64,000 nucleotides of DNA from Hydractinia symbiolongicarpus (Eukaryota > Cnidaria > Hydrozoa > Anthoathecata > Hydractiniidae): positions 1,612,001 to 1,676,000 of the forward strand of contig NC_079884.1 in assembly GCF_029227915.1 (NCBI RefSeq). Reading direction: 5' to 3'. Position numbers and translations under genes: made by a program. Shown piece by piece: positions 1 to 64,000 of the stretch (positions are counted from its first letter, which is position 1; the number at the start of each line of letters is the position of its first letter). Under the pieces are notes generated by a model. It did not search any database and was not told the DNA's origin. It was given only the letters and a program-made list of their open reading frames with translations.

Positions 1-652
1 GAGACTTTCAAAAAACTTTGACAATGCTTGCCCTTGTCTGGTAAACACACCATCATTAAATAGGAAATCGGTCATGCGACCGTTTGTTGCCTTGATATCA
101 ATGTATGTGCGATTAAATGGTGTTTTTCGCACATACACAACTGCAACATCGTAACCGAGGACATCCTTTATATTATTGCTCTGAAAATATGATTAAATTC
201 CAATTTATATCACGGCAGATAGAATAATAATGATTATCCAGGAATAAACAACTTACAATATCTTCGATCTTCCTCTTACTTCTTGTAAGGTTGCAAGTTT
301 CGTTGCTTGCAACCTTTCTCCTTTTGATGCAATCCCTTTTACAGAAAGGGCACTGTCTCAAGGCTGCCGCTATTGCTTCGCCACATTCACTACATTTCTA
401 AAAGTACGATATCATAATGAAACTTGTTATTATCTTTTTTATCAAATTATGCCCAAATCAATATTATACATATCCATGTACTACATTGAAACAATGAGTA
501 GTATTCAACTCAAATGTTTTAACGAATAAATCAATTTAGAATATATATTCACTTACTTTTACTGCCACAAAACCCTTCTGACCAAATTTTTTTTTGTTAT
601 TATTATCGTTATTATTGTTATTGCTGTTGTTTTGATCTTCAGCACTAATCAT
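1..652 (-). CDS. Spliced zinc-ribbon protein, 5' exons (runs off the left edge)
   Basis: Three minus-strand exons join in phase 0: 652-557 (32 codons, starting at ATG 652-650), 397-257 (47 codons) and 180-1 (60 codons, continuing out of the window). Donors read GTAAGT at both junctions, and acceptors read TTTCTAG- and TTTTCAG-like. The N-terminus is Asn-rich and low complexity. Exon 2 encodes a zinc ribbon, C-x2-C-x10-C-x2-C (CSECGEA...QCPFCKRDC), followed by a Lys/Arg-rich stretch. Exon 3 encodes a compact hydrophobic/charged segment (DVLGYDVAVVYVRKTPFNRT). I do not recognise the family; a nucleic-acid-binding role is plausible from the ribbon and basic tract. Exact splice consensus and open phase make this the best host-gene candidate on the left side, and it shows no transposon hallmarks. 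Confidence 0.7.
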
Positions 653-2850
653 ATTTCACTAAAAAATTCAATGTACAGTAAAGAGAGCACTACCTACACC
701 TTCAAGTAGCTAGGGACTAGCCAGGGATTAGCTAGCCTGCTGCTAACTGCTTTAAATAGAGCAATTAGTCTAGTAGCAGACTATTAGGGGTTTTTTGGTG
801 AAATTTCAAAATTTTTCGATTGAATAGAACTAAGAAAAAAACCCATTTGGCCCACTTGTAGAGAGGTTTCCTCAGCCACCATGTGCAAGAAATCTAGTCA
901 ATTTATACTATAAAACGCAAAAAGAAATGTTGGCGTGGAAGGTCAAACTGGTGGTTCAACCATAACACAAAACAATTCCCTGCCCACATCACTATTTTCA
1001 ACACAAAAGAGACATGGTGAACTGAGCGAGCAAGAGCGAGGAACTGTACCATCAGCATCAGAGAGGAAGAAGTAGGAGTAAAAGCCAAACAAAAAGGATC
1101 ATGGAAAGTCAGTGTTCTCTTTCTTTCATCAACCACCATCGAGAAGAAGACATGGCCGAGCTGATAGGAAGCTACTATTAGTCAGCTAGTTAGGCTAGAC
1201 AGGCTTAACAGACAGCTTGACTGTCAGTCTAGCCTGGATTTACTATAGCCTACTCATGGGAATCTTTTCTCATCGCTCGGACCGCATCACAACGACTTTT
1301 GATGGAAGGTCGAAGACATATGGCTCCCCTTAGCTAATCAGACTAAACAAGAACTTTTTAAGTATTTTGATAACCTTTTATATCCAAGCTTTGTTCGAGG
1401 ACCATCGTATTAAATCAGGGAAACGAAAATTACACGATGGTCGCTGTAAACTGGGATACGGGAAATCCCGATGACATCAGCAAGTTTTACTTCGAGGCCG
1501 GCGAATCCAATCGAAATCCGATTCTCAAAAAAAGTTTATAAAAGGGAAAAAAGGGACAGGGTGATCAAATTCATCGTATGTGATAATCAGAAAAATGCAC
1601 CTATCATGTAATAAAAATGTGTTGATGAGATTATTGCCTATCGTATAATCAAATACACGATTCTAGTAATATCCCATATTATATCGGGAATATATCGTGA
1701 ATGTAGTGTGTATGCAACTTCGGGATTGAGAAATAAATCCGATACCTTTTGATGTGATCCTTTGATAGAATAGTAATATACTAACGATAAAAACAATTTC
1801 TTTTAAAAAAAACTACTCTTTCGCAACAAAATGTAATACATATTCAGGCCCGTGGACTACCGAGACAGCTTGTACAGTATGGCCGGGCTTGTTTACTGGG
1901 AATGACTTCTCTTTCCTTCGCATCTGATTGTGAAGTTTCCTAATTGACCGTTCCCCTAAAATTAAAAAACTAGTATCAAATTCTTATTAGAAAAATTAAA
2001 GCAGTCTCTCTCGACCAAATCATCACCGAACAAATCACTGGCAGTGATTTTGCTTTATCTCCATCAACAGTATACCGTGCTATCATTCGATCCGGGAACG
2101 TCTTTTCCTCCGCTGCAGGTATCACAGCGCAGACCGAGCAAGGGGGGGGGGGGGGGGCTTGGAGGTTCGGTTGAAGTATTAGCGAATAGTGCTGTTGCCC
2201 AAAACATTTTCTCTAGGCTCTAAATGTTGTCAATTTCATTGTTCAGAACAGGTATACATACACAAGTTCCCTGCAAAGTATGAAACAACTTCGAACGGCT
2301 TGGTCCAGGGATTCGAAGTAATAACTACTAACTAAGTAGTTTTGCGGCTTCTACTATATAGGTAGAAATAGGCCAATCAAATACTACCAATGCAGTAGAA
2401 TTTGGGAGATGGACACTTCTACCATAATAGTACATTCTTACGGCGCGACTGGCCTCTGTTTAGGATGACGCTGCTGTGAATATAGAAACGATGTCTTTAC
2501 TTATTTTTTAAAGCTTTCTAAATCCACCTCTTTGAGCTTAGGACATTAATTTATCAAATGTGTACATATTTTTAAAGAAATATGAAAATATTGTGGAAAA
2601 GAATTAAAGGGAGACGAAGAACAAGTGAGCCGGGAGAAGAAGGTATTAATATGTACTAATATATTTCGTAGGGTATATGACAGGCAAGTGTTGATACTGC
2701 TAAGAACCTCAAATATGACTTTTTTTGTTATTCAAAATGCATTGCAGAACCCCGAGATCGTGTACTGTCGTGTCTTTGTTATCTCATGATACATTTTTTT
2801 CATCGTGATCACTGTTCTTTTTTTCCCCGCCAGGTTTTTTGAAGAACAGA
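653..2850. other. Non-coding stretch, no supported gene
   Basis: I see no convincing gene in these 2.2 kb. Short direct and inverted motifs around tagctag occur between 690 and 1240, including a hairpin whose arms AGGCTAGAC and GTCTAGCCT lie at 1192-1200 and 1227-1235. A run of 16 G lies at 2142-2157. The open frame on the minus strand at 903-1139 has no recognisable domain. Confidence 0.5.
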
Positions 2851-2859
2851 AAACCATCT

Positions 2860-4715
2860 AAGACAGAACCATAAAGTTAAAGATGTCATCTACAAAAAAT
2901 TACTTAAAGCAGCTGTAACTGAAACTGATGGCAGTATTGAAAGAGATCACGAAGAACTATCAGCAGAAACTACCGATGAAAGTGATGATGATTATCAACA
3001 TTTTAAACGCCCTGTTAAATCAAACGCATCCAACATAAAGGTGATTAGAAAGGCGAATAGTTTCTGCCAAAGATCCAAATAATGACCCATATAATTCATG
3101 TGACGCAGATTGGCTAGTTCAAAAACTGACTGATGCTGTGATGCACAAACACAAAAGAAACAAAACGTTAAGAATTAAGAATTGTGTTACATACAATAAC
3201 CACATTGGATTACTACATAATCATGATACAATCCTCTTTTTCATACCTCGGTTTAGATAACAGATTTGTGGGACATCTTTTTTAAGATACAAAACGTACA
3301 ACTAACACTCGTTACACAAAAACTGACAACATGAAAACAGAAGACAGACATTACGACAACAATTCAAGGAAGACTGCTATCGAATTAACCTGTCCACTGT
3401 TACTATCAACACCATTGATTTGAGGAAATATCAAGCCTAAAAAGGTCTGGTGTCTACTTCATAGTGGGCATTAAATGTGATTTAGAAAATAACAGTTAGT
3501 AACAAAAGAGCTGGCGACATTGCATATGGTAAAAAAAGGATTTGTAAAAAATGAAATTTAGGATTGTGTTCATTATCAAATTATCAAACCTGAATGTCTA
3601 AATATTGAGAAGCAGTAATTTGCACATGACAATGTATTTAATAGTCAAAATGTTTTTGAAATTAACAGTATTATATTTTTTTATAGGGTAAAAGTAATCG
3701 GTTGAAGGAATAAAAACATTATGTTTTAGCTGGTAATTTCACCTACGAACAGCATAAAGATGGAAGAAAGATGCACTGCTGTTTTTGTGTGTAAACAATT
3801 GGTTTATCGAATGCCAAAACCTTTTAAACTACGAAGAAAAGAGGATTTTGAGGCGACCATAAGCCATGCGAGAGAAAACACAGAGTGCATTAGCATTGTA
3901 AAAAAAAAGTAAACCAATGTCTCTGTTGCTAACTACACCCCCTTGCATTGTTTTGGAGTTCATGATAAGAAAACGCTTCACAGATACTTGGGGATCTATT
4001 AGGCTAAAAACATCTTTAAAGACCAATAGCTCCGACGTAAAGGCTAGCAAAATGCTTTTGCATGAAAGTTTACCAAAAGACAGCGAATTTAAAGATTTAA
4101 AGGCACAGCTTTTATCATGCATGATGAAAGATAAAGTCTTTAGCATCCGTAAAGACAACGAGGGTGTGCTGCTGTATGGCTACGCACTGTTTGATAATGG
4201 CGGTGGTACAGTAATAAAGAAATACCCATTAAATTAAGACGTCTGAGAAGATTGATCCTGCAGAAAAGTAACTATAATAAACGCCATTAAAGATCTGGAC
4301 GTAAAGGTAACGACGCAGTATGTGTTCCAAGCTTCTTATTGCGAGTTTGACGGTTCCTTGCTTGGGGTATTCGTTCGAAAAATAAAGAAGTGATCCGCAT
4401 TTTATTCAAAACAAGGGATAATATGGGAAAAGTAACTGGGTTAGCGATTATTCAGACCACTCAGTGGACGTGCATAAAACATGGTATCGACAAAAGGAAT
4501 CAACAATCGAGCTAAACAAATTCAATGCAATATTATTTTGCGCACTATTTAACACCGACAAGCAACTTGCCGTCATTAAGGATAGTCAGGGGATGGTTGA
4601 GGAAAAAAGAAGAAGTTTGACTCGCCGTAGTTTAAATGCTTTCTTAAATTACTTTTATCAGATTTATTGCTTGCATAAAAAAGAGAAAGTAAATTACAAA
4701 GTGCAAGAACAATGA
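2860..4715 (+). pseudogene. Degraded coding remnants, family unknown
   Basis: Short open stretches look protein-like but are broken by stops and shifts. About 2850-3040 reads HLRQNHKVKDVIYKKLLKAA, like the tail of a zinc finger, followed by an acidic linker. About 3080-3250 reads through NDPYNSCDADWLVQ. Open frames at 3917-4237 (106 aa) and 4464-4715 (83 aa) follow. I cannot place any of them in a family. They may be remains of one transposon or of a decayed multi-exon gene. Confidence 0.25.
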
Positions 4716-5880
4716 TTAACTCGACTAGTTAAGTCTTTATTTAAAGTCTAGAGCTTTGGCTCCTCTTAAGAATGTGCTTCCATGAGTTTAAAATATATAA
4801 CGTGCACAATAATATAGCTTACTTGCTTTTAGCCTTAACAACAAACACTTCTTCAGTAATAACACATCCAGACAACGTCGAAAAGGCAAATAGTAGCTTT
4901 AGATAATCTTTTTCACCGCTACCTCAACCTATTCCAATAAGATAAAAAGCATATGGGTCGTCACTTTCACCTACTAAAAGGCCACAGATGCAATGAATTT
5001 ATATTTATTTACCAATGTGTTCCTCTAAAACCAATAGTAAAATTTCAAATTAAATTCGAAAAGTTGGGTACCTGAAAAACTATTCTCTATCAACTATTCT
5101 TAGTTGTTGATGACATATATCAGCGCATATGTTGAATGACTTCAAAAGAAAAAAATTACCATTAACGCCAATGAAGGTAAGTATGTTTCCATAAGGTGTA
5201 TTACATACGCATTGCATAATTTATTTAATGTATTTTATTTTGGATGAGATGAAGAGAATAATTGCATAGAGCACTGAAGAAATGAATGCAAACACTTTTT
5301 GCATCACAAATTACGAACAAGACTGTTTCATGAGTGCTGGTTGTCGGCAAGAAAAAAAATATTCTATATTAGAGCGGAGAAGTATTTCGTCAATCAGACC
5401 AAAAGTACATCCTATTATTAAACGAAACAAAGAGTGAACATAAACTAACATTTACTTTTTTGCAGGTTTTTTTAGAAATATTTTTAATTCAATGTTTTTT
5501 ACATTTATTGTATACTAGCATTTTCTCTCAATTACAAAAACTTCCTGCCCTCTTGTTATAGAGAACTAGTATTGTTGCTATGAATGATTGGTAAAACATA
5601 CATTTTTTATCTTACGCTACAGTATTATTACTAACCTAAACCATTATTGTAAGCGAAAATTTCACTTTTTTCTAATTTTTTTCGCCGAATTATTAGTATA
5701 GTGGATTGGAGAGAAAATATAAAAAAATTGAAAAAATAAGTTCTTGTTCAATATAACAAAGGAAAACTAATTTGATGGCGAAGGAACTTAAAGAGTTTAA
5801 ATGTTGTCAAAAATAAAATAACAACTAATATATTTTCTACAATGGCACTGATTATTTAAAGCGTGAGAGGTTTGAAACCA
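4716..5880. other. Non-coding stretch, no supported gene
   Basis: AT-rich sequence without an open frame or repeat structure that I can identify. Confidence 0.4.
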
Positions 5881-5882
5881 TT

Positions 5883-6230
5883 ATGTTGAAAATATTCATG
5901 AAGTTCATAACAGGATCAGAAAACATGGTTGTTAATACAGTAGAAATAATTTTCACGAGACTGGAATCAAATTTTATTTCTAGACCAGTAGCCCACACAT
6001 GCACACCGAGCTTAGAACTTTCATCAACTTATAATTATTACTGCGAACTCCGTGAAGAATTCAGCAAAATGTTGCAGTCATCTGAATGGGAGATGGGCAT
6101 CATTCAAACTGACTTTGGATCCTTTTTAGTTTTGTTTGAACTGACAAAGAGAGTTTCATTTACTCCTTTCGCTTACTTCCAGTATTCTGTTTTGTTAACA
6201 CTTTTTTATACAATTTTTGAGAGTTCTTAG
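5883..6230 (+). CDS. HECT-type E3 ubiquitin ligase C-lobe fragment
   Basis: This 115-residue open frame matches the pattern of the HECT C-lobe. FMKFITGSEN corresponds to the FxxFVTGS motif of HECT domains. RPVAHTCTPSLELSSTY corresponds to the catalytic region, where the Cys of HTC accepts ubiquitin from E2. It continues with YCELREEFSKMLQSSEWEMG, like the end of the domain in many cnidarian and fish HECT-only proteins, and runs about 40 residues past it. The N-lobe and any upstream exons are not visible nearby, so this is either the last exon of a gene whose upstream exons I cannot find or an isolated retained fragment. The catalytic Cys is present. The family call rests on motif recall. Confidence 0.5.
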   Translation: MLKIFMKFITGSENMVVNTVEIIFTRLESNFISRPVAHTCTPSLELSSTYNYYCELREEFSKMLQSSEWEMGIIQTDFGSFLVLFELTKRVSFTPFAYFQYSVLLTLFYTIFESS

Positions 6231-6439
6231 GTGCAATAAAAAACTTTGTGTCAATTTATTTTTAATGAGTTTTTCTTTATCAATTGTATGGATATCTTAA
6301 AAGATTGAAAAATACCCGAAAATTATGAAGGGGTGTTTTCATACTTCAATATGAATGAATGTATGAACAATATGAACTAAATTTGAATTGAAAAAAAAAG
6401 TTTAAACAGTATATCTTCATGAATACTGTTTGATCTTTG

Positions 6440-6891
6440 ATTACATGTACAGATGTAACGCATCTGAAAAAACATTAGGAAAGTCCCACTCATGTTGTTG
6501 CATCAAAGTTTGTGCGAACTCCTTAAACTCGGGGAAACATCTTAACTGTCTTGTAGGTAAAGCAAAGATAAAATTGTTTAATTTCTTCAGCATCTACGTT
6601 TATTAGGCAATCATTGGAATGATGCAAATGTGGCAAGTAATACATTGCATCCGGTCTTCAACAAGGGCCAGAATTCCTACTCTTATAAATAATGTGTGAA
6701 TTCCACTCATTCCGAACAGTCTGTAACTCCTTGTGGATAAACAGCATGAAGCAAAAACGTATGCAATCGACTAACACAGGATCCGAACTTGTGGAAACAT
6801 TTAGGTCGGTCATATCTCTAAAAAAACACTTCCATCAACCAATGCGATCATGCTTTAAGGTAGACTAGTAGGACTCAATTCTTTGATGTTC
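6440..6891 (-). pseudogene. Integrase-core (rve/rva_4-like) protein, decayed 3' part
   Basis: Translated on the minus strand with frame changes, this gives the conserved C-terminal half of the integrase-core proteins common in cnidarians and fish. EHQRIESY*STLKHDRIG is followed by WKCFFRDMTDLN, then VDCIRFCFMLFIHKEL, NEWNSHIIYKSRNSGP, RPDAMYYLPHL, INVDAEEIKQFY and, after a frameshift, FPEFKEFAQTLMQ. In-frame stops replace residues expected after IES and IG, a further stop sits before RPD, and at least one frameshift lies near 6555. It cannot make an intact protein. The N-terminal part, including the first catalytic Asp, is absent or unrecognisable upstream. Confidence 0.6.
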
Positions 6892-7329
6892 AGCCAAGAG
6901 ATAATTCTAAAAGAGCCGAAGCTGTTTTGACTGTCAGTTGAACTATGTAAATAAACATGAATTAGCTCAATGAAAAAATGTCTGCCTTGATCTGACTGGG
7001 TATGCCTTACAATTCCTTGATCTTATCTTCATCGGATCTTGATCTATCGTAATTTTTATAATTAAGGTTTTTTTTCTCGGCAAATATAAATTCTTTTGTA
7101 GTTGTTTTCTCCATTGAAAAATACCGAAAATTATTTGAGCAACAAACAGCTAATACCAAATAGAATACTGGTCGCTAAAATAAAGAGACTCTCTCTCAAA
7201 AGATCAGCGTAGTTAGAAATTAAATTGCAAGTGCAGTAGATAATAGACCATAAAATTGTTCTCTCAATAGACAAGTGAGAAAACAATGGTTAATATAACT
7301 ATACATATCAACTAAAAAAGCTATCATTT
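6892..7329. other. Non-coding stretch, no supported gene
   Basis: AT-rich and without open frames. It may include unrecognisable upstream parts of the adjacent integrase-like pseudogene. Confidence 0.35.
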
Positions 7330-7562
7330 GAAACCAGAAATTGATGATGATTGATGATGAGGTGACAAAACAGTTAACCGTAATGATAATACTTGTTTAA
7401 TGACAAACGGTATTAAAATGTAGATGCTCTCTAAAGGATTTGCATTTACAAATAAATAAATTTTACAAATAAATAAACCATTAACCATAGCAGGAGAACA
7501 TTGGGAGCACAATACAATTATGAGATAACAAAACAGCAAGCTGTAGTGATTTGACTAGTCTA
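7330..7562 (-). repeat. Two LINE 3'-tail fragments, minus orientation
   Basis: Read on the minus strand, this contains two related 3'-terminal motifs. One ends CTGTTTTGTTATCTCATAAT near 7510-7560 and resembles the tail of the LINE copy ending at 41606. The other ends TGTTTTGTCACCTCATCATC near 7330-7370 and resembles tails at 24863, 25235 and 36625. They look like short 5'-truncated insertions of two LINE subfamilies. Confidence 0.5.
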
Positions 7563-9765
7563 ATGAGTCATATTTTAAGTGGTAGAGGTTAAACCTTCTA
7601 AACAACCACCTGGGCATATCATGGATTCCAAACCAAATCGTTGCATTTGTTTCTTTGAAATATGTTATATCTCTTTAATTTAGAGTTGACGCAACCAAGA
7701 CGGAATCTATTTGCAAATATGTCAATGATTCTGCGTTTCCGAACTGTGTGATGAATAAAGTTAACGTCAGAAGTTTGCCTTTTTTTGTGTCTCTTCGCCG
7801 TCCAAAGACATACTATCGGGTATAGAATTGTGGTATGACTATAAGGATAGAAAAAATCTCTGGTGGAAAGAAAAAGTAAATTTAACTTGATTTGTAACCA
7901 TGTAGCCAGCGTTAAATTAAATTAAAATGATTACTCTATATCATCTAAATCAAATGAGAAAGCATTATTGGATTGTCACAGATAACATTTGGAAGCAAAC
8001 ATCGGTCCCTTTAGAATAAATGAATACAAAAACATTGAGGTTTTAACAGACAAGAATAACTTGACACCGCTGCGCACTACTTTTTAAATTCGTCAAAATA
8101 ACTTTATATTAAAATACTTTTTTTCAACTCAACTTCGGTGGTTAGTTCCCTAACATCACGCAAAACAATCGATCACGTGGCGTCATTGTGTATTAATTAG
8201 TCAATTATTTTTTTTAAAAAAATTAGAAAAAAGTAGAAATTGCATTCAGACTGTACTGTAAGCTACAAAAACTGACGTAAAGTACATAAGAAATTTTCTA
8301 TATGTATGTAAATAATTGCCCTGAAATGCCACGATTCCAAAGAGAGAGCGAGAGCAGAAAAAGAATTTGAAGAAGCAAAGGAACGACAGGAATTGGAATA
8401 CTGGGTATATATGCATAAAACACGTACTTCACAAGTTCCGCCTGAGGTAACGTGTGATGAATAGGTTGTCATTAGTGTTAGGTATGTTACACTAAGAATC
8501 AGGCGTCGTAATTTTTCACTGGAAAGCTTTGTTTCTCAGTGCATATAACTTGGTAGGCTTATTATCAAAATTGCCAACGCTCTTCGGTTATACAAGGCAC
8601 CCAACATACAGATATCATATCATGAAGTTGAGAAATATGCATACTGTCTCTTGGGGACGCTTGAGGTCACGGAAGATGAGAGTCAAACTGTTACGGTCAT
8701 TGATGGATATCCATATGCTGACGGTGAAGCATAATCTTCAACTAACAATATTGGAGTCGAACAATGGATGTGTGGTGCCCATTATTAAGAGAACTAGTGG
8801 TTTATAAGCTCTCTGATTTTAAAGTGCTTACAGCTTCTTATCTCAGGGTCGATGGTAACAGGAAGGGATAAGAAGTCTGGAAAACAAGAGACTGGCGACA
8901 CTTGTTTTGAGATATAACCATTTCACATGATAAAACGTTTTAAACAAGTGATACATACATTTTATAAGTATATGGCTTATTTCTTTTTTCTAAGCATGGC
9001 ATAATCAAGTGTCTTTCTTAAGAGAAGTACACTTTCTTTTAAAAGAAATGGTGGAAAATATTGTAGCTTAAAACTGCTAAAATATAAGAATTGGTCAAGA
9101 AACTAGAGCAAACTAAATACAGACAACCTGGCTCTATCAGCGTTTCGCGTGCCTTTATTACGTTTTTTTCTCTCAAATCAAAAAAAATCTTAGGATTGGG
9201 TTACAGTCCATAATAACCCTTCAGTTAGGACAGATGCAACGTTGAGGTTCCACAATAAACTCTAAGAGAGATCTCAGTGCTAAAAAATATATTTACAACC
9301 TTAATTTGTGCGATGTAACCTTTTTTTTCGGATGTTTTTTAGTTAGTCAGCCGGGACTTTAGTCCGCTGAGTATTAGAATGGTTGTTTTCCGGTTTTTTT
9401 AGTCGTCGACATTACTTTCCCAGTCTAATACACTAGCCTGCTTATCCGTTTTAAAGGTTGTCTGCGCTACCTTTTACATCTTCCTTATACAATGCGTACA
9501 AATGTTACGCAGCTTCACATGTTTCAAGGCAGTTCGTGTAAAATTTTTGAGAAGTGTTGCTGCTCTCAAAATTTGTTTTGAAAGAATTTTGTGTTTTACT
9601 ACTGAGCATTTTAGTTGTGTTTAACTTCATTGTGTTTTTAAGAAAGATATATATGCTGTATACTCTAGCTAGCTGGACAATTTCCAATTTTACAAATAAA
9701 ACTTCCAAACACAATTCCAATAGATAGCTACATCGACTTCAAAAAGACTTAAAACTTTTGTGACG
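7563..9765. other. Mostly non-coding; possible coding relics at 8330-8810
   Basis: Most of this stretch is featureless. On the plus strand, about 8365-8455 reads EFEEAKERQELEYWVYMHKT and ends at a GTAACG donor-like site. About 8620-8725 reads VEKYAYCLLGTLEVTEDESQ before a stop. Both look like decayed exons, but I cannot assign a family or join them. Confidence 0.3.
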
Positions 9766-9769
9766 TAGC

Positions 9770-9928
9770 TAGCTAGCTAGCTACGGTATTAATTATATGC
9801 GTTTTAAAAACTTACCTGTAACGTACAGTTTCCATTACGTTAAAAACTTATTGTAATAGTACAATTTCCAGTACGTTTTAAAAACTTGCCTGTAACGTGC
9901 AGTTTCAAGTATATACGTTAAAAAACTT
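9770..9928. repeat. Minisatellite with unit of about 50 bp
   Basis: Three to four imperfect units of the type acgttttaaaaacttgcctg followed by taacgtgcagtttc. It begins beside a tagctagc microsatellite (9768-9784) and stops exactly where the USP-coding sequence of the neighbouring LINE copy is cut off at 9929. Confidence 0.7.
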
Positions 9929-10414
9929 GCCTAACTTTGAGGTTGTTTTGCTGACAAAAATGGCTTCTTTAACTTTTGGGAGGTTATAAAAACATTGTAA
10001 GATGGAGTTTGCATAACATGTGTTTCCCAAGTTTGTTAGACCGCTATTCCTAAAATCAGGGTTAAACGGCAATGCAACTGTTGTTTTGGAAGACCTTGTA
10101 GCAAGTTTTTCGGGTTTTTTGATTTTACAAGATTTTATGTGATTTGCGGAAGATTTCGAAGGGGGTTTTGACTTCTTACATTCCATATTTGTAACAGAAG
10201 AAACTTCAAGAATAATTGGGGCCTTTTCAGGCTCAACCCAAGTGGTAGAATTTTGAGACATCCAGATGTAAAAAGAAGCACTCATGGAGGTAAAAGTTAG
10301 AGATTTTAATAGGAAACGTAAAGGTTTGTTAGGGAAGCCAAGGCGACGAAAACAGGTCCTTACGTATTCTGAACAGAAACCCCTTGCACCCACCTCAATG
10401 GTAAAGAAATGCAC
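9929..10414 (-). pseudogene. Endonuclease C-terminus fused to USP N-terminus (copy A)
   Basis: A 169-codon open frame passes without interruption from the tail of the restriction-like endonuclease (HFFTIEVGARGFCSEYVRTC, then LGFPNKPLRFLLKS and SASFYIWMSQNSTTW) through a Lys/Ser-rich linker into the USP Cys box, GLTNLGNTCYANSILQCFYN. The catalytic Cys in NTCYAN is intact. The domain is cut off 25 residues later. The His box and finger are missing, so it is not functional, but it independently shows the endonuclease-USP fusion seen in copies C and D. Confidence 0.8.
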
Positions 10415-11801
10415 CTTCTATCTATTGTTTTTCATAGCATAACAAAGTGAAGAATATTTGTTAAGCTTTCGTTTGTGCCAATATTCCGTGTTCTCTTGGC
10501 ATGGACAAGTCAGTTCTAACATAATTACAGTTTCGGAAGAACTTGATATTAATAACAGGTCTGGGCTTAGTTGTGTTATTGCAATGTATGGTGGAACAAC
10601 TAAAACGGAATCTAAATCTGACAGTATTTTCCAATCGGAAGCAAGGTGAAGAAGGCCTAGACACTTTGTATGCCTCTTCTTAGATGGTGATTGACTGTTC
10701 GGAATGAAATTAATTTTGTTGCACTTGGAAACTTAAGAGGTTCATATGATACCAAAAACTCTTTTAATGCCTTAACCAAAACTATTAAAACAGAGTCATG
10801 ACGGTATGTTTATTTACCCTGCGGGAGGTCCTACAGGCACCCAATATGTGAGAGACATTTGAGGATGGTTTCTTGCACAGAATGCAACTTTTGTCTTTCT
10901 CAATTCCCCATCTCACAAGATTGGTTGGAGATGGAAGGGTGTCGTAGGTTGCACCTATACAAAAGGAAGTTAGACATTGTGGCAGTGAAAGAATTGTTCC
11001 CCAAGATAAATCATTTTTCACATAAGAGCACCATTTTGTCCAATTGCCTTCCAAATGCAACTTTACAGCTCTGGCATGGTAAAAATATCGTCTTCATTTT
11101 CTTCAATGACATTGGAAACAAGCTTTTTTGGTTGTATATTTTTGTGGTTTAAGAGCCCTAAGCCAGCTCGCCCAGTCTCATAACAACCTAAAATCTTTTT
11201 GAAATTGAGCTGACTATCCGCCCAAAAAACTGCCTCTTTAACTTTTCAATTTCCAGCCTTTAAATCTGGCACGCACTTAGACACACAAGGGTTGACAGAT
11301 CTCTTAGTAACAGATGTCCACTGATTTGGACAGATTTGAGAACAGATGCTAGACTTTTTAGGGGAAGAGGACAAGGCGATGTCGAGGAATTTAAGGAAAT
11401 GTTTGAAATTGAATGTAGTTTTAACCATTTCCTAATGAAAACAGAAAATCTTTGCTCTAGGTTTGTGATAGTAAATAGCGAAACTTCATAAATTAATAAT
11501 GGCCAGCGGATTCTGGGAATTAACAGATGGTGTAGAAACCAAACATTATGGACCCCTTTATGAAAGGACCTGTCTATAGCTATAGGTTTGTCTTCGGCAT
11601 CATTTAGAAATTCTTGTATTGCAGCAGAATCAGACAAGGATGAGTTTATTGTTCTGCCTAAAAACCTAATTGGATTAGAATGAATAGATGGAATTTTTTC
11701 GCTGCCAACTGTAAACGGTGAACTTCGGACAACTTTTCCATTATCAATAACAATGCTGCGTGATTTAGAAGGCCTAAACGACATGCCTACCCAATCAAGA
11801 G
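9929..11801 (-). mobile_element. LINE-USP copy A (subfamily 1, truncated at both ends)
   Basis: This minus-strand copy starts inside the RT region just after the FMDD motif (GMSFRPSKSRSIVID at about 11784) and runs through the RT thumb region, the CCHC finger (CILCKKPSSNVSHILGAC, near 10870-10820), the endonuclease and the start of the USP domain. It aligns base for base with copy B at 31060-32970. The 5' break at about 11801 is typical of incomplete target-primed reverse transcription. The 3' part is lost at the minisatellite. Confidence 0.85.
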
Positions 11802-12223
11802 TTGCCAGAATAAGACTCCCTACAAATTTTTGATTGTAAAGCTAGTTAGTCAGTCCTTGTTCTCAGCTGCACAACAAACTCGTGGTTACAACTTTTTGCT
11901 CCTTTAAGTATATAGTTTTGCTACACGATTTTATGTATATGCGTAATCGATCGCCTTTGCAAATGACTGCCGCAGAATTTTCACCCGAAAGCGAATACGG
12001 TCAAATTTGCCTTCAGCACCAACGATCCTAAACCACCAATAATATAAATCCAACAAGCCACAACGATCCAAAGTATCAACCTATTACGCCCCAACGATCC
12101 AAATTTTTAGTTTTAAATGAGCTACTACTATCAAAACAAGTTCCAACTAGTGCAATATACTTTTTGTCGCGCATTCATCCATCAACCATATTTGATTTTT
12201 AGCGTTCTGTTTAATTCTACTCT
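11802..12223. other. Non-coding stretch, no supported gene
   Basis: No open frame or recognised repeat between the truncated LINE copy A and the 330-bp repeat that follows. Confidence 0.4.
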
Positions 12224-12560
12224 TCTTTTTCCAATGTTTAACAAAAGTTAGTGGTTTTTGCGGATGGTGTCAATGAGTGTGGCTGGTGTCTTGCAGGAGG
12301 CAGGGGATGCTTACTCTAGGGCCCGCACCAGATCCCAAGCATGAGTGAATTTCACCAATCCTTAAGTTTCCACATTCATAGGTGTTTGTTTCAGTAGAGC
12401 CGAAATCTATTAGCTTTTTTATCATCCCTGTAAAGGGGAGAATACAGAAGTTCTCCAGTGGCTTCTTGTTCTTTGGAGAGAAACCTTTTTTTATTAACAT
12501 CTCTGTCTTAAAAGGCTAGTTATATCTGTCTTCCGATGTAGTTACTCCTACTCTTTTTGT
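12224..12560 (+). repeat. 330-bp dispersed repeat, copy 1
   Basis: It matches 15754-16085 over its whole length at high identity, from a tttttccaa(t/a)gtttaac start, through ggatggtgtcaatgagtgtg and agggcccgcaccagatccca, to gatgtagttactcctattct. Both copies sit beside LINE-USP fragments, so it may be non-coding sequence of one subfamily or an independent element. It has no coding potential. Confidence 0.75.
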
Positions 12561-12599
12561 CAGAAAAAGTTCAGCTTCTCGAGGAATCTCTTAACAATG

Positions 12600-13129
12600 A
12601 AGGAGCGCTTGTTTTTGGTCATCTTAGCAGTAAATGTGGCAAAAATCTCTCAGGAAAAATCGAGGAACCATTTGCTCAATTAACCTATCAAAGAGAAAAA
12701 TTCTGTGACTATGCAGGTTGAATTATCTGTCCACTCCAGTCAGCGAAAAGAATTACAAAAACTTCTACTTGAGTTAAAAGACAAAATTACTTTAATGCGT
12801 CGAGCAGAGAAAACAGGAAGAAAACGTCAACGAAAAGATACAGACTGCGTTTAGAAGCAACCCATACAAGGCAGGCAAGGATCTTCTTGACCCTAAATGT
12901 CTTTCTATTTAAAAAGGTTGACCAAAAGAGCTTGGAATCTTTTAAGTCTCGTTTGTAAGTGATGACTATGTACCATTAGGCAAGTTGATGGATTACCACA
13001 CCCTCCATCTCTTTAAAAGGCGTTTCCTTCATCTATGCTTAAATATGAAGATTATCCCAATATTCTTACATGCAACAGGTTGAGTTTTTCATTGCGGGGG
13101 CTAGTCACCTCTTTGTAAATTATTTTCTT
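12600..13129 (+). pseudogene. Diverged LINE fragment: pre-RT region joined to a 3' tail
   Basis: About 12850-12910 reads NPYKAGKDLLDPKC, matching NPYQAGKNILDPKC in copy B just before the RT domain. Upstream, 12600-12840 has charged, protein-like stretches consistent with the same region. About 13030-13129 is then a canonical subfamily 3' tail (aacaggttgagtt ... ctttgtaaattattttct). The RT, endonuclease and USP parts are deleted, so this is an internally deleted copy. Confidence 0.55.
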
Positions 13130-13905
13130 CTCAATACGCTGTAATAAGAAATGTTCTCAAGAAATAATATTCTGTTTTGGAGAGTGACGACTCCACTTAT
13201 TACACCACAAAAAATATGGGGGAGGAAAATGTAAATCCGAGCGGTTTTGTATTACCTCAGCTGGTTCATACAAGCCAGTTTACCGTTTATACCCAGAGGG
13301 TAAAGAGTTCAGCTCCCTCTTCTCTGGTAACTTATAAGAAGCTTAGCTAGGGGGTTTACTTTTAGCTTGTCTTTGGGTGTAACGACCCCACTTTTTACCC
13401 CAGTTCAGTAAGGTGCCCAAGTTTACTAACTTGGTCTTCAGGCTTGACAACCCTGCTGTCCTTAGTGAAAATATCGACAGGCTGGTGCTCTTGTAACAAC
13501 CTCCTGTGTAAGGCTGAGTGTTGGGGCCCTGTAACACATGTGGAAAGCTACAGCCAGAGTCACAAGTTCTGGCGCACAGGAGGGTCTTAATAATTCTTTT
13601 GTATACTAATATATTTTTGACATATACATTTTTCTATTTGTGTTTGATCTGTAACCAGTCCGTTTATGTTGTTAGCTCTGTCTTGTGTCCTATTGTTTGT
13701 GATAGAAGGATTGTTTTTTCTCTTTACGATTTTCTTAAAGAATAGTTTTAGGTCCAAGTTGGACAGTCACATGCTTGTAAGAAGCAAGAAAGTGTATTCG
13801 GCACCTTCTTCTGGGAGCCTAACCACAGTTTTGACAACCACCGTCCCTGTAGACAAGATACTTCAGTGCAGCTTGCTGTATTGTAAACCTTTTTTATATT
13901 AGCAG
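13130..13905 (+). repeat. 3' UTR of LINE subfamily 3
   Basis: It shares blocks with the 3' UTR of copy G (40850-41606): the hairpin motif ggagagtgacgactccac, the gcggtttt-attacc block, the cttg-gtgtaacgacccca block, and ctgtgtaaggctgagtgttg followed by cctgtaacacatgtgg. It starts directly after a subfamily-1 3' tail and has no coding function. Confidence 0.6.
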
Positions 13906-14335
13906 GACGGTTTCATCACACATGATCTTGTCTTTGGAGATTATCGACTCCACTTATTACTTGAGTTAAAAACAAAGAAAAGCACAGATAAACAGAAAGT
14001 GGTCAAAGTTTACTTTAGGGAGATAGGGATGTCTAGTTTCTGCTGATGACCATCTGCGGACATCTTCGAGGTGACCCAGCTAGACATCCAAAGTACTTAG
14101 GTTCAGAAATATGCGTCGAAACCTACCTGCCTTGGTTAAAGTTCTGTTCATCTTTTCAAATGTGTTGTGTCCTTTTTATTTTTTTGATTAATACCTTGAA
14201 AAAAGGGAGAATTGTGCTTTAGAGGCATTTTCTCTAGAGGAGTACAACCTCTAGCTTATTTCCAAAGACCTAACAGGTTGCGTTCATTGCAGGGGCTGGC
14301 CACCTCTTTGTAAATTATTTTCTTATAGTTAATAT
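13906..14335 (+). repeat. Solo subfamily-1 LINE 3' UTR
   Basis: 5'-truncated LINE insertion consisting only of 3' UTR. It has one hairpin motif (gtctttggag ... gactccacttattac), the gatagggatgtctagtttct block, the ctagaggagtacaacctcta inverted-repeat block, and the terminal ctctttgtaaattattttct. Confidence 0.75.
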
Positions 14336-14559
14336 AATTAACAAATTTAATAACATCTAACCCTTTGTAAAACAAGGAAGACAAAATATTTGTTTATCTA
14401 CAATCGTGGACATAAATTATGAGACAAATCAGAAATTCATATAAAATTGGAGTTTGTCACTTCCCCCTTCCCCAATCTCTTCAACACAACTCCGTGATTG
14501 TAAGAAATTGCCACCATAAAGTTTGCATTAACTAAGCCTTCTTTTGACCCCTTGGCAGT

Positions 14560-15123
14560 GCAGTGGAGGCTAAGGCCTTCCCCCTTTCTTTGCGACCATC
14601 AGGTTCGTTTTGTATTGGAATCCTTTTCCATCTAAGTACATGACGATACCTTGTGTCCAAAAATAAGTTCCCAAGTTACGACTCTTTGCCTTCTTGCAAA
14701 AATTCATTCTCTCCTTTAGATCTTTGGCGGTAAAAAGCCCTTTCTTATGGGCTTGCAAGTATGCGTACCTAGCTTTGTAAAGGACTCTCTGCACTGTCCG
14801 CACTGAATATATTTTCTCTGTGTCACTCTCCAGTCGTACACGGGGAGTTGTGAATGAAACGTCTGATTCTCGAAGTTTTGCAAAGGATTGCAATATGCGT
14901 CTTTCTGCAAGCTTGTTGACTTTGCGTGGTCGCCCAGGGCTTTCTTTGCGATAGTCTGGAGCTGCTCTGATTGGCCTGGTGGCGTGTTGATAAACCATTG
15001 CTTTGCGATACCAAGGGAACAACTGCAACAACTTTTTCCTTTTAACAAAACCTTTCTGACACAAAACAGATTTTCTGTGGCATGCTGGACCGTAACTTTA
15101 TTTTTTTGTTTTCGCTCCGCCAT
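14560..15123 (-). pseudogene. Tc1/mariner-like transposase, C-terminally truncated
   Basis: Combining two overlapping minus-strand frames gives about 185 residues from MAERKQKNKV to VAKKGGRP. It has a helix-turn-helix with the GRPRKVNKLAERRILQ motif, a second DNA-binding segment (YSVRTVQRVLYKARYAYLQA), HKKGLF, and the first catalytic region VMYLDGKGFQYKTN, whose Asp is retained. Tc1-type transposases are usually about 340 residues; the second Asp and the last acidic residue are missing past 14560. A frameshift lies near 15060. About 14410-14440 (tcgtggacataaattatgag) looks like a mariner-type terminal sequence, but I found no inverted partner. Confidence 0.7.
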
Positions 15124-15249
15124 TTTTTTTTAACACAAGACATTTTTAGTTTGTTCACTATGGCGAGAAATACACAATGTTAACATCTCATTACTTTTTA
15201 AACTTCAAACTTAACTTAGAAATAGACAACACGAAGGTGAAACTACAGA

Positions 15250-15600
15250 CCAAAAATTAATAAGAAACAAATTCTATTTTAATGTACAAGCTGCTCGTCA
15301 ACTTGGTGACATGTGCATGAAAGCTTCTTTCTGTATTTGAGTCGCTAGAAATACAAAGGTATGGAATGAACACAGCCACATCCCTATTTCAACCAACTTT
15401 TCCATACCCACTCCTCTAATGCCAACGACCAAACAATCAACAGTCACCAAGCCCAATATACCTGTTAAAGCAGGCCCGGACCCACCTACCCACAGCAAAG
15501 TAATTCACACAGGATTAATAAATAAAGGAAACACCTGTTACGCCAATTCCATCCTGCAAGCATTAACTGCAATCCCATCATTTTGGTTACATCATGTCTA
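15250..15600 (+). pseudogene. LINE subfamily 3: endonuclease tail fused to USP Cys box (copy F)
   Basis: The frame reads NVQAARQLGDMCMKASFCI*VARNT, where KASFCI*VARNTKVW aligns with SASFYIWMSRNSTTW at the end of the endonuclease in copies B-D; one stop replaces Trp. It continues through a Pro/Thr-rich linker into GLINKGNTCYANSILQALT, a USP Cys box with the catalytic Cys. The sequence is clearly diverged from subfamily 1, yet the order endonuclease, linker, USP is the same, so the fusion predates the split. It ends at a stop at about 15599 and is followed by unrelated and repeat sequence. Confidence 0.7.
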
Positions 15601-15753
15601 AGGTCAGAAAGCTTTTCTGTTTCCAGGTTTGCTGCTTTTTATTCTTTGTCACAACCTCTCTAAGGGCTGGGTTCCAAGTCTACCTCTCTTAGCCCTGGGC
15701 TCTGTGTCAGTAGGTAAAAGCAACAACGATACGATTTGCAGCTGTCGACTTTT

Positions 15754-16085
15754 CTTTTTCCAAAGTTTAACAAAAGTTATTGGTTTTGGCGGACGGTGTC
15801 AATGAATGTGGCTGGTGTCTTGCAGGAGGCAGGGGATGCTTACTCAAGGGCCCGCACCAGATCCCAAGCATGAGTGAATTTCACCAATACTCGTGTTTCC
15901 ACATTCATAGGTGTTTGTTTCAGTACAGTCAAAATCCATTAACTTTCCGATTATCCCTGTAAAGGGGAGAATGCAGAAGTTCTCCCGCAGCTTCTTATTC
16001 TTTGGAGAGAAACCTCCTTTTTTTAATTAAACTTTCCGTCTTAAAAGACTAGTTTTATCTGCATTGCGATGTAGTTACTCCTATT
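15754..16085 (+). repeat. 330-bp dispersed repeat, copy 2
   Basis: Second copy of the repeat at 12224-12560, colinear throughout with scattered substitutions. It lies between two parts of the copy F USP sequence (15250-15600 and 16200-16446), so it is either an insertion into the coding region or intron-like sequence retained in this subfamily. Confidence 0.75.
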
Positions 16086-16199
16086 CTCTTCGGAATCTTC
16101 TCTTGTTTCTCCTCTATTGAAGTCTGGTATGCTCAGTATGTCCATGCTGTCCCAGTCTTCCACAGCTGTTGACCCTTCCGCCTTCTTAAGAGCCTTGCA

Positions 16200-16750
16200 G
16201 CTTGAGATGGCCAGCATTAGGAAGACCCCATTTGACAAATAATACCCAGCAGGACGTGCTTCATGTCTTGAGTGAATTAACAGGACCTTCAGTTATCGCA
16301 AGTAATATCATCACCAACATTATAACCACTACGACGTCATGTAATGCATGCTTCTTATCAACTAACAGGGAGGAAAGTACGCCTATTGTGCCACTCCCTA
16401 TCTCAAACAGCGTTACAGGTTCAAATAATTGTTTTTTGCAGCCCCACCTCTTTTGAGGTGACTCAGCTAGACATTTTGGGTACCTTGGTTCAGGAATATG
16501 AGTCGAAACCCTTGTACCCTTTACAGAAGTCCTGTTTCTATACCTATCACTTTAGACTTGTGAAGTCTCTTGTCGCAAGCACTACAACTTCAGGGCTGTA
16601 ATTAACCACTCGTTTGAACAATGGCCATTACACTACTGTTGCTTATAACCAAGTGCATGGTAATTGGTTTCATTGCAACGACAGAGCAGTGGTCCCTTGC
16701 AAACAAAACTTGCTAAATGGTGTCCAATCTTTTCTTTGAAGAGCTTAGGT
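16200..16750 (+). pseudogene. USP middle (subfamily 3) joined to USP C-terminus (subfamily 2)
   Basis: 16200-16446 reads HLTNNTQQDVLHVLSELTG and further into the region before the CxxC pair, matching copy G and containing the QQD motif of USP proteases. At 16447 it switches to a short 3'-UTR-like block (ttttgaggtgactcagctag) and then, from about 16550, to a subfamily-2 USP C-terminus. That part is identical in layout to copy E and includes the NNGHY-type His box followed by WFHCNDRAVVPC. The mosaic arrangement indicates recombination or template switching. It is non-functional. Confidence 0.6.
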
Positions 16751-17218
16751 AAATTTCAGTCACCAGTTTATGTCAGCAAGGGGGGTTGACGATTCTTATT
16801 TTTATTTATTTTATTTTTTTATAATTTTTTTTGTAGTCTTCTCTTTGAAGAGTGACGACTTATTTATTACCCCAGTCAAATTAAATGCGAAAAACAAAAT
16901 AAAAATTACGTCAGCAAGGGGGGGTTGACTGTACCAGGTCCTATCTTTGGAGAGTGACGACTCCACTTCTTACCCCAGTCACACAAGACTGTACAGAGTA
17001 AGACAGCTGAAAAGTTATGGATGAAAGAAATGCCTAGTTCCTGCTGAAGACTTCGCAGGCCTCTTTTGCGGTGACTCAGCTAGAAATTTTGGGTACCTTG
17101 GTTCAGGAATATAAATCGAAACCCTTGTACCCTTTACAGAAGTCCTGTCCTACTCTCTCTGTCTGTTTGTTGGTTCAATTTTGTGTCAATTATCTCCTTG
17201 GAAAAGGAAGAATTGTGC
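16751..17218 (+). repeat. LINE subfamily-2 3' UTR, proximal part
   Basis: It contains two hairpin motifs (gaagagtgacgactta at about 16848 and ggagagtgacgactccac at about 16940), gtcagcaagggggg spacers and the gaaacccttgtaccctttac block. The matching copy lies at 34340-34745. The Penelope-like insertion duplicates gaattgtgc (17210-17218) from this UTR; the distal part resumes at 18786. Confidence 0.75.
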
Positions 17219-18785
17219 ATAACTTGATTGAATTGGTGTGTATGTTCAGACTTTTGGAACTAAAAACGAACACAACTCTTTACCGACGTTTCGGCCGTAC
17301 GACGGCCATTTTCAAGTATAGCTATTTACAATTGACAAATTCAACACTATATACAAAATATCGTACGATATATCATCGTACGATCAAATATTCCGTAGGG
17401 GCAAGTCAATTATCTGAAAATAGAAATAATGGCATTGATGCAATATTTCTATTAAGAATTGGCTTATCCCTACGGATTAACAAGCTTTCCTTCAATTCCA
17501 AATCAAAATTATTAGATGCGGAGGAGATAATAGAAAAATTATCTAAAGTTGGTCTATTTTTACAGAAAACAACATGCTCCAAAACCGCACTAGGGTTAAT
17601 AGATTTGACGGATTTTCCAGTCAAGGCAGAAACGGCCATGTGTTCGCAGGCTCTAACTTTCAAATGTCGCATAGTTTTCCCATAATAGATGGCATTGCAG
17701 CCATCACACTGATATTTATATACGACTTTTAAACGCAGAGCCTTTGAAACACGGTCCTTAAACCGGAAAAAATTGCCAATTCTACAACCCGATTTGAAAA
17801 TAACCCTAAGCTTACAGCACGGAAGATGCTTATCAAATGTTTTAACTAAGTGAGTTCGCAGTTTCAACGATATATTACCCAAATATGGCAAAATAATAAG
17901 AACTTCTAACTTAGGCACGGTACTGAAAACTTTCTTATCTTGAAACATTCTGTCGAGAAAAGACTTAATGCATTGATCAATCAAACTTGACGGGTATCCA
18001 TTTCTTAACAGAATGTTTCTAAGATCTTGCATTTCTAAGTGAAACCTAGAAAAGTCAGAAACAATCTTAAATATCCGAAAAATCAATGTCATTATCAAAC
18101 CCGTTTTATATTCTTCCGGCAAAAAGCTGTTGCTGCTGGCCAGCAACGATTTATCAGCTTCGGACAGAATGTGTGACGAAAAGTTGTGGATTACGCGATC
18201 TGGATCATGTTTTGTTGGCACAGACTGCAAACCAAGGTTGAACAGTTTTTTCTTTTGGGTTTCGTCGTTAGCAGCAAGGATTCTGTCATTTCGAGCGAGG
18301 AAAAGGCAGGTAATGTGAGTGAAATCCAAATATGATAAAGATGCTCTGAGCGAGTTTCGATGGACATTAAACTGATTTTCGAGCGTCCGTATCGTTGACT
18401 TTTTAATGTAGATTTCTTCATTCAATAATCTGTTTTGACATTGTCTATAAGCATCGGAGGATCGTAAGTCTTTATTACTCAACTTAAACTGCAAAAATCT
18501 TGGAGTTAAGCCATGATGAGAACATGTTTCAAGAAATTCAAGGTCGAGCTTTGCTTTTAATCCGTAGGGATAAGCCAATTCTTAATAGAAATATTGCATC
18601 AATGCCATTATTTCTATTTTCAGATAATTGACTTGCCCCTACGGAATATTTGATCGTACGATGATATATCGTACGATATTTTGTATATAGTGTTGAATTT
18701 GTCAATTGTAAATAGCTATACTTGAAAATGGCCGTCGTACGGCCGAAACGTCGTTAAAGAGTTGTGTTCGTTTTTAGTTCCAAAA
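17219..18785 (-). mobile_element. Penelope-like element 1, compact, with inverted terminal arms
   Basis: The insertion is flanked by a 9-bp target duplication, gaattgtgc, at 17210-17218 and 18786-18794. The empty site is visible in the duplicate at about 34735-34745. About 235 bp at the left (from 17251, cttttggaactaaaaacgaa) is repeated in inverted orientation at the right (to about 18786). A 32-bp extra tail lies between the left target duplication and the inverted arm. Each arm holds a hairpin ggccgtcgtacggcc followed by gaaacgtc, resembling the stem II-core-stem III part of a hammerhead ribozyme. The upstream core reads TTGAAAA instead of CTGANGA, so it is probably inactive. Confidence 0.85.
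17406..18578 (-). CDS. Penelope-like protein fragment with GIY-YIG endonuclease, no RT domain
   Basis: This intact 390-residue open frame covers only the C-terminal part of a Penelope-like polyprotein. Residues roughly 180-230 include LRNILLRNGYPSSLIDQCIK, typical of the region between RT and endonuclease. The C-terminal third has VVYKYQCDGCNAIYYGKT followed by MRHLKVRACEHM, a GIY-YIG nuclease with the Penelope CxxC insertion, and ends NRPTLDNFSI and LLIRRDKPILNRN. The RT motifs are absent, so this copy is 5'-truncated and non-autonomous. The first and last codons extend into the inverted arms. Confidence 0.8.
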   Translation of the reverse strand: MAYPYGLKAKLDLEFLETCSHHGLTPRFLQFKLSNKDLRSSDAYRQCQNRLLNEEIYIKKSTIRTLENQFNVHRNSLRASLSYLDFTHITCLFLARNDRILAANDETQKKKLFNLGLQSVPTKHDPDRVIHNFSSHILSEADKSLLASSNSFLPEEYKTGLIMTLIFRIFKIVSDFSRFHLEMQDLRNILLRNGYPSSLIDQCIKSFLDRMFQDKKVFSTVPKLEVLIILPYLGNISLKLRTHLVKTFDKHLPCCKLRVIFKSGCRIGNFFRFKDRVSKALRLKVVYKYQCDGCNAIYYGKTMRHLKVRACEHMAVSALTGKSVKSINPSAVLEHVVFCKNRPTLDNFSIISSASNNFDLELKESLLIRRDKPILNRNIASMPLFLFSDN

Positions 18786-18900
18786 GAATTGTGCACTTTT
18801 ATATGAGCATATTCTTTAGAGGAGTAAAACATCTAGAATTTAAATTTTAAGACTTAACTGGTCGAGTTTATCATTGTGCGTGCACTTTGTAACTTCCATT
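18786..18900 (+). repeat. LINE subfamily-2 3' UTR, distal part and tail
   Basis: It resumes after the Penelope-like insertion with gaattgtgcacttttatatg, the agaggagtaaaacatctaga inverted-repeat block, and a tail tcattgtgcgtgcactttgt, which is structurally equivalent to the tcattgcggtggcttgccac tail of subfamily 1. Confidence 0.65.
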
Positions 18901-19153
18901 CTTCTCTTTTATTATAATTATGAAAAGTTACATTCAACGCAGCTTTTTCAAGCTAAGTAGACATAAATGTGGCACCTCTGAGTAAGCTGTGGTTAAGTAA
19001 TCGATGAATGGCTTTATTTGCTTCTGTTCCTTCTGCAGGTGCAATTCCAGGGAGACAACATTTTACTGCATGATCAGACAATTTTTCTAATTCGTTATAA
19101 ACTTTAATTGATTTTTCAATGCACTGCTTCTTAATTTTTTTAATATTTTCCAC
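18900..19153 (-). pseudogene. C-terminal transposase-like fragment, copy 1
   Basis: A 66-residue open frame plus the sequence after one stop reads KLSDHAVKCCLPGIAPAEGT, then EANKAIHRLLNHSLLRGATF, MST*LEKAALNVTFHNYNK. The pattern GT(E/N)xNxxxHRLLNxSxLxGAT followed by xLAxALxTxxFxxxN is familiar from the end of unnamed transposon proteins in cnidarians, but I cannot name the superfamily. A nearly identical copy lies at 34905-35129. It is broken by the stop after FMST. Confidence 0.5.
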
Positions 19154-19159
19154 TGTTTC

Positions 19160-20000
19160 AGTAGGGTAGGGGTTTTCACAGTACGAACAGCCCCCAATTC
19201 ATTTTTATATCGAAACATGTAAGTGATTTCGTTCATAAGGGAGTAATAATAAGGTTATTTTAAAATTTTGTATGATATTCTCTCAGCAGCATGAAAGAGA
19301 TATAACTTTATATCAGCATAAAGTAAATGACGGTGGTAAAAGTTTCGTTCAGTGCAACATATATTAATTTTACATCATTAAATAAGTTTTGCCTTGAGAA
19401 AATTTCCATCCAATTTGTGATGTCTTTTTGTGATGTTACCTGCAAAGGCATCACTGAGCAATTTTTAATAAATGCATTCTCACATTCCCAATGACAGCCA
19501 CCAGACTTAAATGTATGGTCAGTAGATTTATAAGTTGTTTTTTCCGCCTTGATTCTTGCTCTAAAAATAAGTTCCTAATCTTATCTTTACTGGAGGAACC
19601 AATATCTGATTATCATTAAATTTTGGCATTGGTTATGTGGACATGTTACTCATTTGTGTAAAGTTCGCTCCACGTACAACTTGATCAAAAACATATTTTC
19701 ACAAATGGAATGTAAAGTGAGTGCTGAATAAACTAAAGCGTTCAAAATAAATATGCGACAAACAAGAGTTTGTTCAGGGTCTTCATCTTGAAGGAAAAGT
19801 CTCCCGCACTGTTTTATTCCACATTCAAACATTACGGAAAAGCAATCTCTAAAAAACTACGCACACGTTTCAATACTGAAGCCACCTACATAATGATGAC
19901 AATCCATTACTCCTTTTCCATATTTATCTCATTTGTACCTATCCAATTCATTTTGAATTGCTTTAATATTTATTGTTTAGTGTTGTGTTTTCAGTCGCTG
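19160..20000 (-). pseudogene. Tc1-like transposase C-terminal half, copy 1 (decayed)
   Basis: Minus-strand pieces read GRLFLQDEDPEQ (DDE second Asp region), LTLHSICENMF and further segments matching DLNPIENxFxxxxR of Tc1 transposases, with frameshifts and stops. The more complete relative is at 35600-36407. The N-terminal part of the same unit continues at 24864-25540 on the other side of a P element and two LINE tails. No intact frame remains. Confidence 0.55.
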
Positions 20001-20132
20001 TTGTATTTTTTTGCCTTTTACCATAGTCATAAGAAAAAAAGATAGTCTAGAGGCAACGACCACCGACATTGTTTACGCAATGTATCCTTAACTTAGGTAG
20101 GACGACCCTCCGATATTGCACGAAAGTTAAAC

Positions 20133-21344
20133 ATGGCGGCTTCAGCACAGGAAGATTACTTAGCTGGTGACGAACTTGATGACTTGTTTCAGTTACTTGA
20201 TGGTGGTTTTCTTGACGATGATGCAATTTTTAATGCAGATGTGAACGCTGTAGTTACTGAAGTAATGGATAACGAAAAAAATAAAGCTGTTTATCGTTGT
20301 CAACATTGTGAAATAATTTGTAAATCACAACGTGGTCTTACTAGGCATTGCAATGTTAAACATACATCAGCAACTATCACAACAAATTCTTGTGACTCTA
20401 GTATTTCCATACCACAGCTGTCAAAGGAAGAACAATGTTTGAAGAAATTTCACCCCTTAACTTTAAAATTAATTGTAAATAAATGTGCTGATTCATGCTT
20501 TAAAGATTTGTGTTTGCCTGAAAATATTAGATGCTTGTTCTCGAAAGAAAATTTTTTATTTTCAACTGATGATGCTATTGAACTATGGAACAAGTTCAGA
20601 CCAATGATTGAAAAATATTCTGGGGATGCTGAAGATTTTTACATGTATTTTTATGGCATGTTGAAGGAAAATATCCTACCATCAAAATTTGAAGAAACAC
20701 GATTTAGCAATATTTTACTTGCAGAAGTGGCAAATCATATGTTGACCTATTTATCAGGCATTGGTAAAGATACACCCAAAGACCTACAGGTGGCAGAAAT
20801 TTCAGAAAAAGAGCTCAAAAGTTTAGATTATCTTGGTGGATATATTCTTCACAAGCTACATTCTAGGTTTCGATTTTCAAAGGCTACTTTAACAAATCGC
20901 ACACAATTTATTGCACTGCTGCAAGCATTTAAGGTTGATAGCGATGATTCTCAGACATATATTAATATTCGTGATCGTGGAGGTTTGTGGAGAGTAAACA
21001 AAAAAATGCAAGCAGTTTTCGTTAAATGTGAACAAATATTTCGGTTGTCAACTATTAATTTCCAAACCAAATTGGTATGTCACAACATAGTCCACAAGAT
21101 GCTAGAAAACCCTTCAATTTTATCTAATTTTAAGAGTGCCTGTTATGAAGTGGAGCCACAAGTTGATGAAGAAGTTAGTTTAAACTTGTTGGAGCATATG
21201 TTAACATTGTTTACTAAAGTTCGCACCTTTTCATATGCTAAAGATATTCGTGAAAAACACAAGGCTGCTAAACAGAATTCAAAAAAACGTGCTTTGAGAG
21301 TTGAACTAAAGAAAACAGCTATTACTAAAGAACTTGGACATTAA
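20133..21344 (+). CDS. C2H2 zinc-finger accessory protein of the P element
   Basis: An intact 403-residue frame with ATG in good context (aacATGg). An acidic N-terminus (residues 1-50, many Asp/Glu and Leu, like an activation region) is followed by one C2H2 finger at residues 56-77 (YRCQHCEIICKSQRGLTRH, then H77; C-x2-C-x12-H-x4-H). The rest is a helical, charged domain of about 300 residues without known motifs, ending in a basic stretch (KAAKQNSKKRALRVELKK). It lies inside the P element, convergent to the transposase and 473 bp from it. Its role is unknown; binding element DNA or modulating transposition are inferences. Canonical P elements encode only the transposase, so this is an additional gene. 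Confidence 0.8.
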   Translation: MAASAQEDYLAGDELDDLFQLLDGGFLDDDAIFNADVNAVVTEVMDNEKNKAVYRCQHCEIICKSQRGLTRHCNVKHTSATITTNSCDSSISIPQLSKEEQCLKKFHPLTLKLIVNKCADSCFKDLCLPENIRCLFSKENFLFSTDDAIELWNKFRPMIEKYSGDAEDFYMYFYGMLKENILPSKFEETRFSNILLAEVANHMLTYLSGIGKDTPKDLQVAEISEKELKSLDYLGGYILHKLHSRFRFSKATLTNRTQFIALLQAFKVDSDDSQTYINIRDRGGLWRVNKKMQAVFVKCEQIFRLSTINFQTKLVCHNIVHKMLENPSILSNFKSACYEVEPQVDEEVSLNLLEHMLTLFTKVRTFSYAKDIREKHKAAKQNSKKRALRVELKKTAITKELGH

Positions 21345-21355
21345 ATGTTTGCCAA

Positions 21356-21812
21356 GTCCTAGACATGGACTAAAAAAACTGTCAAAAAGGCTATTTTTAT
21401 AGCCACAAATTTTCAAAAAACATGTTTTGGCTTTAACTTGTATGTTTTATTCTACGTGCCTGATATATTTATTTACATTGTTTATTTAAACTTTATTATT
21501 GTTAAGAAATTAGGAACGACAGTTATTCACAGGTTTTGTCGATAACGCCAAATATTCTCAGTGACTTATAAATCACTGATTGCAAGTTTCTTTCCAAATA
21601 TTTTTCAATTTGTAGAGTTGAAAAAAGTTCCAGGTGAAGTAAATACCATGTGTACCTACAAAATTTTGTTTTCTGCTAGAACCCTCCAGTCCCCAGTATA
21701 AAGGGGACTAAAGAATGTGACCAAAAATATTGATAGCCAGTGTAATGTTTTTTTTTAAAATTGTGGCTATAAAAATAGCCGGTTTGACAGTTTTAATCCA
21801 TGTCCGGGATGT
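21356..21812. repeat. Internal inverted repeat between the convergent P-element genes
   Basis: About 55 bp at 21356-21414 (gacatggactaaaaaaactg ... ggctatttttatagccacaa) recurs inverted at 21759-21812 (ttgtggctataaaaatagcc ... ttaatccatgtccggg), with about 345 bp between. Each arm contains the small palindrome ggctatttttatagcc. The arms sit just past the stop codons of the two genes, so they could act in 3'-end formation, or they could be the ends of a small nested non-autonomous element. Confidence 0.65.
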
Positions 21813-21817
21813 AGCAT

Positions 21818-24529
21818 CTATCGAGAGTTTTTCTTTCTTTTTGGCAATGGACTATCATCAATAAGGTTAAATTTGCTACTACCTGAGGCACAAACATTTC
21901 CAGCAATTGGTCGTACAGAAAATTGGCTTTTGATGGTGTTATCATTATAGCCTACATCTCTCACTGACGGGTTGTCACGGCGTGATCCAATAGCACGTTG
22001 TCTGCCAAAATAATTTTCTAAATCATCCTGGCAAAATCTTTCTGACAAAATATAACGTACGCCATGTTCAAGTAAGAATTTACAGACTTCTTTAAAGGAA
22101 TGTACAGTTATTTGTAATCCTTCATAAGTCTGCCAAGAGATGAACATATTCGATCTTGCCTGTGCAGTATAAGGATGATCATTGCGTTCTTTAATCGATT
22201 CCTTCCATAATTGGAAATAAGAGAGAAAATCGTCCAGCCAGGTGAAACGGATATCATCGATAGATTCATATGATCTTAAAAATGGTTTTCTCTTCAATTC
22301 ATGGTCAACAGTGTTTTTAACATTAAGGCAGTCAAAAAACTTATCCATCATGATGCAAAATTGTGCAGTGCCAGCTGCTTCAGGTGGACCAAACTCATTA
22401 ATTACATTTCCAACTGTTTCACTTAGTACTTGTGCAGCCAAACGGACTCTCATTTTAGAATAAGGTGTCAAATTTATGTGATCATTTGTCAACTTGTGCA
22501 CTAACTTTAAGCCACTTTCAAGATCTTCATGATATAACTGAGATATGTGACTCCAAAGTACAAAAAACCCACTGTTCCACATGTACCGTGTTGCTCTACC
22601 AGAACCAGAGTTGGACAGACAATTGCGAGCTGTTTTAATGAGATGGGGTACATCAGCAAAAAAATATATAAAACGTTTATCTGTAGCATATAGGTTGATG
22701 GAACGATACACTACATTTTTTTCTGACTCTCCACATAATAACTTGTGCATTCTAAAAAAACGACGGTTTGGAGAAGCACCATCAACTGTAGCAGCAATAA
22801 CTTTTAAATTTATTTGCTCTAAATAAGAAACTGCTTTCCAAAAAATAGGCATGAGCTGAAATGAGGTAATACCGGTGGTAGCAAATGTCGCAAAACTGAA
22901 TGACAATGGGTTTACGATGCTTTTAACAAGAAAAACGAGGACGTGGGATGCTAATTCTTTTACATTTTTGAGTGTTGCAAAGTTTGTATTAATATCACCT
23001 AGGTCCACAAAACCAATTAGTTCACCTGTGTACTTATCCCACACCAAATCTTCCTGTATCTTCATCTCGTCAAATAGTATGGTGACAAATCTCTCAGGTG
23101 CTGAAAATAATGCTGTTTTCTTAGAAAGATCTTCAATAATTTGATAGTTAAATCCTCTGGTTGGACGAATGTAGTTTCGGTAATCTCGCAAAGTACGCAA
23201 ACTGGGAAGGACTAATATTCCAGAACCAGTGTTTTTATCAAATCGCAAGTCGGAATATGCAGAGGAAGATTTAGCAGCTAGATTCAGACAGTATTTGATG
23301 ATCATAGGATGGTATCTGACACTATGTGGACTAGAAGATTGCACATACTTTTGTTGCTCCTCCCAAAATAACTTCATAAAAGGTGGAACAGCCTCTCTGT
23401 CACAACCAGTAAAAATAGATATTAGATCTTTACTTAACGCAGGACTTACATTTTCAGAGTGACTTTCTAAAGCATTTTTTATTTCTGCAATTTCCTTTTC
23501 CAATCTCTTACAATTTAGTCTTTGATTTTGCAGAGTTAATTTTATCCTTTCAGGGGAGGTAAATTTAATCGGTGCCTTCAATTTAGCTGGTTCAAGCATC
23601 TTTTTTTCTTTTCGGGTGTCACTATACATAACCTTTATGTTGTGAGAAACACACTGTAAACATGGATGTTTGTCATTGGTGGATAGCAGCATCCTGCAAT
23701 CATTAGACCGGTAGTATTCATCTTGGTGTAGATGAGATTGAAATGACTGCTGTTGGAAGGAGAGGTAATTAAACTTTTTAGGTATGACATGTTTTTGATA
23801 GTTAAATTCTTTACCAGGATCAAGCATAGTAATACCTCCACATAATATGTAGTTATCGGTTAATTCAAAAATAAAACTTGAAAGTGTAATGTTATAAAAT
23901 GTTCGATTGTATAACGAATAAAAGACATGGTCATCAGGCAACATCCAACCATAAACCCTTACAGAAAATGCTAATGATTGGTCTATAAATACTTCATACT
24001 TTGGTAGGATATGATCTGTGGTAAAACATGTAACCATGACTAAAGTATCCTGCACATCAACATGCCAACTTTTACTTAATGAAAGTTTCACGATGCGTTG
24101 TTTAAAATCAGAAAAACTTTTATAAATTGTGGAAGGAGATGGTGGCGGAGATAAATCTTGAAAAACTAGGAATTCCTCACGCTTTTGTATAGAAGTGGTT
24201 GAACGACTTTCACTACTAATGGTGACAGTTTGAAAACTTTTTTTAGGAAGATTCAGATATGGTATTTCCCCTTCTTTTAGTGACTTACGTGTAGGGTAAA
24301 CATAAAATTGATCAGGCGAGAAATGACGTTCGCAAATATATAACTTGAAGGTATCAATACGCTTTCTCAGCTGCTTATCAATCACACGATCCTTTGTTAT
24401 GATGTTGATCAATTTCTCACCCCATGTCTTGTTGAAATCACTATTTGGCAAAGGAACTTTGAAAATACTTATATCCTTATGTCTTCTGGAAGTGGAACAA
24501 CCAAATATTGCGCAATTTTCCCCAGGCAT
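21818..24529 (-). CDS. P-element transposase with THAP domain
   Basis: An intact 903-residue frame. Residues 1-95 form a THAP zinc finger (C6, C11, C66, H69; CERHF and the closing IPYLNLP), the DNA-binding domain of P transposases. A coiled coil at about 327-357 (ERIKLTLQNQRLNCKRLEKE) matches the usual leucine-zipper position. The RNase H-like catalytic core begins at about 480 with VTILFDEMK (first catalytic Asp at 487). A GTP-binding insertion-like region contains FADVPHLIKTARNCL. The last part has QDDLENYFGRQRAIGSRR, holding the late catalytic Glu. Length and order fit P-superfamily transposases. No stops or shifts are visible. Confidence 0.9.
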   Translation of the reverse strand: MPGENCAIFGCSTSRRHKDISIFKVPLPNSDFNKTWGEKLINIITKDRVIDKQLRKRIDTFKLYICERHFSPDQFYVYPTRKSLKEGEIPYLNLPKKSFQTVTISSESRSTTSIQKREEFLVFQDLSPPPSPSTIYKSFSDFKQRIVKLSLSKSWHVDVQDTLVMVTCFTTDHILPKYEVFIDQSLAFSVRVYGWMLPDDHVFYSLYNRTFYNITLSSFIFELTDNYILCGGITMLDPGKEFNYQKHVIPKKFNYLSFQQQSFQSHLHQDEYYRSNDCRMLLSTNDKHPCLQCVSHNIKVMYSDTRKEKKMLEPAKLKAPIKFTSPERIKLTLQNQRLNCKRLEKEIAEIKNALESHSENVSPALSKDLISIFTGCDREAVPPFMKLFWEEQQKYVQSSSPHSVRYHPMIIKYCLNLAAKSSSAYSDLRFDKNTGSGILVLPSLRTLRDYRNYIRPTRGFNYQIIEDLSKKTALFSAPERFVTILFDEMKIQEDLVWDKYTGELIGFVDLGDINTNFATLKNVKELASHVLVFLVKSIVNPLSFSFATFATTGITSFQLMPIFWKAVSYLEQINLKVIAATVDGASPNRRFFRMHKLLCGESEKNVVYRSINLYATDKRFIYFFADVPHLIKTARNCLSNSGSGRATRYMWNSGFFVLWSHISQLYHEDLESGLKLVHKLTNDHINLTPYSKMRVRLAAQVLSETVGNVINEFGPPEAAGTAQFCIMMDKFFDCLNVKNTVDHELKRKPFLRSYESIDDIRFTWLDDFLSYFQLWKESIKERNDHPYTAQARSNMFISWQTYEGLQITVHSFKEVCKFLLEHGVRYILSERFCQDDLENYFGRQRAIGSRRDNPSVRDVGYNDNTIKSQFSVRPIAGNVCASGSSKFNLIDDSPLPKRKKNSR

Positions 24530-24704
24530 ATTAGAATAAACATCAAACTGTTATGAAATCAAACCAAAACATACAGGCAATTATACGCCATTTTGAACTT
24601 CTGTGCAGGATCGGAGATCTGGGTGCGAGCTTCATTTGCTTGCAAAAACATAAAACAATAGGCCATTGTTTGTCACCAGACTATCTTTTTTTCTTATGAC
24701 TATG

Positions 24705-24863
24705 CTTTTACGGTCAATGTTTTTAGGAAATCCTTGCAAAAAGGGGGATTTTGCTTTTTTGAAAAATCTCTAGAGGGTTGCAACCTCTAACTATAGTAGA
24801 ACCAGCTGTCATTAGACAAGAAATATCATTACAGCTAGCTGTTTTGTCACCTCATCATCACTC
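24705..24863 (+). repeat. LINE subfamily-4 3' end (interrupted by the P element)
   Basis: This is the right part of a 5'-truncated LINE tail that starts at about 19985 and was split by the P element. It contains aaatccttgcaaaaaggggg, ctctagagggttgcaacctc, atcattacagctagctgttt and the terminal tgtcacctcatcatca. The same tail recurs at 25050-25235 and 36523-36625. Confidence 0.75.
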
Positions 24864-25049
24864 AATTGCTACCAGGCACTTCGTGATCCTTACCTCCACT
24901 GCCCCTTTTCTTCCTTTCGTTGTGCACTCTCTGCTTAAACTTTCACCTCTTTTCTGCCACATTCGTTCCCTTGTTGTTTTCCCAACTTAACACATGTTTG
25001 TTTTGTGCACACAGTCAGTTCCATCAACGTAGAAAGTTTAGCTAGTGTT
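24864..25049 (-). pseudogene. Tc1-like transposase, central piece of copy 1
   Basis: On the minus strand this reads KGRGAVEVRITKCLVAIE-like sequence, equivalent to KGRKGAVAVRITKCLLAIQ of the better copy at 35734-36006 but interrupted. It is flanked on both sides by subfamily-4 LINE tails, which were inserted after the segmental duplication. Confidence 0.5.
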
Positions 25050-25235
25050 GTGTTCTGTCGCTGTTGTATTTTTCTGCCTTTTACGGTGAATGTTTTTAGG
25101 AAATCCTTGCAAAAAGGGGGATTTTGCTTTTTTGAAAAATCTCTAGAGGGTTGCAACCTCTAACTATAGTAGAACCAGCTGTCATTAGACAAGAAATATC
25201 ATTACAGCTAGCTGTTTTGTCACCTCATCATCATA
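25050..25235 (+). repeat. LINE subfamily-4 3' end, second insertion
   Basis: A near-identical 186-bp copy of the tail at 19985-20021 plus 24705-24863, starting tgttctgtcgctgttgtatt and ending cctcatcatca. It carries the uninterrupted P-element target site. Confidence 0.8.
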
Positions 25236-25908
25236 CCCATGGGTATATCATTGTGCGCACAATAAAATTTTAAGTTTTTATAGTTAAATTAACTATACTT
25301 TTTTTCCAGGACTGATAAAAACCATATTTGTGTTACATCCGTCTAACAGTACGTTGCTGAAGTAAGAATGAGTAGAGCCACTAGCTGTCACAATGTCCTG
25401 CAATGAAAACGCGCTGACAGTCTTACGTAGTTGTGTCAAGTTGCGTAGTATGGATCTTTCATCCCCGTCACAAACTTTCCTTTGCCTGCCCCTGTTTCAA
25501 TGGCGACTGTTCATATGCCTAAACAATGTCGTTTAGACATATGAACAGGCTGGATACCTTCTTATAATTTCTGCAAGAATATAGTAATGTAAACATTCTT
25601 ACGTTATATGGTGTTTCTTGCAATACGGTTGTTGGTAATTACACTTTTAGATAGTAAATTATATATTTTTCCACATCACTAATTTATCGACATGGAATTC
25701 ATCACCAACAGAATCTAGATGGTCAATTATGTAACGTGCACAATGAAGTTAGACGTGTATTCAATTATTTTCGTTTAACGTTGTTACCACATCTATAAGC
25801 TAGAACTTTCGCTGACAAAAACATGCGCTTTTCATAAACTTTCGATCATCTCCAAACATATGCTTCATGGCAGTGAAAAACCACTCCACGGACTGTCGAA
25901 TGATATCA
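25236..25908 (-). pseudogene. Tc1-like transposase N-terminal part, copy 1 (decayed)
   Basis: It aligns with 36100-36880, where the frame encodes the GRQRKVINGDERSILRNLTQ helix-turn-helix. Here the frame is lost. It includes the inverted repeat tgttcatatgcctaaac...gtttagacatatgaaca (25508-25545). The segment ends where a subfamily-1 LINE 3' UTR was inserted. Confidence 0.55.
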
Positions 25909-26344
25909 AGCAAGGGGGTTTGATCATACTAGGTCTTTTCTTTGAAGAGTGACGACTCCACTTATTACCCCAGTTAAAAAAAATGTAACAGTTCAACAGA
26001 AAGTGGTCAAAGTTTACTTTAGGAAGATAGGGATGTCTAGTTTCTGCTGATGACCGTCCGCGGACCTCTTCCAGGTGATCCAGCTGGACATCTAGGGTAC
26101 TTAGGTTCAGAAATATGGGTCGAAACTTACCTGCCCTTGGTTAAAGTTCTGTTCATCTTTTCAAATATGTTGTGTCCTTTGTATTTTTTTAAATATTTTT
26201 TAATTAATTCCTTGTAAAAAGGGAGAATTGTGCTTTTAGAGGCATTTTCTCTAGAGGAGTACAACCTCTAGCTTATTTCCAAAAACCTAACAGGTTGAGT
26301 TCATCATTGCGGTGGCTAGCCACCTCTTTGTAAATTATTTTCTT
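25909..26344 (+). repeat. Solo subfamily-1 LINE 3' UTR
   Basis: 5'-truncated insertion: one hairpin motif (gaagagtgacgactccactt), the gatagggatgtctagtttct block, the gaggagtacaacctctagct block and the ctctttgtaaattattttct end. It interrupts the minus-strand unknown gene that follows. Confidence 0.8.
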
Positions 26345-26812
26345 TGTGCTCTGCTGGCAAAAGGTGGGAATTGATCTCTCCTTGATCGGGGAATTATCCG
26401 AGATGTGCTTGATTATGGGGTGCTTATAGTTCTTGGCGAGGTCACAGATCCGGGCGTCAATCCTTTGCATACACTTGATATATTCGGCCTGATACGTATT
26501 TTCTGGGTCGATGATAAAGCACACTTACCACTTGGCGGTCTTGTTATATTTTTGGATACCATAGCTGTTTTGCTTGGGAGCCTGGATGCACAGGGATGTG
26601 ATCTTGTCTTCAGACACCTTGTATCCCACATAGATGCGCTTGAACTTGATCGTAGTGCCATGGGCTGAAAAGTCGACCATCGACGAGATCACTACCTTGT
26701 TCACATCGACTTCGGAAGGTTTCATGATTTTCGAGTCTACATTGAATAAAAAGTTCGTAGTTGGTACTTCGATTCCCGAAAAGTTTAGTGTTTTGTTCAT
26801 TTTATCAGACAT
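26345..26812 (-). pseudogene. Unidentified protein, frameshifted and 3'-truncated
   Basis: Starting at ATG 26812, a 95-residue frame (MSDKMNKTLNFSGIEVPTTN ... KITSLCIQAPKQNSYGIQKY) continues after a frameshift near 26525 into VCFIIDPENTYQAEYIKCMQ, RIDARICDLA and NSPIKERSIPTFCQQ. The composition is that of a real globular protein and the join is smooth, so it is one gene with a single shift, cut off by the LINE 3' UTR at 26344. I do not recognise it. It lies immediately downstream of the VPDxFKT repeat gene on the same strand. A viral or Polinton-like origin is possible but unsupported. Confidence 0.5.
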
Positions 26813-26959
26813 GTCTCTTTATTTGTGGAAAAACAAAACCTCAACTAGCATCACATGGACAGCTACCACCGTTATAGTGATGTACTCTTGGTAGCAGTGG
26901 CAGCACAGCAGCTTAGCTTTTATGAAGAACCTCCGTCCACACAAGCATCTGGAGTACTC

Positions 26960-27945
26960 GTTCACACTCATCGCATTGTTCATTCATGGTTTATTTACTC
27001 CACAAGAGCTTAAGGGCTGCCTTTTCATCCTCTTAAAAACACCAGTCTATTGCTCTGTCAGGATGCCAAGCCACTGGTAGCAATTCCTTTTTAATACTAT
27101 ACTTCTCCGCTTTCCGCTGACGATAGGCTTCGAGCAGATCATTGTTACCAATGCACATTTCCCGGGTCATGAACCAATCTGGAACATACTAGAGCATCTC
27201 CGGCACCTCTTGAACCGCTCTGGTACACATTTAGCGCGTTTTGAAATGATCTGGAACATCCTCTTGAACCGCCATAGCGCACATTCCCTCTGTTTTGAAA
27301 TATTCCGGAACATACCAGAGCATCTCTGGCACCTCTTGAACCGCTCTGGTACACATTTAGCGGGTTTTGAAATGATCTGGAACATCCTCTTGAACCGCCA
27401 TAGCGCACATTTCCTCTGTTTTGGAATATTCCGGAACATACCAGAGCATCTCCTGCACCTCTTGAACCGCTCTAGTACACATTTAGCGGGTTTTGAAATG
27501 ATCTGGAACATCCTCTTGAACCGCCATAGCGCACATTCCCTCTGTTTTGAAATATTCCGGAACATACTAGAGCATCTCCGGCACCTCTTGAACCGCTCTA
27601 GTACACATTTAGCGGGTTTTGAAATGATCTGGAACATCCTCTTGAACCGCCATAGCGCACATTCCCTCTGTTTTGAAATATTCCGGAACATACCAGAGCA
27701 TCTCTGGCACCTCTTGAACCGCTCTGGTACACATTTAGCGGGTTTTAAAATGATCCGGAACATCCTCGAGCGTCCATGGGTTCTGCTGAACCGCCATGGC
27801 ACACATTTCCTGCGTCTTGAACCTGTCGGGAATATAATTGAATAGCCAGGGGTTCTTTGAACAACCTTGTTGCACATTTCCTGGGTCTTGAATTGGTCCG
27901 GTACATACCTTACCACCAGGGGATTCTCTTCAATCAATTTTCTCC
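26960..27945 (-). pseudogene. VPDxFKTxxMC tandem-repeat protein with AWHPDRxxDWC C-terminus
   Basis: Read in the right minus-strand frame, this gives repeats of the type VPDHFKT..MCTRAVQE and VPEYFKTEGMCAMAVQED, about 18-24 residues each. They begin with PLVVRYVPDQFKTQEMCNK at about 27925 and end with YVPDWFMTREMCIG. A distinct C-terminal domain follows, KKELLPVAWHPDRAIDWCF, then a stop and EDEKAAL. Such repeat proteins with this ending are abundant in cnidarian genomes and resemble DUF4116-like repeats; the function is unknown. In-frame stops occur in each unit (KTR*MC) and one replaces a residue in the last domain, so this copy is degenerate. Confidence 0.65.
27183..27760. repeat. 126-bp tandem repeat array (about 4.6 units)
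   Basis: Units start at 27183, 27309, 27435, 27561 and 27687, each 126 bp, with few differences (c/t at ggaacata-cagagca, gg/cg at tagcgggttt). Each unit is two related half-units of about 54 and 72 bp that share the sequence cttgaaccgc. The high identity points to recent homogenisation by unequal exchange or slippage inside the repeat-protein gene. The period is a multiple of three, so frames stay open on both strands (211 codons plus, 256 codons minus); only one minus frame matches the protein family. Confidence 0.9.
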
Positions 27946-28199
27946 ATCTTTCTTACCTCCAACTCATCTTTATTATTCCGACTTCGGCAAGGGATCCTTG
28001 AGTAAGGGACTTTCCCCTACTAAATTGTGCAATGTCGGCATTATTCCCGTTAGTCGCTATTGCGCATGCTCGGGAATTATCGGAATCGGAATTGTTTTCG
28101 GCTTATATCGAAATTGGGATTTCGAAAATTTGAGGGAATTTCCCTTGTCGTCCGTCGACTGTGCTAGAACATACATTTTCCTATCTCTCCAGTGAACCC
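27946..28199. other. Possible upstream region of the repeat-protein gene
   Basis: About 250 bp between the start of the repeat frame and LINE copy E. No domain is recognised. It may hold the promoter or 5' exon of the minus-strand repeat gene. Confidence 0.25.
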
Positions 28200-28870
28200 T
28201 TCTTCATTTCTAAATGCATTAAAAACCCATGTTTCTTATGCAAGGGGTGCTGCTTTTAATCCGATCTCTCAGCAAGATGCCTTAGGGATTCTTGAGTATC
28301 TTCTACCAGAGTTGTCCTGCCTTTCCTTTTTTTGGTAGATTATTCAACACTCGTGTGAAAATCTGCACTACTTGCAGCGCTTGCAATAATATTAGCACCT
28401 CTGAGCAAGTGAGTCCATTTCTTTAACTGCCCTTGACTGTACAATCTTCAATAGATAAGTTTTTGGAGAGTGAAGAATTGTCAGGTGTCAACACGTACTT
28501 CTGTCACTACTGCAATAGTTACCAAACTGCAACAGTTAAAAAAGAGGTCCCAGAGTGTAGTTCTATTTTGGTTCTGCAATTAAAGCGCTTTGCCTATAAC
28601 AAAGATCTTGTGTCTAAGGTTTGTTCTCCTGTCACATCTTACCCGCACACCCTTTCTATACCTATCACTTTAGACTTGTGAAGTCTCTTGTCGCAAGCAC
28701 TACAACTTCAGGGCTGTAATTAACCACTCTGGAAGTTTGCAATGGCCATTACGCTACTGTTGCTTATAACCAAGTGCATCGTAAGTGGTTTCATTGCAAC
28801 GACAGAGCAGTGGTCCCTTGCAAACAAAACTTGCTAAATGGCGTAAAATATTTTCCTTGAAGAGCTTAGG
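28200..28870 (+). pseudogene. USP domain of LINE subfamily 2 (copy E)
   Basis: A diverged USP missing the Cys box. It reads QQDALGILEYLLPELS (QQD motif), CTTCSACNN (first CxxC of the zinc finger), LDKFLESEEL-like and YFCHYCNSYQT (second CxxC), LVLQLKRFAYNKDLV, and, after frameshifts near 28690 and 28730, a His box NGHYATVAYNQ with WFHCNDRAVV. The layout is that of subfamily 1, but the sequence differs substantially, which shows an old USP lineage within the LINE family. The 82-codon frame at 28433-28681 is the longest intact piece. Confidence 0.7.
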
Positions 28871-29003
28871 TAAATTGCAGTCACCAGTTTATGTCAGCAA
28901 GTGGGGTTTGACGATTCTTATTTTTATTTATTTTTCCAAAGACCTAACAGGTTGAGTTCATCATTGTGGTGGCTTGCTACCTCTTTGTAAATTATTTTCT
29001 TAT
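28871..29003 (+). repeat. Internally deleted LINE 3' UTR and tail (copy E)
   Basis: After the USP end there is a short gtcagcaagtggggtttgac block, then a jump to ccaaagacctaacaggttga and the tail ctctttgtaaattattttct. Copy B begins directly afterwards. Confidence 0.7.
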
Positions 29004-29347
29004 TGCTACTGTCCGAAAGGATAACGAATGACAATCTGGAAAGACAGATTGACACTGGGAAAGACTAGACCCTTACTTTTTATTTATTTGTTTATTTTGT
29101 TTTGTGTGTGTGTATGTATGTCTGTTGTTTTTCTGTTATTCTTCTGTTACCTGTAACATCACACTCTCTACTGTCAGTCACCACTTATAAGTGAAGTATT
29201 CAGCAATAGACAGATAGTACTGTCACGCAAGGGGTCAATAGGTAGAGTCGTGGGATGGCATGAAAAACATGCCTGCTGAGCCCGCGTAAAAGTTGGCAGC
29301 CCCAACCCAATTGTTATCTGTCGCTCCCACCAAGCTTAGGCCAGCCC

Positions 29348-29659
29348 GTGGGATTTTTATGGTCTACGACAAAGTTACATTTTTTAAACAATGATACCCC
29401 CAACGATATAGACCCTGACCGTATTAGGACTACCCCTCCGGATATCGATTTCGTTATTACTAACTCCTCTGTCCTTCCTGCTACCTGTGATTTTTCGTTA
29501 CTCCCTTCCACTAAGCATTGGACATTAAAACCGTGTAAAGTTGTTTTGCAAGATGTGCTAGCTGTTGATTCCACTGAAAAGTCTCGGCTGCTAACCCGGA
29601 TAACTCCCACAGTGTTCTTTCTCAGCAATCAACAGAACCTGACCCTCTTAGCACTATGA
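29348..29659 (+). CDS. N-terminal frame of LINE copy B
   Basis: A 103-codon frame (MGFLWSTTKL ... QQNLTLLAL) whose stop overlaps the next start as ATGA at 29656-29659. It shows no domain. It could be a separate small ORF1 with stop-start coupling, as known for some LINEs such as SART1, or simply the N-terminus of the main ORF displaced by a frameshift in this decayed copy. I favour the second because the element is otherwise shifted in several places. Confidence 0.4.
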   Translation: MGFLWSTTKLHFLNNDTPNDIDPDRIRTTPPDIDFVITNSSVLPATCDFSLLPSTKHWTLKPCKVVLQDVLAVDSTEKSRLLTRITPTVFFLSNQQNLTLLAL

Positions 29660-31613
29660 AATGGAAACAACCTATTGCTTGGCCGAAGTCAATTGACACA
29701 AAATTGTGGAATTCCCTTGATGATGCAGTTTTCCACAATCTCCTAGGCTCTAACCCATTGTCCAAAAAAATGGAGCTGTTGGAATCAAGAATTTATTACC
29801 ATGCGTCTCACCTGTTTGGTGTAAGGTCACTTCCCCAGCACAACCTATCAGGTTTGAACAGGAGAGCTTTACGCAGCATCAGTCTGGTGAACGAGAAGAA
29901 CAATATACTCCGAACTCTTAAGAGCACATCTGACCCAGTTGAGAAAAGCAACATGCAAAACCTTTTAGATGATATAATGGCCAAGTTAAGGTTACTTCGC
30001 AGAGGTGAGCGGAATAGGAAACGACGTTGGAAAATCTCGGATGCACGCCGGGCTTTCTCTAAGAATCCTTATCAGGCTGGAAAAAATATTTTAGATCCTA
30101 AATGTTCAATAAAACTTGAAGTTGCCCAGGACGAAATGGATTCACACAAACATTCAAGCCTGAATGATCCTTCACGCCATATACCTCTTTTAGATCTCCC
30201 TGGATTGCCTTCACCACCAAATCTAGTCTCAGCTTTCGATTCTTTCAAGCCAAAGTTCAAGGATTCCCAAGCTGTCCTACATTCTCGTAGAAATGCTTCT
30301 TCTCCTGGGCTGAACCAAATTCCTTACACAGTATATAAGAATTGTCCTCATATTGCATCGTTTCTGTTTAACATCTTTCAAGCTTGTCTAAAGAAGTCTT
30401 TTATTCCTGTGCAATGGAGAATTGCATCAGAAGTTTACATACCTAACAACAACACACCTTGTCCATCCAACATAAAGGATTTTCGCCCCATAGCTCTTCT
30501 GAATGTTGAAGGAAAGCTCTTTTTTAGTTTGATTTCCAAGCGGTTAGAATCGCATATTATAAAGAAAAACAATTTCATTAATACTTCCATTCAAAAAGGT
30601 TGTATGGAAAAGTTCCGGTTTGCTGGGAACACATGTCTATTGTTTGGTCCACACTTAAGAAGGGAAGGCACAACATTCTTCACTTTCAGCCATATGGCTT
30701 GATATTGCTAATGCGTACCCTTCAGTTCCGCACAAGCTGATTTTTATGGCTCTCAGACGCTATGGTGTACCAGAATCCTGGATAGGGCTCATACAGCTAT
30801 ACTACGACAGCCTGTGGAGTAAGTCTTTTTCGGCTTCTGCTCCATCCAGTTGGCATCAACATTGTAGGGGAATTTTTATCGGCTGTACACTTTCCATTAT
30901 ACTATTTCTTGCAGCTGTAAACGTTATTATTGAGTATGTGTGTGTTACCCCCCGGCCTTATTGATACTGAAGGTAATAAAAACAAAATCCCAGACCAACC
31001 CCCAATAAAAGCTTTTATGGATGATATGTTCTTAATGTCCACGTTAATTCCAAGTACTCAAAATTTATTAAACAGGTGTACAACAGCTCTTGATTGGGTA
31101 GGCATGTCGTTTAGGCCTTCTAAATCACGCAGCATTGTTATTGATAAGGGAAAAGTCGTTCAAAGTTCACCGTTTACAGTTGGCAGCAAAAAAATTCCAT
31201 CCATTCATTCTAATCCAATTAGGTTTTTAGGCAGAACAATAAACTCATCCTCGTCTGATTCTGCTGCAATACAAGAATTTCTAAATGATGCCGAGGACAA
31301 ACTTATGGCTATAGACAGGTCATTTCATAAAGGGGTCCATAAGGTTTGGTTCTTACACCATCTGTTAATTCCCAGAATCCGCTGGCCATTATTAATTTAT
31401 GAAGTTTCTCTATCTACTATCACAAAACTAGAGCAAAGATTTTCTGTTTTCATTAGGAAATGGTTAAAACTACATCATTCAATTTCCAACATTTCCTTAT
31501 ATTCCTCGACATCGCCTTGTCCTCTTCCCCTGGAAAAGTCTTCATCTGTTCTCAAATCTGCCAAAATCAGTGGGCATCTGTTACTAAGAGATTCTGTCGA
31601 CCCTTGTGTCTAA
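29656..31613 (+). pseudogene. LINE reverse transcriptase region (copy B)
   Basis: An N-terminal basic region (RRGERNRKRRWKISDARRAF) is followed by RT motifs: ASSPGLNQIPYTVYKNC, DFRPIALLNVEGKLFFSLIS (motifs 1-2), IWLDIANAYPSVPHKLIF (motif A, catalytic Asp), the GIFIGCTLSIILFLAAVNV motif B region, KAFMDDMFLM (motif C, FMDD), GMSFRPSKSRSIVI (motif D) and PIRFLGRTI, then the thumb-like LEQRFSVFIRKWLKLH. Frameshifts lie near 30630-30700, 30940 and 31540. The catalytic Asp residues are retained but no single frame spans the domain. It aligns with copy A at 11260-11784. Confidence 0.85.
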
Positions 31614-32932
31614 ATGCGTACCAGATTTAAAAGCTGGAAATTGGAAAGTTAGTGAGGCAGTTCTTTCGGCGGATAGTCAGCTCAATTTCAAAAGAATTTT
31701 AGGTTTGCATCAGACTGGTCGAGCTGGCTTAGGGCTCTTAGACCACAAAAATATACTACCAAAAGGCACTTATGCTTACCGAAAGCTTGCTTCCAATATC
31801 ATTGAAGAAAATGAAGAAGGTATTTACCATGCCAGAGCTGTACAGTTGCATGTGCAAGGCAATTGGACAAAATGGTGCTCTTATGTGAGGAATGTTTTAT
31901 CTTGGAGAACAATTCATTCACTGCCACAATGTCTAACTTCCTTTTGTATAGGGGCAACCTACGACACCCTTCCCTCTCCAACCAATCTTGTGAGATGGGG
32001 AATTGAGAAAGACAAAAGTTGCATTCTGTGCAAGAAACCATCCTGAAATGTCACTCACATATTGGGTGCCTGTAGGACCTCCCTTACGCAGGGTAGATAC
32101 ACATACCGTCATGACTCGGTTTTAATAGTTTTGGTTAAGGCATTAAAGGAGTTTTTGGTATCATATGAACCTCTTAAGGTTTCCAAGTGCAACAAAATTA
32201 ATTTCATTCCGGCTGGTCAATCAACATCTAAGAAGAGGCATACAAAGTGTCCAGGCCTTCTTCACCTTGCTGCCGATTGGAAAATACTTTCAGATTTAGA
32301 TTCCGTTTTATTTGTTCCACTATTCATTGCAATAACACAACTACGCCCAGACGTGTTATTAATATCCAGTTCTTCCAAAACTTAATATGGTAGAACTGAC
32401 TTGTCCATGTGAAGAGAACACCGAATATTGGCACAAACGAAAGCTTAACAAATATTCTTCACTTTGTTATGCTATGAAAAACAATGGATGGATCGTGCAT
32501 TTCTTTGCCATTGAGGTGGGAGCAAGGGGTTTCTGTTCAGAATCAGTAAGGACCTGTTTTCGTCGCCTTGGCTTCCCTAACAAGCCTTTGCTTTCCCTAT
32601 TAAAATCACTAACTTTCACCTCCATGAGTGCCTCTTTTTACATCTGGATGTCTCGAAATTCCACCACTTGGGTTGAGCCTGAAAAGGCCCCAATCATTCC
32701 TGAAGTTTCTTCTGTTACAAATATGGAATGTAAGAAATCAAAAACCCCTGAGAAATCTTCCGCAAGTCACACAAAATCTTGTAAAATCAAAAAACCCGAA
32801 AAACTTGCTACAAGGTCTTCCAAAACAACAGTCGCATTGCCATCTTACCCTGATTTTAGGAATAGCGGTCTAAAGAAATTGGAAACACATGTTATGCAAA
32901 CTCAATCTTACAATGTTTTTATAACCTTCTAA
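31606..32932 (+). pseudogene. CCHC finger and restriction-like endonuclease (copy B)
   Basis: CILCKKPS followed by a TGA stop and NVTHILGAC forms the C-x2-C-x8-H-x4-C finger of R2-type LINEs. TYRHDSVLIVLVKALKEF follows. The endonuclease core shows RPDVLLISSSS, the E of VELTCPCEEN and WHKRKLNKYSSL, consistent with PD-(D/E)xK nucleases. The conserved tail reads IEVGARGFCSESVRTC, RRLGF and SASFYIWMSRNSTTW. The nuclease nicks target DNA for reverse transcription in this LINE class. The frame runs on through the Lys/Ser-rich linker to a frameshift inside the USP Cys box (GLKKLETHVMQ in place of GLKNLGNTCYAN), caused by loss of one base near 32880. Confidence 0.8.
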
Positions 32933-33726
32933 AAGTTAAAGAAGCCATTTCTGTCAGCAAAACAACCTCAAAGTTAGGCGAAGCATTTGTAGGTGTTCTT
33001 CAAAGTTTGGCTGTTTCTAGAAGTCCAGTTGATCCCTCCCATTTTTTGCGTGCTATGAAACATCATATCTCAGCTGCGAAGGGAAGTGCATTTAATATCT
33101 TTGCTCAGCACGACGTCCCCGAGGTTCTTGAATATCTCCTACCTGGTCTGTCATTAGACTTTCCATTTCTTGGACGTCTTTTTAGTATTGGCATTATGAC
33201 ATCAACCACTTGCAATTCATGTCATATTACCAGCTCCTCAGAATTTATAGCACCATACATCCAACTTACTCTGCACCCTACGTTACAATCTTCCTTAGAT
33301 AATTTCTTCGAAAGCGAGGAGTTGTCAGACACCAATGGCTACTTCTGCCATGTTTGCAACGCTCATCAAACTGCTCTAGTTGAAAAAGAGGTAGTGTCGT
33401 GCGGTTCCCATCTCATTTTACAGCTAAAACGTTTTGCCAGTGCCAACGGCCTTGTGTCAAAAATTGCCTCTCGTATTACTGCTTACCCTGGTACCCTTTC
33501 CATACCTTTTACTGTAGATGGAGAAGTGAAATTTCGTAAAAATTTTCAATTAAGGGCTATTATCAACCATTGCTGAAACTTAAATGATGGTCACTACACA
33601 ACCATAGCCTTCGACCAAATGGTACACAGGTGGATACATTGCAACGATAGAGCAGTAATTTTCTGTGATGACCGCCTTATTAACAGTGACGAGTCATATG
33701 TTTTCTTTTTAGAAGAGCTGAGATAA
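32830..33726 (+). pseudogene. USP deubiquitinase domain (copy B), broken
   Basis: Same domain as copy C but with the one-base deletion in the Cys box and an in-frame TGA at about 33574 (INHC*NLNDGHY). Between them, 33007-33576 encodes the QHDVPEVLEYLLPGL motif, CNSC and CHVC pairs, LILQLKRFASANGLV and the thumb/palm strands. The His box GHYTTIAFDQM, WIHCNDRAVIFCDDR and the final SYVFFLEELR lie after the stop. It is not functional but is useful for comparison with copy C. Confidence 0.85.
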
Positions 33727-34335
33727 GAATATTTTAACCGGATTGAGTCAGCAAGGGGGCTTGACTACACTCAGTGTTGTCTTTGGAGAGTGACGACTCC
33801 ACTTATTACCCCAGTCAAAAATAAAACAAAATCAAATAAAAATTAAGTTAGCAAGGGGGTTTGATCATACTAGGTCTTGTCTTTGGAGAGTGACGACTCC
33901 ACTTATTACCCCAGTTAAAAAAAAAATAAATAAAAGCATTACCAGGGGGGTTTGAGCACACATGATCTTGTCTTCGGAGAGTAACGGCTCCACTTATTAC
34001 CTGAGTTAAAAACAAAGAATAGCACAGTTGAACAGAAAATGGTCAAAGTTTACTTTAGGAAGATAGGGATGTCAGCTAGACATCCAGGGTACTTAGGTTC
34101 AGAAATATGGGTCGAAACCTACCTGCCCTTGGTTAAAGTTCTGTTCATCTTTTCAAATGTGTTTTGTCCTTTTTATTTTTTTAGATTTTTTTTAATTAAT
34201 TCCTTGTAAAAAAGGAGAATTGTGCTTTTAGAGGTATTTTCTCTAGAGGAGTACAACCTCTAGCTTATTTCCAAAGACCTAACAGGTTGAGTTCATCATT
34301 GCGGTGGCTTGCCACCTCTTTGTAAATAATTTTCT
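33727..34335 (+). repeat. 3' UTR of copy B with three hairpin motifs
   Basis: Three copies of the motif tctttggagagtgacgactc followed by cacttattaccccagt start near 33780, 33881 and 33972, spaced about 100 and 91 bp and separated by aagggggtttga spacers. Then come the gatagggatgtcagctagac block, the gaggagtacaacctctagct inverted-repeat block and the tail. In each motif ggag pairs with ctcc around agtgacga. These are candidate RNA structures recognised by the element's own RT, as in other LINE 3' UTRs. Confidence 0.75.
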
Positions 34336-34835
34336 GTTTTTTATAATTTTTTTTGTAGTCTTCTCTCTGAAGAGTGACGACTCAATTTATTACCCCAGTC
34401 AAATTAAATGCGAAAAACAAAATATAAATTACGTCAGCAAGGGGGGGGGGGGGTTGACTGTACCAGGTCCTATCTTTGGAGAGTGACGACTCCACTTCTT
34501 ACCCCAGTCACACAAGACTGTACAGAGTAGGACAGCTAAAAAGTTATGGATGAAAGAAATGCGTAGTTCCTGCTGAAGACTGTTCGCAGGCCTCTTTTGC
34601 CTCAGCTAGAAATTTTGGGTACCTTGGTTCAGAAATATAAATCGAAAGCCTTGTACCATTTACAGAAGTCCTGTCCTACTCTCTGTGTCTGTTTGTTGGT
34701 TCAATTTTGTGCCAATTATCTCCTTGGAAAAGGAAGAATTGTGCACTTTTATATGAGCATATTCTTTAGAGGAGCAAAACCTCTAAAATTTAAATTTTAA
34801 GACTTATCATTGTGCGTGCACTTTGTAACTTCCAT
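34336..34835 (+). repeat. LINE subfamily-2 3' UTR, empty-site copy
   Basis: Colinear with 16816-17218 plus 18786-18860 but without the Penelope-like insertion (cctt ggaaaaggaagaattgtg cacttt runs through at about 34722-34750). A run of 13 G lies near 34440. Confidence 0.75.
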
Positions 34836-34890
34836 TCTTCTGAGTTCATCATTGCGGTGGCTTGCCACCTCTTTGTAAATTATTTTCTTA
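34836..34890 (+). repeat. Short subfamily-1 LINE tail insertion
   Basis: tgagttcatcattgcggtgg ... ctctttgtaaattattttct, about 50 bp, present here but absent from the duplicate at about 18880. Confidence 0.65.
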
Positions 34891-34904
34891 TAATTATGAA
34901 AAGT

Positions 34905-35129
34905 TACATTCAACGCAGCTTTTGCAAGCTAAGTAGACATAAATGTGGCACCTCTGAGTAAGCTGTGGTTTAGTAATCGATGAATGGCTTTATTTGCTTC
35001 TGTTCCTTCTCCAGGGGCAATTCCAGGGAGACAACATTTTACTGCATGATCAGACAATTTTTCTAATTCGTTATAAACTTTAATTGATTTTTCAATGCAC
35101 TGCTTCTTAATTTTTTTAATATTTTCCAC
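34905..35129 (-). pseudogene. C-terminal transposase-like fragment, copy 2
   Basis: Nearly identical to 18900-19153 (GIAPGEGTEANKAIHRLLN against GIAPAEGTEANKAIHRLLN), with the same stop after FMST. The shared stop shows that the fragment was already dead before the segmental duplication. Confidence 0.5.
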
Positions 35130-35599
35130 TGTTTCAGTAGGGTAGGGGTTTTCACGGTACGAACAGCCCCCAAGTCATCTTTATATCGAAACATGTAAGT
35201 GATTTCGTTCATAAGGGAGTAATAATGAGGTTATTTTAAAATTTAGTATGTTATTCTCTCAGCAGCATGAAAGAGATATAACTTTATATCAGCATAAAGT
35301 AAATGACGGTGGTAGAAGTGTCGTTCAGCGCAACATATATTAATTTTACATCATTAAATAAGTTTTGCCTTTCCAATTTTCCAAATGCCTTTCCAAATTT
35401 CCATCCAATTTGTGATGTCTTTTTGTGATGTTGACCTGCAAAGGCATCACTGAACAATTTGTAATAAATGCATGGTCAGTCGATTTATAAGTTGTTTTTT
35501 CCGCCTTGATACTTGCTCTAAAAATTAGTTCATAATCTTATCCTTGCCGGAGGAACCAATATCTGATTATCATTAAATTTTGGCATTGGTTATGTGGAC

Positions 35600-36420
35600 A
35601 TTACTTTTGTGTTTAAAGTAAACAAGGTGGAGACATGCAATCCCCTCAAATATTTGTGTAAAATTCGCTCCACGTACAACTTGATCAAAAACATATTTTC
35701 ACAAATGGAATGTAAAGTGAGTGCTGGATAAAACTAAAACGAACAAGAGTTTTGTTCAGGGTCTTCATCTTGAAGAAAAAGTCTCCCGCGCTGGTTATTT
35801 CCACATTCAAACATTACGGGAAAGCAATCCCTGAAAAACTGCGCACACGTTTCACTACTGAGGCCACCTACATAATGATGACAATCTATTACTCCTTTTC
35901 CATACTGAATTGCTAGCAGGCACTTCGTGATCCTTACCGCCACTGCCCCTTTTCTTCCTTTCGTTGTGCACTCTCTGCTTAAACTTTCACCTCTTTTCTG
36001 CCACATTCGTTCCCTTGTTGTTTTCGTGGCTTAACACAGGTTTCTTTTGTGCACACAGTCAGTTCGATCAACGTAGAAAGTTATAACTAAAATTACCCAT
36101 GGGTATATCATTGTGCGCACAATAAAATTTTAAGTTTTTGAAGTTAAATTAACTATACTTTTTTTCCGGTGCTGATAAAAGCCATATTTGTGTTACACCC
36201 GTCTAACAGTACGTTGGTGAAGTGAGAATGAGTAGACCCACTAGCTGTCACAATGTCCTGTAATGAAAAAGCGCCGACAGTCTTACGTAGTTGAGTCAAA
36301 TTGCGTAGTATGGATCTTTCATCCCCGTTAATAACTTTCCTTTGTCTGCCCCTGTTTTCATGGGGACGGTCTTTAAACTCAACCGCAGCTTTCATATGCC
36401 TAAACAATGTCGTTTAGGCA
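35600..36420 (-). pseudogene. Tc1/mariner-like transposase (copy 2, best preserved)
   Basis: N-terminal frame 36407-36153 has the helix-turn-helix region GRQRKVINGDERSILRNLTQ, a second DNA-binding segment and MAFISTGKK. Frame 36006-35734 has KGRKGAVAVRITKCLLAIQY, GKGVIDCHHYVGGLSSET and GRLFLQDEDPEQNS, matching the LFLQDGDPSQNS region with the second catalytic Asp of Tc1 elements. Decayed LNPIENMF-like sequence follows. The parts are out of frame with each other, and some 140 bp between them are unreadable. The lower-copy relative is at 19160-25540. Confidence 0.6.
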
Positions 36421-36522
36421 TATGAACAGGCTGGATACCTTCTTATAATTTCTGAAAGAATATAGTAATGTAAACATTCTTACGTTATATGGTATTTCTA
36501 TTGCAATACGGTTGTTGGTAAT

Positions 36523-36625
36523 AAAAAATCTCTAGAGGGTTGCAACCTCTAACTATCGTAGAACCAGCTGTCATTAGACAAGAAATATCATTACAGCTAG
36601 CTGTTTTGTCACCTTATCATCAACA
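36523..36625 (+). repeat. LINE subfamily-4 tail insertion
   Basis: aaaaaatctctagagggttg ... gtcaccttatcatca, inserted between gttggtaat and acacttttag. The other duplicate (about 25630) lacks it, giving an empty site. Confidence 0.8.
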
Positions 36626-37243
36626 CTTTTAGATAGTAAATTATATATTTTTCCACATCACTAATTTTTCGGCATGGAATTCATCACCAACAGAATCTAA
36701 GTGGTCTGTGAAAGTGAAATTAGACGTGTATTCAATTATTTTCGTTTAACGTTGTTACCACCACATCTATAAGCTAGAACTTTCGCTGGCAGAAACATGC
36801 TTTTCATAGACCTTCAATTATCTCCAAACATATGCTTCATGGCAGTAAAAAACCACTCCAGGGACTGTCGAATGGTTTCATTCCGCATATCACTAAGAGG
36901 GTTTATGGCACAGGCAGTATTTGATGCCATGTATACCTCTTTTCCGACTCCAGCTTAACATCTTTGGAGAAAGATTCAACAATCTTCAATATTAGGCTGC
37001 GTGGGATATGCAAAATGTACGCGCTGCACCGAATATCAAAGCATTGGTGCCTCAGAATTGCGGTTTTTTCAGTCCCAATGAGCTGTGGAAAACCTCCTCA
37101 AACACGTGTACAAGTAACACTTTCACAATATTGTGATCCTCTGTCCAGAGACATTCCGAGTCAACTGTGGCCTATGAAGTGTTTAAAATTCCCCAATTCG
37201 TAAAATCTAAAAGTTAATAAATTTAGCACTGAGATTTTTTCGA
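36626..37243. other. Decayed sequence, no supported gene
   Basis: 36626-36880 continues the duplicated Tc1-like unit. 36881-37243 has no recognised domain; minus-strand KIVESFSKDVKLESEKRYTW at about 36980-36930 looks protein-like but is unassigned. Confidence 0.35.
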
Positions 37244-38321
37244 TTTTACAACATCTTCTAATCCCGCGTATCTAATGGCCTTTGCTGATTTATGAAGTCT
37301 CAATGTCGTGCGCCGGTTTTCTTGAGCCAAAGGTGTCATCTTTTATAAGAAAGTGGCTTCATCTACATCATTCCACCACCAATTTGTGTTTATGCGCGTC
37401 ATGTACACCCTGTGCGTTACCGATAAAAAGCTTAACTTCCATACTAAAGTCATCTAAAATCAGTGGACACTTGCTCCTAAGGGATTCGAAGGACCCATTG
37501 GTTTCAGCAGGCTTGCCAATATTAAAGGCGAATATATGGAGTATATTGGTTATAGTTAGGACGGCTGAAGCTGAAATGAAGGTTAAATAGTAAAAGTGGC
37601 CTAGGTATGCATCCCAACCCTAAAGTACCCACATTCAAGGCAGGTTACCCTTACAGAAGATCGGTAACAGAAACGGCTAGAGACATCGATTAGAAGACCA
37701 TAAAAATAAGGCTATTCAGTTACAAGTGCAATGGTACTGGACCAGATTACATTAAAAACGATCTCTCCTGGAAATCCTTGCTGGCCATGCCCCCAAACTT
37801 GCTTGCTTTTTGTTTAGGCTCCACTTACTAAGTAATTTAAAGAGGTGGCGTTTGTGCCCTGAATCCTCCTGTTTCTTATGCGGTAAACAAGTGTGCACCA
37901 CAGCCCACGTCTTAGGTGACTGCAAAACTGCCCTTACACAGGGTTGGTTTACATTTCGCCACGATTCTGTTTTGCGTCTACTTTTAGAGCTTCTTACTGA
38001 GTTTACTACTTCTATCTCTTTCCCGGTAAAGCAACTAAATAACAACAAAATTTTTTAAAGCAGGTGCTCGTCCTCCTAGTAAAAGGTCTAAACCCATAGG
38101 TCTATTACATCTTGCCTCCGATTGGTTGCTTCTTTCTGACTTAAAAGATGGATTCGTTTTACCTGGTCATATCGCAATAACATCGCTTAGACCAGATTTT
38201 GTCATGTACTCTAACAACAGTGAACGTGTAATTTTGATAGAGCTTACCTGTCCATGTGAGGAAAATTGGAAATCTGGCATTCAAAGAAGCTTTCGAGGTA
38301 TTCACCCTTAGTTGAAATTAG
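37244..38321 (+). pseudogene. LINE RT thumb, CCHC finger and endonuclease, diverged subfamily
   Basis: Clearly homologous to copy B 31360-32440 but diverged. It reads PLLIYEVSMSCAG-like and FIRKWLHLHHSTTNLCL, then ISGHLLLRDSKDPLVSAG, CFLCGKQVCTTAHVLGDC (the CCHC finger), LTQGWFTFRHDSVLRLLLEL, LRPDFVMYSNNSERVILIEL and TCPCEENWKSGIQRSF (endonuclease core). It has several stops and shifts. At 38321 it stops and subfamily-1 sequence begins at almost the homologous position, giving a chimeric endonuclease. Confidence 0.75.
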
Positions 38322-38734
38322 GAATATTGGCACAAACGAAAGCTTAACAAATATTCTTCACTTTGTTATGCTATGAAAACAATGGATAGATCGTGCATTT
38401 CTTTGCCATGGAGGTGGGTGCAAGGGGTTTCTGTTCAGAATCAGTAAGGACCTGTTTTCGTCGCCTTGGTTTCTCTAACAAGCCTCTACGTTCCCTATTA
38501 AAATCCCTAACTTTTACCTCCATGAGTGCTTCTTTTTACATCTGGATGTCTCGAAATTCTACCACTCGGGTTGAGCCTGAAAAGGCCCCAATCATTCCTG
38601 AAGTTTCTTCTGTTAAAAATATAGAATGTAAGAAATCAAAAACCCTTTAGAAATCTTCTGCAAGTCACACAAAATCTTGTAAAATCAAAAAACCCGAAAA
38701 ACTTGCTACAAGGTCTTCCAAAACAACAGTCGCA

Positions 38735-39625
38735 TTGCCATCTAACCCTGATTTTAGGAATAGCGGTCTAAAAAACTTGGGAAACACATGTTATGCAAAC
38801 TCAATCTTACAATGCTTTTATAACCTTCCAAAAGTTAAAGAAGCCATTTCTGTCAGCAAAACAACCTCAAAGTTAGGCGAAGCATTTGTAGGTGTTGTTC
38901 AAAGTTTGGCTGTTTCTAGAAGTCCAGTTGATCCCTCCCATTTTTTGCGTGCTATGAAACATCATGTCTCAGCTGCGAAGGGAAGTGCATTTATTATCTT
39001 TGCTCAGCACGACGTCCCCGAGGTTCTTGAATATCTCCTACCTGGTCTGTCATTAGACTTTCCATTTCTTGGAAGTCTTTTTAGTATTGGCATCATGACA
39101 TCAACCACTTGCAATTCATGTCATATTACCATCTCCTCAGAACTTATAGCACCATGCATCCAACTTTCTCTGCACCCTACGTTACAATCTTCCTTAGATA
39201 ATTTCTTCAAAAGCGAGGAGTTGTCAGACACCAATGCCTACTTCTGCCATGTTTGCAACGCTCATCAAACTCCTCTGGTTAAAAAAGAGGTAGTGTCGTG
39301 CGGTTCCCATCTCATTTTACAGCTAAAACGTTTTGCCAGTGCCAACGGCCTTGTGTCAAAAATTGCCTCTCGTATTACTGCTTACCCTGGTACCCTTTCC
39401 ATACCTTTTACTGTAAATGGAGAAGTGAAATTTCGTAAAAATTTTCAATTAAGGGCTTTTATCAACCATTGCGGAAACTTAAATGATGGTCACTACACAA
39501 CCATAGCCTTCGACCAAATGGTACACAGGTGGATACATTGCAACGATAGAGCAGTAATTTTCTGTAATGACCGCCTTTTTAACAGTGACGAGTCATATGT
39601 TTTCTTTTTAGAAGAGCTGAGATAA
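38735..39625 (+). CDS. USP (peptidase C19) deubiquitinase domain, uninterrupted (copy C)
   Basis: A continuous frame of about 296 residues contains a full USP core. The Cys box is GLKNLGNTCYANSILQCFYN (nucleophile at residue 19 of the frame). QHDVPEVLEYLL corresponds to the QQDxxEFL motif. The zinc-finger pairs are CNSC and CHVC. LILQLKRF is the LxLxLKRF box. The His box is NLNDGHYTTIAFDQM. WIHCNDRAVIFCNDR, carrying the third triad position, is followed by YVFFLEEL. USP enzymes cleave ubiquitin from proteins. About 300 residues is near the minimal catalytic core, and all key residues are present, so activity is plausible. The true protein would start upstream in the RT-endonuclease ORF; here a TAG at 38648 separates them. 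How the domain helps the element, for example by stabilising its RT, is inference. Confidence 0.9.
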   Translation: MPSNPDFRNSGLKNLGNTCYANSILQCFYNLPKVKEAISVSKTTSKLGEAFVGVVQSLAVSRSPVDPSHFLRAMKHHVSAAKGSAFIIFAQHDVPEVLEYLLPGLSLDFPFLGSLFSIGIMTSTTCNSCHITISSELIAPCIQLSLHPTLQSSLDNFFKSEELSDTNAYFCHVCNAHQTPLVKKEVVSCGSHLILQLKRFASANGLVSKIASRITAYPGTLSIPFTVNGEVKFRKNFQLRAFINHCGNLNDGHYTTIAFDQMVHRWIHCNDRAVIFCNDRLFNSDESYVFFLEELR

Positions 39626-40192
39626 GAATATTTTAACCGGATTGAGTCAGCAAGGGGGCTTGACTACACTCAGTGTTGTCTTTGGAGAGTGACGACTCCA
39701 CTTATTACCCCAGTCAAAAATAAAACAAAATCAAATAAAAATTAAGTTAGCAGAGGGGTTTGATCACACATGATCTTGTCTTTGGAGAGTAACGACTCCA
39801 CTTATTACCTGAGTTAAAAACAAAGAATAGCAAAGTTGAACACAAAGTGGTCAAAGTTTATTTTAGGAAGATAGGGATGTCTAGTTTCTGCTGATGACCG
39901 TCCGCGGACCTCTTCGAGGTGACCCAGCTAGACATCTAGGGTACTTAGTTTCAGAAATATGGGTCGAAACCTACCTGCCCTTGATTAAAGTTCTGTTCAT
40001 CTTTTCAAATGTGTTGTGTCCTTTTTATTTATTTTTTTATATTTTTATAATTAATTCCTTGTAAAAAGGGAGAATTGTGCTTTTAGAGGCATGTTCTCTA
40101 GAGGAGTACAACCTCTAGCTTATTTCCAAAGACCTAACAGGTTGAGTTCATCATTGCGGTGGCTTGCCGCCTCTTTGTAAATTATTTTCTTA
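39626..40192 (+). repeat. 3' UTR of copy C with two hairpin motifs
   Basis: Hairpin motifs start near 39680 and 39779 (ggagagtgacgactccactt and ggagagtaacgactccactt). The gatagggatgtctagtttct block, the inverted-repeat block and the tail follow. Confidence 0.75.
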
Positions 40193-40850
40193 TTTTCAAG
40201 GATTAGGGGCGTTCCATTTAATATTAACACCCAACGTTCCAGAGATACTTTTACACATCTTGGATGAATTAACAAGTACCGTTATTGCAAACAATAGCAT
40301 TACTAATATTTTAACAACTACCATGTCATGCAATTCGTGACTCTTTTCATCTAGTAGGGATGAGAGGATGACTATTGTGCCACTTGCTACCTCAAGTAGC
40401 GTTGTAAACTCCTGTCAATTGTTTTTCCTACCCGAAGAGCTGACTGGCAATGACATATGGCTTTGTCGACAGTGTTCTTTCCTCCATGATAGTACAAGAG
40501 AGACGGCTTTTATTCAGTGTGGAGATTTGTTGATTCTCCAACTAAAAAGATTTACCTGTGTCGAGGAAAGATCAGTAAAAAACAACCAATTTGTTAATTG
40601 TATCTCTCAATCTGGCAACATATTGGAGGTACCTTCACATCTTGCAGATGATGTATCTTTTACCAACTAATACAAACTAGTGGCAACTATAAATCATTCA
40701 AGCACACTAGCAGCAGGTCATTATTCGGCATTTATTAAGATCGGAATGTAGACGAGTGGTTGAAATGCGATGACAGGGCAGTAGTTAAGATTAAGCCTTC
40801 TGATATAAATAACTCAACAGTGTATATCTTGTTCTTTCTCAAGCTGTGAA
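40193..40850 (+). pseudogene. USP domain of LINE subfamily 3 (copy G)
   Basis: It starts downstream of the Cys box, directly after the tail of copy C. It shows LHILDELTSTVIANNSITNI, TTTMSCNS (first finger pair, second Cys replaced by a stop at about 40338), a 100-residue open frame 40368-40670 with WLCRQCSFLHDSTRET, LLILQLKRFTCVEERSV, then after a stop the His box AAGHYSAFIK and EWLKCDDRAVVK-like sequence with frameshifts, ending VYILFFLKL. It is a third diverged USP lineage of the same LINE family, non-functional. Confidence 0.7.
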
Positions 40851-41606
40851 AACGCAAGTTTTGCTTTGGAAAAGGGGGAGGATTTCTCTTCCTAGCGGTT
40901 TTATTACCCCGGCTGTTATTTTCACCGCAAGCCTACCGTAATTCAGGAGTTTGCTCACTCTCCACTCTCTTACAGAGTAATTAAAAGAAGCTAAGCAAGG
41001 GGGGTTGACAATCTGTCTTGTCTCTTGGCGTGACGGCCCCACTTTTAACCCCAGTCCATTAGGGAGGCCACGTTTGCTCACTTTATCTACAGGGTTAACG
41101 ATCCTGGTGTACCCACAGTTATTGTTCTAAGAAGCTTTACAGGGGGGAGTTGAAATTTATTTTCTGGTCTTCGTGGATTTACGCTCTAGCATTTTACCTC
41201 AGTAACTTCAGGCTGATCCTGACATAGAGCTGGTCCCAAGCGTCAATCACCTGTGTAAGGCTGAGTGTTGGGATCCCGTAACACATGTGGAAAGCTACGG
41301 CCAGTTTCACAAGTCCTGGCGCATGGTTGTTGTCTGCTCTTATTTATTGTTTTATATTTATATTATATTTATTTGTTTCTTTCAGTGTTGTATAGCAATT
41401 TGTAACTGTCAGTAATGGTTTGTGATGAAATGTTTATAGAGAGTCATTAGTTCAATTACTTTAATTCTGCAGACTATCCTTGTAAAAAGGGAGATCTTGC
41501 ACTGAATATAGATCTCTAGAGGGTGTAACCTCTACACTTCGAAAACAAAAGAGTCAGTAGACTAGTTCCATCATTACAACTTGCTGTTTTGTTATTCCAC
41601 AATCAA
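40851..41606 (+). repeat. 3' UTR and tail of LINE subfamily 3
   Basis: It matches 13130-13905. It contains gcgtgacggccccactttta (variant hairpin motif), ctgtgtaaggctgagtgttg, gtaacacatgtggaaagcta, gatctctagagggtgtaacc and a tail cttgctgttttgttattcca ending near 41606. Confidence 0.7.
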
Positions 41607-41817
41607 CCTTAGTTGTAAGAAAATTCACAGCAGCTGTACAAAAAACCAATTTTTTTATCGTAAATATTTTATTAAAAACACACCAAAACACAAGTGAAAC
41701 ATACGTACAAACTGAAAATTGTTGCATAATTGCACTAATTTGAATATTAATTATGAATTATTTAGTTCGTTTGCAATCCTAAAATATTTAACTAATTATA
41801 AAGTTTAAAATTGCTTT

Positions 41818-42830
41818 TTAAAAAAATAATTTCACTTTGTAATTGTAGGTAATATAAGAAATTTTTGCATTGCTAATTTTTCCAAAATATTTCATATTTA
41901 TTACTGTGGAAAGTTTATCATTTCTTGAACATAATAGTTTAGTAGGCGACTTTTCGGGAGATCCTTCTCCCATCATCGGGCAAAGTAAAATGGTGTTGAG
42001 CATGTATTTATATAATTGCAGAGGATCGAAATTCATAAAAATTAACCAATCAGAAACGGGCTGATAATTACAGTTAATTTTCTGTAAGGCTGGTAACCAA
42101 ATCTCAGGAAGTTGATACGAGATGCTGTTTATGTGTTTGTTACGTGCTACACTGTTGATGGTTTCTTTAATCTTCCTGGCTGTTGTTCTGGATTCTCTGC
42201 CAATGATTTTCTTCTCATCCCAATTAAACTGATGACTTCTGCTCCAGCTGTGGTCTGCAATTTCGTTTTTCTTCACATCTCCGTTTCTCACTGCGCGCAT
42301 ATGTTCTTGTACTCGTTGCTTAAACTTTCTTTTTGTTTCGCCTATGCACACTGCATCGATCTTTACACGGGATTTCGTAAACAACATTGCATTGTTCTTC
42401 TAGGTTTATTTTGTCTTTTGGTTTAGACAAAGTGCTTCTTAGGGTGTCTTTAGAGGTAAGAATGCATTTGATCTTGTGTTGTCTTAAAACTCGACGAAGG
42501 GTCTCGCTAGTACCTGGTACAAAGGGTAGGAATGCTGATGCGATGAAATCCTCTGATGTTTTCTTGTTGTCTCCGTTGCATCTTCTCTTCATTTTAATTT
42601 CTACTTGCGTGATGACTTTATGACTGTATCCATTTGCGATTAATGCATTTCTCACACGTCGAATTTCTTCTTTCCTCTCTTGTTTGTTACTGACTACGCT
42701 GTTGGCATGATTCAGTAATGAAGATATGACACTTTCTTTGCAAGATTTCTGATGGTTTGATTCGAAGTTAAGGTACTGGTCAGTGTGTGTTGGTTTACGA
42801 TACATTGAAACTGAAATGGAACCATTCTTG
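41818..42830 (-). pseudogene. Penelope-like element fragment: RT end and GIY-YIG domain
   Basis: Frame 42805-42320 starts MYRKPTHTDQYLNFESNHQK, the end of a Penelope-like RT, and continues through a Lys-rich linker to NVVYEIPCKD. After a frameshift at about 42370, frame 42387-41818 continues DAVCIGETKRKFKQRVQEHM, a GIY-YIG-type nuclease (here VCIGET in place of YIGET), and ARKIKETINSVARNKHINSI. The RT catalytic motifs are not present upstream, so it is 5'-truncated. It is a different lineage from the Penelope-like elements at 17219 and 45671. Confidence 0.75.
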
Positions 42831-43380
42831 CGTTAATTTTTATTTGTTGAAGAATACGATGACTAGTGTAAATAAAATGTAACGTATGTTACTAAAAATG
42901 AAACGAAAACAAAATTTGCTTAAATTGTTTTTTCTTTAGGTACGAGCGAAGATTTCAAAATTGTCAAAAAAACAGTGTACACCAGAAGATTGAAAAATAT
43001 ACATCAAAACACTAAGTAAACCCTATATAAGTAGATATTTCTGGAAAGCTAATAGAAAGTGGAATGTAATTCGACAAAAAAAAAAATTTATAGTGCTGAT
43101 GTCAGTAAAAAATTTAATTTCGTTTAAAAAAAATATTAGTAAAATTTGAATTCAAACTGACCTGTAGTCTTCAAAAAGCGTCAAATTTACTTAAACTTTC
43201 TAATTTTTCTTTTTGGCCATTTTTCTTTCAAAGCATGATGAACCGCAACACATTTCAAATAGAAGTAAGCCTTGGACCCTCAAGAACATAAACATAATAT
43301 ATAACCTGAACATGATACAGTTAACTCAAAACCGCACAAAAAATACATAATAGTTCTTCATCTGATGAAAATGATAAAAA
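42831..43380. other. Non-coding, AT-rich
   Basis: No open frame. It may contain the 3' untranslated region and left end of the piggyBac-like element, whose terminal repeat I could not define. Confidence 0.35.
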
Positions 43381-45240
43381 TCACTTTTTTGGTCGGCTTT
43401 TGGTGTGATAAACTTCAAAAGAACCCTTGCCACATTTCGGACGATAGTTTGATGTTTTCTTGCGGATATAATTTCCGTCAACTTTCTTATACCCACAGGC
43501 TGTGCAACACTTTCTGATTGGGTGTTGGATTTTGGGAAAGTGCTTTCCTTGCAATCGAGCACTTGGATTATCACCTTCCCTTTTACCGACAATTCCACCA
43601 GAAGTTATTTTGTCTAGTAGTGGTTGCACAAGCTGGTGTATCAAATCTTCCCTGAATTTCTTGAGGCTTTGATAAGTGCTTTTTTGGTCTGTATTTTGTT
43701 TGAAATAAATTATAATACTGTTGATGACAGGCAATTCAAAAATCCTAACGAATACTTTTTTCCACAATTTCACCGTTTTCCGACAGAATGTGTAGGATGC
43801 TAAGTATTGGTCACATTTATCTACTCCGTTCATATGGCTGTTATAACCAATAACCGTCTCCGGTTTTGTTATAGGGTCGCCATTTCTTCTTTCAACCATT
43901 TCCACACCTGTTCCTTTGATGGTATAGAGAACAAAGACATCCCTTTTGCCTTTCCAATGGACCGCAACAAGGTTACCACAACGCATAAATATGGATTCGC
44001 CGCGTTGTAATCCAGCGAACTTGAAAGTATCTGGAAACCTTCCTCTATCACTCCTGATTGTTCCACATGAATATGTATCTCTACTTCTAGATCTTAAACA
44101 GTTTCACAGTGCTGTAAAAATTGTGAAAAAAGATGATGATTTTTATCCAATTAATCCTCCATAAGGTCAAACACAACCCTGTAAGCAAGTCCACGTTCTT
44201 GACCCTCATCAAGTTTACCGGTGAAGTCTAGAATTTTAAACAATAACCAGTATTAGCCTCGCAAATAACTAAAACTTTAATCCCAAACCTTACAGGTTTC
44301 TTTGGCATATATTGAATTAAGGCGATGCGACAACATGTGCCTATTATTTGTTCATCAACGGCAAGATATTTGTTTGACTGGTACCCATTCGAAAACAATT
44401 TATTTATAACAGATGGCAAATTTCCCAGTTTGTAAAGCTTATAATAACACTTCCAAACCATTGAACAGAATAAAATTTCCTTGAGCCCAGTAGTCATGGA
44501 ACTTAGGCAGTTCTACTAGCCCCATTGCAAGTAAGATAGCTAGGAAATCTTTCATTTCTTCAATTGTAATGTCGTTCCATTTGCTACCATCATTCCCATT
44601 ATTTTGTTGTTGGTGATAAAGGTTACTTTGTTCAATACGGCTGCGAGTATCACATCCTTGAAAAACAATTGTAAACAATCTAATGGAGTTTCCGCACGCA
44701 TCGCCATTCTGTCAGGTCTTTCTGTCTCATGAAAACCTATCTGTGACTTAGGATTGTCAAAGTTATTTATGTCCTCTTTCCATATATTTTGCACTCCAGG
44801 ATCGCGACCACGTCCAGCTCTGCGACCACGTCCAGCTCTGCGACCACGTCCAGCTCTGCGACCACGTCCAGCTCTGCGACCAATTCTGTGATCGCAACCA
44901 CGTCTACGCCCACCATCATCCTCGGGGGGTTCTAGGAGGTTTGCAAGTGGTTCATTATTTGATGATTCATCATCTGATGATTCATCATCTGATAATTTAT
45001 CATCTGATGGTTCAGTATCTGATGGTTCATCATCTGATGATTCATCATCTGACGAAGTAATAAACGTATCATCAATTGGATTTATGTTGTCATTGACAGA
45101 GTGATCGCTAGCATGGTCTCAGTCATCATTTTCATCAACAACGCTGTTGATTTCGCCCAAATCATTTGGAATGAAGGAAGGAATGTCATCAACCTGGGTA
45201 AGAAGAGCATTATTGATAGAAAGGTTTCTTGGGTATTATA
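43381..45240 (-). pseudogene. piggyBac-like transposase, frameshifted
   Basis: From right to left: an acidic N-terminus of DDESSDDES repeats (about 45055-44955), an Arg/Gly-rich run (RRAGRG repeats, 44881-44804), then VQNIWKEDINNFDNPKSQIG, ILLAMGLVELPKFHDYWAQG, LAVDEQIIGTCCRIALIQYM followed by PKKPVRFGIKVLVICE (piggyBac core around a catalytic Asp), NPYLCVVVTLLRS, NSHMNGVDKCDQYLASYTFC (late catalytic Asp) and a Cys-rich C-terminus CCTACGYKK. Three overlapping frames between 44794 and 44228 and another break near 44000 show frameshifts, so it is inactive. The order and motifs are diagnostic. Confidence 0.85.
44804..44881. repeat. 18-bp tandem repeat in the piggyBac N-terminus
   Basis: About 4.3 units of gcgaccacgtccagctct, encoding RRAGRG on the minus strand. 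It is a GC-rich island in AT-rich surroundings. The RG-rich segment follows the acidic region of the protein. Confidence 0.9.
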
Positions 45241-45658
45241 GCAGATGCCAAACCACGCCAAAAAAACACGAGCAAGAACCCACCTCAGTTTCTGTGTTTA
45301 TGAGTTGATCAACGTCTCAATCACCGCAAAACAACAAGGATTGTCTTGCACAGGGTTCGTCTTCTTCGTCTGACCATTCATCCCATTATTCGTCTGACCA
45401 TTAATCCCATTATTTAACTTATGCTGTAGCCTGGAGTATAAGAAAATATTAAAATGTAAAATATAAGAATACCCTGCTTTTCTGCAACTCGTCCGCTACT
45501 CTCTAAAAAACAAAAATACACGACAATAAGAACTATTAATCCCAATGTTTTCCTCATGCTGTACAAAGAAAATATTAAGATGTAAAAAAATAAGAATACC
45601 CTGTCTGTTTTCAACTTGACCTTTTAAAAAATTGGAAAAACTCTTACTAATCACAATA
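45241..45658. other. Decayed sequence beside the piggyBac relic
   Basis: No supported gene. It contains small direct repeats (cgtctgaccattaatcccat). It may be the decayed 5' part of the piggyBac-like element. Confidence 0.3.
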
Positions 45659-45884
45659 AAAAATGGATACAACAATGAGTATGTTTATTATTTTTTATTG
45701 ACAATATATTTTGGATAAACATTATCCATCCTCAGATCTAAAAGCAAATAAATAATGTTAAAAACAGTTAAAAACAAGTATAAAATTATTCAACATATCA
45801 TACATAAACTACACCTCACACTACAACAAATCAAATTTACAAGAAAATCTAAAAACAAAACGAGTTTAGAAGAGAGTAAAGTAA

Positions 45885-47759
45885 TTAAATTTTTATTACC
45901 AATGCTCTGCTTCTATATTCGTCTTTTGTATTTAAAACCGGTTTGATGTAATTGATTATTAACGCCTCAAGAGTCATTAAATGATAAACGTTCCGTGTTG
46001 ATGAACATAAAATTGATACATTTTCCATTGTTAAAAGATTATTGCAATCGTCGAAATGCTTTCCCACCGGACCAGTTCTTTTATGTTCCTTAAGTCGTTT
46101 GATTAAATGTCGGCTCGTCTGCCCGACATAGCATGAGTTGCATCGTGGACATTTTATTTTGTATACCAAACAACTTTTTAAACATTTTTCAATTACAGGT
46201 TTCAATGGAGGCAGAGAACTTTTCAACTTTTTCAATGTGAAAATAATTTTACACGGAATATTCAACTTTCTCATTGAAGTTTCAAATTTCTCCGAAACTC
46301 GCCCACGATATTGAATGAAAATCATCTTCTCTTCAGACTCTTCTTTCTCGTTTTCTTCATCAGGATTCTCGTTATCATTATTTTCCATAATCTTAGATAT
46401 CGTACTTTTAATTATCGGGTCATAGAAAGCTTTCGGATATTGATTTTTCTCAAGAACAGTTTTACCTTTTTCTAGACTTTGGTGAAAATTCGACCATGTG
46501 CTACACGCTCGATGTATTCGATGAACTAGGCCGGATACGACTGACCGTTTATATTTCCGTGGTGCCAGTGAATGAAAGTTCATCGTCAGGCCTGTATCGG
46601 TAGCTTTCGTGTACCATGTCGATGATAAATTGTTATTTGAACGAATAATTAACATATCCAGGAAAGGTATAGACGTATTCTTCCCTTCTTTTTCAATGGT
46701 AAATTTGAGTGACGGATGCAGGTCGTTAATTTGTAGAAGTTTTTCGTCAATTCTATTACGTTCTATGTTTCTCAAAACATCATCCATATGCCTTGAATAC
46801 AGTACAGCATCGTCTTTGAGGATAGAGTCAAACTTGCTTAGCCAACCATTAGCGAGAAGTGGAGCTGGTGGGCTGCCCATAGCTAAGCCATCGATTTGCT
46901 TGTAATAACCATCGTGTGATAATAAAACTACATCACGACTGCACAAAGAGACTAAGGTTTTAAAGGTTTCTTTATCTACAGGAGGCTGTTCGTATTTATC
47001 AGAAAATAAAAGCTCGGTGCAATCATTTATGGCTTCATCAAGCGGAACGTTTGTATACAAAGACTTTATATCAAAACTAACTAGTTCTTCGTTCGTATTA
47101 AGTTGAATTTGAGATAACAGATCAGAAATTTCCTTTGTTGAGGAATTGATATTGCACTCCTTTACAACAGATAACCATTTTGAAACTTGATTACCAATTT
47201 TATAGTAGGCTGAGCCAGGCATGGAAAGTACTGGTCGAACTGGTGTATCTTTCTTATGTACCTTCGCTAGGCCATATAGACGTGGCGGTTGGCTTCCTAC
47301 TGGTTTCATCTTATCGTACAATGCGTCCGAGATTTTATTATCTTCTTTCAACAACTTTAACATGGATAAAACTCTTTCTTCTTCTTTAAGCATTGGGTGC
47401 TTCTTATTCTTCCTTCTCCCGACGAGTTTTTCAAATTGAGGTAAATCGGTGATTTCACTCATTTTATTATTGTACGTTTCTACTTTCATGATGTAAATTC
47501 CGATGCCCTTATCGAAAGGTAGCGCAACGAGGTTATTCTCTTTAAGGTATCTATTCGTCAATTGCAAATTTCTGGATCCTTTTTGTTTACTGCATCTTTT
47601 GATATATGCTAGTGTTTTAATATTCATATCAGTAATGACATCTTCTTCCACCTTTTGTCCTCTGCAAAATCTAATCAGATCATCAAGCTCTGTAAGAACG
47701 TCATTCTTATTAAACTTTCTAAGTACAGCATTTCTCGGACCCAGGGCTAACGTGTCCAA
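45885..47759 (-). CDS. Penelope-like polyprotein: RT and GIY-YIG endonuclease
   Basis: An open frame of 624 residues. RT motifs: VALPFDKGIGIYIM, RLYGLAKVHKKDTPVRPVLS, SFDIKSLYTNVPLDEAI (motif A with catalytic Asp), GLAMGSPPAPLLANGWLS (motif B) and LYSRHMDDVL (motif C, MDD). Then SIPFLDMLIIRSNN and STWYTKATDTGLTMNFHSLA. The C-terminus is a Penelope-type GIY-YIG nuclease: YKIKCPRCNSCYVGQTSRHL, IKRLKEH, VSILCSSTRNVYHLMTLEAL and NYIKPVLN. Penelope-like RTs are related to telomerase. No stops are seen, but the start is at the arm junction, so some N-terminal residues may be missing. Confidence 0.9.
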   Translation of the reverse strand: MDTLALGPRNAVLRKFNKNDVLTELDDLIRFCRGQKVEEDVITDMNIKTLAYIKRCSKQKGSRNLQLTNRYLKENNLVALPFDKGIGIYIMKVETYNNKMSEITDLPQFEKLVGRRKNKKHPMLKEEERVLSMLKLLKEDNKISDALYDKMKPVGSQPPRLYGLAKVHKKDTPVRPVLSMPGSAYYKIGNQVSKWLSVVKECNINSSTKEISDLLSQIQLNTNEELVSFDIKSLYTNVPLDEAINDCTELLFSDKYEQPPVDKETFKTLVSLCSRDVVLLSHDGYYKQIDGLAMGSPPAPLLANGWLSKFDSILKDDAVLYSRHMDDVLRNIERNRIDEKLLQINDLHPSLKFTIEKEGKNTSIPFLDMLIIRSNNNLSSTWYTKATDTGLTMNFHSLAPRKYKRSVVSGLVHRIHRACSTWSNFHQSLEKGKTVLEKNQYPKAFYDPIIKSTISKIMENNDNENPDEENEKEESEEKMIFIQYRGRVSEKFETSMRKLNIPCKIIFTLKKLKSSLPPLKPVIEKCLKSCLVYKIKCPRCNSCYVGQTSRHLIKRLKEHKRTGPVGKHFDDCNNLLTMENVSILCSSTRNVYHLMTLEALIINYIKPVLNTKDEYRSRALVIKI

Positions 47760-47767
47760 AACGTATT

Positions 47768-48139
47768 TTGGCGGATTATTTTTTCACATTGAAAAAGTTG
47801 AAAAGTTCTCTGCCTCCATTGAAACCTGTAATTGAAAAATGTTTCAAAAGTTGTTTGGTATACAAAATAGAATGTCCACGATGCAACTCGTGCTATGTCG
47901 GACAGACGAGCCGACATTTAATCAAACGACTTAAGGAACATAAAAGAACTGGTCCGGTGGGAAAGCATTTCGACGATTGCAATAATCTTTTAACAATGGA
48001 AAATGTATCAATTTTATGTTCATCAACACGGAACGTTTATCATTTAATGACTCTTGAGGCGTTAATGATCAATTACATCAAACCGGTTTTAAATACAAAA
48101 GACGAATATAGAAGCAGAGCATTGGTAATAAAAATTTAA
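47768..48139 (+). pseudogene. Inverted partial duplicate of the GIY-YIG domain
   Basis: A plus-strand 123-codon frame is nearly identical to the last 110 residues of the polyprotein (FTLKKLKSSLPPLKPVIEKC; substitutions such as CFKSC for CLKSC and MINYIKP for IINYIKP). It is the right inverted arm. It lacks the RT and is not a separate gene, though it could encode a free nuclease domain. Confidence 0.85.
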
Positions 48140-48279
48140 TTACCTTACTCTCTTCTAAACTCGTTTTGTTTTTAGATTTTCTTGTAAATTTGATTTGTTG
48201 TAGTGTGAGGTGTAGTTTATGTATGATATGTTGAATAATTTTATACTTGTTTTTAACTGTTTTTAACATTATTTATTTG

Positions 48280-48326
48280 CTTTTAGACCTGAGGATGGAT
48301 AATGTTTATCCGAAATATATTGTCAA
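48280..48326 (+). ncRNA. Candidate hammerhead-like ribozyme core in the Penelope arm
   Basis: The right arm reads CTGAGGA (48289-48295), then GGATAA-TGT-TTATCC (a perfect 6-bp stem), GAAA (48312-48315), a possible 3-bp stem with TAT loop, and GTC (48322-48324). This is the order of a hammerhead core (CUGANGA, stem II, GAAA, stem III, NUH), and Penelope-like elements are known to carry such motifs. Stem I pairing looks weak. In the left arm the G of GAAA is changed to A (about 45715), which would kill that copy. Confidence 0.35.
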
Positions 48327-48617
48327 TAAAAAATAATAAACATACTCATTGTTGGTCCTAATATTGGTATTTTATCGTGAAGCCACAATGTTTCTATCTT
48401 AAAAATGGATACTTTCTTTGTGTTTGTGTGATCATGGGTGTGAAGTATATGAAATGTTTGTGCTGGCTGTTATTATGCTCTAAATAATAATGTTGTGTAT
48501 AAAAATAAGGACGATAACAAAATTAAGTGTGGTTAAATAAGGGTATGCCAAATACCTGATCTTTCCTTCTCTGCAGTTTTTAACAATTTGACGAAAACTT
48601 AACAAATATTCTTCACT

Positions 48618-49249
48618 TTGTTATGCTATAAAAAAAATGGATGGATCGTGCATTTCTTTGCCATTGAGGTGGGTGCAAGGGGTTTCTGTTCAGAATCAGT
48701 AAGGACCTGTTTTCGTCGCCTTGGTTTCCCTAACAAGCCTTTACGTTCCCTAATAAAATTCCTAACTTTTACCTCCATGAGTGCTTCTTTTCACATTTGG
48801 ATGTCTCGAAATTCTATCACTTGGGTTGAGCCTGAAAAGGCCCCAATCATTCCTGAAGTTTCTTCTGTTACAAATATGGAATGTGTGAAATCAAAAACCC
48901 CTCAGATATCGTCCGCAAGTCACACAAAATCTTGTAAAATCAAAAAACCCGAAAAACTTGCTACAAGGTCTTCCAAAACAACAGTCGCATTGCCATCTTA
49001 CCCTGATTTTAGGAATAGCGGTCTAAAAAACTTGGGAAACACATGTTATGCAAACTCAATCTTACAATGTCTTTATAACCTTCCAAAAGTTAAAGATGCC
49101 ATTTCTATCAGCAAAACAACCTCAAAGTTAGGCGAAGCATTTGTAGGTGTTCTTCAAAATTTGGCTGTTTCTAGAAGTCCAGTTGATCCCTCCCATTTTT
49201 TGCGTGCTATAAAACATCACATCTCAGCTGCGAAGGGAAGTGCATTTAA
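48618..49249 (+). CDS. Uninterrupted endonuclease-USP fusion frame (copy D, 5' part)
   Basis: This 216-codon frame passes without a stop from the endonuclease (KNGWIVHFFAIEVGARGFCS, TCFRRLGFPNK, FHIWMSRNSITW) through a linker of about 60 residues rich in Lys, Ser, Pro and Thr (KSCKIKKPEKLATRSSKTT) into the USP Cys box NLGNTCYANSILQCLYNLPK and on to AAKGSAF. It is the clearest direct evidence that the LINE ORF includes the protease. It is broken only by the Kolobok-like insertion at 49250. Confidence 0.85.
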
Positions 49250-51671
49250 GGTGGTAGTAAACCTTTAAAACCAAATTTTAAAATATTAATATATTGGTTA
49301 TCTCTCTGCAATTTAAAGATAGCTTAGAACTGGAAAAATACATTTATATTAAAAAAACATATTTTTTTATTTTTTTATTTTTTACTAATAATATATGATA
49401 AGCAGAGATATTTTATTCTGCTTTGTTCAGTTGAATCAACCTCTTTTTACTATGTCTCCTAGCCATATATCTACTGAACCTATCCTGAAAATTTGAAGCA
49501 ATTTGGTCAAAGCTACGAAGAGAAATGACGTAAAAACTAAGCGAAATACAAGCAAATTTTAAAAGCGAGATAATCACACTTTAAAAATAAATACAAATAA
49601 AAAATTACAAAACTGGACCTAAAAAGCTAGTAATCTCCTGTAGAGTATGATGGTTTGGGTTCATTTTCTTTCTCTGTGTCTATGAATCCTTTCCGAACAG
49701 CTCTTAGGTGTTTTCTTTGAGAAATCCCGGCTTCACTTGATTTCCTCTTCATGGCGTTAATTCTACTGGTGTCGCGTTTCGCCAACCGATTTTGTAGAAA
49801 GTACAAATTGTTGAAACCAAGTAAATCAAAAACAGGCTTTAGATCACAGGAACCATCATTGAACTCGATTATTGCAGAGTAGACACCTAATTCAAGTATC
49901 TTCTTTAACACATATACTGACTTTGGACATTTTTTCCAAATTACTCCATTCAGCGACTCATTATTGTTCTGTGTCTTTTCATGCGTGCATTTTGAAAGCA
50001 ATTCTTCACTCGAGAAATCTCTAAATATGCCAGTCAGTTCAGTTTTCAACGCTAATGGGAGACTAAGTTTGGGTTTGTATGTACTTTTACCAGTAATTTG
50101 ATCAGATTGCCACAAACACCAAGAGTTGACATCTCTAGGACAAAATTGATGACGAGTAATCAAATCTGCTATGTTACTGTTGTGATATAACACAGCATAT
50201 ACACACTTTTTCATTTTATATAGGTTATTAACATTTTGCCTAATTGCCATACCGTAATAGTTTTGCAAGGTGTTAATGGCTTCTTCCGTTAATCTAGCTT
50301 TCCCATTGATACGTTTACCATCTGAAAGTATTTTTCCCTTCAATTTTTGGCACAGATTACGACAACGTGTCCCAAGTCGTTTTTGCACATGACCGACACA
50401 CTCCAATTTTGTTACGATGTAATCGGCGTGGGGCTTTCACTCTGACACTACAGAGCACGATGAAGTGTCTCCGTCACCTATATACTCAGTATATCAGAGT
50501 AAGTTTCTATCAACAGAGCGATGGAAAATCTCCTTAGCGCCAGCAGCTTCCATTGAACCTGAACTGCCAATATGATTTGCCTGACACACATGGTTTGCCT
50601 TCCAATCATTATACCCTTGTGAATTTTTCTTTTTGTGCCACATTTTACACCCAAAACAGTTTTTAGACATCACATGAGCATCTAAACATTTACCGTTTAA
50701 ACTGTCAGTAGAAATTACAGTCACGACACCGTTTATAGATGCGTGATCTCTTTTCTGCCACGTGCCATCAAACGAAACTTGACAATTTTGAATTTCATTT
50801 ACATCGCCTGCTTTTTTTCTAAGACATTCAGCAGCAGAGGCAGTTGATTTGTCAGCAACTTTCTTGTAAATGGTGTGTAAAATGTCATTTAGGTTGGTGT
50901 AAGTTGGTATAGAAAAAGCCGGTGACATGTTCATCAGCGCTGAAAACAATTCAATGGATTGATTCCTTGTAAAAACAATTCTAACAGCTGTTTCAAAATT
51001 CCAAAGTTTAAAATTACATTATAGTTGTCATTGTCATTGCCACAAGAGGTTTCAGGGATGTTGATTTTGTTTGCACTAGCACATAACAAGCCGGACTTTT
51101 TCGCTGAAGCAGATTCACATAATTTTTTGTTGCCTTGGAACTTTCGGGGTTTTTTTCTTGCTCTATCTCTAGGCATCTTATATTAGTTTTATCCAGCAAA
51201 AAGGCAGATGATAATGTTATACATCCAATAATAAACCTTTTACTTGTTAACTAAACGTTTCTGATGCAATAAATCAACTTTCTTTAGGATCTGTGGTTGC
51301 CTTTTAGTCCCTCTCATAACACACATCTTTCGGTTGAAAAAGCGAAAATCCTAGTGTTTTTAAGCTGTGACTTCCAGATTGCCGTTTGCATAAGGGCCAG
51401 TCTACACTATGTCTTTCTATTAGGCCTATACACACTTGTTTACTTGTTAAAACCCCCAAATGACGCAAAGAAGAGAGGGTATAAAATACTTTTTTAAGGA
51501 GTTTATTTTTTTAATCCTAATACCATGGCCTGTAAAATCCTATTTATTGCTACTTTTACAATATTTATGGTATTAAATCTATATATATTTTAAATCTATG
51601 ATAAACTTTGAATAAAACAAGTCAATAAAATTTCTCGCTAAAATTTACGCCAAGAAGTGTTTCCTACCACC
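49250..51671 (-). mobile_element. Kolobok/Mutator-like DNA transposon inside the USP domain
   Basis: The ends are GGTGGTAG at 49250 and CTACCACC at 51671, with imperfect matches further in (AAAC). A TAA duplication flanks it (49247-49249 and 51672-51674). The uninterrupted sequence gcatttaatatctttgctca in copy B confirms the target. A TAA, perhaps degenerate TTAA, target fits Kolobok-type better than classical Mutator elements (8-10 bp). It carries the transposase described below in three frames. Confidence 0.8.
49627..51176 (-). pseudogene. Mutator-like-domain (Kolobok-type) transposase
   Basis: Three minus frames: 51176-50934 (basic N-terminus, MPRDRARKKPRKFQGNKKLC, and LNFGILKQLL), 50949-50494 (VSFDGTWQKRDHASINGVVT with the first catalytic Asp, CFGCKMWHKKK and HIGSSGSMEAAGAKEIFHRS with a conserved Glu) and 50406-49627 (ECVGHVQKRLGTRCRNLCQK, LTEEAINTLQNYYGMAIRQN, NNNESLNGVIWKKCPKSVYV). 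The motifs are those of the widespread Mutator-like transposase domain of invertebrate elements. The frames are separated by a short shift near 50940 and stops around 50450-50490, so this copy is probably inactive. Confidence 0.75.
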
Positions 51672-52297
51672 TAATATCTTTGCTCAGCACGACGTCCCCG
51701 AGGTTCTTAAATATCTCCTACCTGGTCTGTCATTAGACTTTCCATTTCTTGGAAGTCTTTTTAGTATTGGCATCATGACATCAACCACTTCCAATTCATG
51801 TTATATTACCAGCTCCTCAGAAGTTATAGCACCATGCACCCAACCACCCTACGTTACAATCTTCCTTAGATAATTTCTTTGAAAGCGAGGAGTTGTCAGA
51901 CACCAATGCCTACTTCTGCCATGTTTGCAACGCTCATCAAGCTGCTCTAGTTGAAAAAGAGGTAGTGTCGTGCGGTTCCCATCTCATTTTACAGCTAAAA
52001 CGTTTTGCCAGTGCCAACGGCCTGGTGTCAAAAATTGCCTCTCGTATTACTGCTTGCCCTGGTACCCTTTCCATACCTTTTACCGTAGATGGAGAAGTGA
52101 AATTTCGTAAAAATTTTCAATTAAGGGCTATTATCAACCATTGCGGCAACTTAAGTAATGGTCACTACACAACCATAGCCTTCGACCAAATGGTTCACAG
52201 GTGGATACATTGCAACGATAGAGCAGTAATCTTCTGTGATGACCGCCTTATTAACAGTCACGAGTCCTATGTTTTCTTTTTAGAAGAGCTGAGGTAA
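51672..52297 (+). pseudogene. USP domain, 3' part (copy D)
   Basis: It resumes at NIFAQHDVPEVLKYLLPGL. A deletion near 51840 (ccacc-ctacgtt) shifts the frame between the finger halves. From 51893 a 134-codon frame is intact: YFCHVCNAHQAALVEKEVV, LILQLKRFASANG, INHCGNLSNGHYTTIAFDQM, WIHCNDRAVIFCDDR, YVFFLEELR. The first CxxC is CNSC changed to SNSC (ttccaattcatg). It is inactive even without the insertion. Confidence 0.8.
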
Positions 52298-52690
52298 AAA
52301 TATTTTAACCAGAGCTCCGCCAATGTTTGTTGGTGTAGTAAGTGGCGCTCCACACAAGTGCACAAAGTGTTGTAGGGTTTGTGTAATGTTAAAGGGATTC
52401 CTGCATTGAAAATGATATTTTAGTGATACATTCCTATCATGCCAATAATAACGAAAGTCGCATTCTTTTGCTTCGAAAGATATGGAAAACAGTCATACCC
52501 TTCAAATTCTTCTACAGCTTCCCTGGTCCTCCTTCTCCACTTCTGCTTTCCTTTCCGTCTCGATGTTCAAACTCGCGCCAGTCTATATTTTTGTTATGAT
52601 GTCTTAAGAAAGTATGAACCAAGCTGGCCGATAATTCTTGTACCAGAAAAATGCGTAAATAAGTTCGTGTGGTAAACGAGCTCATTTCAC

Positions 52691-53482
52691 ATGTCAATAA
52701 TGGCGGAATCTTCAACTGTAAAAACGGCAGAGGATATTTTACCATACCTTTTTGAGCCAGTCGTTATATCAGAGGGTGGGGAAGATGAATGGACTGACTG
52801 CAATAGCGAGGCAAATGAGAGTGATGTAGAAAGAGAGATGGGAAAACAGGGAAGATGCGACGTGGATAGTGAAACGTGGTGCAAATGTGGACATTGCCAA
52901 AAAAAGTATTTTCCTATTGAATGCATTTGTTGTGTAGAGGTCGAAGAAACAAAACGGATGATTGAAAAGGAGAATATTGGTGAGTCAATTTCTTTTTCGG
53001 CGGATAAAACATCTAACAATTTCACATATTAGAAATAGTAACAATAAAAATATTCTTATTGTTAGGCTGTATAATTGATCATCCAGGTTTTAGTCCAGTG
53101 TGCCTTAACGTCGAGGTTTTGTGGACATCGCTGGTGAACTTGGCAGATAGAGAAGGAGCTTATTTGCCGCGCAAGAATAACGTTCCAAACAAGTAGGGTA
53201 ACTTTTTGCACATATGAAACTGTATTTCGTTATGGATTAAAGATAGGTTCATTTATTTTTACTTTTAGATCGTATAGATATGCAGCATATAGACAGTTTA
53301 CCTGGTGGATACATGATAAGTTAGGTCGCCATGTTAGACGGGTTATACCATCTTGCGCTGTTAGCCGTATAAGGGCCGAATTCGAAGAAAAAGACGGCAA
53401 CTACACTTTTTTTAGAGGACACGACGATAAGGCTAGTGAGATTGTAAATGCAATGGAATGGGTGAGAGATGGTGGTAACTGA
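52691..53482 (+). CDS. P2RX7 intracellular-domain-like protein (three exons)
   Basis: Exons 52691-52979, 53066-53192 and 53269-53482 join to 209 codons with GTGAGT and GTAGGG donors and consensus acceptors. An acidic N-terminus (EGGEDEWTDCNSEANESD) precedes the P2RX7 intracellular-domain core: ETWCKCGHC, ECICCVEVEETKRM, CIIDHPGFSPVCLNVEVLWT, SYRYAAYRQFTWWIHDKLGR, VIPSCAVSRIRAEFEEKDG. In mammals this domain is the C-terminal ballast of the P2X7 channel, with a zinc cluster and guanine nucleotide binding. Stand-alone versions without the channel are very common in cnidarians. Here no membrane segment is present, and the gene sits inside a transposon. The role is unknown; an alternative start is ATG 52700. 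Confidence 0.8.
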
Positions 53483-53514
53483 ACAGTAAAAAAAAAAATA
53501 TTTACACTTTTATT

Positions 53515-55443
53515 TTAATATTTAAATCGTTTGTATTTCACACTATCCGCAATCATTTTCTCCCTTGCTTCCCTTTCAATAGGAGCCATCGACTTTCTTT
53601 TTGTTGCGCTTACGTTTTTTATACCAAGAGCAGCATTTTCACGGATCTCACGAAGCATTTCTTTCAGATAATCATATGTTTTATTTTCGTAGAACTTGCG
53701 AGCACTAAAACGCTTTGATGGTTTACGATAAGCTATTCTGTAATGACTTTTAAACGAAATTTTCAGAGCTTCTTTTTTAACAATTGTTCGTTTTTGTTCT
53801 CTACCTGTATTATTATTGTTATCGAGCGAAGCCAGCATAGTTCCGATCTCCATGTGATCAAAACCGAAATGATATATTTTTGGCAAATACTTGGCTATTA
53901 CGTTGTGATAAACCTATGTATGAAAATTACATTATATTAAAGACAACCATACATTTGATTTACAAGTAAATTTTAGAATCTTGTAAACTTACTTCTAACA
54001 AAGTAGTATGAATTCCACCTGTCATTTGGTGTAAATCTTTCCTGACATTAGAATGCACTGTTGGGTCAAAATCGGAATCATTTGTATCATTGCCAACTTC
54101 ACTTGTTTCAGATAAAAAACTTTCCTTCAGTTGTGAAGTACCTGAATGAGACCAGTGTACTCAAATAATTATAAGTGAATACAAAACTCACTCTCGTCCC
54201 CAGAGAACGAGTTGTACATACCTTCAACACTTTTTTCTTTCCATCCATCATCTGTTTTACGTTCATCTTTTTTTTCATCGGTTTCTCCCGCATTCGATGC
54301 AGGTACAACATTGTCATCAGCAACATCTGAAGTAACGTTCAGCGAATTATCTTCATCTATCAAAATGCTAGAATTCGCTACAAAATTTAAAAATACACGC
54401 GTAAGTAGATACTGTCAACAAGATACACCACACACCCATAAATAATTTTAAACTGACTTGAAGAAAAACCAAAGGTCGAGGATGACATATCATCGTCACT
54501 GCAACCACTTTCTGTATCTCTAAAAGAATAATCACGGCGATTGGGCGTCGATGTGCAAAACTGCAACAATCTACGATAAAATATATTATCATGAGTAAAA
54601 AAAACACCCCAACGAAAATGCCTTCTTTCAATTAATATTGCTAACTGTTGGTGCTTACCTGGATTGTTCTAACTGTGTATTAATATTATTATCAAAGTCA
54701 GTTTGTGTTGAAACGTTTGCTTCGCAAATGATTTCCTTGAAATTGCAACCGAAATCTGTAGTTGTTACTCGTCTCAGGTTTGTTGTATCTGTCTGAGCGT
54801 GGACGTTGTAAATTCTATCAGTTTGAACTTCAGCATTCTGAAAATAATATGCGACGTAACTTATATGAAGTCTGTAGCAATACATGCACAGCTACAGCCA
54901 TGGATAGTAACTGAATACCTGAAAATGGTCCTCTGATGTTATAGGCTCTATCTCAGATGTATCGTCGTGATAAACTACAGGAGCATCTGTTTCACATTCG
55001 AATGAAGCCATTGCCTCTGTAACAATCTAAATTAAAAAGTATCAAGATAATAACGCAGATGACTTTACAATTAATTACCAATGTAATCTTACCCTAACAT
55101 GTTCAGCACGTGTAGATCGGCCAACAGAAGTGCTTCTCTCCTTATTTTTATTTTCCTTATGTTTAAACAAGGTTGGCACGGCATCAGGTGTCAATCGGCG
55201 ACGGGTAGCTTTACGTGCTGAATACAAGTCACCACAAAGTTCCTGTTTTAATGTTGTTGTCGAGACATAACACGACTGTTCAAAATGATCAGAACATAAT
55301 CTTCCACTTGGAGGTAAATCTGTTCTCCCAATAGCCACTTCCCACTTTTTAAATAATGATTGCTTTTTAGGCATGGTGTGGAAAGAAACATTTTTGTTGT
55401 TTTCTGTTTGATTTGAACAACCAAAAGCCACACAAAACGGCAT
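53515..55443 (-). CDS. THAP-domain protein, seven exons
   Basis: Exons with consistent phases: 55443-55093, 55026-54919, 54837-54659, about 54569-54455, about 54362-54223, about 54149-53995 and about 53912-53515. Residues 1-90 form a THAP domain (MPFCVAFGCSNQ, RLCSDHFEQSCY, closing DAVPTLF). The middle is acidic and low complexity (Asp, Ser and Thr rich; DDDMSSSTFGF, DEKKDERKTDDGW). The last exon encodes a basic, helical tail (KSHYRIAYRKPSKRFSARKF, YLKEMLREIREN). No DDE or RNase H-like core is visible. THAP domains bind DNA, so this could be a transposon-end-binding protein. It is convergent with the P2RX7-ID gene, whose stop lies 33 bp away. Confidence 0.75.
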
Positions 55444-56189
55444 AGCGACTGGCAGTCTTGTTTATGGAATTTTCCCGCCGTTTCTTCGTCTCGCTCAAGG
55501 GTCCCGCCACGGAAGATAAGAAGATTTATCATTTCGAGGCTAACTTGGATTAGCTATTTAAGGAACTCTACCGTTGTGTTAATAAAAATGCTAAATATAA
55601 GCTGGAAATAATTGTTTATATTGGACATCCGTGGTAGAGCGCTAATGTTATGACTGATGCAATAATCAAATTGCCTCGATTTTCCGAGAAAAACATTACT
55701 ACGAAAAAAAAGAGGAAGTTCTTGTTGCAAGGAAGTTGTTAATTCTTTTAGAAAGGCTTTTATTAGTTAGGCAAGTTGAGATTCTTATATTTTCTCTCTT
55801 GTTTTGTATTAAACGGCAAAGTTAGGTACTTTCTTATGACATCACAAGTACTTTGAGGACTGGACCGAATTTACTTAGTGGACGAAGCACACTGTGCTTC
55901 CAGATCATAGCGGCGGCCATTTTTTTTGAAATTATTTTTCACATTTCTGACGAATAAAGTGAAACCGTTGAGTAGGGTATGAATATTTGATTTTCTATTC
56001 TTGCTTACAGTTTATTGGCATAGTATCATTTTGTATGCAGGAATCCCTTTAAGGTTTGATATGCTTTTTGGCTTATGATACAATGCTCATTTTAGTAATC
56101 TTAGGATAAGTTATTTATCTCTTGTTCACATATTCCATAACCTTGATGGTTATGTTAACAAATTTTTAAAAGATGACTGTAACTCTCTT

Positions 56190-56440
56190 GTTTATTACCC
56201 CAATAAAAAATAAAATAAAATCAAATACAAATGAAGTTAGCAGGGGGGGGTATGATCACACATGATCTTGTCTTTGGAGAGTAACGACTCCAGTTATTAC
56301 CTGAGTTAAAAACAAAGAATAGCACAGTTCGACAGAAAATGGTCAAAATTTACTTTAGGAAGATATGGATGTCTAGTTTCTGCTGATGACTGTCCGCGGA
56401 TCTCTTCCAGGTGACCCAGTTAGACATCCAGAGTACTTAG
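56190..56440 (+). repeat. Remaining 3' UTR of LINE copy D
   Basis: It contains the hairpin motif ggagagtaacgactccagtt and the gatatggatgtctagtttct block, and breaks off at acttagtagtagaaattgcc without the tail. Confidence 0.65.
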
Positions 56441-57254
56441 TAGTAGAAATTGCCATTAGCTAGCTATAGTAACTTATAGCATGCTTTATTTTATTAAGGC
56501 ATTATATATTTTGAGGCCATAATCATGCTAAGAACATATTGAGAATAATTAGGATAGCATTTGTCAAAAAAGTTAAGAACATCGAGGCTGAAACTAAAAC
56601 ACACTATTCTTATAAAAACAGCGTGTGAAGAATTTACATAAACTGTAAAAAGTAACTTTTCTGTTACTGTTTTCAACAGTGTAATACAGTGTTGATGTCG
56701 TTATAAAAAACCTGGACTTAAAACATTTAAATCAATGTTAACATCTGTTACGTTACGATCGTTTGAAATATATTCGATTCTTAAATTCGAAAACGCTACA
56801 TTGTTATCTTTGATTTTATGCGTGATTTTCTTGATTAAAAGTTTTGGTCTGTAAGGCAAACTGTACTTTTAATACTTTGGATTGAAATGTTTCGGTAGAT
56901 ATACAATGTACCAAATGATTCAAGTTTTTATATATCTCTTTTATGAGTTTTCAACTATTAATTTCTTATATTTTGAGTATAGCTTTGAAAGGTTTACCGT
57001 ATGCAATAGACTGAATAGCTGATTTGTACAGTGTGGAAATTTTGTGATAACTTTTTTTGTATAACTTGGCAAAATATGTCGGTTTTTAAATGTCTGATAT
57101 ACTTTTTTCCCTGGTTGACAAAGCAAGTATAATTTTAAGCAGATTTTGCTTTCTAAGTAACGGTGGTTAAACGCCTTTGATTTTGTTATTTTGCATTTTG
57201 CTTTTCTTTTTGTTTCACCTGCTTATATTTTCAACGGTTTGACTTCAACGAGTA
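56441..57254. other. Non-coding stretch, no supported gene
   Basis: AT-rich, with only short frames at 56494-56676 and 56941-57126 that show no domain. Confidence 0.4.
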
Positions 57255-57589
57255 TCTATATTATAATGCCCGTATACGTCCGTCCGTCCGTCCGTCCATT
57301 ACACGCATTTCATGTCGATATTTAGTGAGATGTATTTTGAAATGCTTTGGTAAACTTCTTTCCGAATAATTTTCGCATTGTCAGAGGGTCAGAGCAAGTA
57401 TTTTAGTAGATTTAGATTTTAAATTTCACATATATACTGCAGTTGTTGGACACCTTTAATTTTTTGGTCATTTATATAATCATGCAGATTGTAAAATTCG
57501 CACTGCTGTATTCTTTGCTTTTTGATGGTATATCTGTTCTGTAAATTAAATGAGAAATACAGTGGATTCTTCCACGGGAATTCGGCTAG
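57255..57589 (+). mobile_element. Helitron-like unit 1 (335 bp, non-autonomous)
   Basis: It starts TCTATATTATAATGCCCG after a host A at 57254 and has a (GTCC)n stretch near the start. It ends with the hairpin GTGGATTCTTCCAC (57562-57575), a short spacer and CTAG (57586-57589), followed by T. TC start, subterminal 3' hairpin, CTRR end and A/T insertion are Helitron hallmarks. It has no coding capacity. Confidence 0.7.
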
Positions 57590-59266
57590 TCTCTATTATA
57601 ATAGCCGTATTTTGTCTGTTTCTGCGCAACATGGCGGAGCAAGTAGCGAGACCCGCCGAAAATCCCCGCGGCCCTGCAGCTTTATTTCGAATCCCCGGCA
57701 GACCCCGTTTTTTTACCGGCCTTGCTTTGCCGCTCATTGTAATAAACCAATCACGAGGCTCCATTTTCACTAATAACCAATCCAAGTGCTTCGCGGCCTC
57801 AACATGCCGACGGGAGGAAACATGCTACCCCTAAGGCCATTTTGGTTTGGAAGTGATGGTGTGAAGTTTGTAGGTTTCCTTTCAATCCTCCTTATTTCTT
57901 CTGAGTACTTTTTATCCTATAGGATTATTTAGTTTGTTTTCACATGTTAAGGTGAATATTTCATCACATTTTCTTAATCTTAAACAAACCAATTTTAAGT
58001 TTTTGGCTAGCTACACAACGTACATTTTGAGGCAGCTAGCTATAGCTATCTTTATTTATTCATATTCTTTTAAAGTTTTTATTCAGTTTGGTATGTTGTT
58101 CTTTATTTTTATGTTGAAGTTGGGTCTACCTATCTAGCTCCTTTTAGCTCTACCTCTGGCTAAAAAGTGAAAGTAGCTAAATGCAGTTATAGGCAGCTAC
58201 CAATTTTATTACTGCTATGAAAGCTTATGCTGAAAAATAAAATTGCTGAGTATATATTTTTTTAACTGAACTTGATATCGACAGGCAGTTTCCTGATTTT
58301 TTTTAAACTGAAGTCGCGATAAAGTTTTTTTAAAAATGGTGTTATGCCTATACTCATGTGCGACACAGTCTAGCTGTACTAAGCGCTTAGTTCGGTGGTA
58401 ACAACGGGCTGTTTCCTGTGTTTCTGTTTAACCGAAGTTGTGATAACGTTTTTTACAGAAAAAAAGTACACACTGTTTACCTATACTAAGCGCTCAGCTT
58501 AACATTTTTTTGAACTTTTCCCGGGAACATTCCCTGAAAAGTAAAGAAGGTTGGCCAGCTGCTTTCGCTATGACGGGGTAACATTGAATTGTAATCTGGG
58601 TTTTTATTTTACCTAAGTTGTCGAAAGTTATTTTTTGAATAGTATATTACACCGGAAACACCATAAAGTTGTGTGCACTTCACTTGATTTTCTACACACT
58701 ATATGGCTGTACTAAAGTGCTTTACCTGAATGTGTGGCACAGTTGACGGTTCTTATTAATCACTCAATCTGGTGTTTAACGCTGGGTAACACAGCTACTT
58801 GTGGCTTAACCTGGCGTTTCAACAGAGTGTTTTCTGTGTTTTGTAAACCAAAGCTTAAGGTCTTTAAGCCTAAACGCATGTGTCGCACGATTTACCTGTA
58901 CTAAGTGCTCAGTCCAATGTCACAATTAATTTGTTAACCTTTACTGAAACTTATTTCGCAAAATAAAATAAAATTGACCAATTGTTTTTCCTATGACGGG
59001 GTAACAAATGGTTGTAAATTGTGTTTTTATTTTGGCTAAAGTTACAGTAGAGTTATATTTTCAAAAATACACTACAGCCGAAACACTATAGTGTTGTGTG
59101 CGCTTTACTCGATTAACGACATGCTGCGTACCTGTACTAAAGCGCTCCACCTGACCGTGTAGTATAGTTTACGGCTCTTATTAAGCACTCCACATAGTGT
59201 TCAATGGCGGGTCACACCTTGACTTGTGGCTTACCCCGGCGTTTCAACGCCGGGTTTCCCGGCTAG
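57590..59266 (+). mobile_element. Helitron-like unit 2 (1.68 kb, non-autonomous)
   Basis: It starts TCTCTATTATAATAGCCG directly after CTAG of unit 1 and ends with the 20-nt hairpin CCCGGCGTTTCAACGCCGGG (59235-59254) and CTAG at 59263-59266. Inside, an imperfect tandem duplication of about 423 bp is seen from the marker tatgacggggtaac at 58569 and 58992. No Rep or helicase is encoded; the frame at 57550-57834 straddles the unit junction and is probably spurious. Confidence 0.7.
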
Positions 59267-59841
59267 TCTATATAATAATACGCCAGTTCTGTCTGTCTGT
59301 GACTTTTGCAAAGTGGATAAAATTTCTTTGATAAAGTCTATAAAACATCGTCTATAAATTTGTTCTGTAAATGACCAAACGTTGACGTTAAAGCAATATT
59401 GACGTCAAAGGAAAGTATATTAAGATTAGTGAAGCCATTGCATTGCACTTTTAAATTTAAGGCTAAATAACTTGGAAACGGGTGGAAATAACTGACGTCA
59501 TCTCCTGCGTAGGTAACTAGGGACCACCTTTGACCAATTTGGGTAAGTTTCCCAAACCTGGGTCCCTGAATCCGTTTCGGGAATGGACGGGTTGATGACG
59601 TCATCAAAAAACCTTTAAACCCTAATATCTCTGCAACCGTTTGTCAAAAATACACGATCCTATACATTTTCTTGATCAGCGTTTCAAGATCTATACGATG
59701 AAGGCAACAGGCATACACATTTCTGAAAAAAAAAGTTTTGTGTTCTGACATGTCTCTGCTGACGTCATCAAAATTTAAATGACGGTTATTTTTCTCTGTT
59801 ATCCTGCCTAAGTGGATTTTTCCACGGGCCTTATTGACTAG
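59267..59841 (+). mobile_element. Helitron-like unit 3 (575 bp, non-autonomous)
   Basis: It starts TCTATATAATAATACGCC directly after CTAG of unit 2 and ends with the hairpin GTGGATTTTTCCAC (59812-59825) and CTAG at 59838-59841, followed by T. The 3' region (gtttgtcaaaaatacacgat, gatcagcgtttcaag, cctaagtggatttttccacg) matches the element entering from the right window edge. Confidence 0.75.
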
Positions 59842-61700
59842 TTTATTAGCTAATACAGTAGTGTAAATTGGCAAACTTTTCCTCTGGAATAAATTTTAGT
59901 AAATTAAGGCATAATAGAAAGAGAGATTTTAACTCTGCAAGCAACCAAACCAAACATTAGGCAAGAATATTTTATTTTGTTTATCAGGGATTTGCCTTGC
60001 TTATTAAATAAATGCAAGTCATAATTGATCTCCTTTTTCTTCTTCTCAGATCTTAATATGGCTACATGCTTTTCCTTTATAAGAAACATTTTTAAGATTA
60101 TAAAATTGGGCCGAAGATCTTTTAGAATAATTTCTATAAAATTTATGAGAAACATGAAGGCTTGAATGCAAGAACGTTTGACAGGCCACCTGCTAAAGAA
60201 TGTAAAAAACACTGCAACCTAAGCCAAGGGATGTAGCTAACGTAAAATAACGTGGAAAATAGTTTTGTTTAGTGAAAAGAACGATTTTTAGTGCATAAAG
60301 TATGATAATCCTTACGTTTTACAAAGATAAATTTGAAATTTCTTACTTTGTAGCACTGTCCTGTTTAAGTAGCTCACTATTCTTAACAAATAAAAGTTAA
60401 GATAAAAAAGTAAAAGATAACTTGCTAAGCTTAGGTTACTTACTAACAACTGATTTTTTAAACCTTTTTTTTTCTAGCTATTATTATAGTGTAGTAGTCT
60501 ACCACACGATCTCAGCAAATCCACCTCAACTTCGCTTTTCCAACTTATAAGATTTCCTTTTCTTCTCTACTTAAAATTTACTTAAACAAAAATAAAAGAC
60601 ATGTTACAGCACACAAAATAAATGATTTTTCCAATATTTGTATATAGCAAGAAACCTACTTCGTTCGTGTGCTGAACTTCAAAAAACTTTTTACGTTTGT
60701 TTTGATCGTCAGGGGAAACTTTAAATTTTCAGCAAATAAAATTGCTTTATTTTGATCACGTGGTTAGATTCATCAAACATTCAAAACGCAAACGCAAACC
60801 TTGTAAACAAACAAAACTCGCGGCTTTTCTCGACAAAGAAGACATATTTTTTTTCGGCAACATCAAAGATTTTTTTCAGGGATATCAAAGAAAAATAAGC
60901 ACATCAACTTTGCCTGCTACAGACACACGGAACTGGCGTATTATTATAGAGATAGAAATAAATATGCCTACATGACACCATGAAACAATAAACTAAAACC
61001 AAATGACTTGTGACGTCATTTATGACTGTGAACTAGTAATTGTATGATGACAAAATGACATGTTTGGATTATTTTAACTTCTATACTTTTTGATATGCGT
61101 CAAAGAGAAGCATTTTCATTTATTTTCGAAAAAATCGTTTCACAGCACACATTAAAAAAAAGAAGGTAAAAATGATTTGTTGATTTGATTTTATAAAGAG
61201 CTAACAAAATATATGAAAGACAAAGTAAAAATGTATTTTTAAATTATATATCTTTAACTAGCAGGAATATATGCCAAATTAAAGTGGTCACAGGGAACTT
61301 GTTTGTTATTCAGCAAAATTCCGTAATGTAGGCGCATGCGTAAAGGTAGAAAAAGCAAGACCACATAGGATTGCATCTGCTTATTAATTTAATTAATAGT
61401 TTTTGTCGGAATACAAAAGCGTAAATTGCTTTGTTAACCGTATAATCTTATTCGCAGCGGCCTGCTGTTTGCATTTTCTGCCCATTACGTTATTAACATC
61501 ACGCCACACGGTATCTCATTTATAAGCCATTAAAGTGGACAGATAAATTCGATAGTTTTGTAATTCAAAAAGAAGGCATGACAACACGTTCAGGAAATCA
61601 CGTTAAAACGACTCTGAAACGATTCAAATGGGCACATTAACTTTTAGATCAAAAGTTGCTATGGCAACGAATTAAGTAATAAGATGGACGTAATTTGATT
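59842..61700. other. Non-coding stretch, no supported gene
   Basis: No conserved frame or repeat found. The frame at 60742-60975 is Lys-rich and has no domain. The last few hundred bases probably hold distal regulatory sequence of the gene that starts near 61740. Confidence 0.4.
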
Positions 61701-61707
61701 ATGCGCG

Positions 61708-61780
61708 TATATAAGTAAACGCCTGTGAACATTAAGTTTTTTTTACGTTGCCGTGACTACCATTTTAAAGCTATATAAAT
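61708..61780 (+). promoter_or_regulatory. Tandem TATA boxes upstream of the acidic-protein gene
   Basis: tatataag at 61708-61715 and tatataaat at 61772-61780, each followed 25-35 bp later by plausible transcription starts. A 5' UTR exon then ends at 61831 with a caag/GTAAGAAT donor. The matching acceptor is probably tttattccag ending at 62080. Confidence 0.5.
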
Positions 61781-62137
61781 TGTCTCAGTTTTTTTTCTTC
61801 TCTTATAGTAGAACGACAAGAAAGAAGCAAGGTAAGAATAAAAAAATTTTCTGTTTTCTGTTTGCGCTGAAAATAATTAATAAGAAGTGTTGAAGAGCAA
61901 TTCTTCTGTTTTTTATTTTTTCATTACTACAAAACGGTATAGCCTTGAGTACCACCAAAACACATTTTTTAAAAATAATCTGAATTCAGTTTGCCTGAAC
62001 TCGTATGCTAAATATGTGCACGTTTTTTATTTAAGCAAATATCAAAAAAAATCTAGGAGCAAAGTTTTTTTTTATTCCAGAAATTATGTTACATGCTTAT
62101 TCAAAAGGTACGTTTTGTTTTATTTAAAGTAAAAAAC

Positions 62138-63055
62138 ATGGCTGCCATTTTTAATTTAGATTCATTATTTCCAGCTATGACACTGTTAGATCATAACGTA
62201 TTCCACCCAACTGCTGACGTCAACGCTTTATACACCCTCCCCGTAAAAAGAAGGAAGAAGCAGATTTTAAAGACATTCGCTACACCAAGAGAGTCTGGGA
62301 ACTGGTCGAATTATGACGAGATTGGTGCATTAATTGAAGGCGTTTACGAAGTTAAAGAAAATTCCTCTATAGATCAGTATGAAAGGAATTTTGTGAATAC
62401 AGATAGTTATAGTAAAGTCGATTTTCGATTTTTTTCACCTGCGTTAGTTCAAGACGGTCCGTATGAAATTATAGGTTGTAAGACCAACTTTTGTAGTTAT
62501 CGTGATGATAAATTTGCTGAGAAAGATATTAAAATTGTTAAAACCACGCCTGGAAAAAATGTAAGCATCACTCCAGAGGCAAAAAATCCTTGCTCACAAG
62601 CAGTAGAAAATAGGCCTAATGTTTCAACGTGTAAACTAAATAGTAGTATACGTATAAAACAACAACGCACCTCAATGCAACGGGGGAGAAATCAAAATAA
62701 GGACAATGTTGTTTTAACGAACACTACCCACGAATATGTTACTATTATACCCCCTGTTTTAAAACGCTCTTCGCCAGTGTTATCAGAAAGTCGACGTCTT
62801 AAAAATAAAAACAGCAATGACATAAAGGACAAAAGGAAAATGCATGAAAAAATACCGGAGATCAATGATGGTTTAAATAGTAATGCCGAGAAAGATACGG
62901 AAAAAGAACATCACTATTTTCAAGTGGAGCCAGAACATGAGGATGAAAATGATGAATACGAAGAACTGGCTTTACCAGCGTCAGCAGAGAAAGTTGGCGT
63001 AAACACTAGTAACAGTGAAACAGTCGATGTCGAAGTTTTGCTTAGCGAAGAATAA
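62138..63055 (+). CDS. Unrecognised, mostly disordered nuclear-like protein
   Basis: A single coding exon of 305 residues from ATG 62138 (context aacATGg, MAAIF); an in-frame ATG at 62093 would add 15 residues. The N-terminus has a short hydrophobic motif (FNLDSLFPAMTLLDHNVFHP) and a basic patch (PVKRRKKQILK), a possible nuclear signal. The middle is polar, and the C-terminal 60 residues are acidic (EPEHEDENDEYEEL) ending VEVLLSEE. No known domain is recognised. The promoter-like TATA boxes, a probable 5' UTR intron and the absence of transposon features argue for a genuine host gene. Confidence 0.6.
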   Translation: MAAIFNLDSLFPAMTLLDHNVFHPTADVNALYTLPVKRRKKQILKTFATPRESGNWSNYDEIGALIEGVYEVKENSSIDQYERNFVNTDSYSKVDFRFFSPALVQDGPYEIIGCKTNFCSYRDDKFAEKDIKIVKTTPGKNVSITPEAKNPCSQAVENRPNVSTCKLNSSIRIKQQRTSMQRGRNQNKDNVVLTNTTHEYVTIIPPVLKRSSPVLSESRRLKNKNSNDIKDKRKMHEKIPEINDGLNSNAEKDTEKEHHYFQVEPEHEDENDEYEELALPASAEKVGVNTSNSETVDVEVLLSEE

Positions 63056-63580
63056 AAAGGAGAGACATTAATGGTTGATTAATTCTCAGATGATTTTATT
63101 AACAAAACATTCAAAAGTAGAGACTTTTTAAAATCTGTTTTTCTCCTATTAAGTTTTTGAACAACAAGAAACAAACCATGAGAAATACGTTTTTCTACTA
63201 GAGGACTGTATATGATAACAATAAATGACAACAACAACTAGAGCATAAAGGGCATGCGTAAACTATAGAAAAACAAAAACGAAATTACAAACGCGTTCGC
63301 CCCGAAGTACAGCTGCAAAAAAGCAGCCATTTTTTTAGCAAAAAAGTGTAAAGGCCAATATACACAGAAGAAAAATTAGAAGAATAACTTGAGTATATTA
63401 TTATTCTTCCATTATTTCCCCGTGTATCTTGTCCAAGAATAAAAATTCCGGAATATTTTATCGTTATTCTTCGAATAAAAAACAAACTGAATATAATCAA
63501 ATCAATTTGATTATATTCAACGGAAAAATAATATTCAAACAATGAGTTGTGTACAGCATTAGCATACTTCTATTGAAATA
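63056..63580. other. 3' flank with a perfect palindrome
   Basis: There is no gene. A 14-bp inverted repeat with a 2-nt centre, gaatataatcaaat-ca-atttgattatattc, lies at 63489-63518 in sequence rich in attattcttc-type repeats. It might be the centre of a small foldback element. Confidence 0.5.
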
Positions 63581-64000
63581 CTAGTCGATAAAGCCCGTGG
63601 AAAAATCCACTTAGGCATAAGGACAATGAAAAAAGAGGTTGTTGTGGATTTTTTGCTGACATCAGCATTGCAGATATAAAAAAATTGGCGAGGTTTAGTT
63701 TATTCTATGCCTGTAATGTGTAAAGGTTAAAACGCTGATCAAAATAATGTACAGGATCTTATGTTTTCGACAAACGCCTAAGGATATATAAAGGTTTTAA
63801 AAATTTTGCTGATCGTGTACTTTTGACAAACGGTTGCAGAGATATTAGGTCACAGTCATTTAGTTCCCCCTGTACACGGGAAATTTAGTCTGCGCATGCG
63901 CTAACTTTTGAAATCTTAAAACGCAAAAATTCCGTGATGATGATGACGTCATAATCTTGACATACCTGACTTAACATGCTAAATTACAAGCCATGGTGCT
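63581..64000 (-). mobile_element. Helitron-like element, 3' end, running off the right edge
   Basis: Read on the minus strand it ends with the hairpin GTGGATTTTTCCAC (63597-63610), GGGCTTTATCGA and CTAG at 63584-63581, followed by T. Sequence further right (tgatcaaaataatgtacagg, gatcgtgtacttttgacaaacg) matches unit 3 at 59267-59841 in opposite orientation. Confidence 0.7.

What the first reader, a model, noticed from the sequence alone, without database searches (positions are those of the whole stretch)
48618..52297. Ubiquitin-specific protease fused to a LINE RT-endonuclease protein
In copy D a single frame runs from the restriction-like endonuclease tail (VGARGFCSESVRTC, SASFHIWMSRN) through a linker into the USP Cys box NLGNTCYANSILQC. 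Copies A, B and C have the same junction. USP domains remove ubiquitin and are normally host enzymes. A LINE that carries its own deubiquitinase could protect its RT or RNP from degradation or alter a host restriction factor. LINEs with other Cys proteases have been reported, but I do not recall a USP-LINE fusion of this type.
Basis: partly seen in the sequence, partly recalled or inferred. Interest (0 to 1): 0.92.

Follow-up and report, generated by a model that had tools for sequence, protein, structure and literature searches.

The report
Jumping gene carrying a ubiquitin-removing enzyme
In the marine hydroid Hydractinia, a family of R2-like LINE retrotransposons encodes, in one long protein, its copying and cutting enzymes plus a complete ubiquitin-specific protease domain, which suggests that these genomic parasites carry their own tool for removing the ubiquitin tags a cell uses to mark proteins.

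The parts
48603..49265 (+). Copy D: RLE tail, linker and N-terminal part of the USP (Cys box) in one open frame; its last few codons already lie in the insertion
   Evidence: UCH E 7.7e-11; homology starts at 48591
49250..51671 (.). Later DNA-transposon insertion splitting copy D's USP; Mutator-like transposase ORFs on the minus strand
   Evidence: B/D alignment stops at 49249 and resumes at 51672 with 3 bp overlap; ends read; PF20700 E 1.5e-24 and 1.8e-12
51676..52297 (+). Copy D: remainder of the USP (zinc Cys pairs, His box, Asn-Asp) to the stop
   Evidence: tblastn 51676-52294 in two frames; UCH E 1.9e-13
29264..31613 (+). Copy B: N-terminal region and reverse transcriptase, in several frames
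   Evidence: ORFs; RVT_1 E 7e-4 for one piece, below Pfam's cut-off; same family as RT-RLE-USP gene model P0070
31588..32770 (+). Copy B: post-RT region, zinc knuckle and restriction-like endonuclease
   Evidence: homology of the family to the R2 zinc knuckle and, weakly, RLE
32872..33726 (+). Copy B: USP domain with one internal stop
   Evidence: tblastn 93% to copy C USP; ORF end at 33576
33727..34338 (+). Copy B: 3' UTR with ~91-100 bp repeats and the shared 3' end
   Evidence: same 3' end in 16 of 20 genomic copies
28933..29007 (+). Fragment of the element's own type of 3' end directly before copy B's 5' end (pseudo-LTR-like layout)
   Evidence: 96% to 34268-34335 and 40123-40194; such a fragment in 7 of 8 intact copies examined elsewhere
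38322..40193 (+). Copy C: RLE tail, linker, USP (ORF 38651-39625) and 3' UTR, joined upstream to a different subfamily's RT/RLE (37243-38321)
   Evidence: blastn 96.4% to B from 38322 only; UCH E 8.4e-31
9905..11805 (-). Copy A: RT to RLE to USP Cys box in several frames, cut off after the Cys box
   Evidence: ORF 9905-10417; tblastn
28099..28842 (+). USP of a related subfamily (~49% aa)
15509..16736 (+). USP pieces of another diverged subfamily, downstream of RT-like pieces 12658-13079
40209..40846 (+). USP of a further diverged subfamily (28% aa), without the Cys box
8797..8943 (-). USP fragment of a diverged subfamily

Best explanation
A group of R2-like, RLE-encoding LINEs carries a C-terminal ubiquitin-specific protease (UCH, peptidase C19) domain in the same polypeptide as RT, zinc knuckle and RLE. 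Shown: one frame, inside the mobile unit, nearly identical and so recently mobile copies in Hydractinia, conserved catalytic and zinc residues, USP fold in a model, congruent RT-RLE and USP trees. Inferred: a cellular USP was captured at the 3' end of the ORF of a USP-less RLE-LINE, probably once; the domain is an active deubiquitinase; being tethered to the RT-RLE protein it removes ubiquitin in cis from that protein and its RNP (and bystanders at the target), so that the RNP survives host ubiquitin-dependent turnover long enough for target-primed reverse transcription. I hold identity and architecture at about 0.97, catalytic activity at about 0.85, and self-protection as the main role at about 0.45.
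Against: No activity, substrate or localisation was or could be measured. The window's own copies are all broken. The RLE stretch on R2 is weak by itself (independent E 0.032), and the fold search did not test the RLE because USPs fill the list. dN/dS in close pairs is uninformative (USP 0.85 on 12 changes in L033/L035), and between subfamilies dS is saturated, so purifying selection rests on conserved residues, not on a ratio. USP is less conserved than RT-RLE (40% against 54% mean identity). Only two USP-less proteins were in the tree, as chosen outgroup, so single capture is not tested. Substrate specificity cannot be read from sequence.
Confidence: 0.55

Rival explanations
1. The tethered USP acts on chromatin or repair factors at the nick (ubiquitinated histone H2A/H2B, PCNA, FANCD2 or similar), opening the target or steering repair towards completing the insertion.
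For: The USP directly follows the DNA-cutting RLE (RLE motif to Cys box median 167 aa, n=100 proteins with both), so it is placed at the target site; NCBI names a Hydractinia RLE-USP model 'USP51-like'; USP1 and USP36 structures are among the matches. That USP51 acts on histones is recalled.
Confidence: 0.25
2. The USP works in trans on host restriction or innate immune signalling, as viral deubiquitinases do (recalled); 5'-truncated copies, which keep RLE tail and USP, could add to the dose.
For: Many truncated or broken copies keep an open RLE-USP frame (open frames up to 667 aa); USP18-ISG15 is among the structural matches.
Against: Covalent fusion to RT-RLE and congruent trees in the 23 full-length proteins (chosen for having both) favour a role tied to the retrotransposition protein; no evidence that truncated copies are expressed.
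Confidence: 0.12
3. The USP is a polyprotein-processing protease that cuts the element's own protein.
For: Proteases in other retroelements process polyproteins (recalled).
Against: USPs cut after the Gly-Gly of ubiquitin (recalled); Pfam showed no ubiquitin-like domain in the 8 proteins scanned, and the RLE-USP linker has a GG in only 1 of 23.
Confidence: 0.05
4. The fusion is an artefact: a host USP gene, or a processed copy of one, next to a LINE copy, or an assembly error.
For: Window copies are broken, and gene models such as P0042 are annotated as host USPs.
Against: Same architecture at dozens of loci, one shared 3' end after the USP, single frames without stops at unrelated sites, and the same fusion at 32-43% USP identity in other records.
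Confidence: 0.01

Closest known systems
R2-clade LINEs (R2 and R2-like elements)
   Same: RT, zinc knuckle and restriction-like endonuclease in that order in one ORF; best profile match among solved proteins is R2
   Different: C-terminal USP added; no C2H2 pattern in the N-terminus of 10 of 10 USP-bearing proteins tested; three intact copies not in 28S rRNA
NeSL and Utopia LINEs with a Ulp1-like protease (PMC4640811; passages and section 9 seen)
   Same: RLE-LINE that carries a cysteine protease of the ubiquitin/SUMO world in its single protein
   Different: There the protease is Ulp1-like and N-terminal, in nematode elements; here UCH/USP and C-terminal
Dualen/RandI LINEs
   Same: RLE plus a cysteine protease (recalled)
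   Different: Dualen also has APE endonuclease (recalled) and RNase H (PMC4640811 section 9); Pfam found neither here
Helentrons with OTU-like cysteine proteases (PMC4067079; passages seen)
   Same: Mobile element with a conserved deubiquitinase-type protease of unproven role
   Different: Rolling-circle DNA element, separate ORF, OTU family
Cellular USPs (USP8, USP36, USP2, USP21, USP46)
   Different: Here part of a retrotransposon polyprotein; ~25% identity over the domain
Penelope-like elements with pseudo-LTRs (recalled)
   Same: A variable piece of the 3' end precedes the 5' end in 7 of 8 intact copies examined
   Different: RLE instead of GIY-YIG endonuclease, R2-like RT, no ribozyme found by Rfam

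Membership tests
RLE-encoding LINE (R2-like group) | RT related to R2, with zinc knuckle and RLE downstream | tested here: met
   Profile of 20 proteins: R2 protein 9nl3 E 1.7e-44 over RT to zinc knuckle; second stretch on the R2 RLE, independent E 0.032; RT D-D and RLE P, D, E, K, Y kept 23/23 each, second K 21 K + 2 R
RLE-encoding LINE (R2-like group) | Copies share a 3' end and are variably 5'-truncated; no LTRs | tested here: met
   16 of 20 copies reach one 3' end; RT pieces in 13 of 20, only the post-RT region in 3, neither in 4. 7 of 8 intact copies do have a partial 3'-end repeat upstream
R2 proper | Insertion into the 28S rRNA gene | tested here: not met
   Flanks of three intact copies are unrelated; Rfam finds no rRNA at gathering score in these loci or the window
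R2 proper | N-terminal C2H2 zinc finger(s) | tested here: not met
   No C2H2 pattern in 10 of 10 USP-bearing proteins; three in USP-less P0158, none in USP-less P0161; none by Pfam in L029
NeSL/Utopia protease-bearing LINEs | N-terminal Ulp1-like protease | tested here: not met
   Pfam finds UCH at the C-terminus and no Ulp1 family
Dualen/RandI | APE endonuclease and RNase H besides RLE | tested here: not met
   No APE or RNase H family in the 7 proteins or in L029
HERO clade | RT phylogeny within HERO | not testable with these tools
   No Repbase or HERO reference sequences on hand; resemblance is recalled only
USP (UCH, peptidase C19) | Cys box, His box with Asn/Asp, QQD box, fold | tested here: met
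USP (UCH, peptidase C19) | Deubiquitinating activity | not testable with these tools
   Needs biochemistry

The most novel reading that the evidence does not exclude
An old and diverse clade of LINEs captured a host ubiquitin protease once, has no trace of the N-terminal zinc fingers of R2, and runs retrotransposition with a built-in deubiquitinase tethered to its endonuclease, which edits ubiquitin on its own RNP or on target chromatin; at least one of its subfamilies spreads as partial head-to-tail dimers with pseudo-LTRs, a layout I know only from Penelope-like elements.
Probability: 0.4. Interest if true: 0.87.

Novelty: new variant of a known kind. Interest (0 to 1): 0.8.

Why it matters
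Hosts are thought to use ubiquitin against LINE proteins (recalled). A LINE that encodes its own USP would point to a ubiquitin arms race fought by a non-viral element, and makes it testable: change one Cys and measure RNP turnover and insertion. It also warns annotators, since an NCBI model called 'USP51-like' in Hydractinia is a LINE fragment, so counts of USP genes in such genomes may be inflated. And it is a natural fusion of an R2-type RT-RLE with an effector domain, of interest where R2 proteins are used as gene-insertion tools.

Tried and rejected
APE endonuclease upstream of RT (suspected from 'PPDIDFVITNSS' near 29400): rejected; the stretch is not conserved in the relatives read, and Pfam finds no APE.

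Adjacent host USP or assembly artefact: rejected.

Single-sequence AlphaFold of copy C's USP: useless (pLDDT 36). A 78-row alignment gave pLDDT 82 for P0042, a Hydractinia protein of another subfamily. No RLE fold appears in the lists; one domain fills them, so this says nothing about the RLE.

dN/dS: the first line (C against 28322-28714) used misregistered codons and is discarded; other window pairs compare broken copies; close pairs too similar, far pairs saturated in dS; dN for L029/L033 is higher in the linker (0.85) and N-terminus (0.58) than in USP (0.52), RLE (0.39) or RT (0.25).

Pseudo-LTR layout: seen in 7 copies of one subfamily; for the copy on C1 (another subfamily, L045/L046) no repeat between 1.25 kb upstream and 1.3 kb downstream was found. 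Two more of the ten stop-free copies were not examined for it.

Ribozyme at the 5' end: none in Rfam. Viral contigs: no relative. Prokaryote genomes: one hit, L038, probably mollusc-host DNA in a Solemya gill-symbiont assembly, a broken relative in which I recognised no USP. PF00443 count over the whole genome: not completed. Papers: searches showed no USP-bearing LINE in titles and abstract starts; one search listed 12 of 219. Passages were seen in PMC4640811 (plus section 9), PMC4067079, PMC11067881, PMC13188248 and PMC7650587; the other papers were seen as listings only. Repbase is not held.

Full report
What was checked. The finding places a USP next to a LINE endonuclease at 48618-52297. 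Translation confirms it: frame +3 is open from 48603 to 49265 and reads RLE tail, linker and USP Cys box, and Pfam calls the end UCH. Copy D itself is 5'-truncated at 48591, so it shows the RLE tail, not the RLE core or RT. After the Cys box it is split by a ~2.4 kb insertion with Mutator-like transposase ORFs, and the rest of the USP lies at 51676-52297. Copy A is open across the junction, B has a frameshift at the start of the Cys box and a stop further on, and C has two TAG codons upstream of a complete USP ORF. Four further, diverged USP stretches sit in the window (28099-28842, 15509-16736, 40209-40846, 8943-8797).

Whose genome. The protein searches returned NCBI models of Hydractinia symbiolongicarpus. 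The lengths of their contigs equal those of contigs of the window's assembly (11,552,000 for P0070 and C15; 28,449,500 for P0042 and C13; 39,956,072 for P0128 and C2). P0070 belongs to the window's family: 86% identical to copy D over 216 residues and 80%, gaps counted, to copy B's first RT piece. The window is G000:C10:1612001-1676000 of a 480.9 Mb assembly. A genome paper puts LINEs at 4% of this genome (PMC11067881, passages).

Is the USP inside the element? Yes. With D's 221 aa the genome gives 153 matches (150 of 801 candidates scored). By hand count the 50 best rows all span the junction and 35 have no stop. I fetched 20 of these copies: in 16 of 20 the homology runs past the USP stop through a ~570 bp 3' UTR to one common end; 13 of 20 have RT pieces upstream on the same strand, 3 only the post-RT region, 4 neither. 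With the full-length protein P0131 (49% identical) the genome gives 39 matches (33 of 3590 candidates scored); 13 rows span at least residues 149-1431, and 10 of them have no stop, with frames of 1345 to 1426 aa. Three of these copies (L029-L031) are 99.7% identical in DNA over about 5.6 kb and lie in unrelated flanks: a recently mobile element with an RT-RLE-USP frame. Pfam on L029: RVT_1 8e-16, UCH 5e-32, zf-RVT 5e-5 (below its cut-off).

Is it more than a Hydractinia oddity? Searching with P0005, an uninterrupted RLE-USP protein from another record, gave 181 proteins, 120 listed; 77 of the 120 have an RLE motif and a USP Cys box. Searching with residues 40-345 of P0070 gave 39 proteins, of which 21 have RT, RLE, Cys-box and His-box motifs; of the other 18, many are fragments. 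Most are unnamed ENA records; one is labelled as a bacterial MAG, which I take for contamination. Host range is therefore not established beyond Hydractinia.

Origin. Two USP-less relatives, P0158 and P0161, end just after the RLE where the USP-bearing proteins enter the linker. P0158 has three C2H2 patterns near its N-terminus; ten USP-bearing proteins tested have none, but neither does P0161. The likeliest history is capture of a cellular USP at the 3' end of the ORF.

How it probably works. Shown: a complete, conserved USP domain in the protein that also holds RT and RLE. Inferred: it is an active deubiquitinase, because catalytic and zinc positions are kept across proteins that differ at 60% of USP positions on average. 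Inferred, less surely: its main job is in cis, to strip ubiquitin from the element's own protein and RNP. Chromatin or repair substrates at the nick are the main rival, host signalling in trans the next. Self-processing is unlikely: the linker has no GG in 22 of 23 and Pfam shows no ubiquitin-like domain.

What is known. NeSL and one Utopia element have an N-terminal Ulp1-like protease (PMC4640811, passages and section 9). Helentrons carry OTU-like proteases (PMC4067079, passages). Dualen has a protease with APE and RLE (recalled). A 2026 survey of animal R2 elements has no occurrence of ubiquitin or USP in its main text (PMC13188248, term search and passages). A paper on R2-like elements of a cockroach was searched for protease, without a match (PMC7650587, passages). 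Ten literature searches showed no USP-bearing LINE; they were seen as listings, the last capped at 12 of 219, and Repbase was not available. I class it as a new variant of a known kind: an RLE-LINE with a protease, but a different protease class at the other end of the protein.

A second structural surprise. In 7 of 8 intact copies examined, all 7 of one subfamily, the body starts exactly after a piece of the element's own 3' end, of 111, 204, 291, 480, at least 500, at least 828 and at least 866 bp; in the eighth, on C1 and of another subfamily, no such repeat was found in the stretches fetched. One locus is a head-to-tail pair with a 5367 bp period. The longest word shared by the two flanks of three copies is 4 to 5 bp, so no clear target-site duplication. 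This resembles the pseudo-LTRs of Penelope-like elements (recalled) and suggests partial-dimer RNA templates; copy B in the window shows the same with a 75 bp piece.

Noticed in passing
L029, L030, L031, L037, L039-L044; window 28933-29007: Seven intact copies of one subfamily are preceded exactly at their 5' end by a variable-length piece of their own 3' end, and one locus is a head-to-tail pair: a pseudo-LTR layout in an RLE-LINE. One copy of another subfamily (L045/L046) did not show it.
   Followed up: partly
window 37243-40193: Copy C joins a different subfamily's RT/RLE (roughly 50-65% aa) to the A/B/D-type RLE tail, USP and 3' UTR at 38322; copies C and D both begin within 15 bp of the same element position. 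Template switch or nested truncated insertion.
   Followed up: no
P0042 (NCBI, Hydractinia symbiolongicarpus): A LINE RLE-USP fragment is annotated as host gene 'ubiquitin carboxyl-terminal hydrolase 51-like', which would inflate USP gene counts.
   Followed up: partly
window 49250-51671: Mutator-like DNA transposon inserted in copy D's USP with GGTGGTAG inverted ends and TAA on both sides.
   Followed up: partly
window 45670-48354: Penelope-like element (632 aa ORF on the minus strand: RVT_1, and GIY-YIG below its cut-off) with a 574 bp inverted repeat, 99% complementary.
   Followed up: no
window 21818-24550 (minus): Open 910 aa P-element-like transposase frame (THAP, TNP-like RNase H and GTP-binding insertion domains).
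   Followed up: no
window 27181-27767: Tandem array of a 126 bp unit, 4.7 copies, open in frames on both strands.
   Followed up: no
L038: Broken relative (38% aa over RT to RLE) with no USP recognised, in a Solemya gill-symbiont assembly, probably host DNA.
   Followed up: partly
P0163: RT-RLE-USP protein filed under a Pseudomonadales MAG, probably eukaryotic contamination.
   Followed up: no
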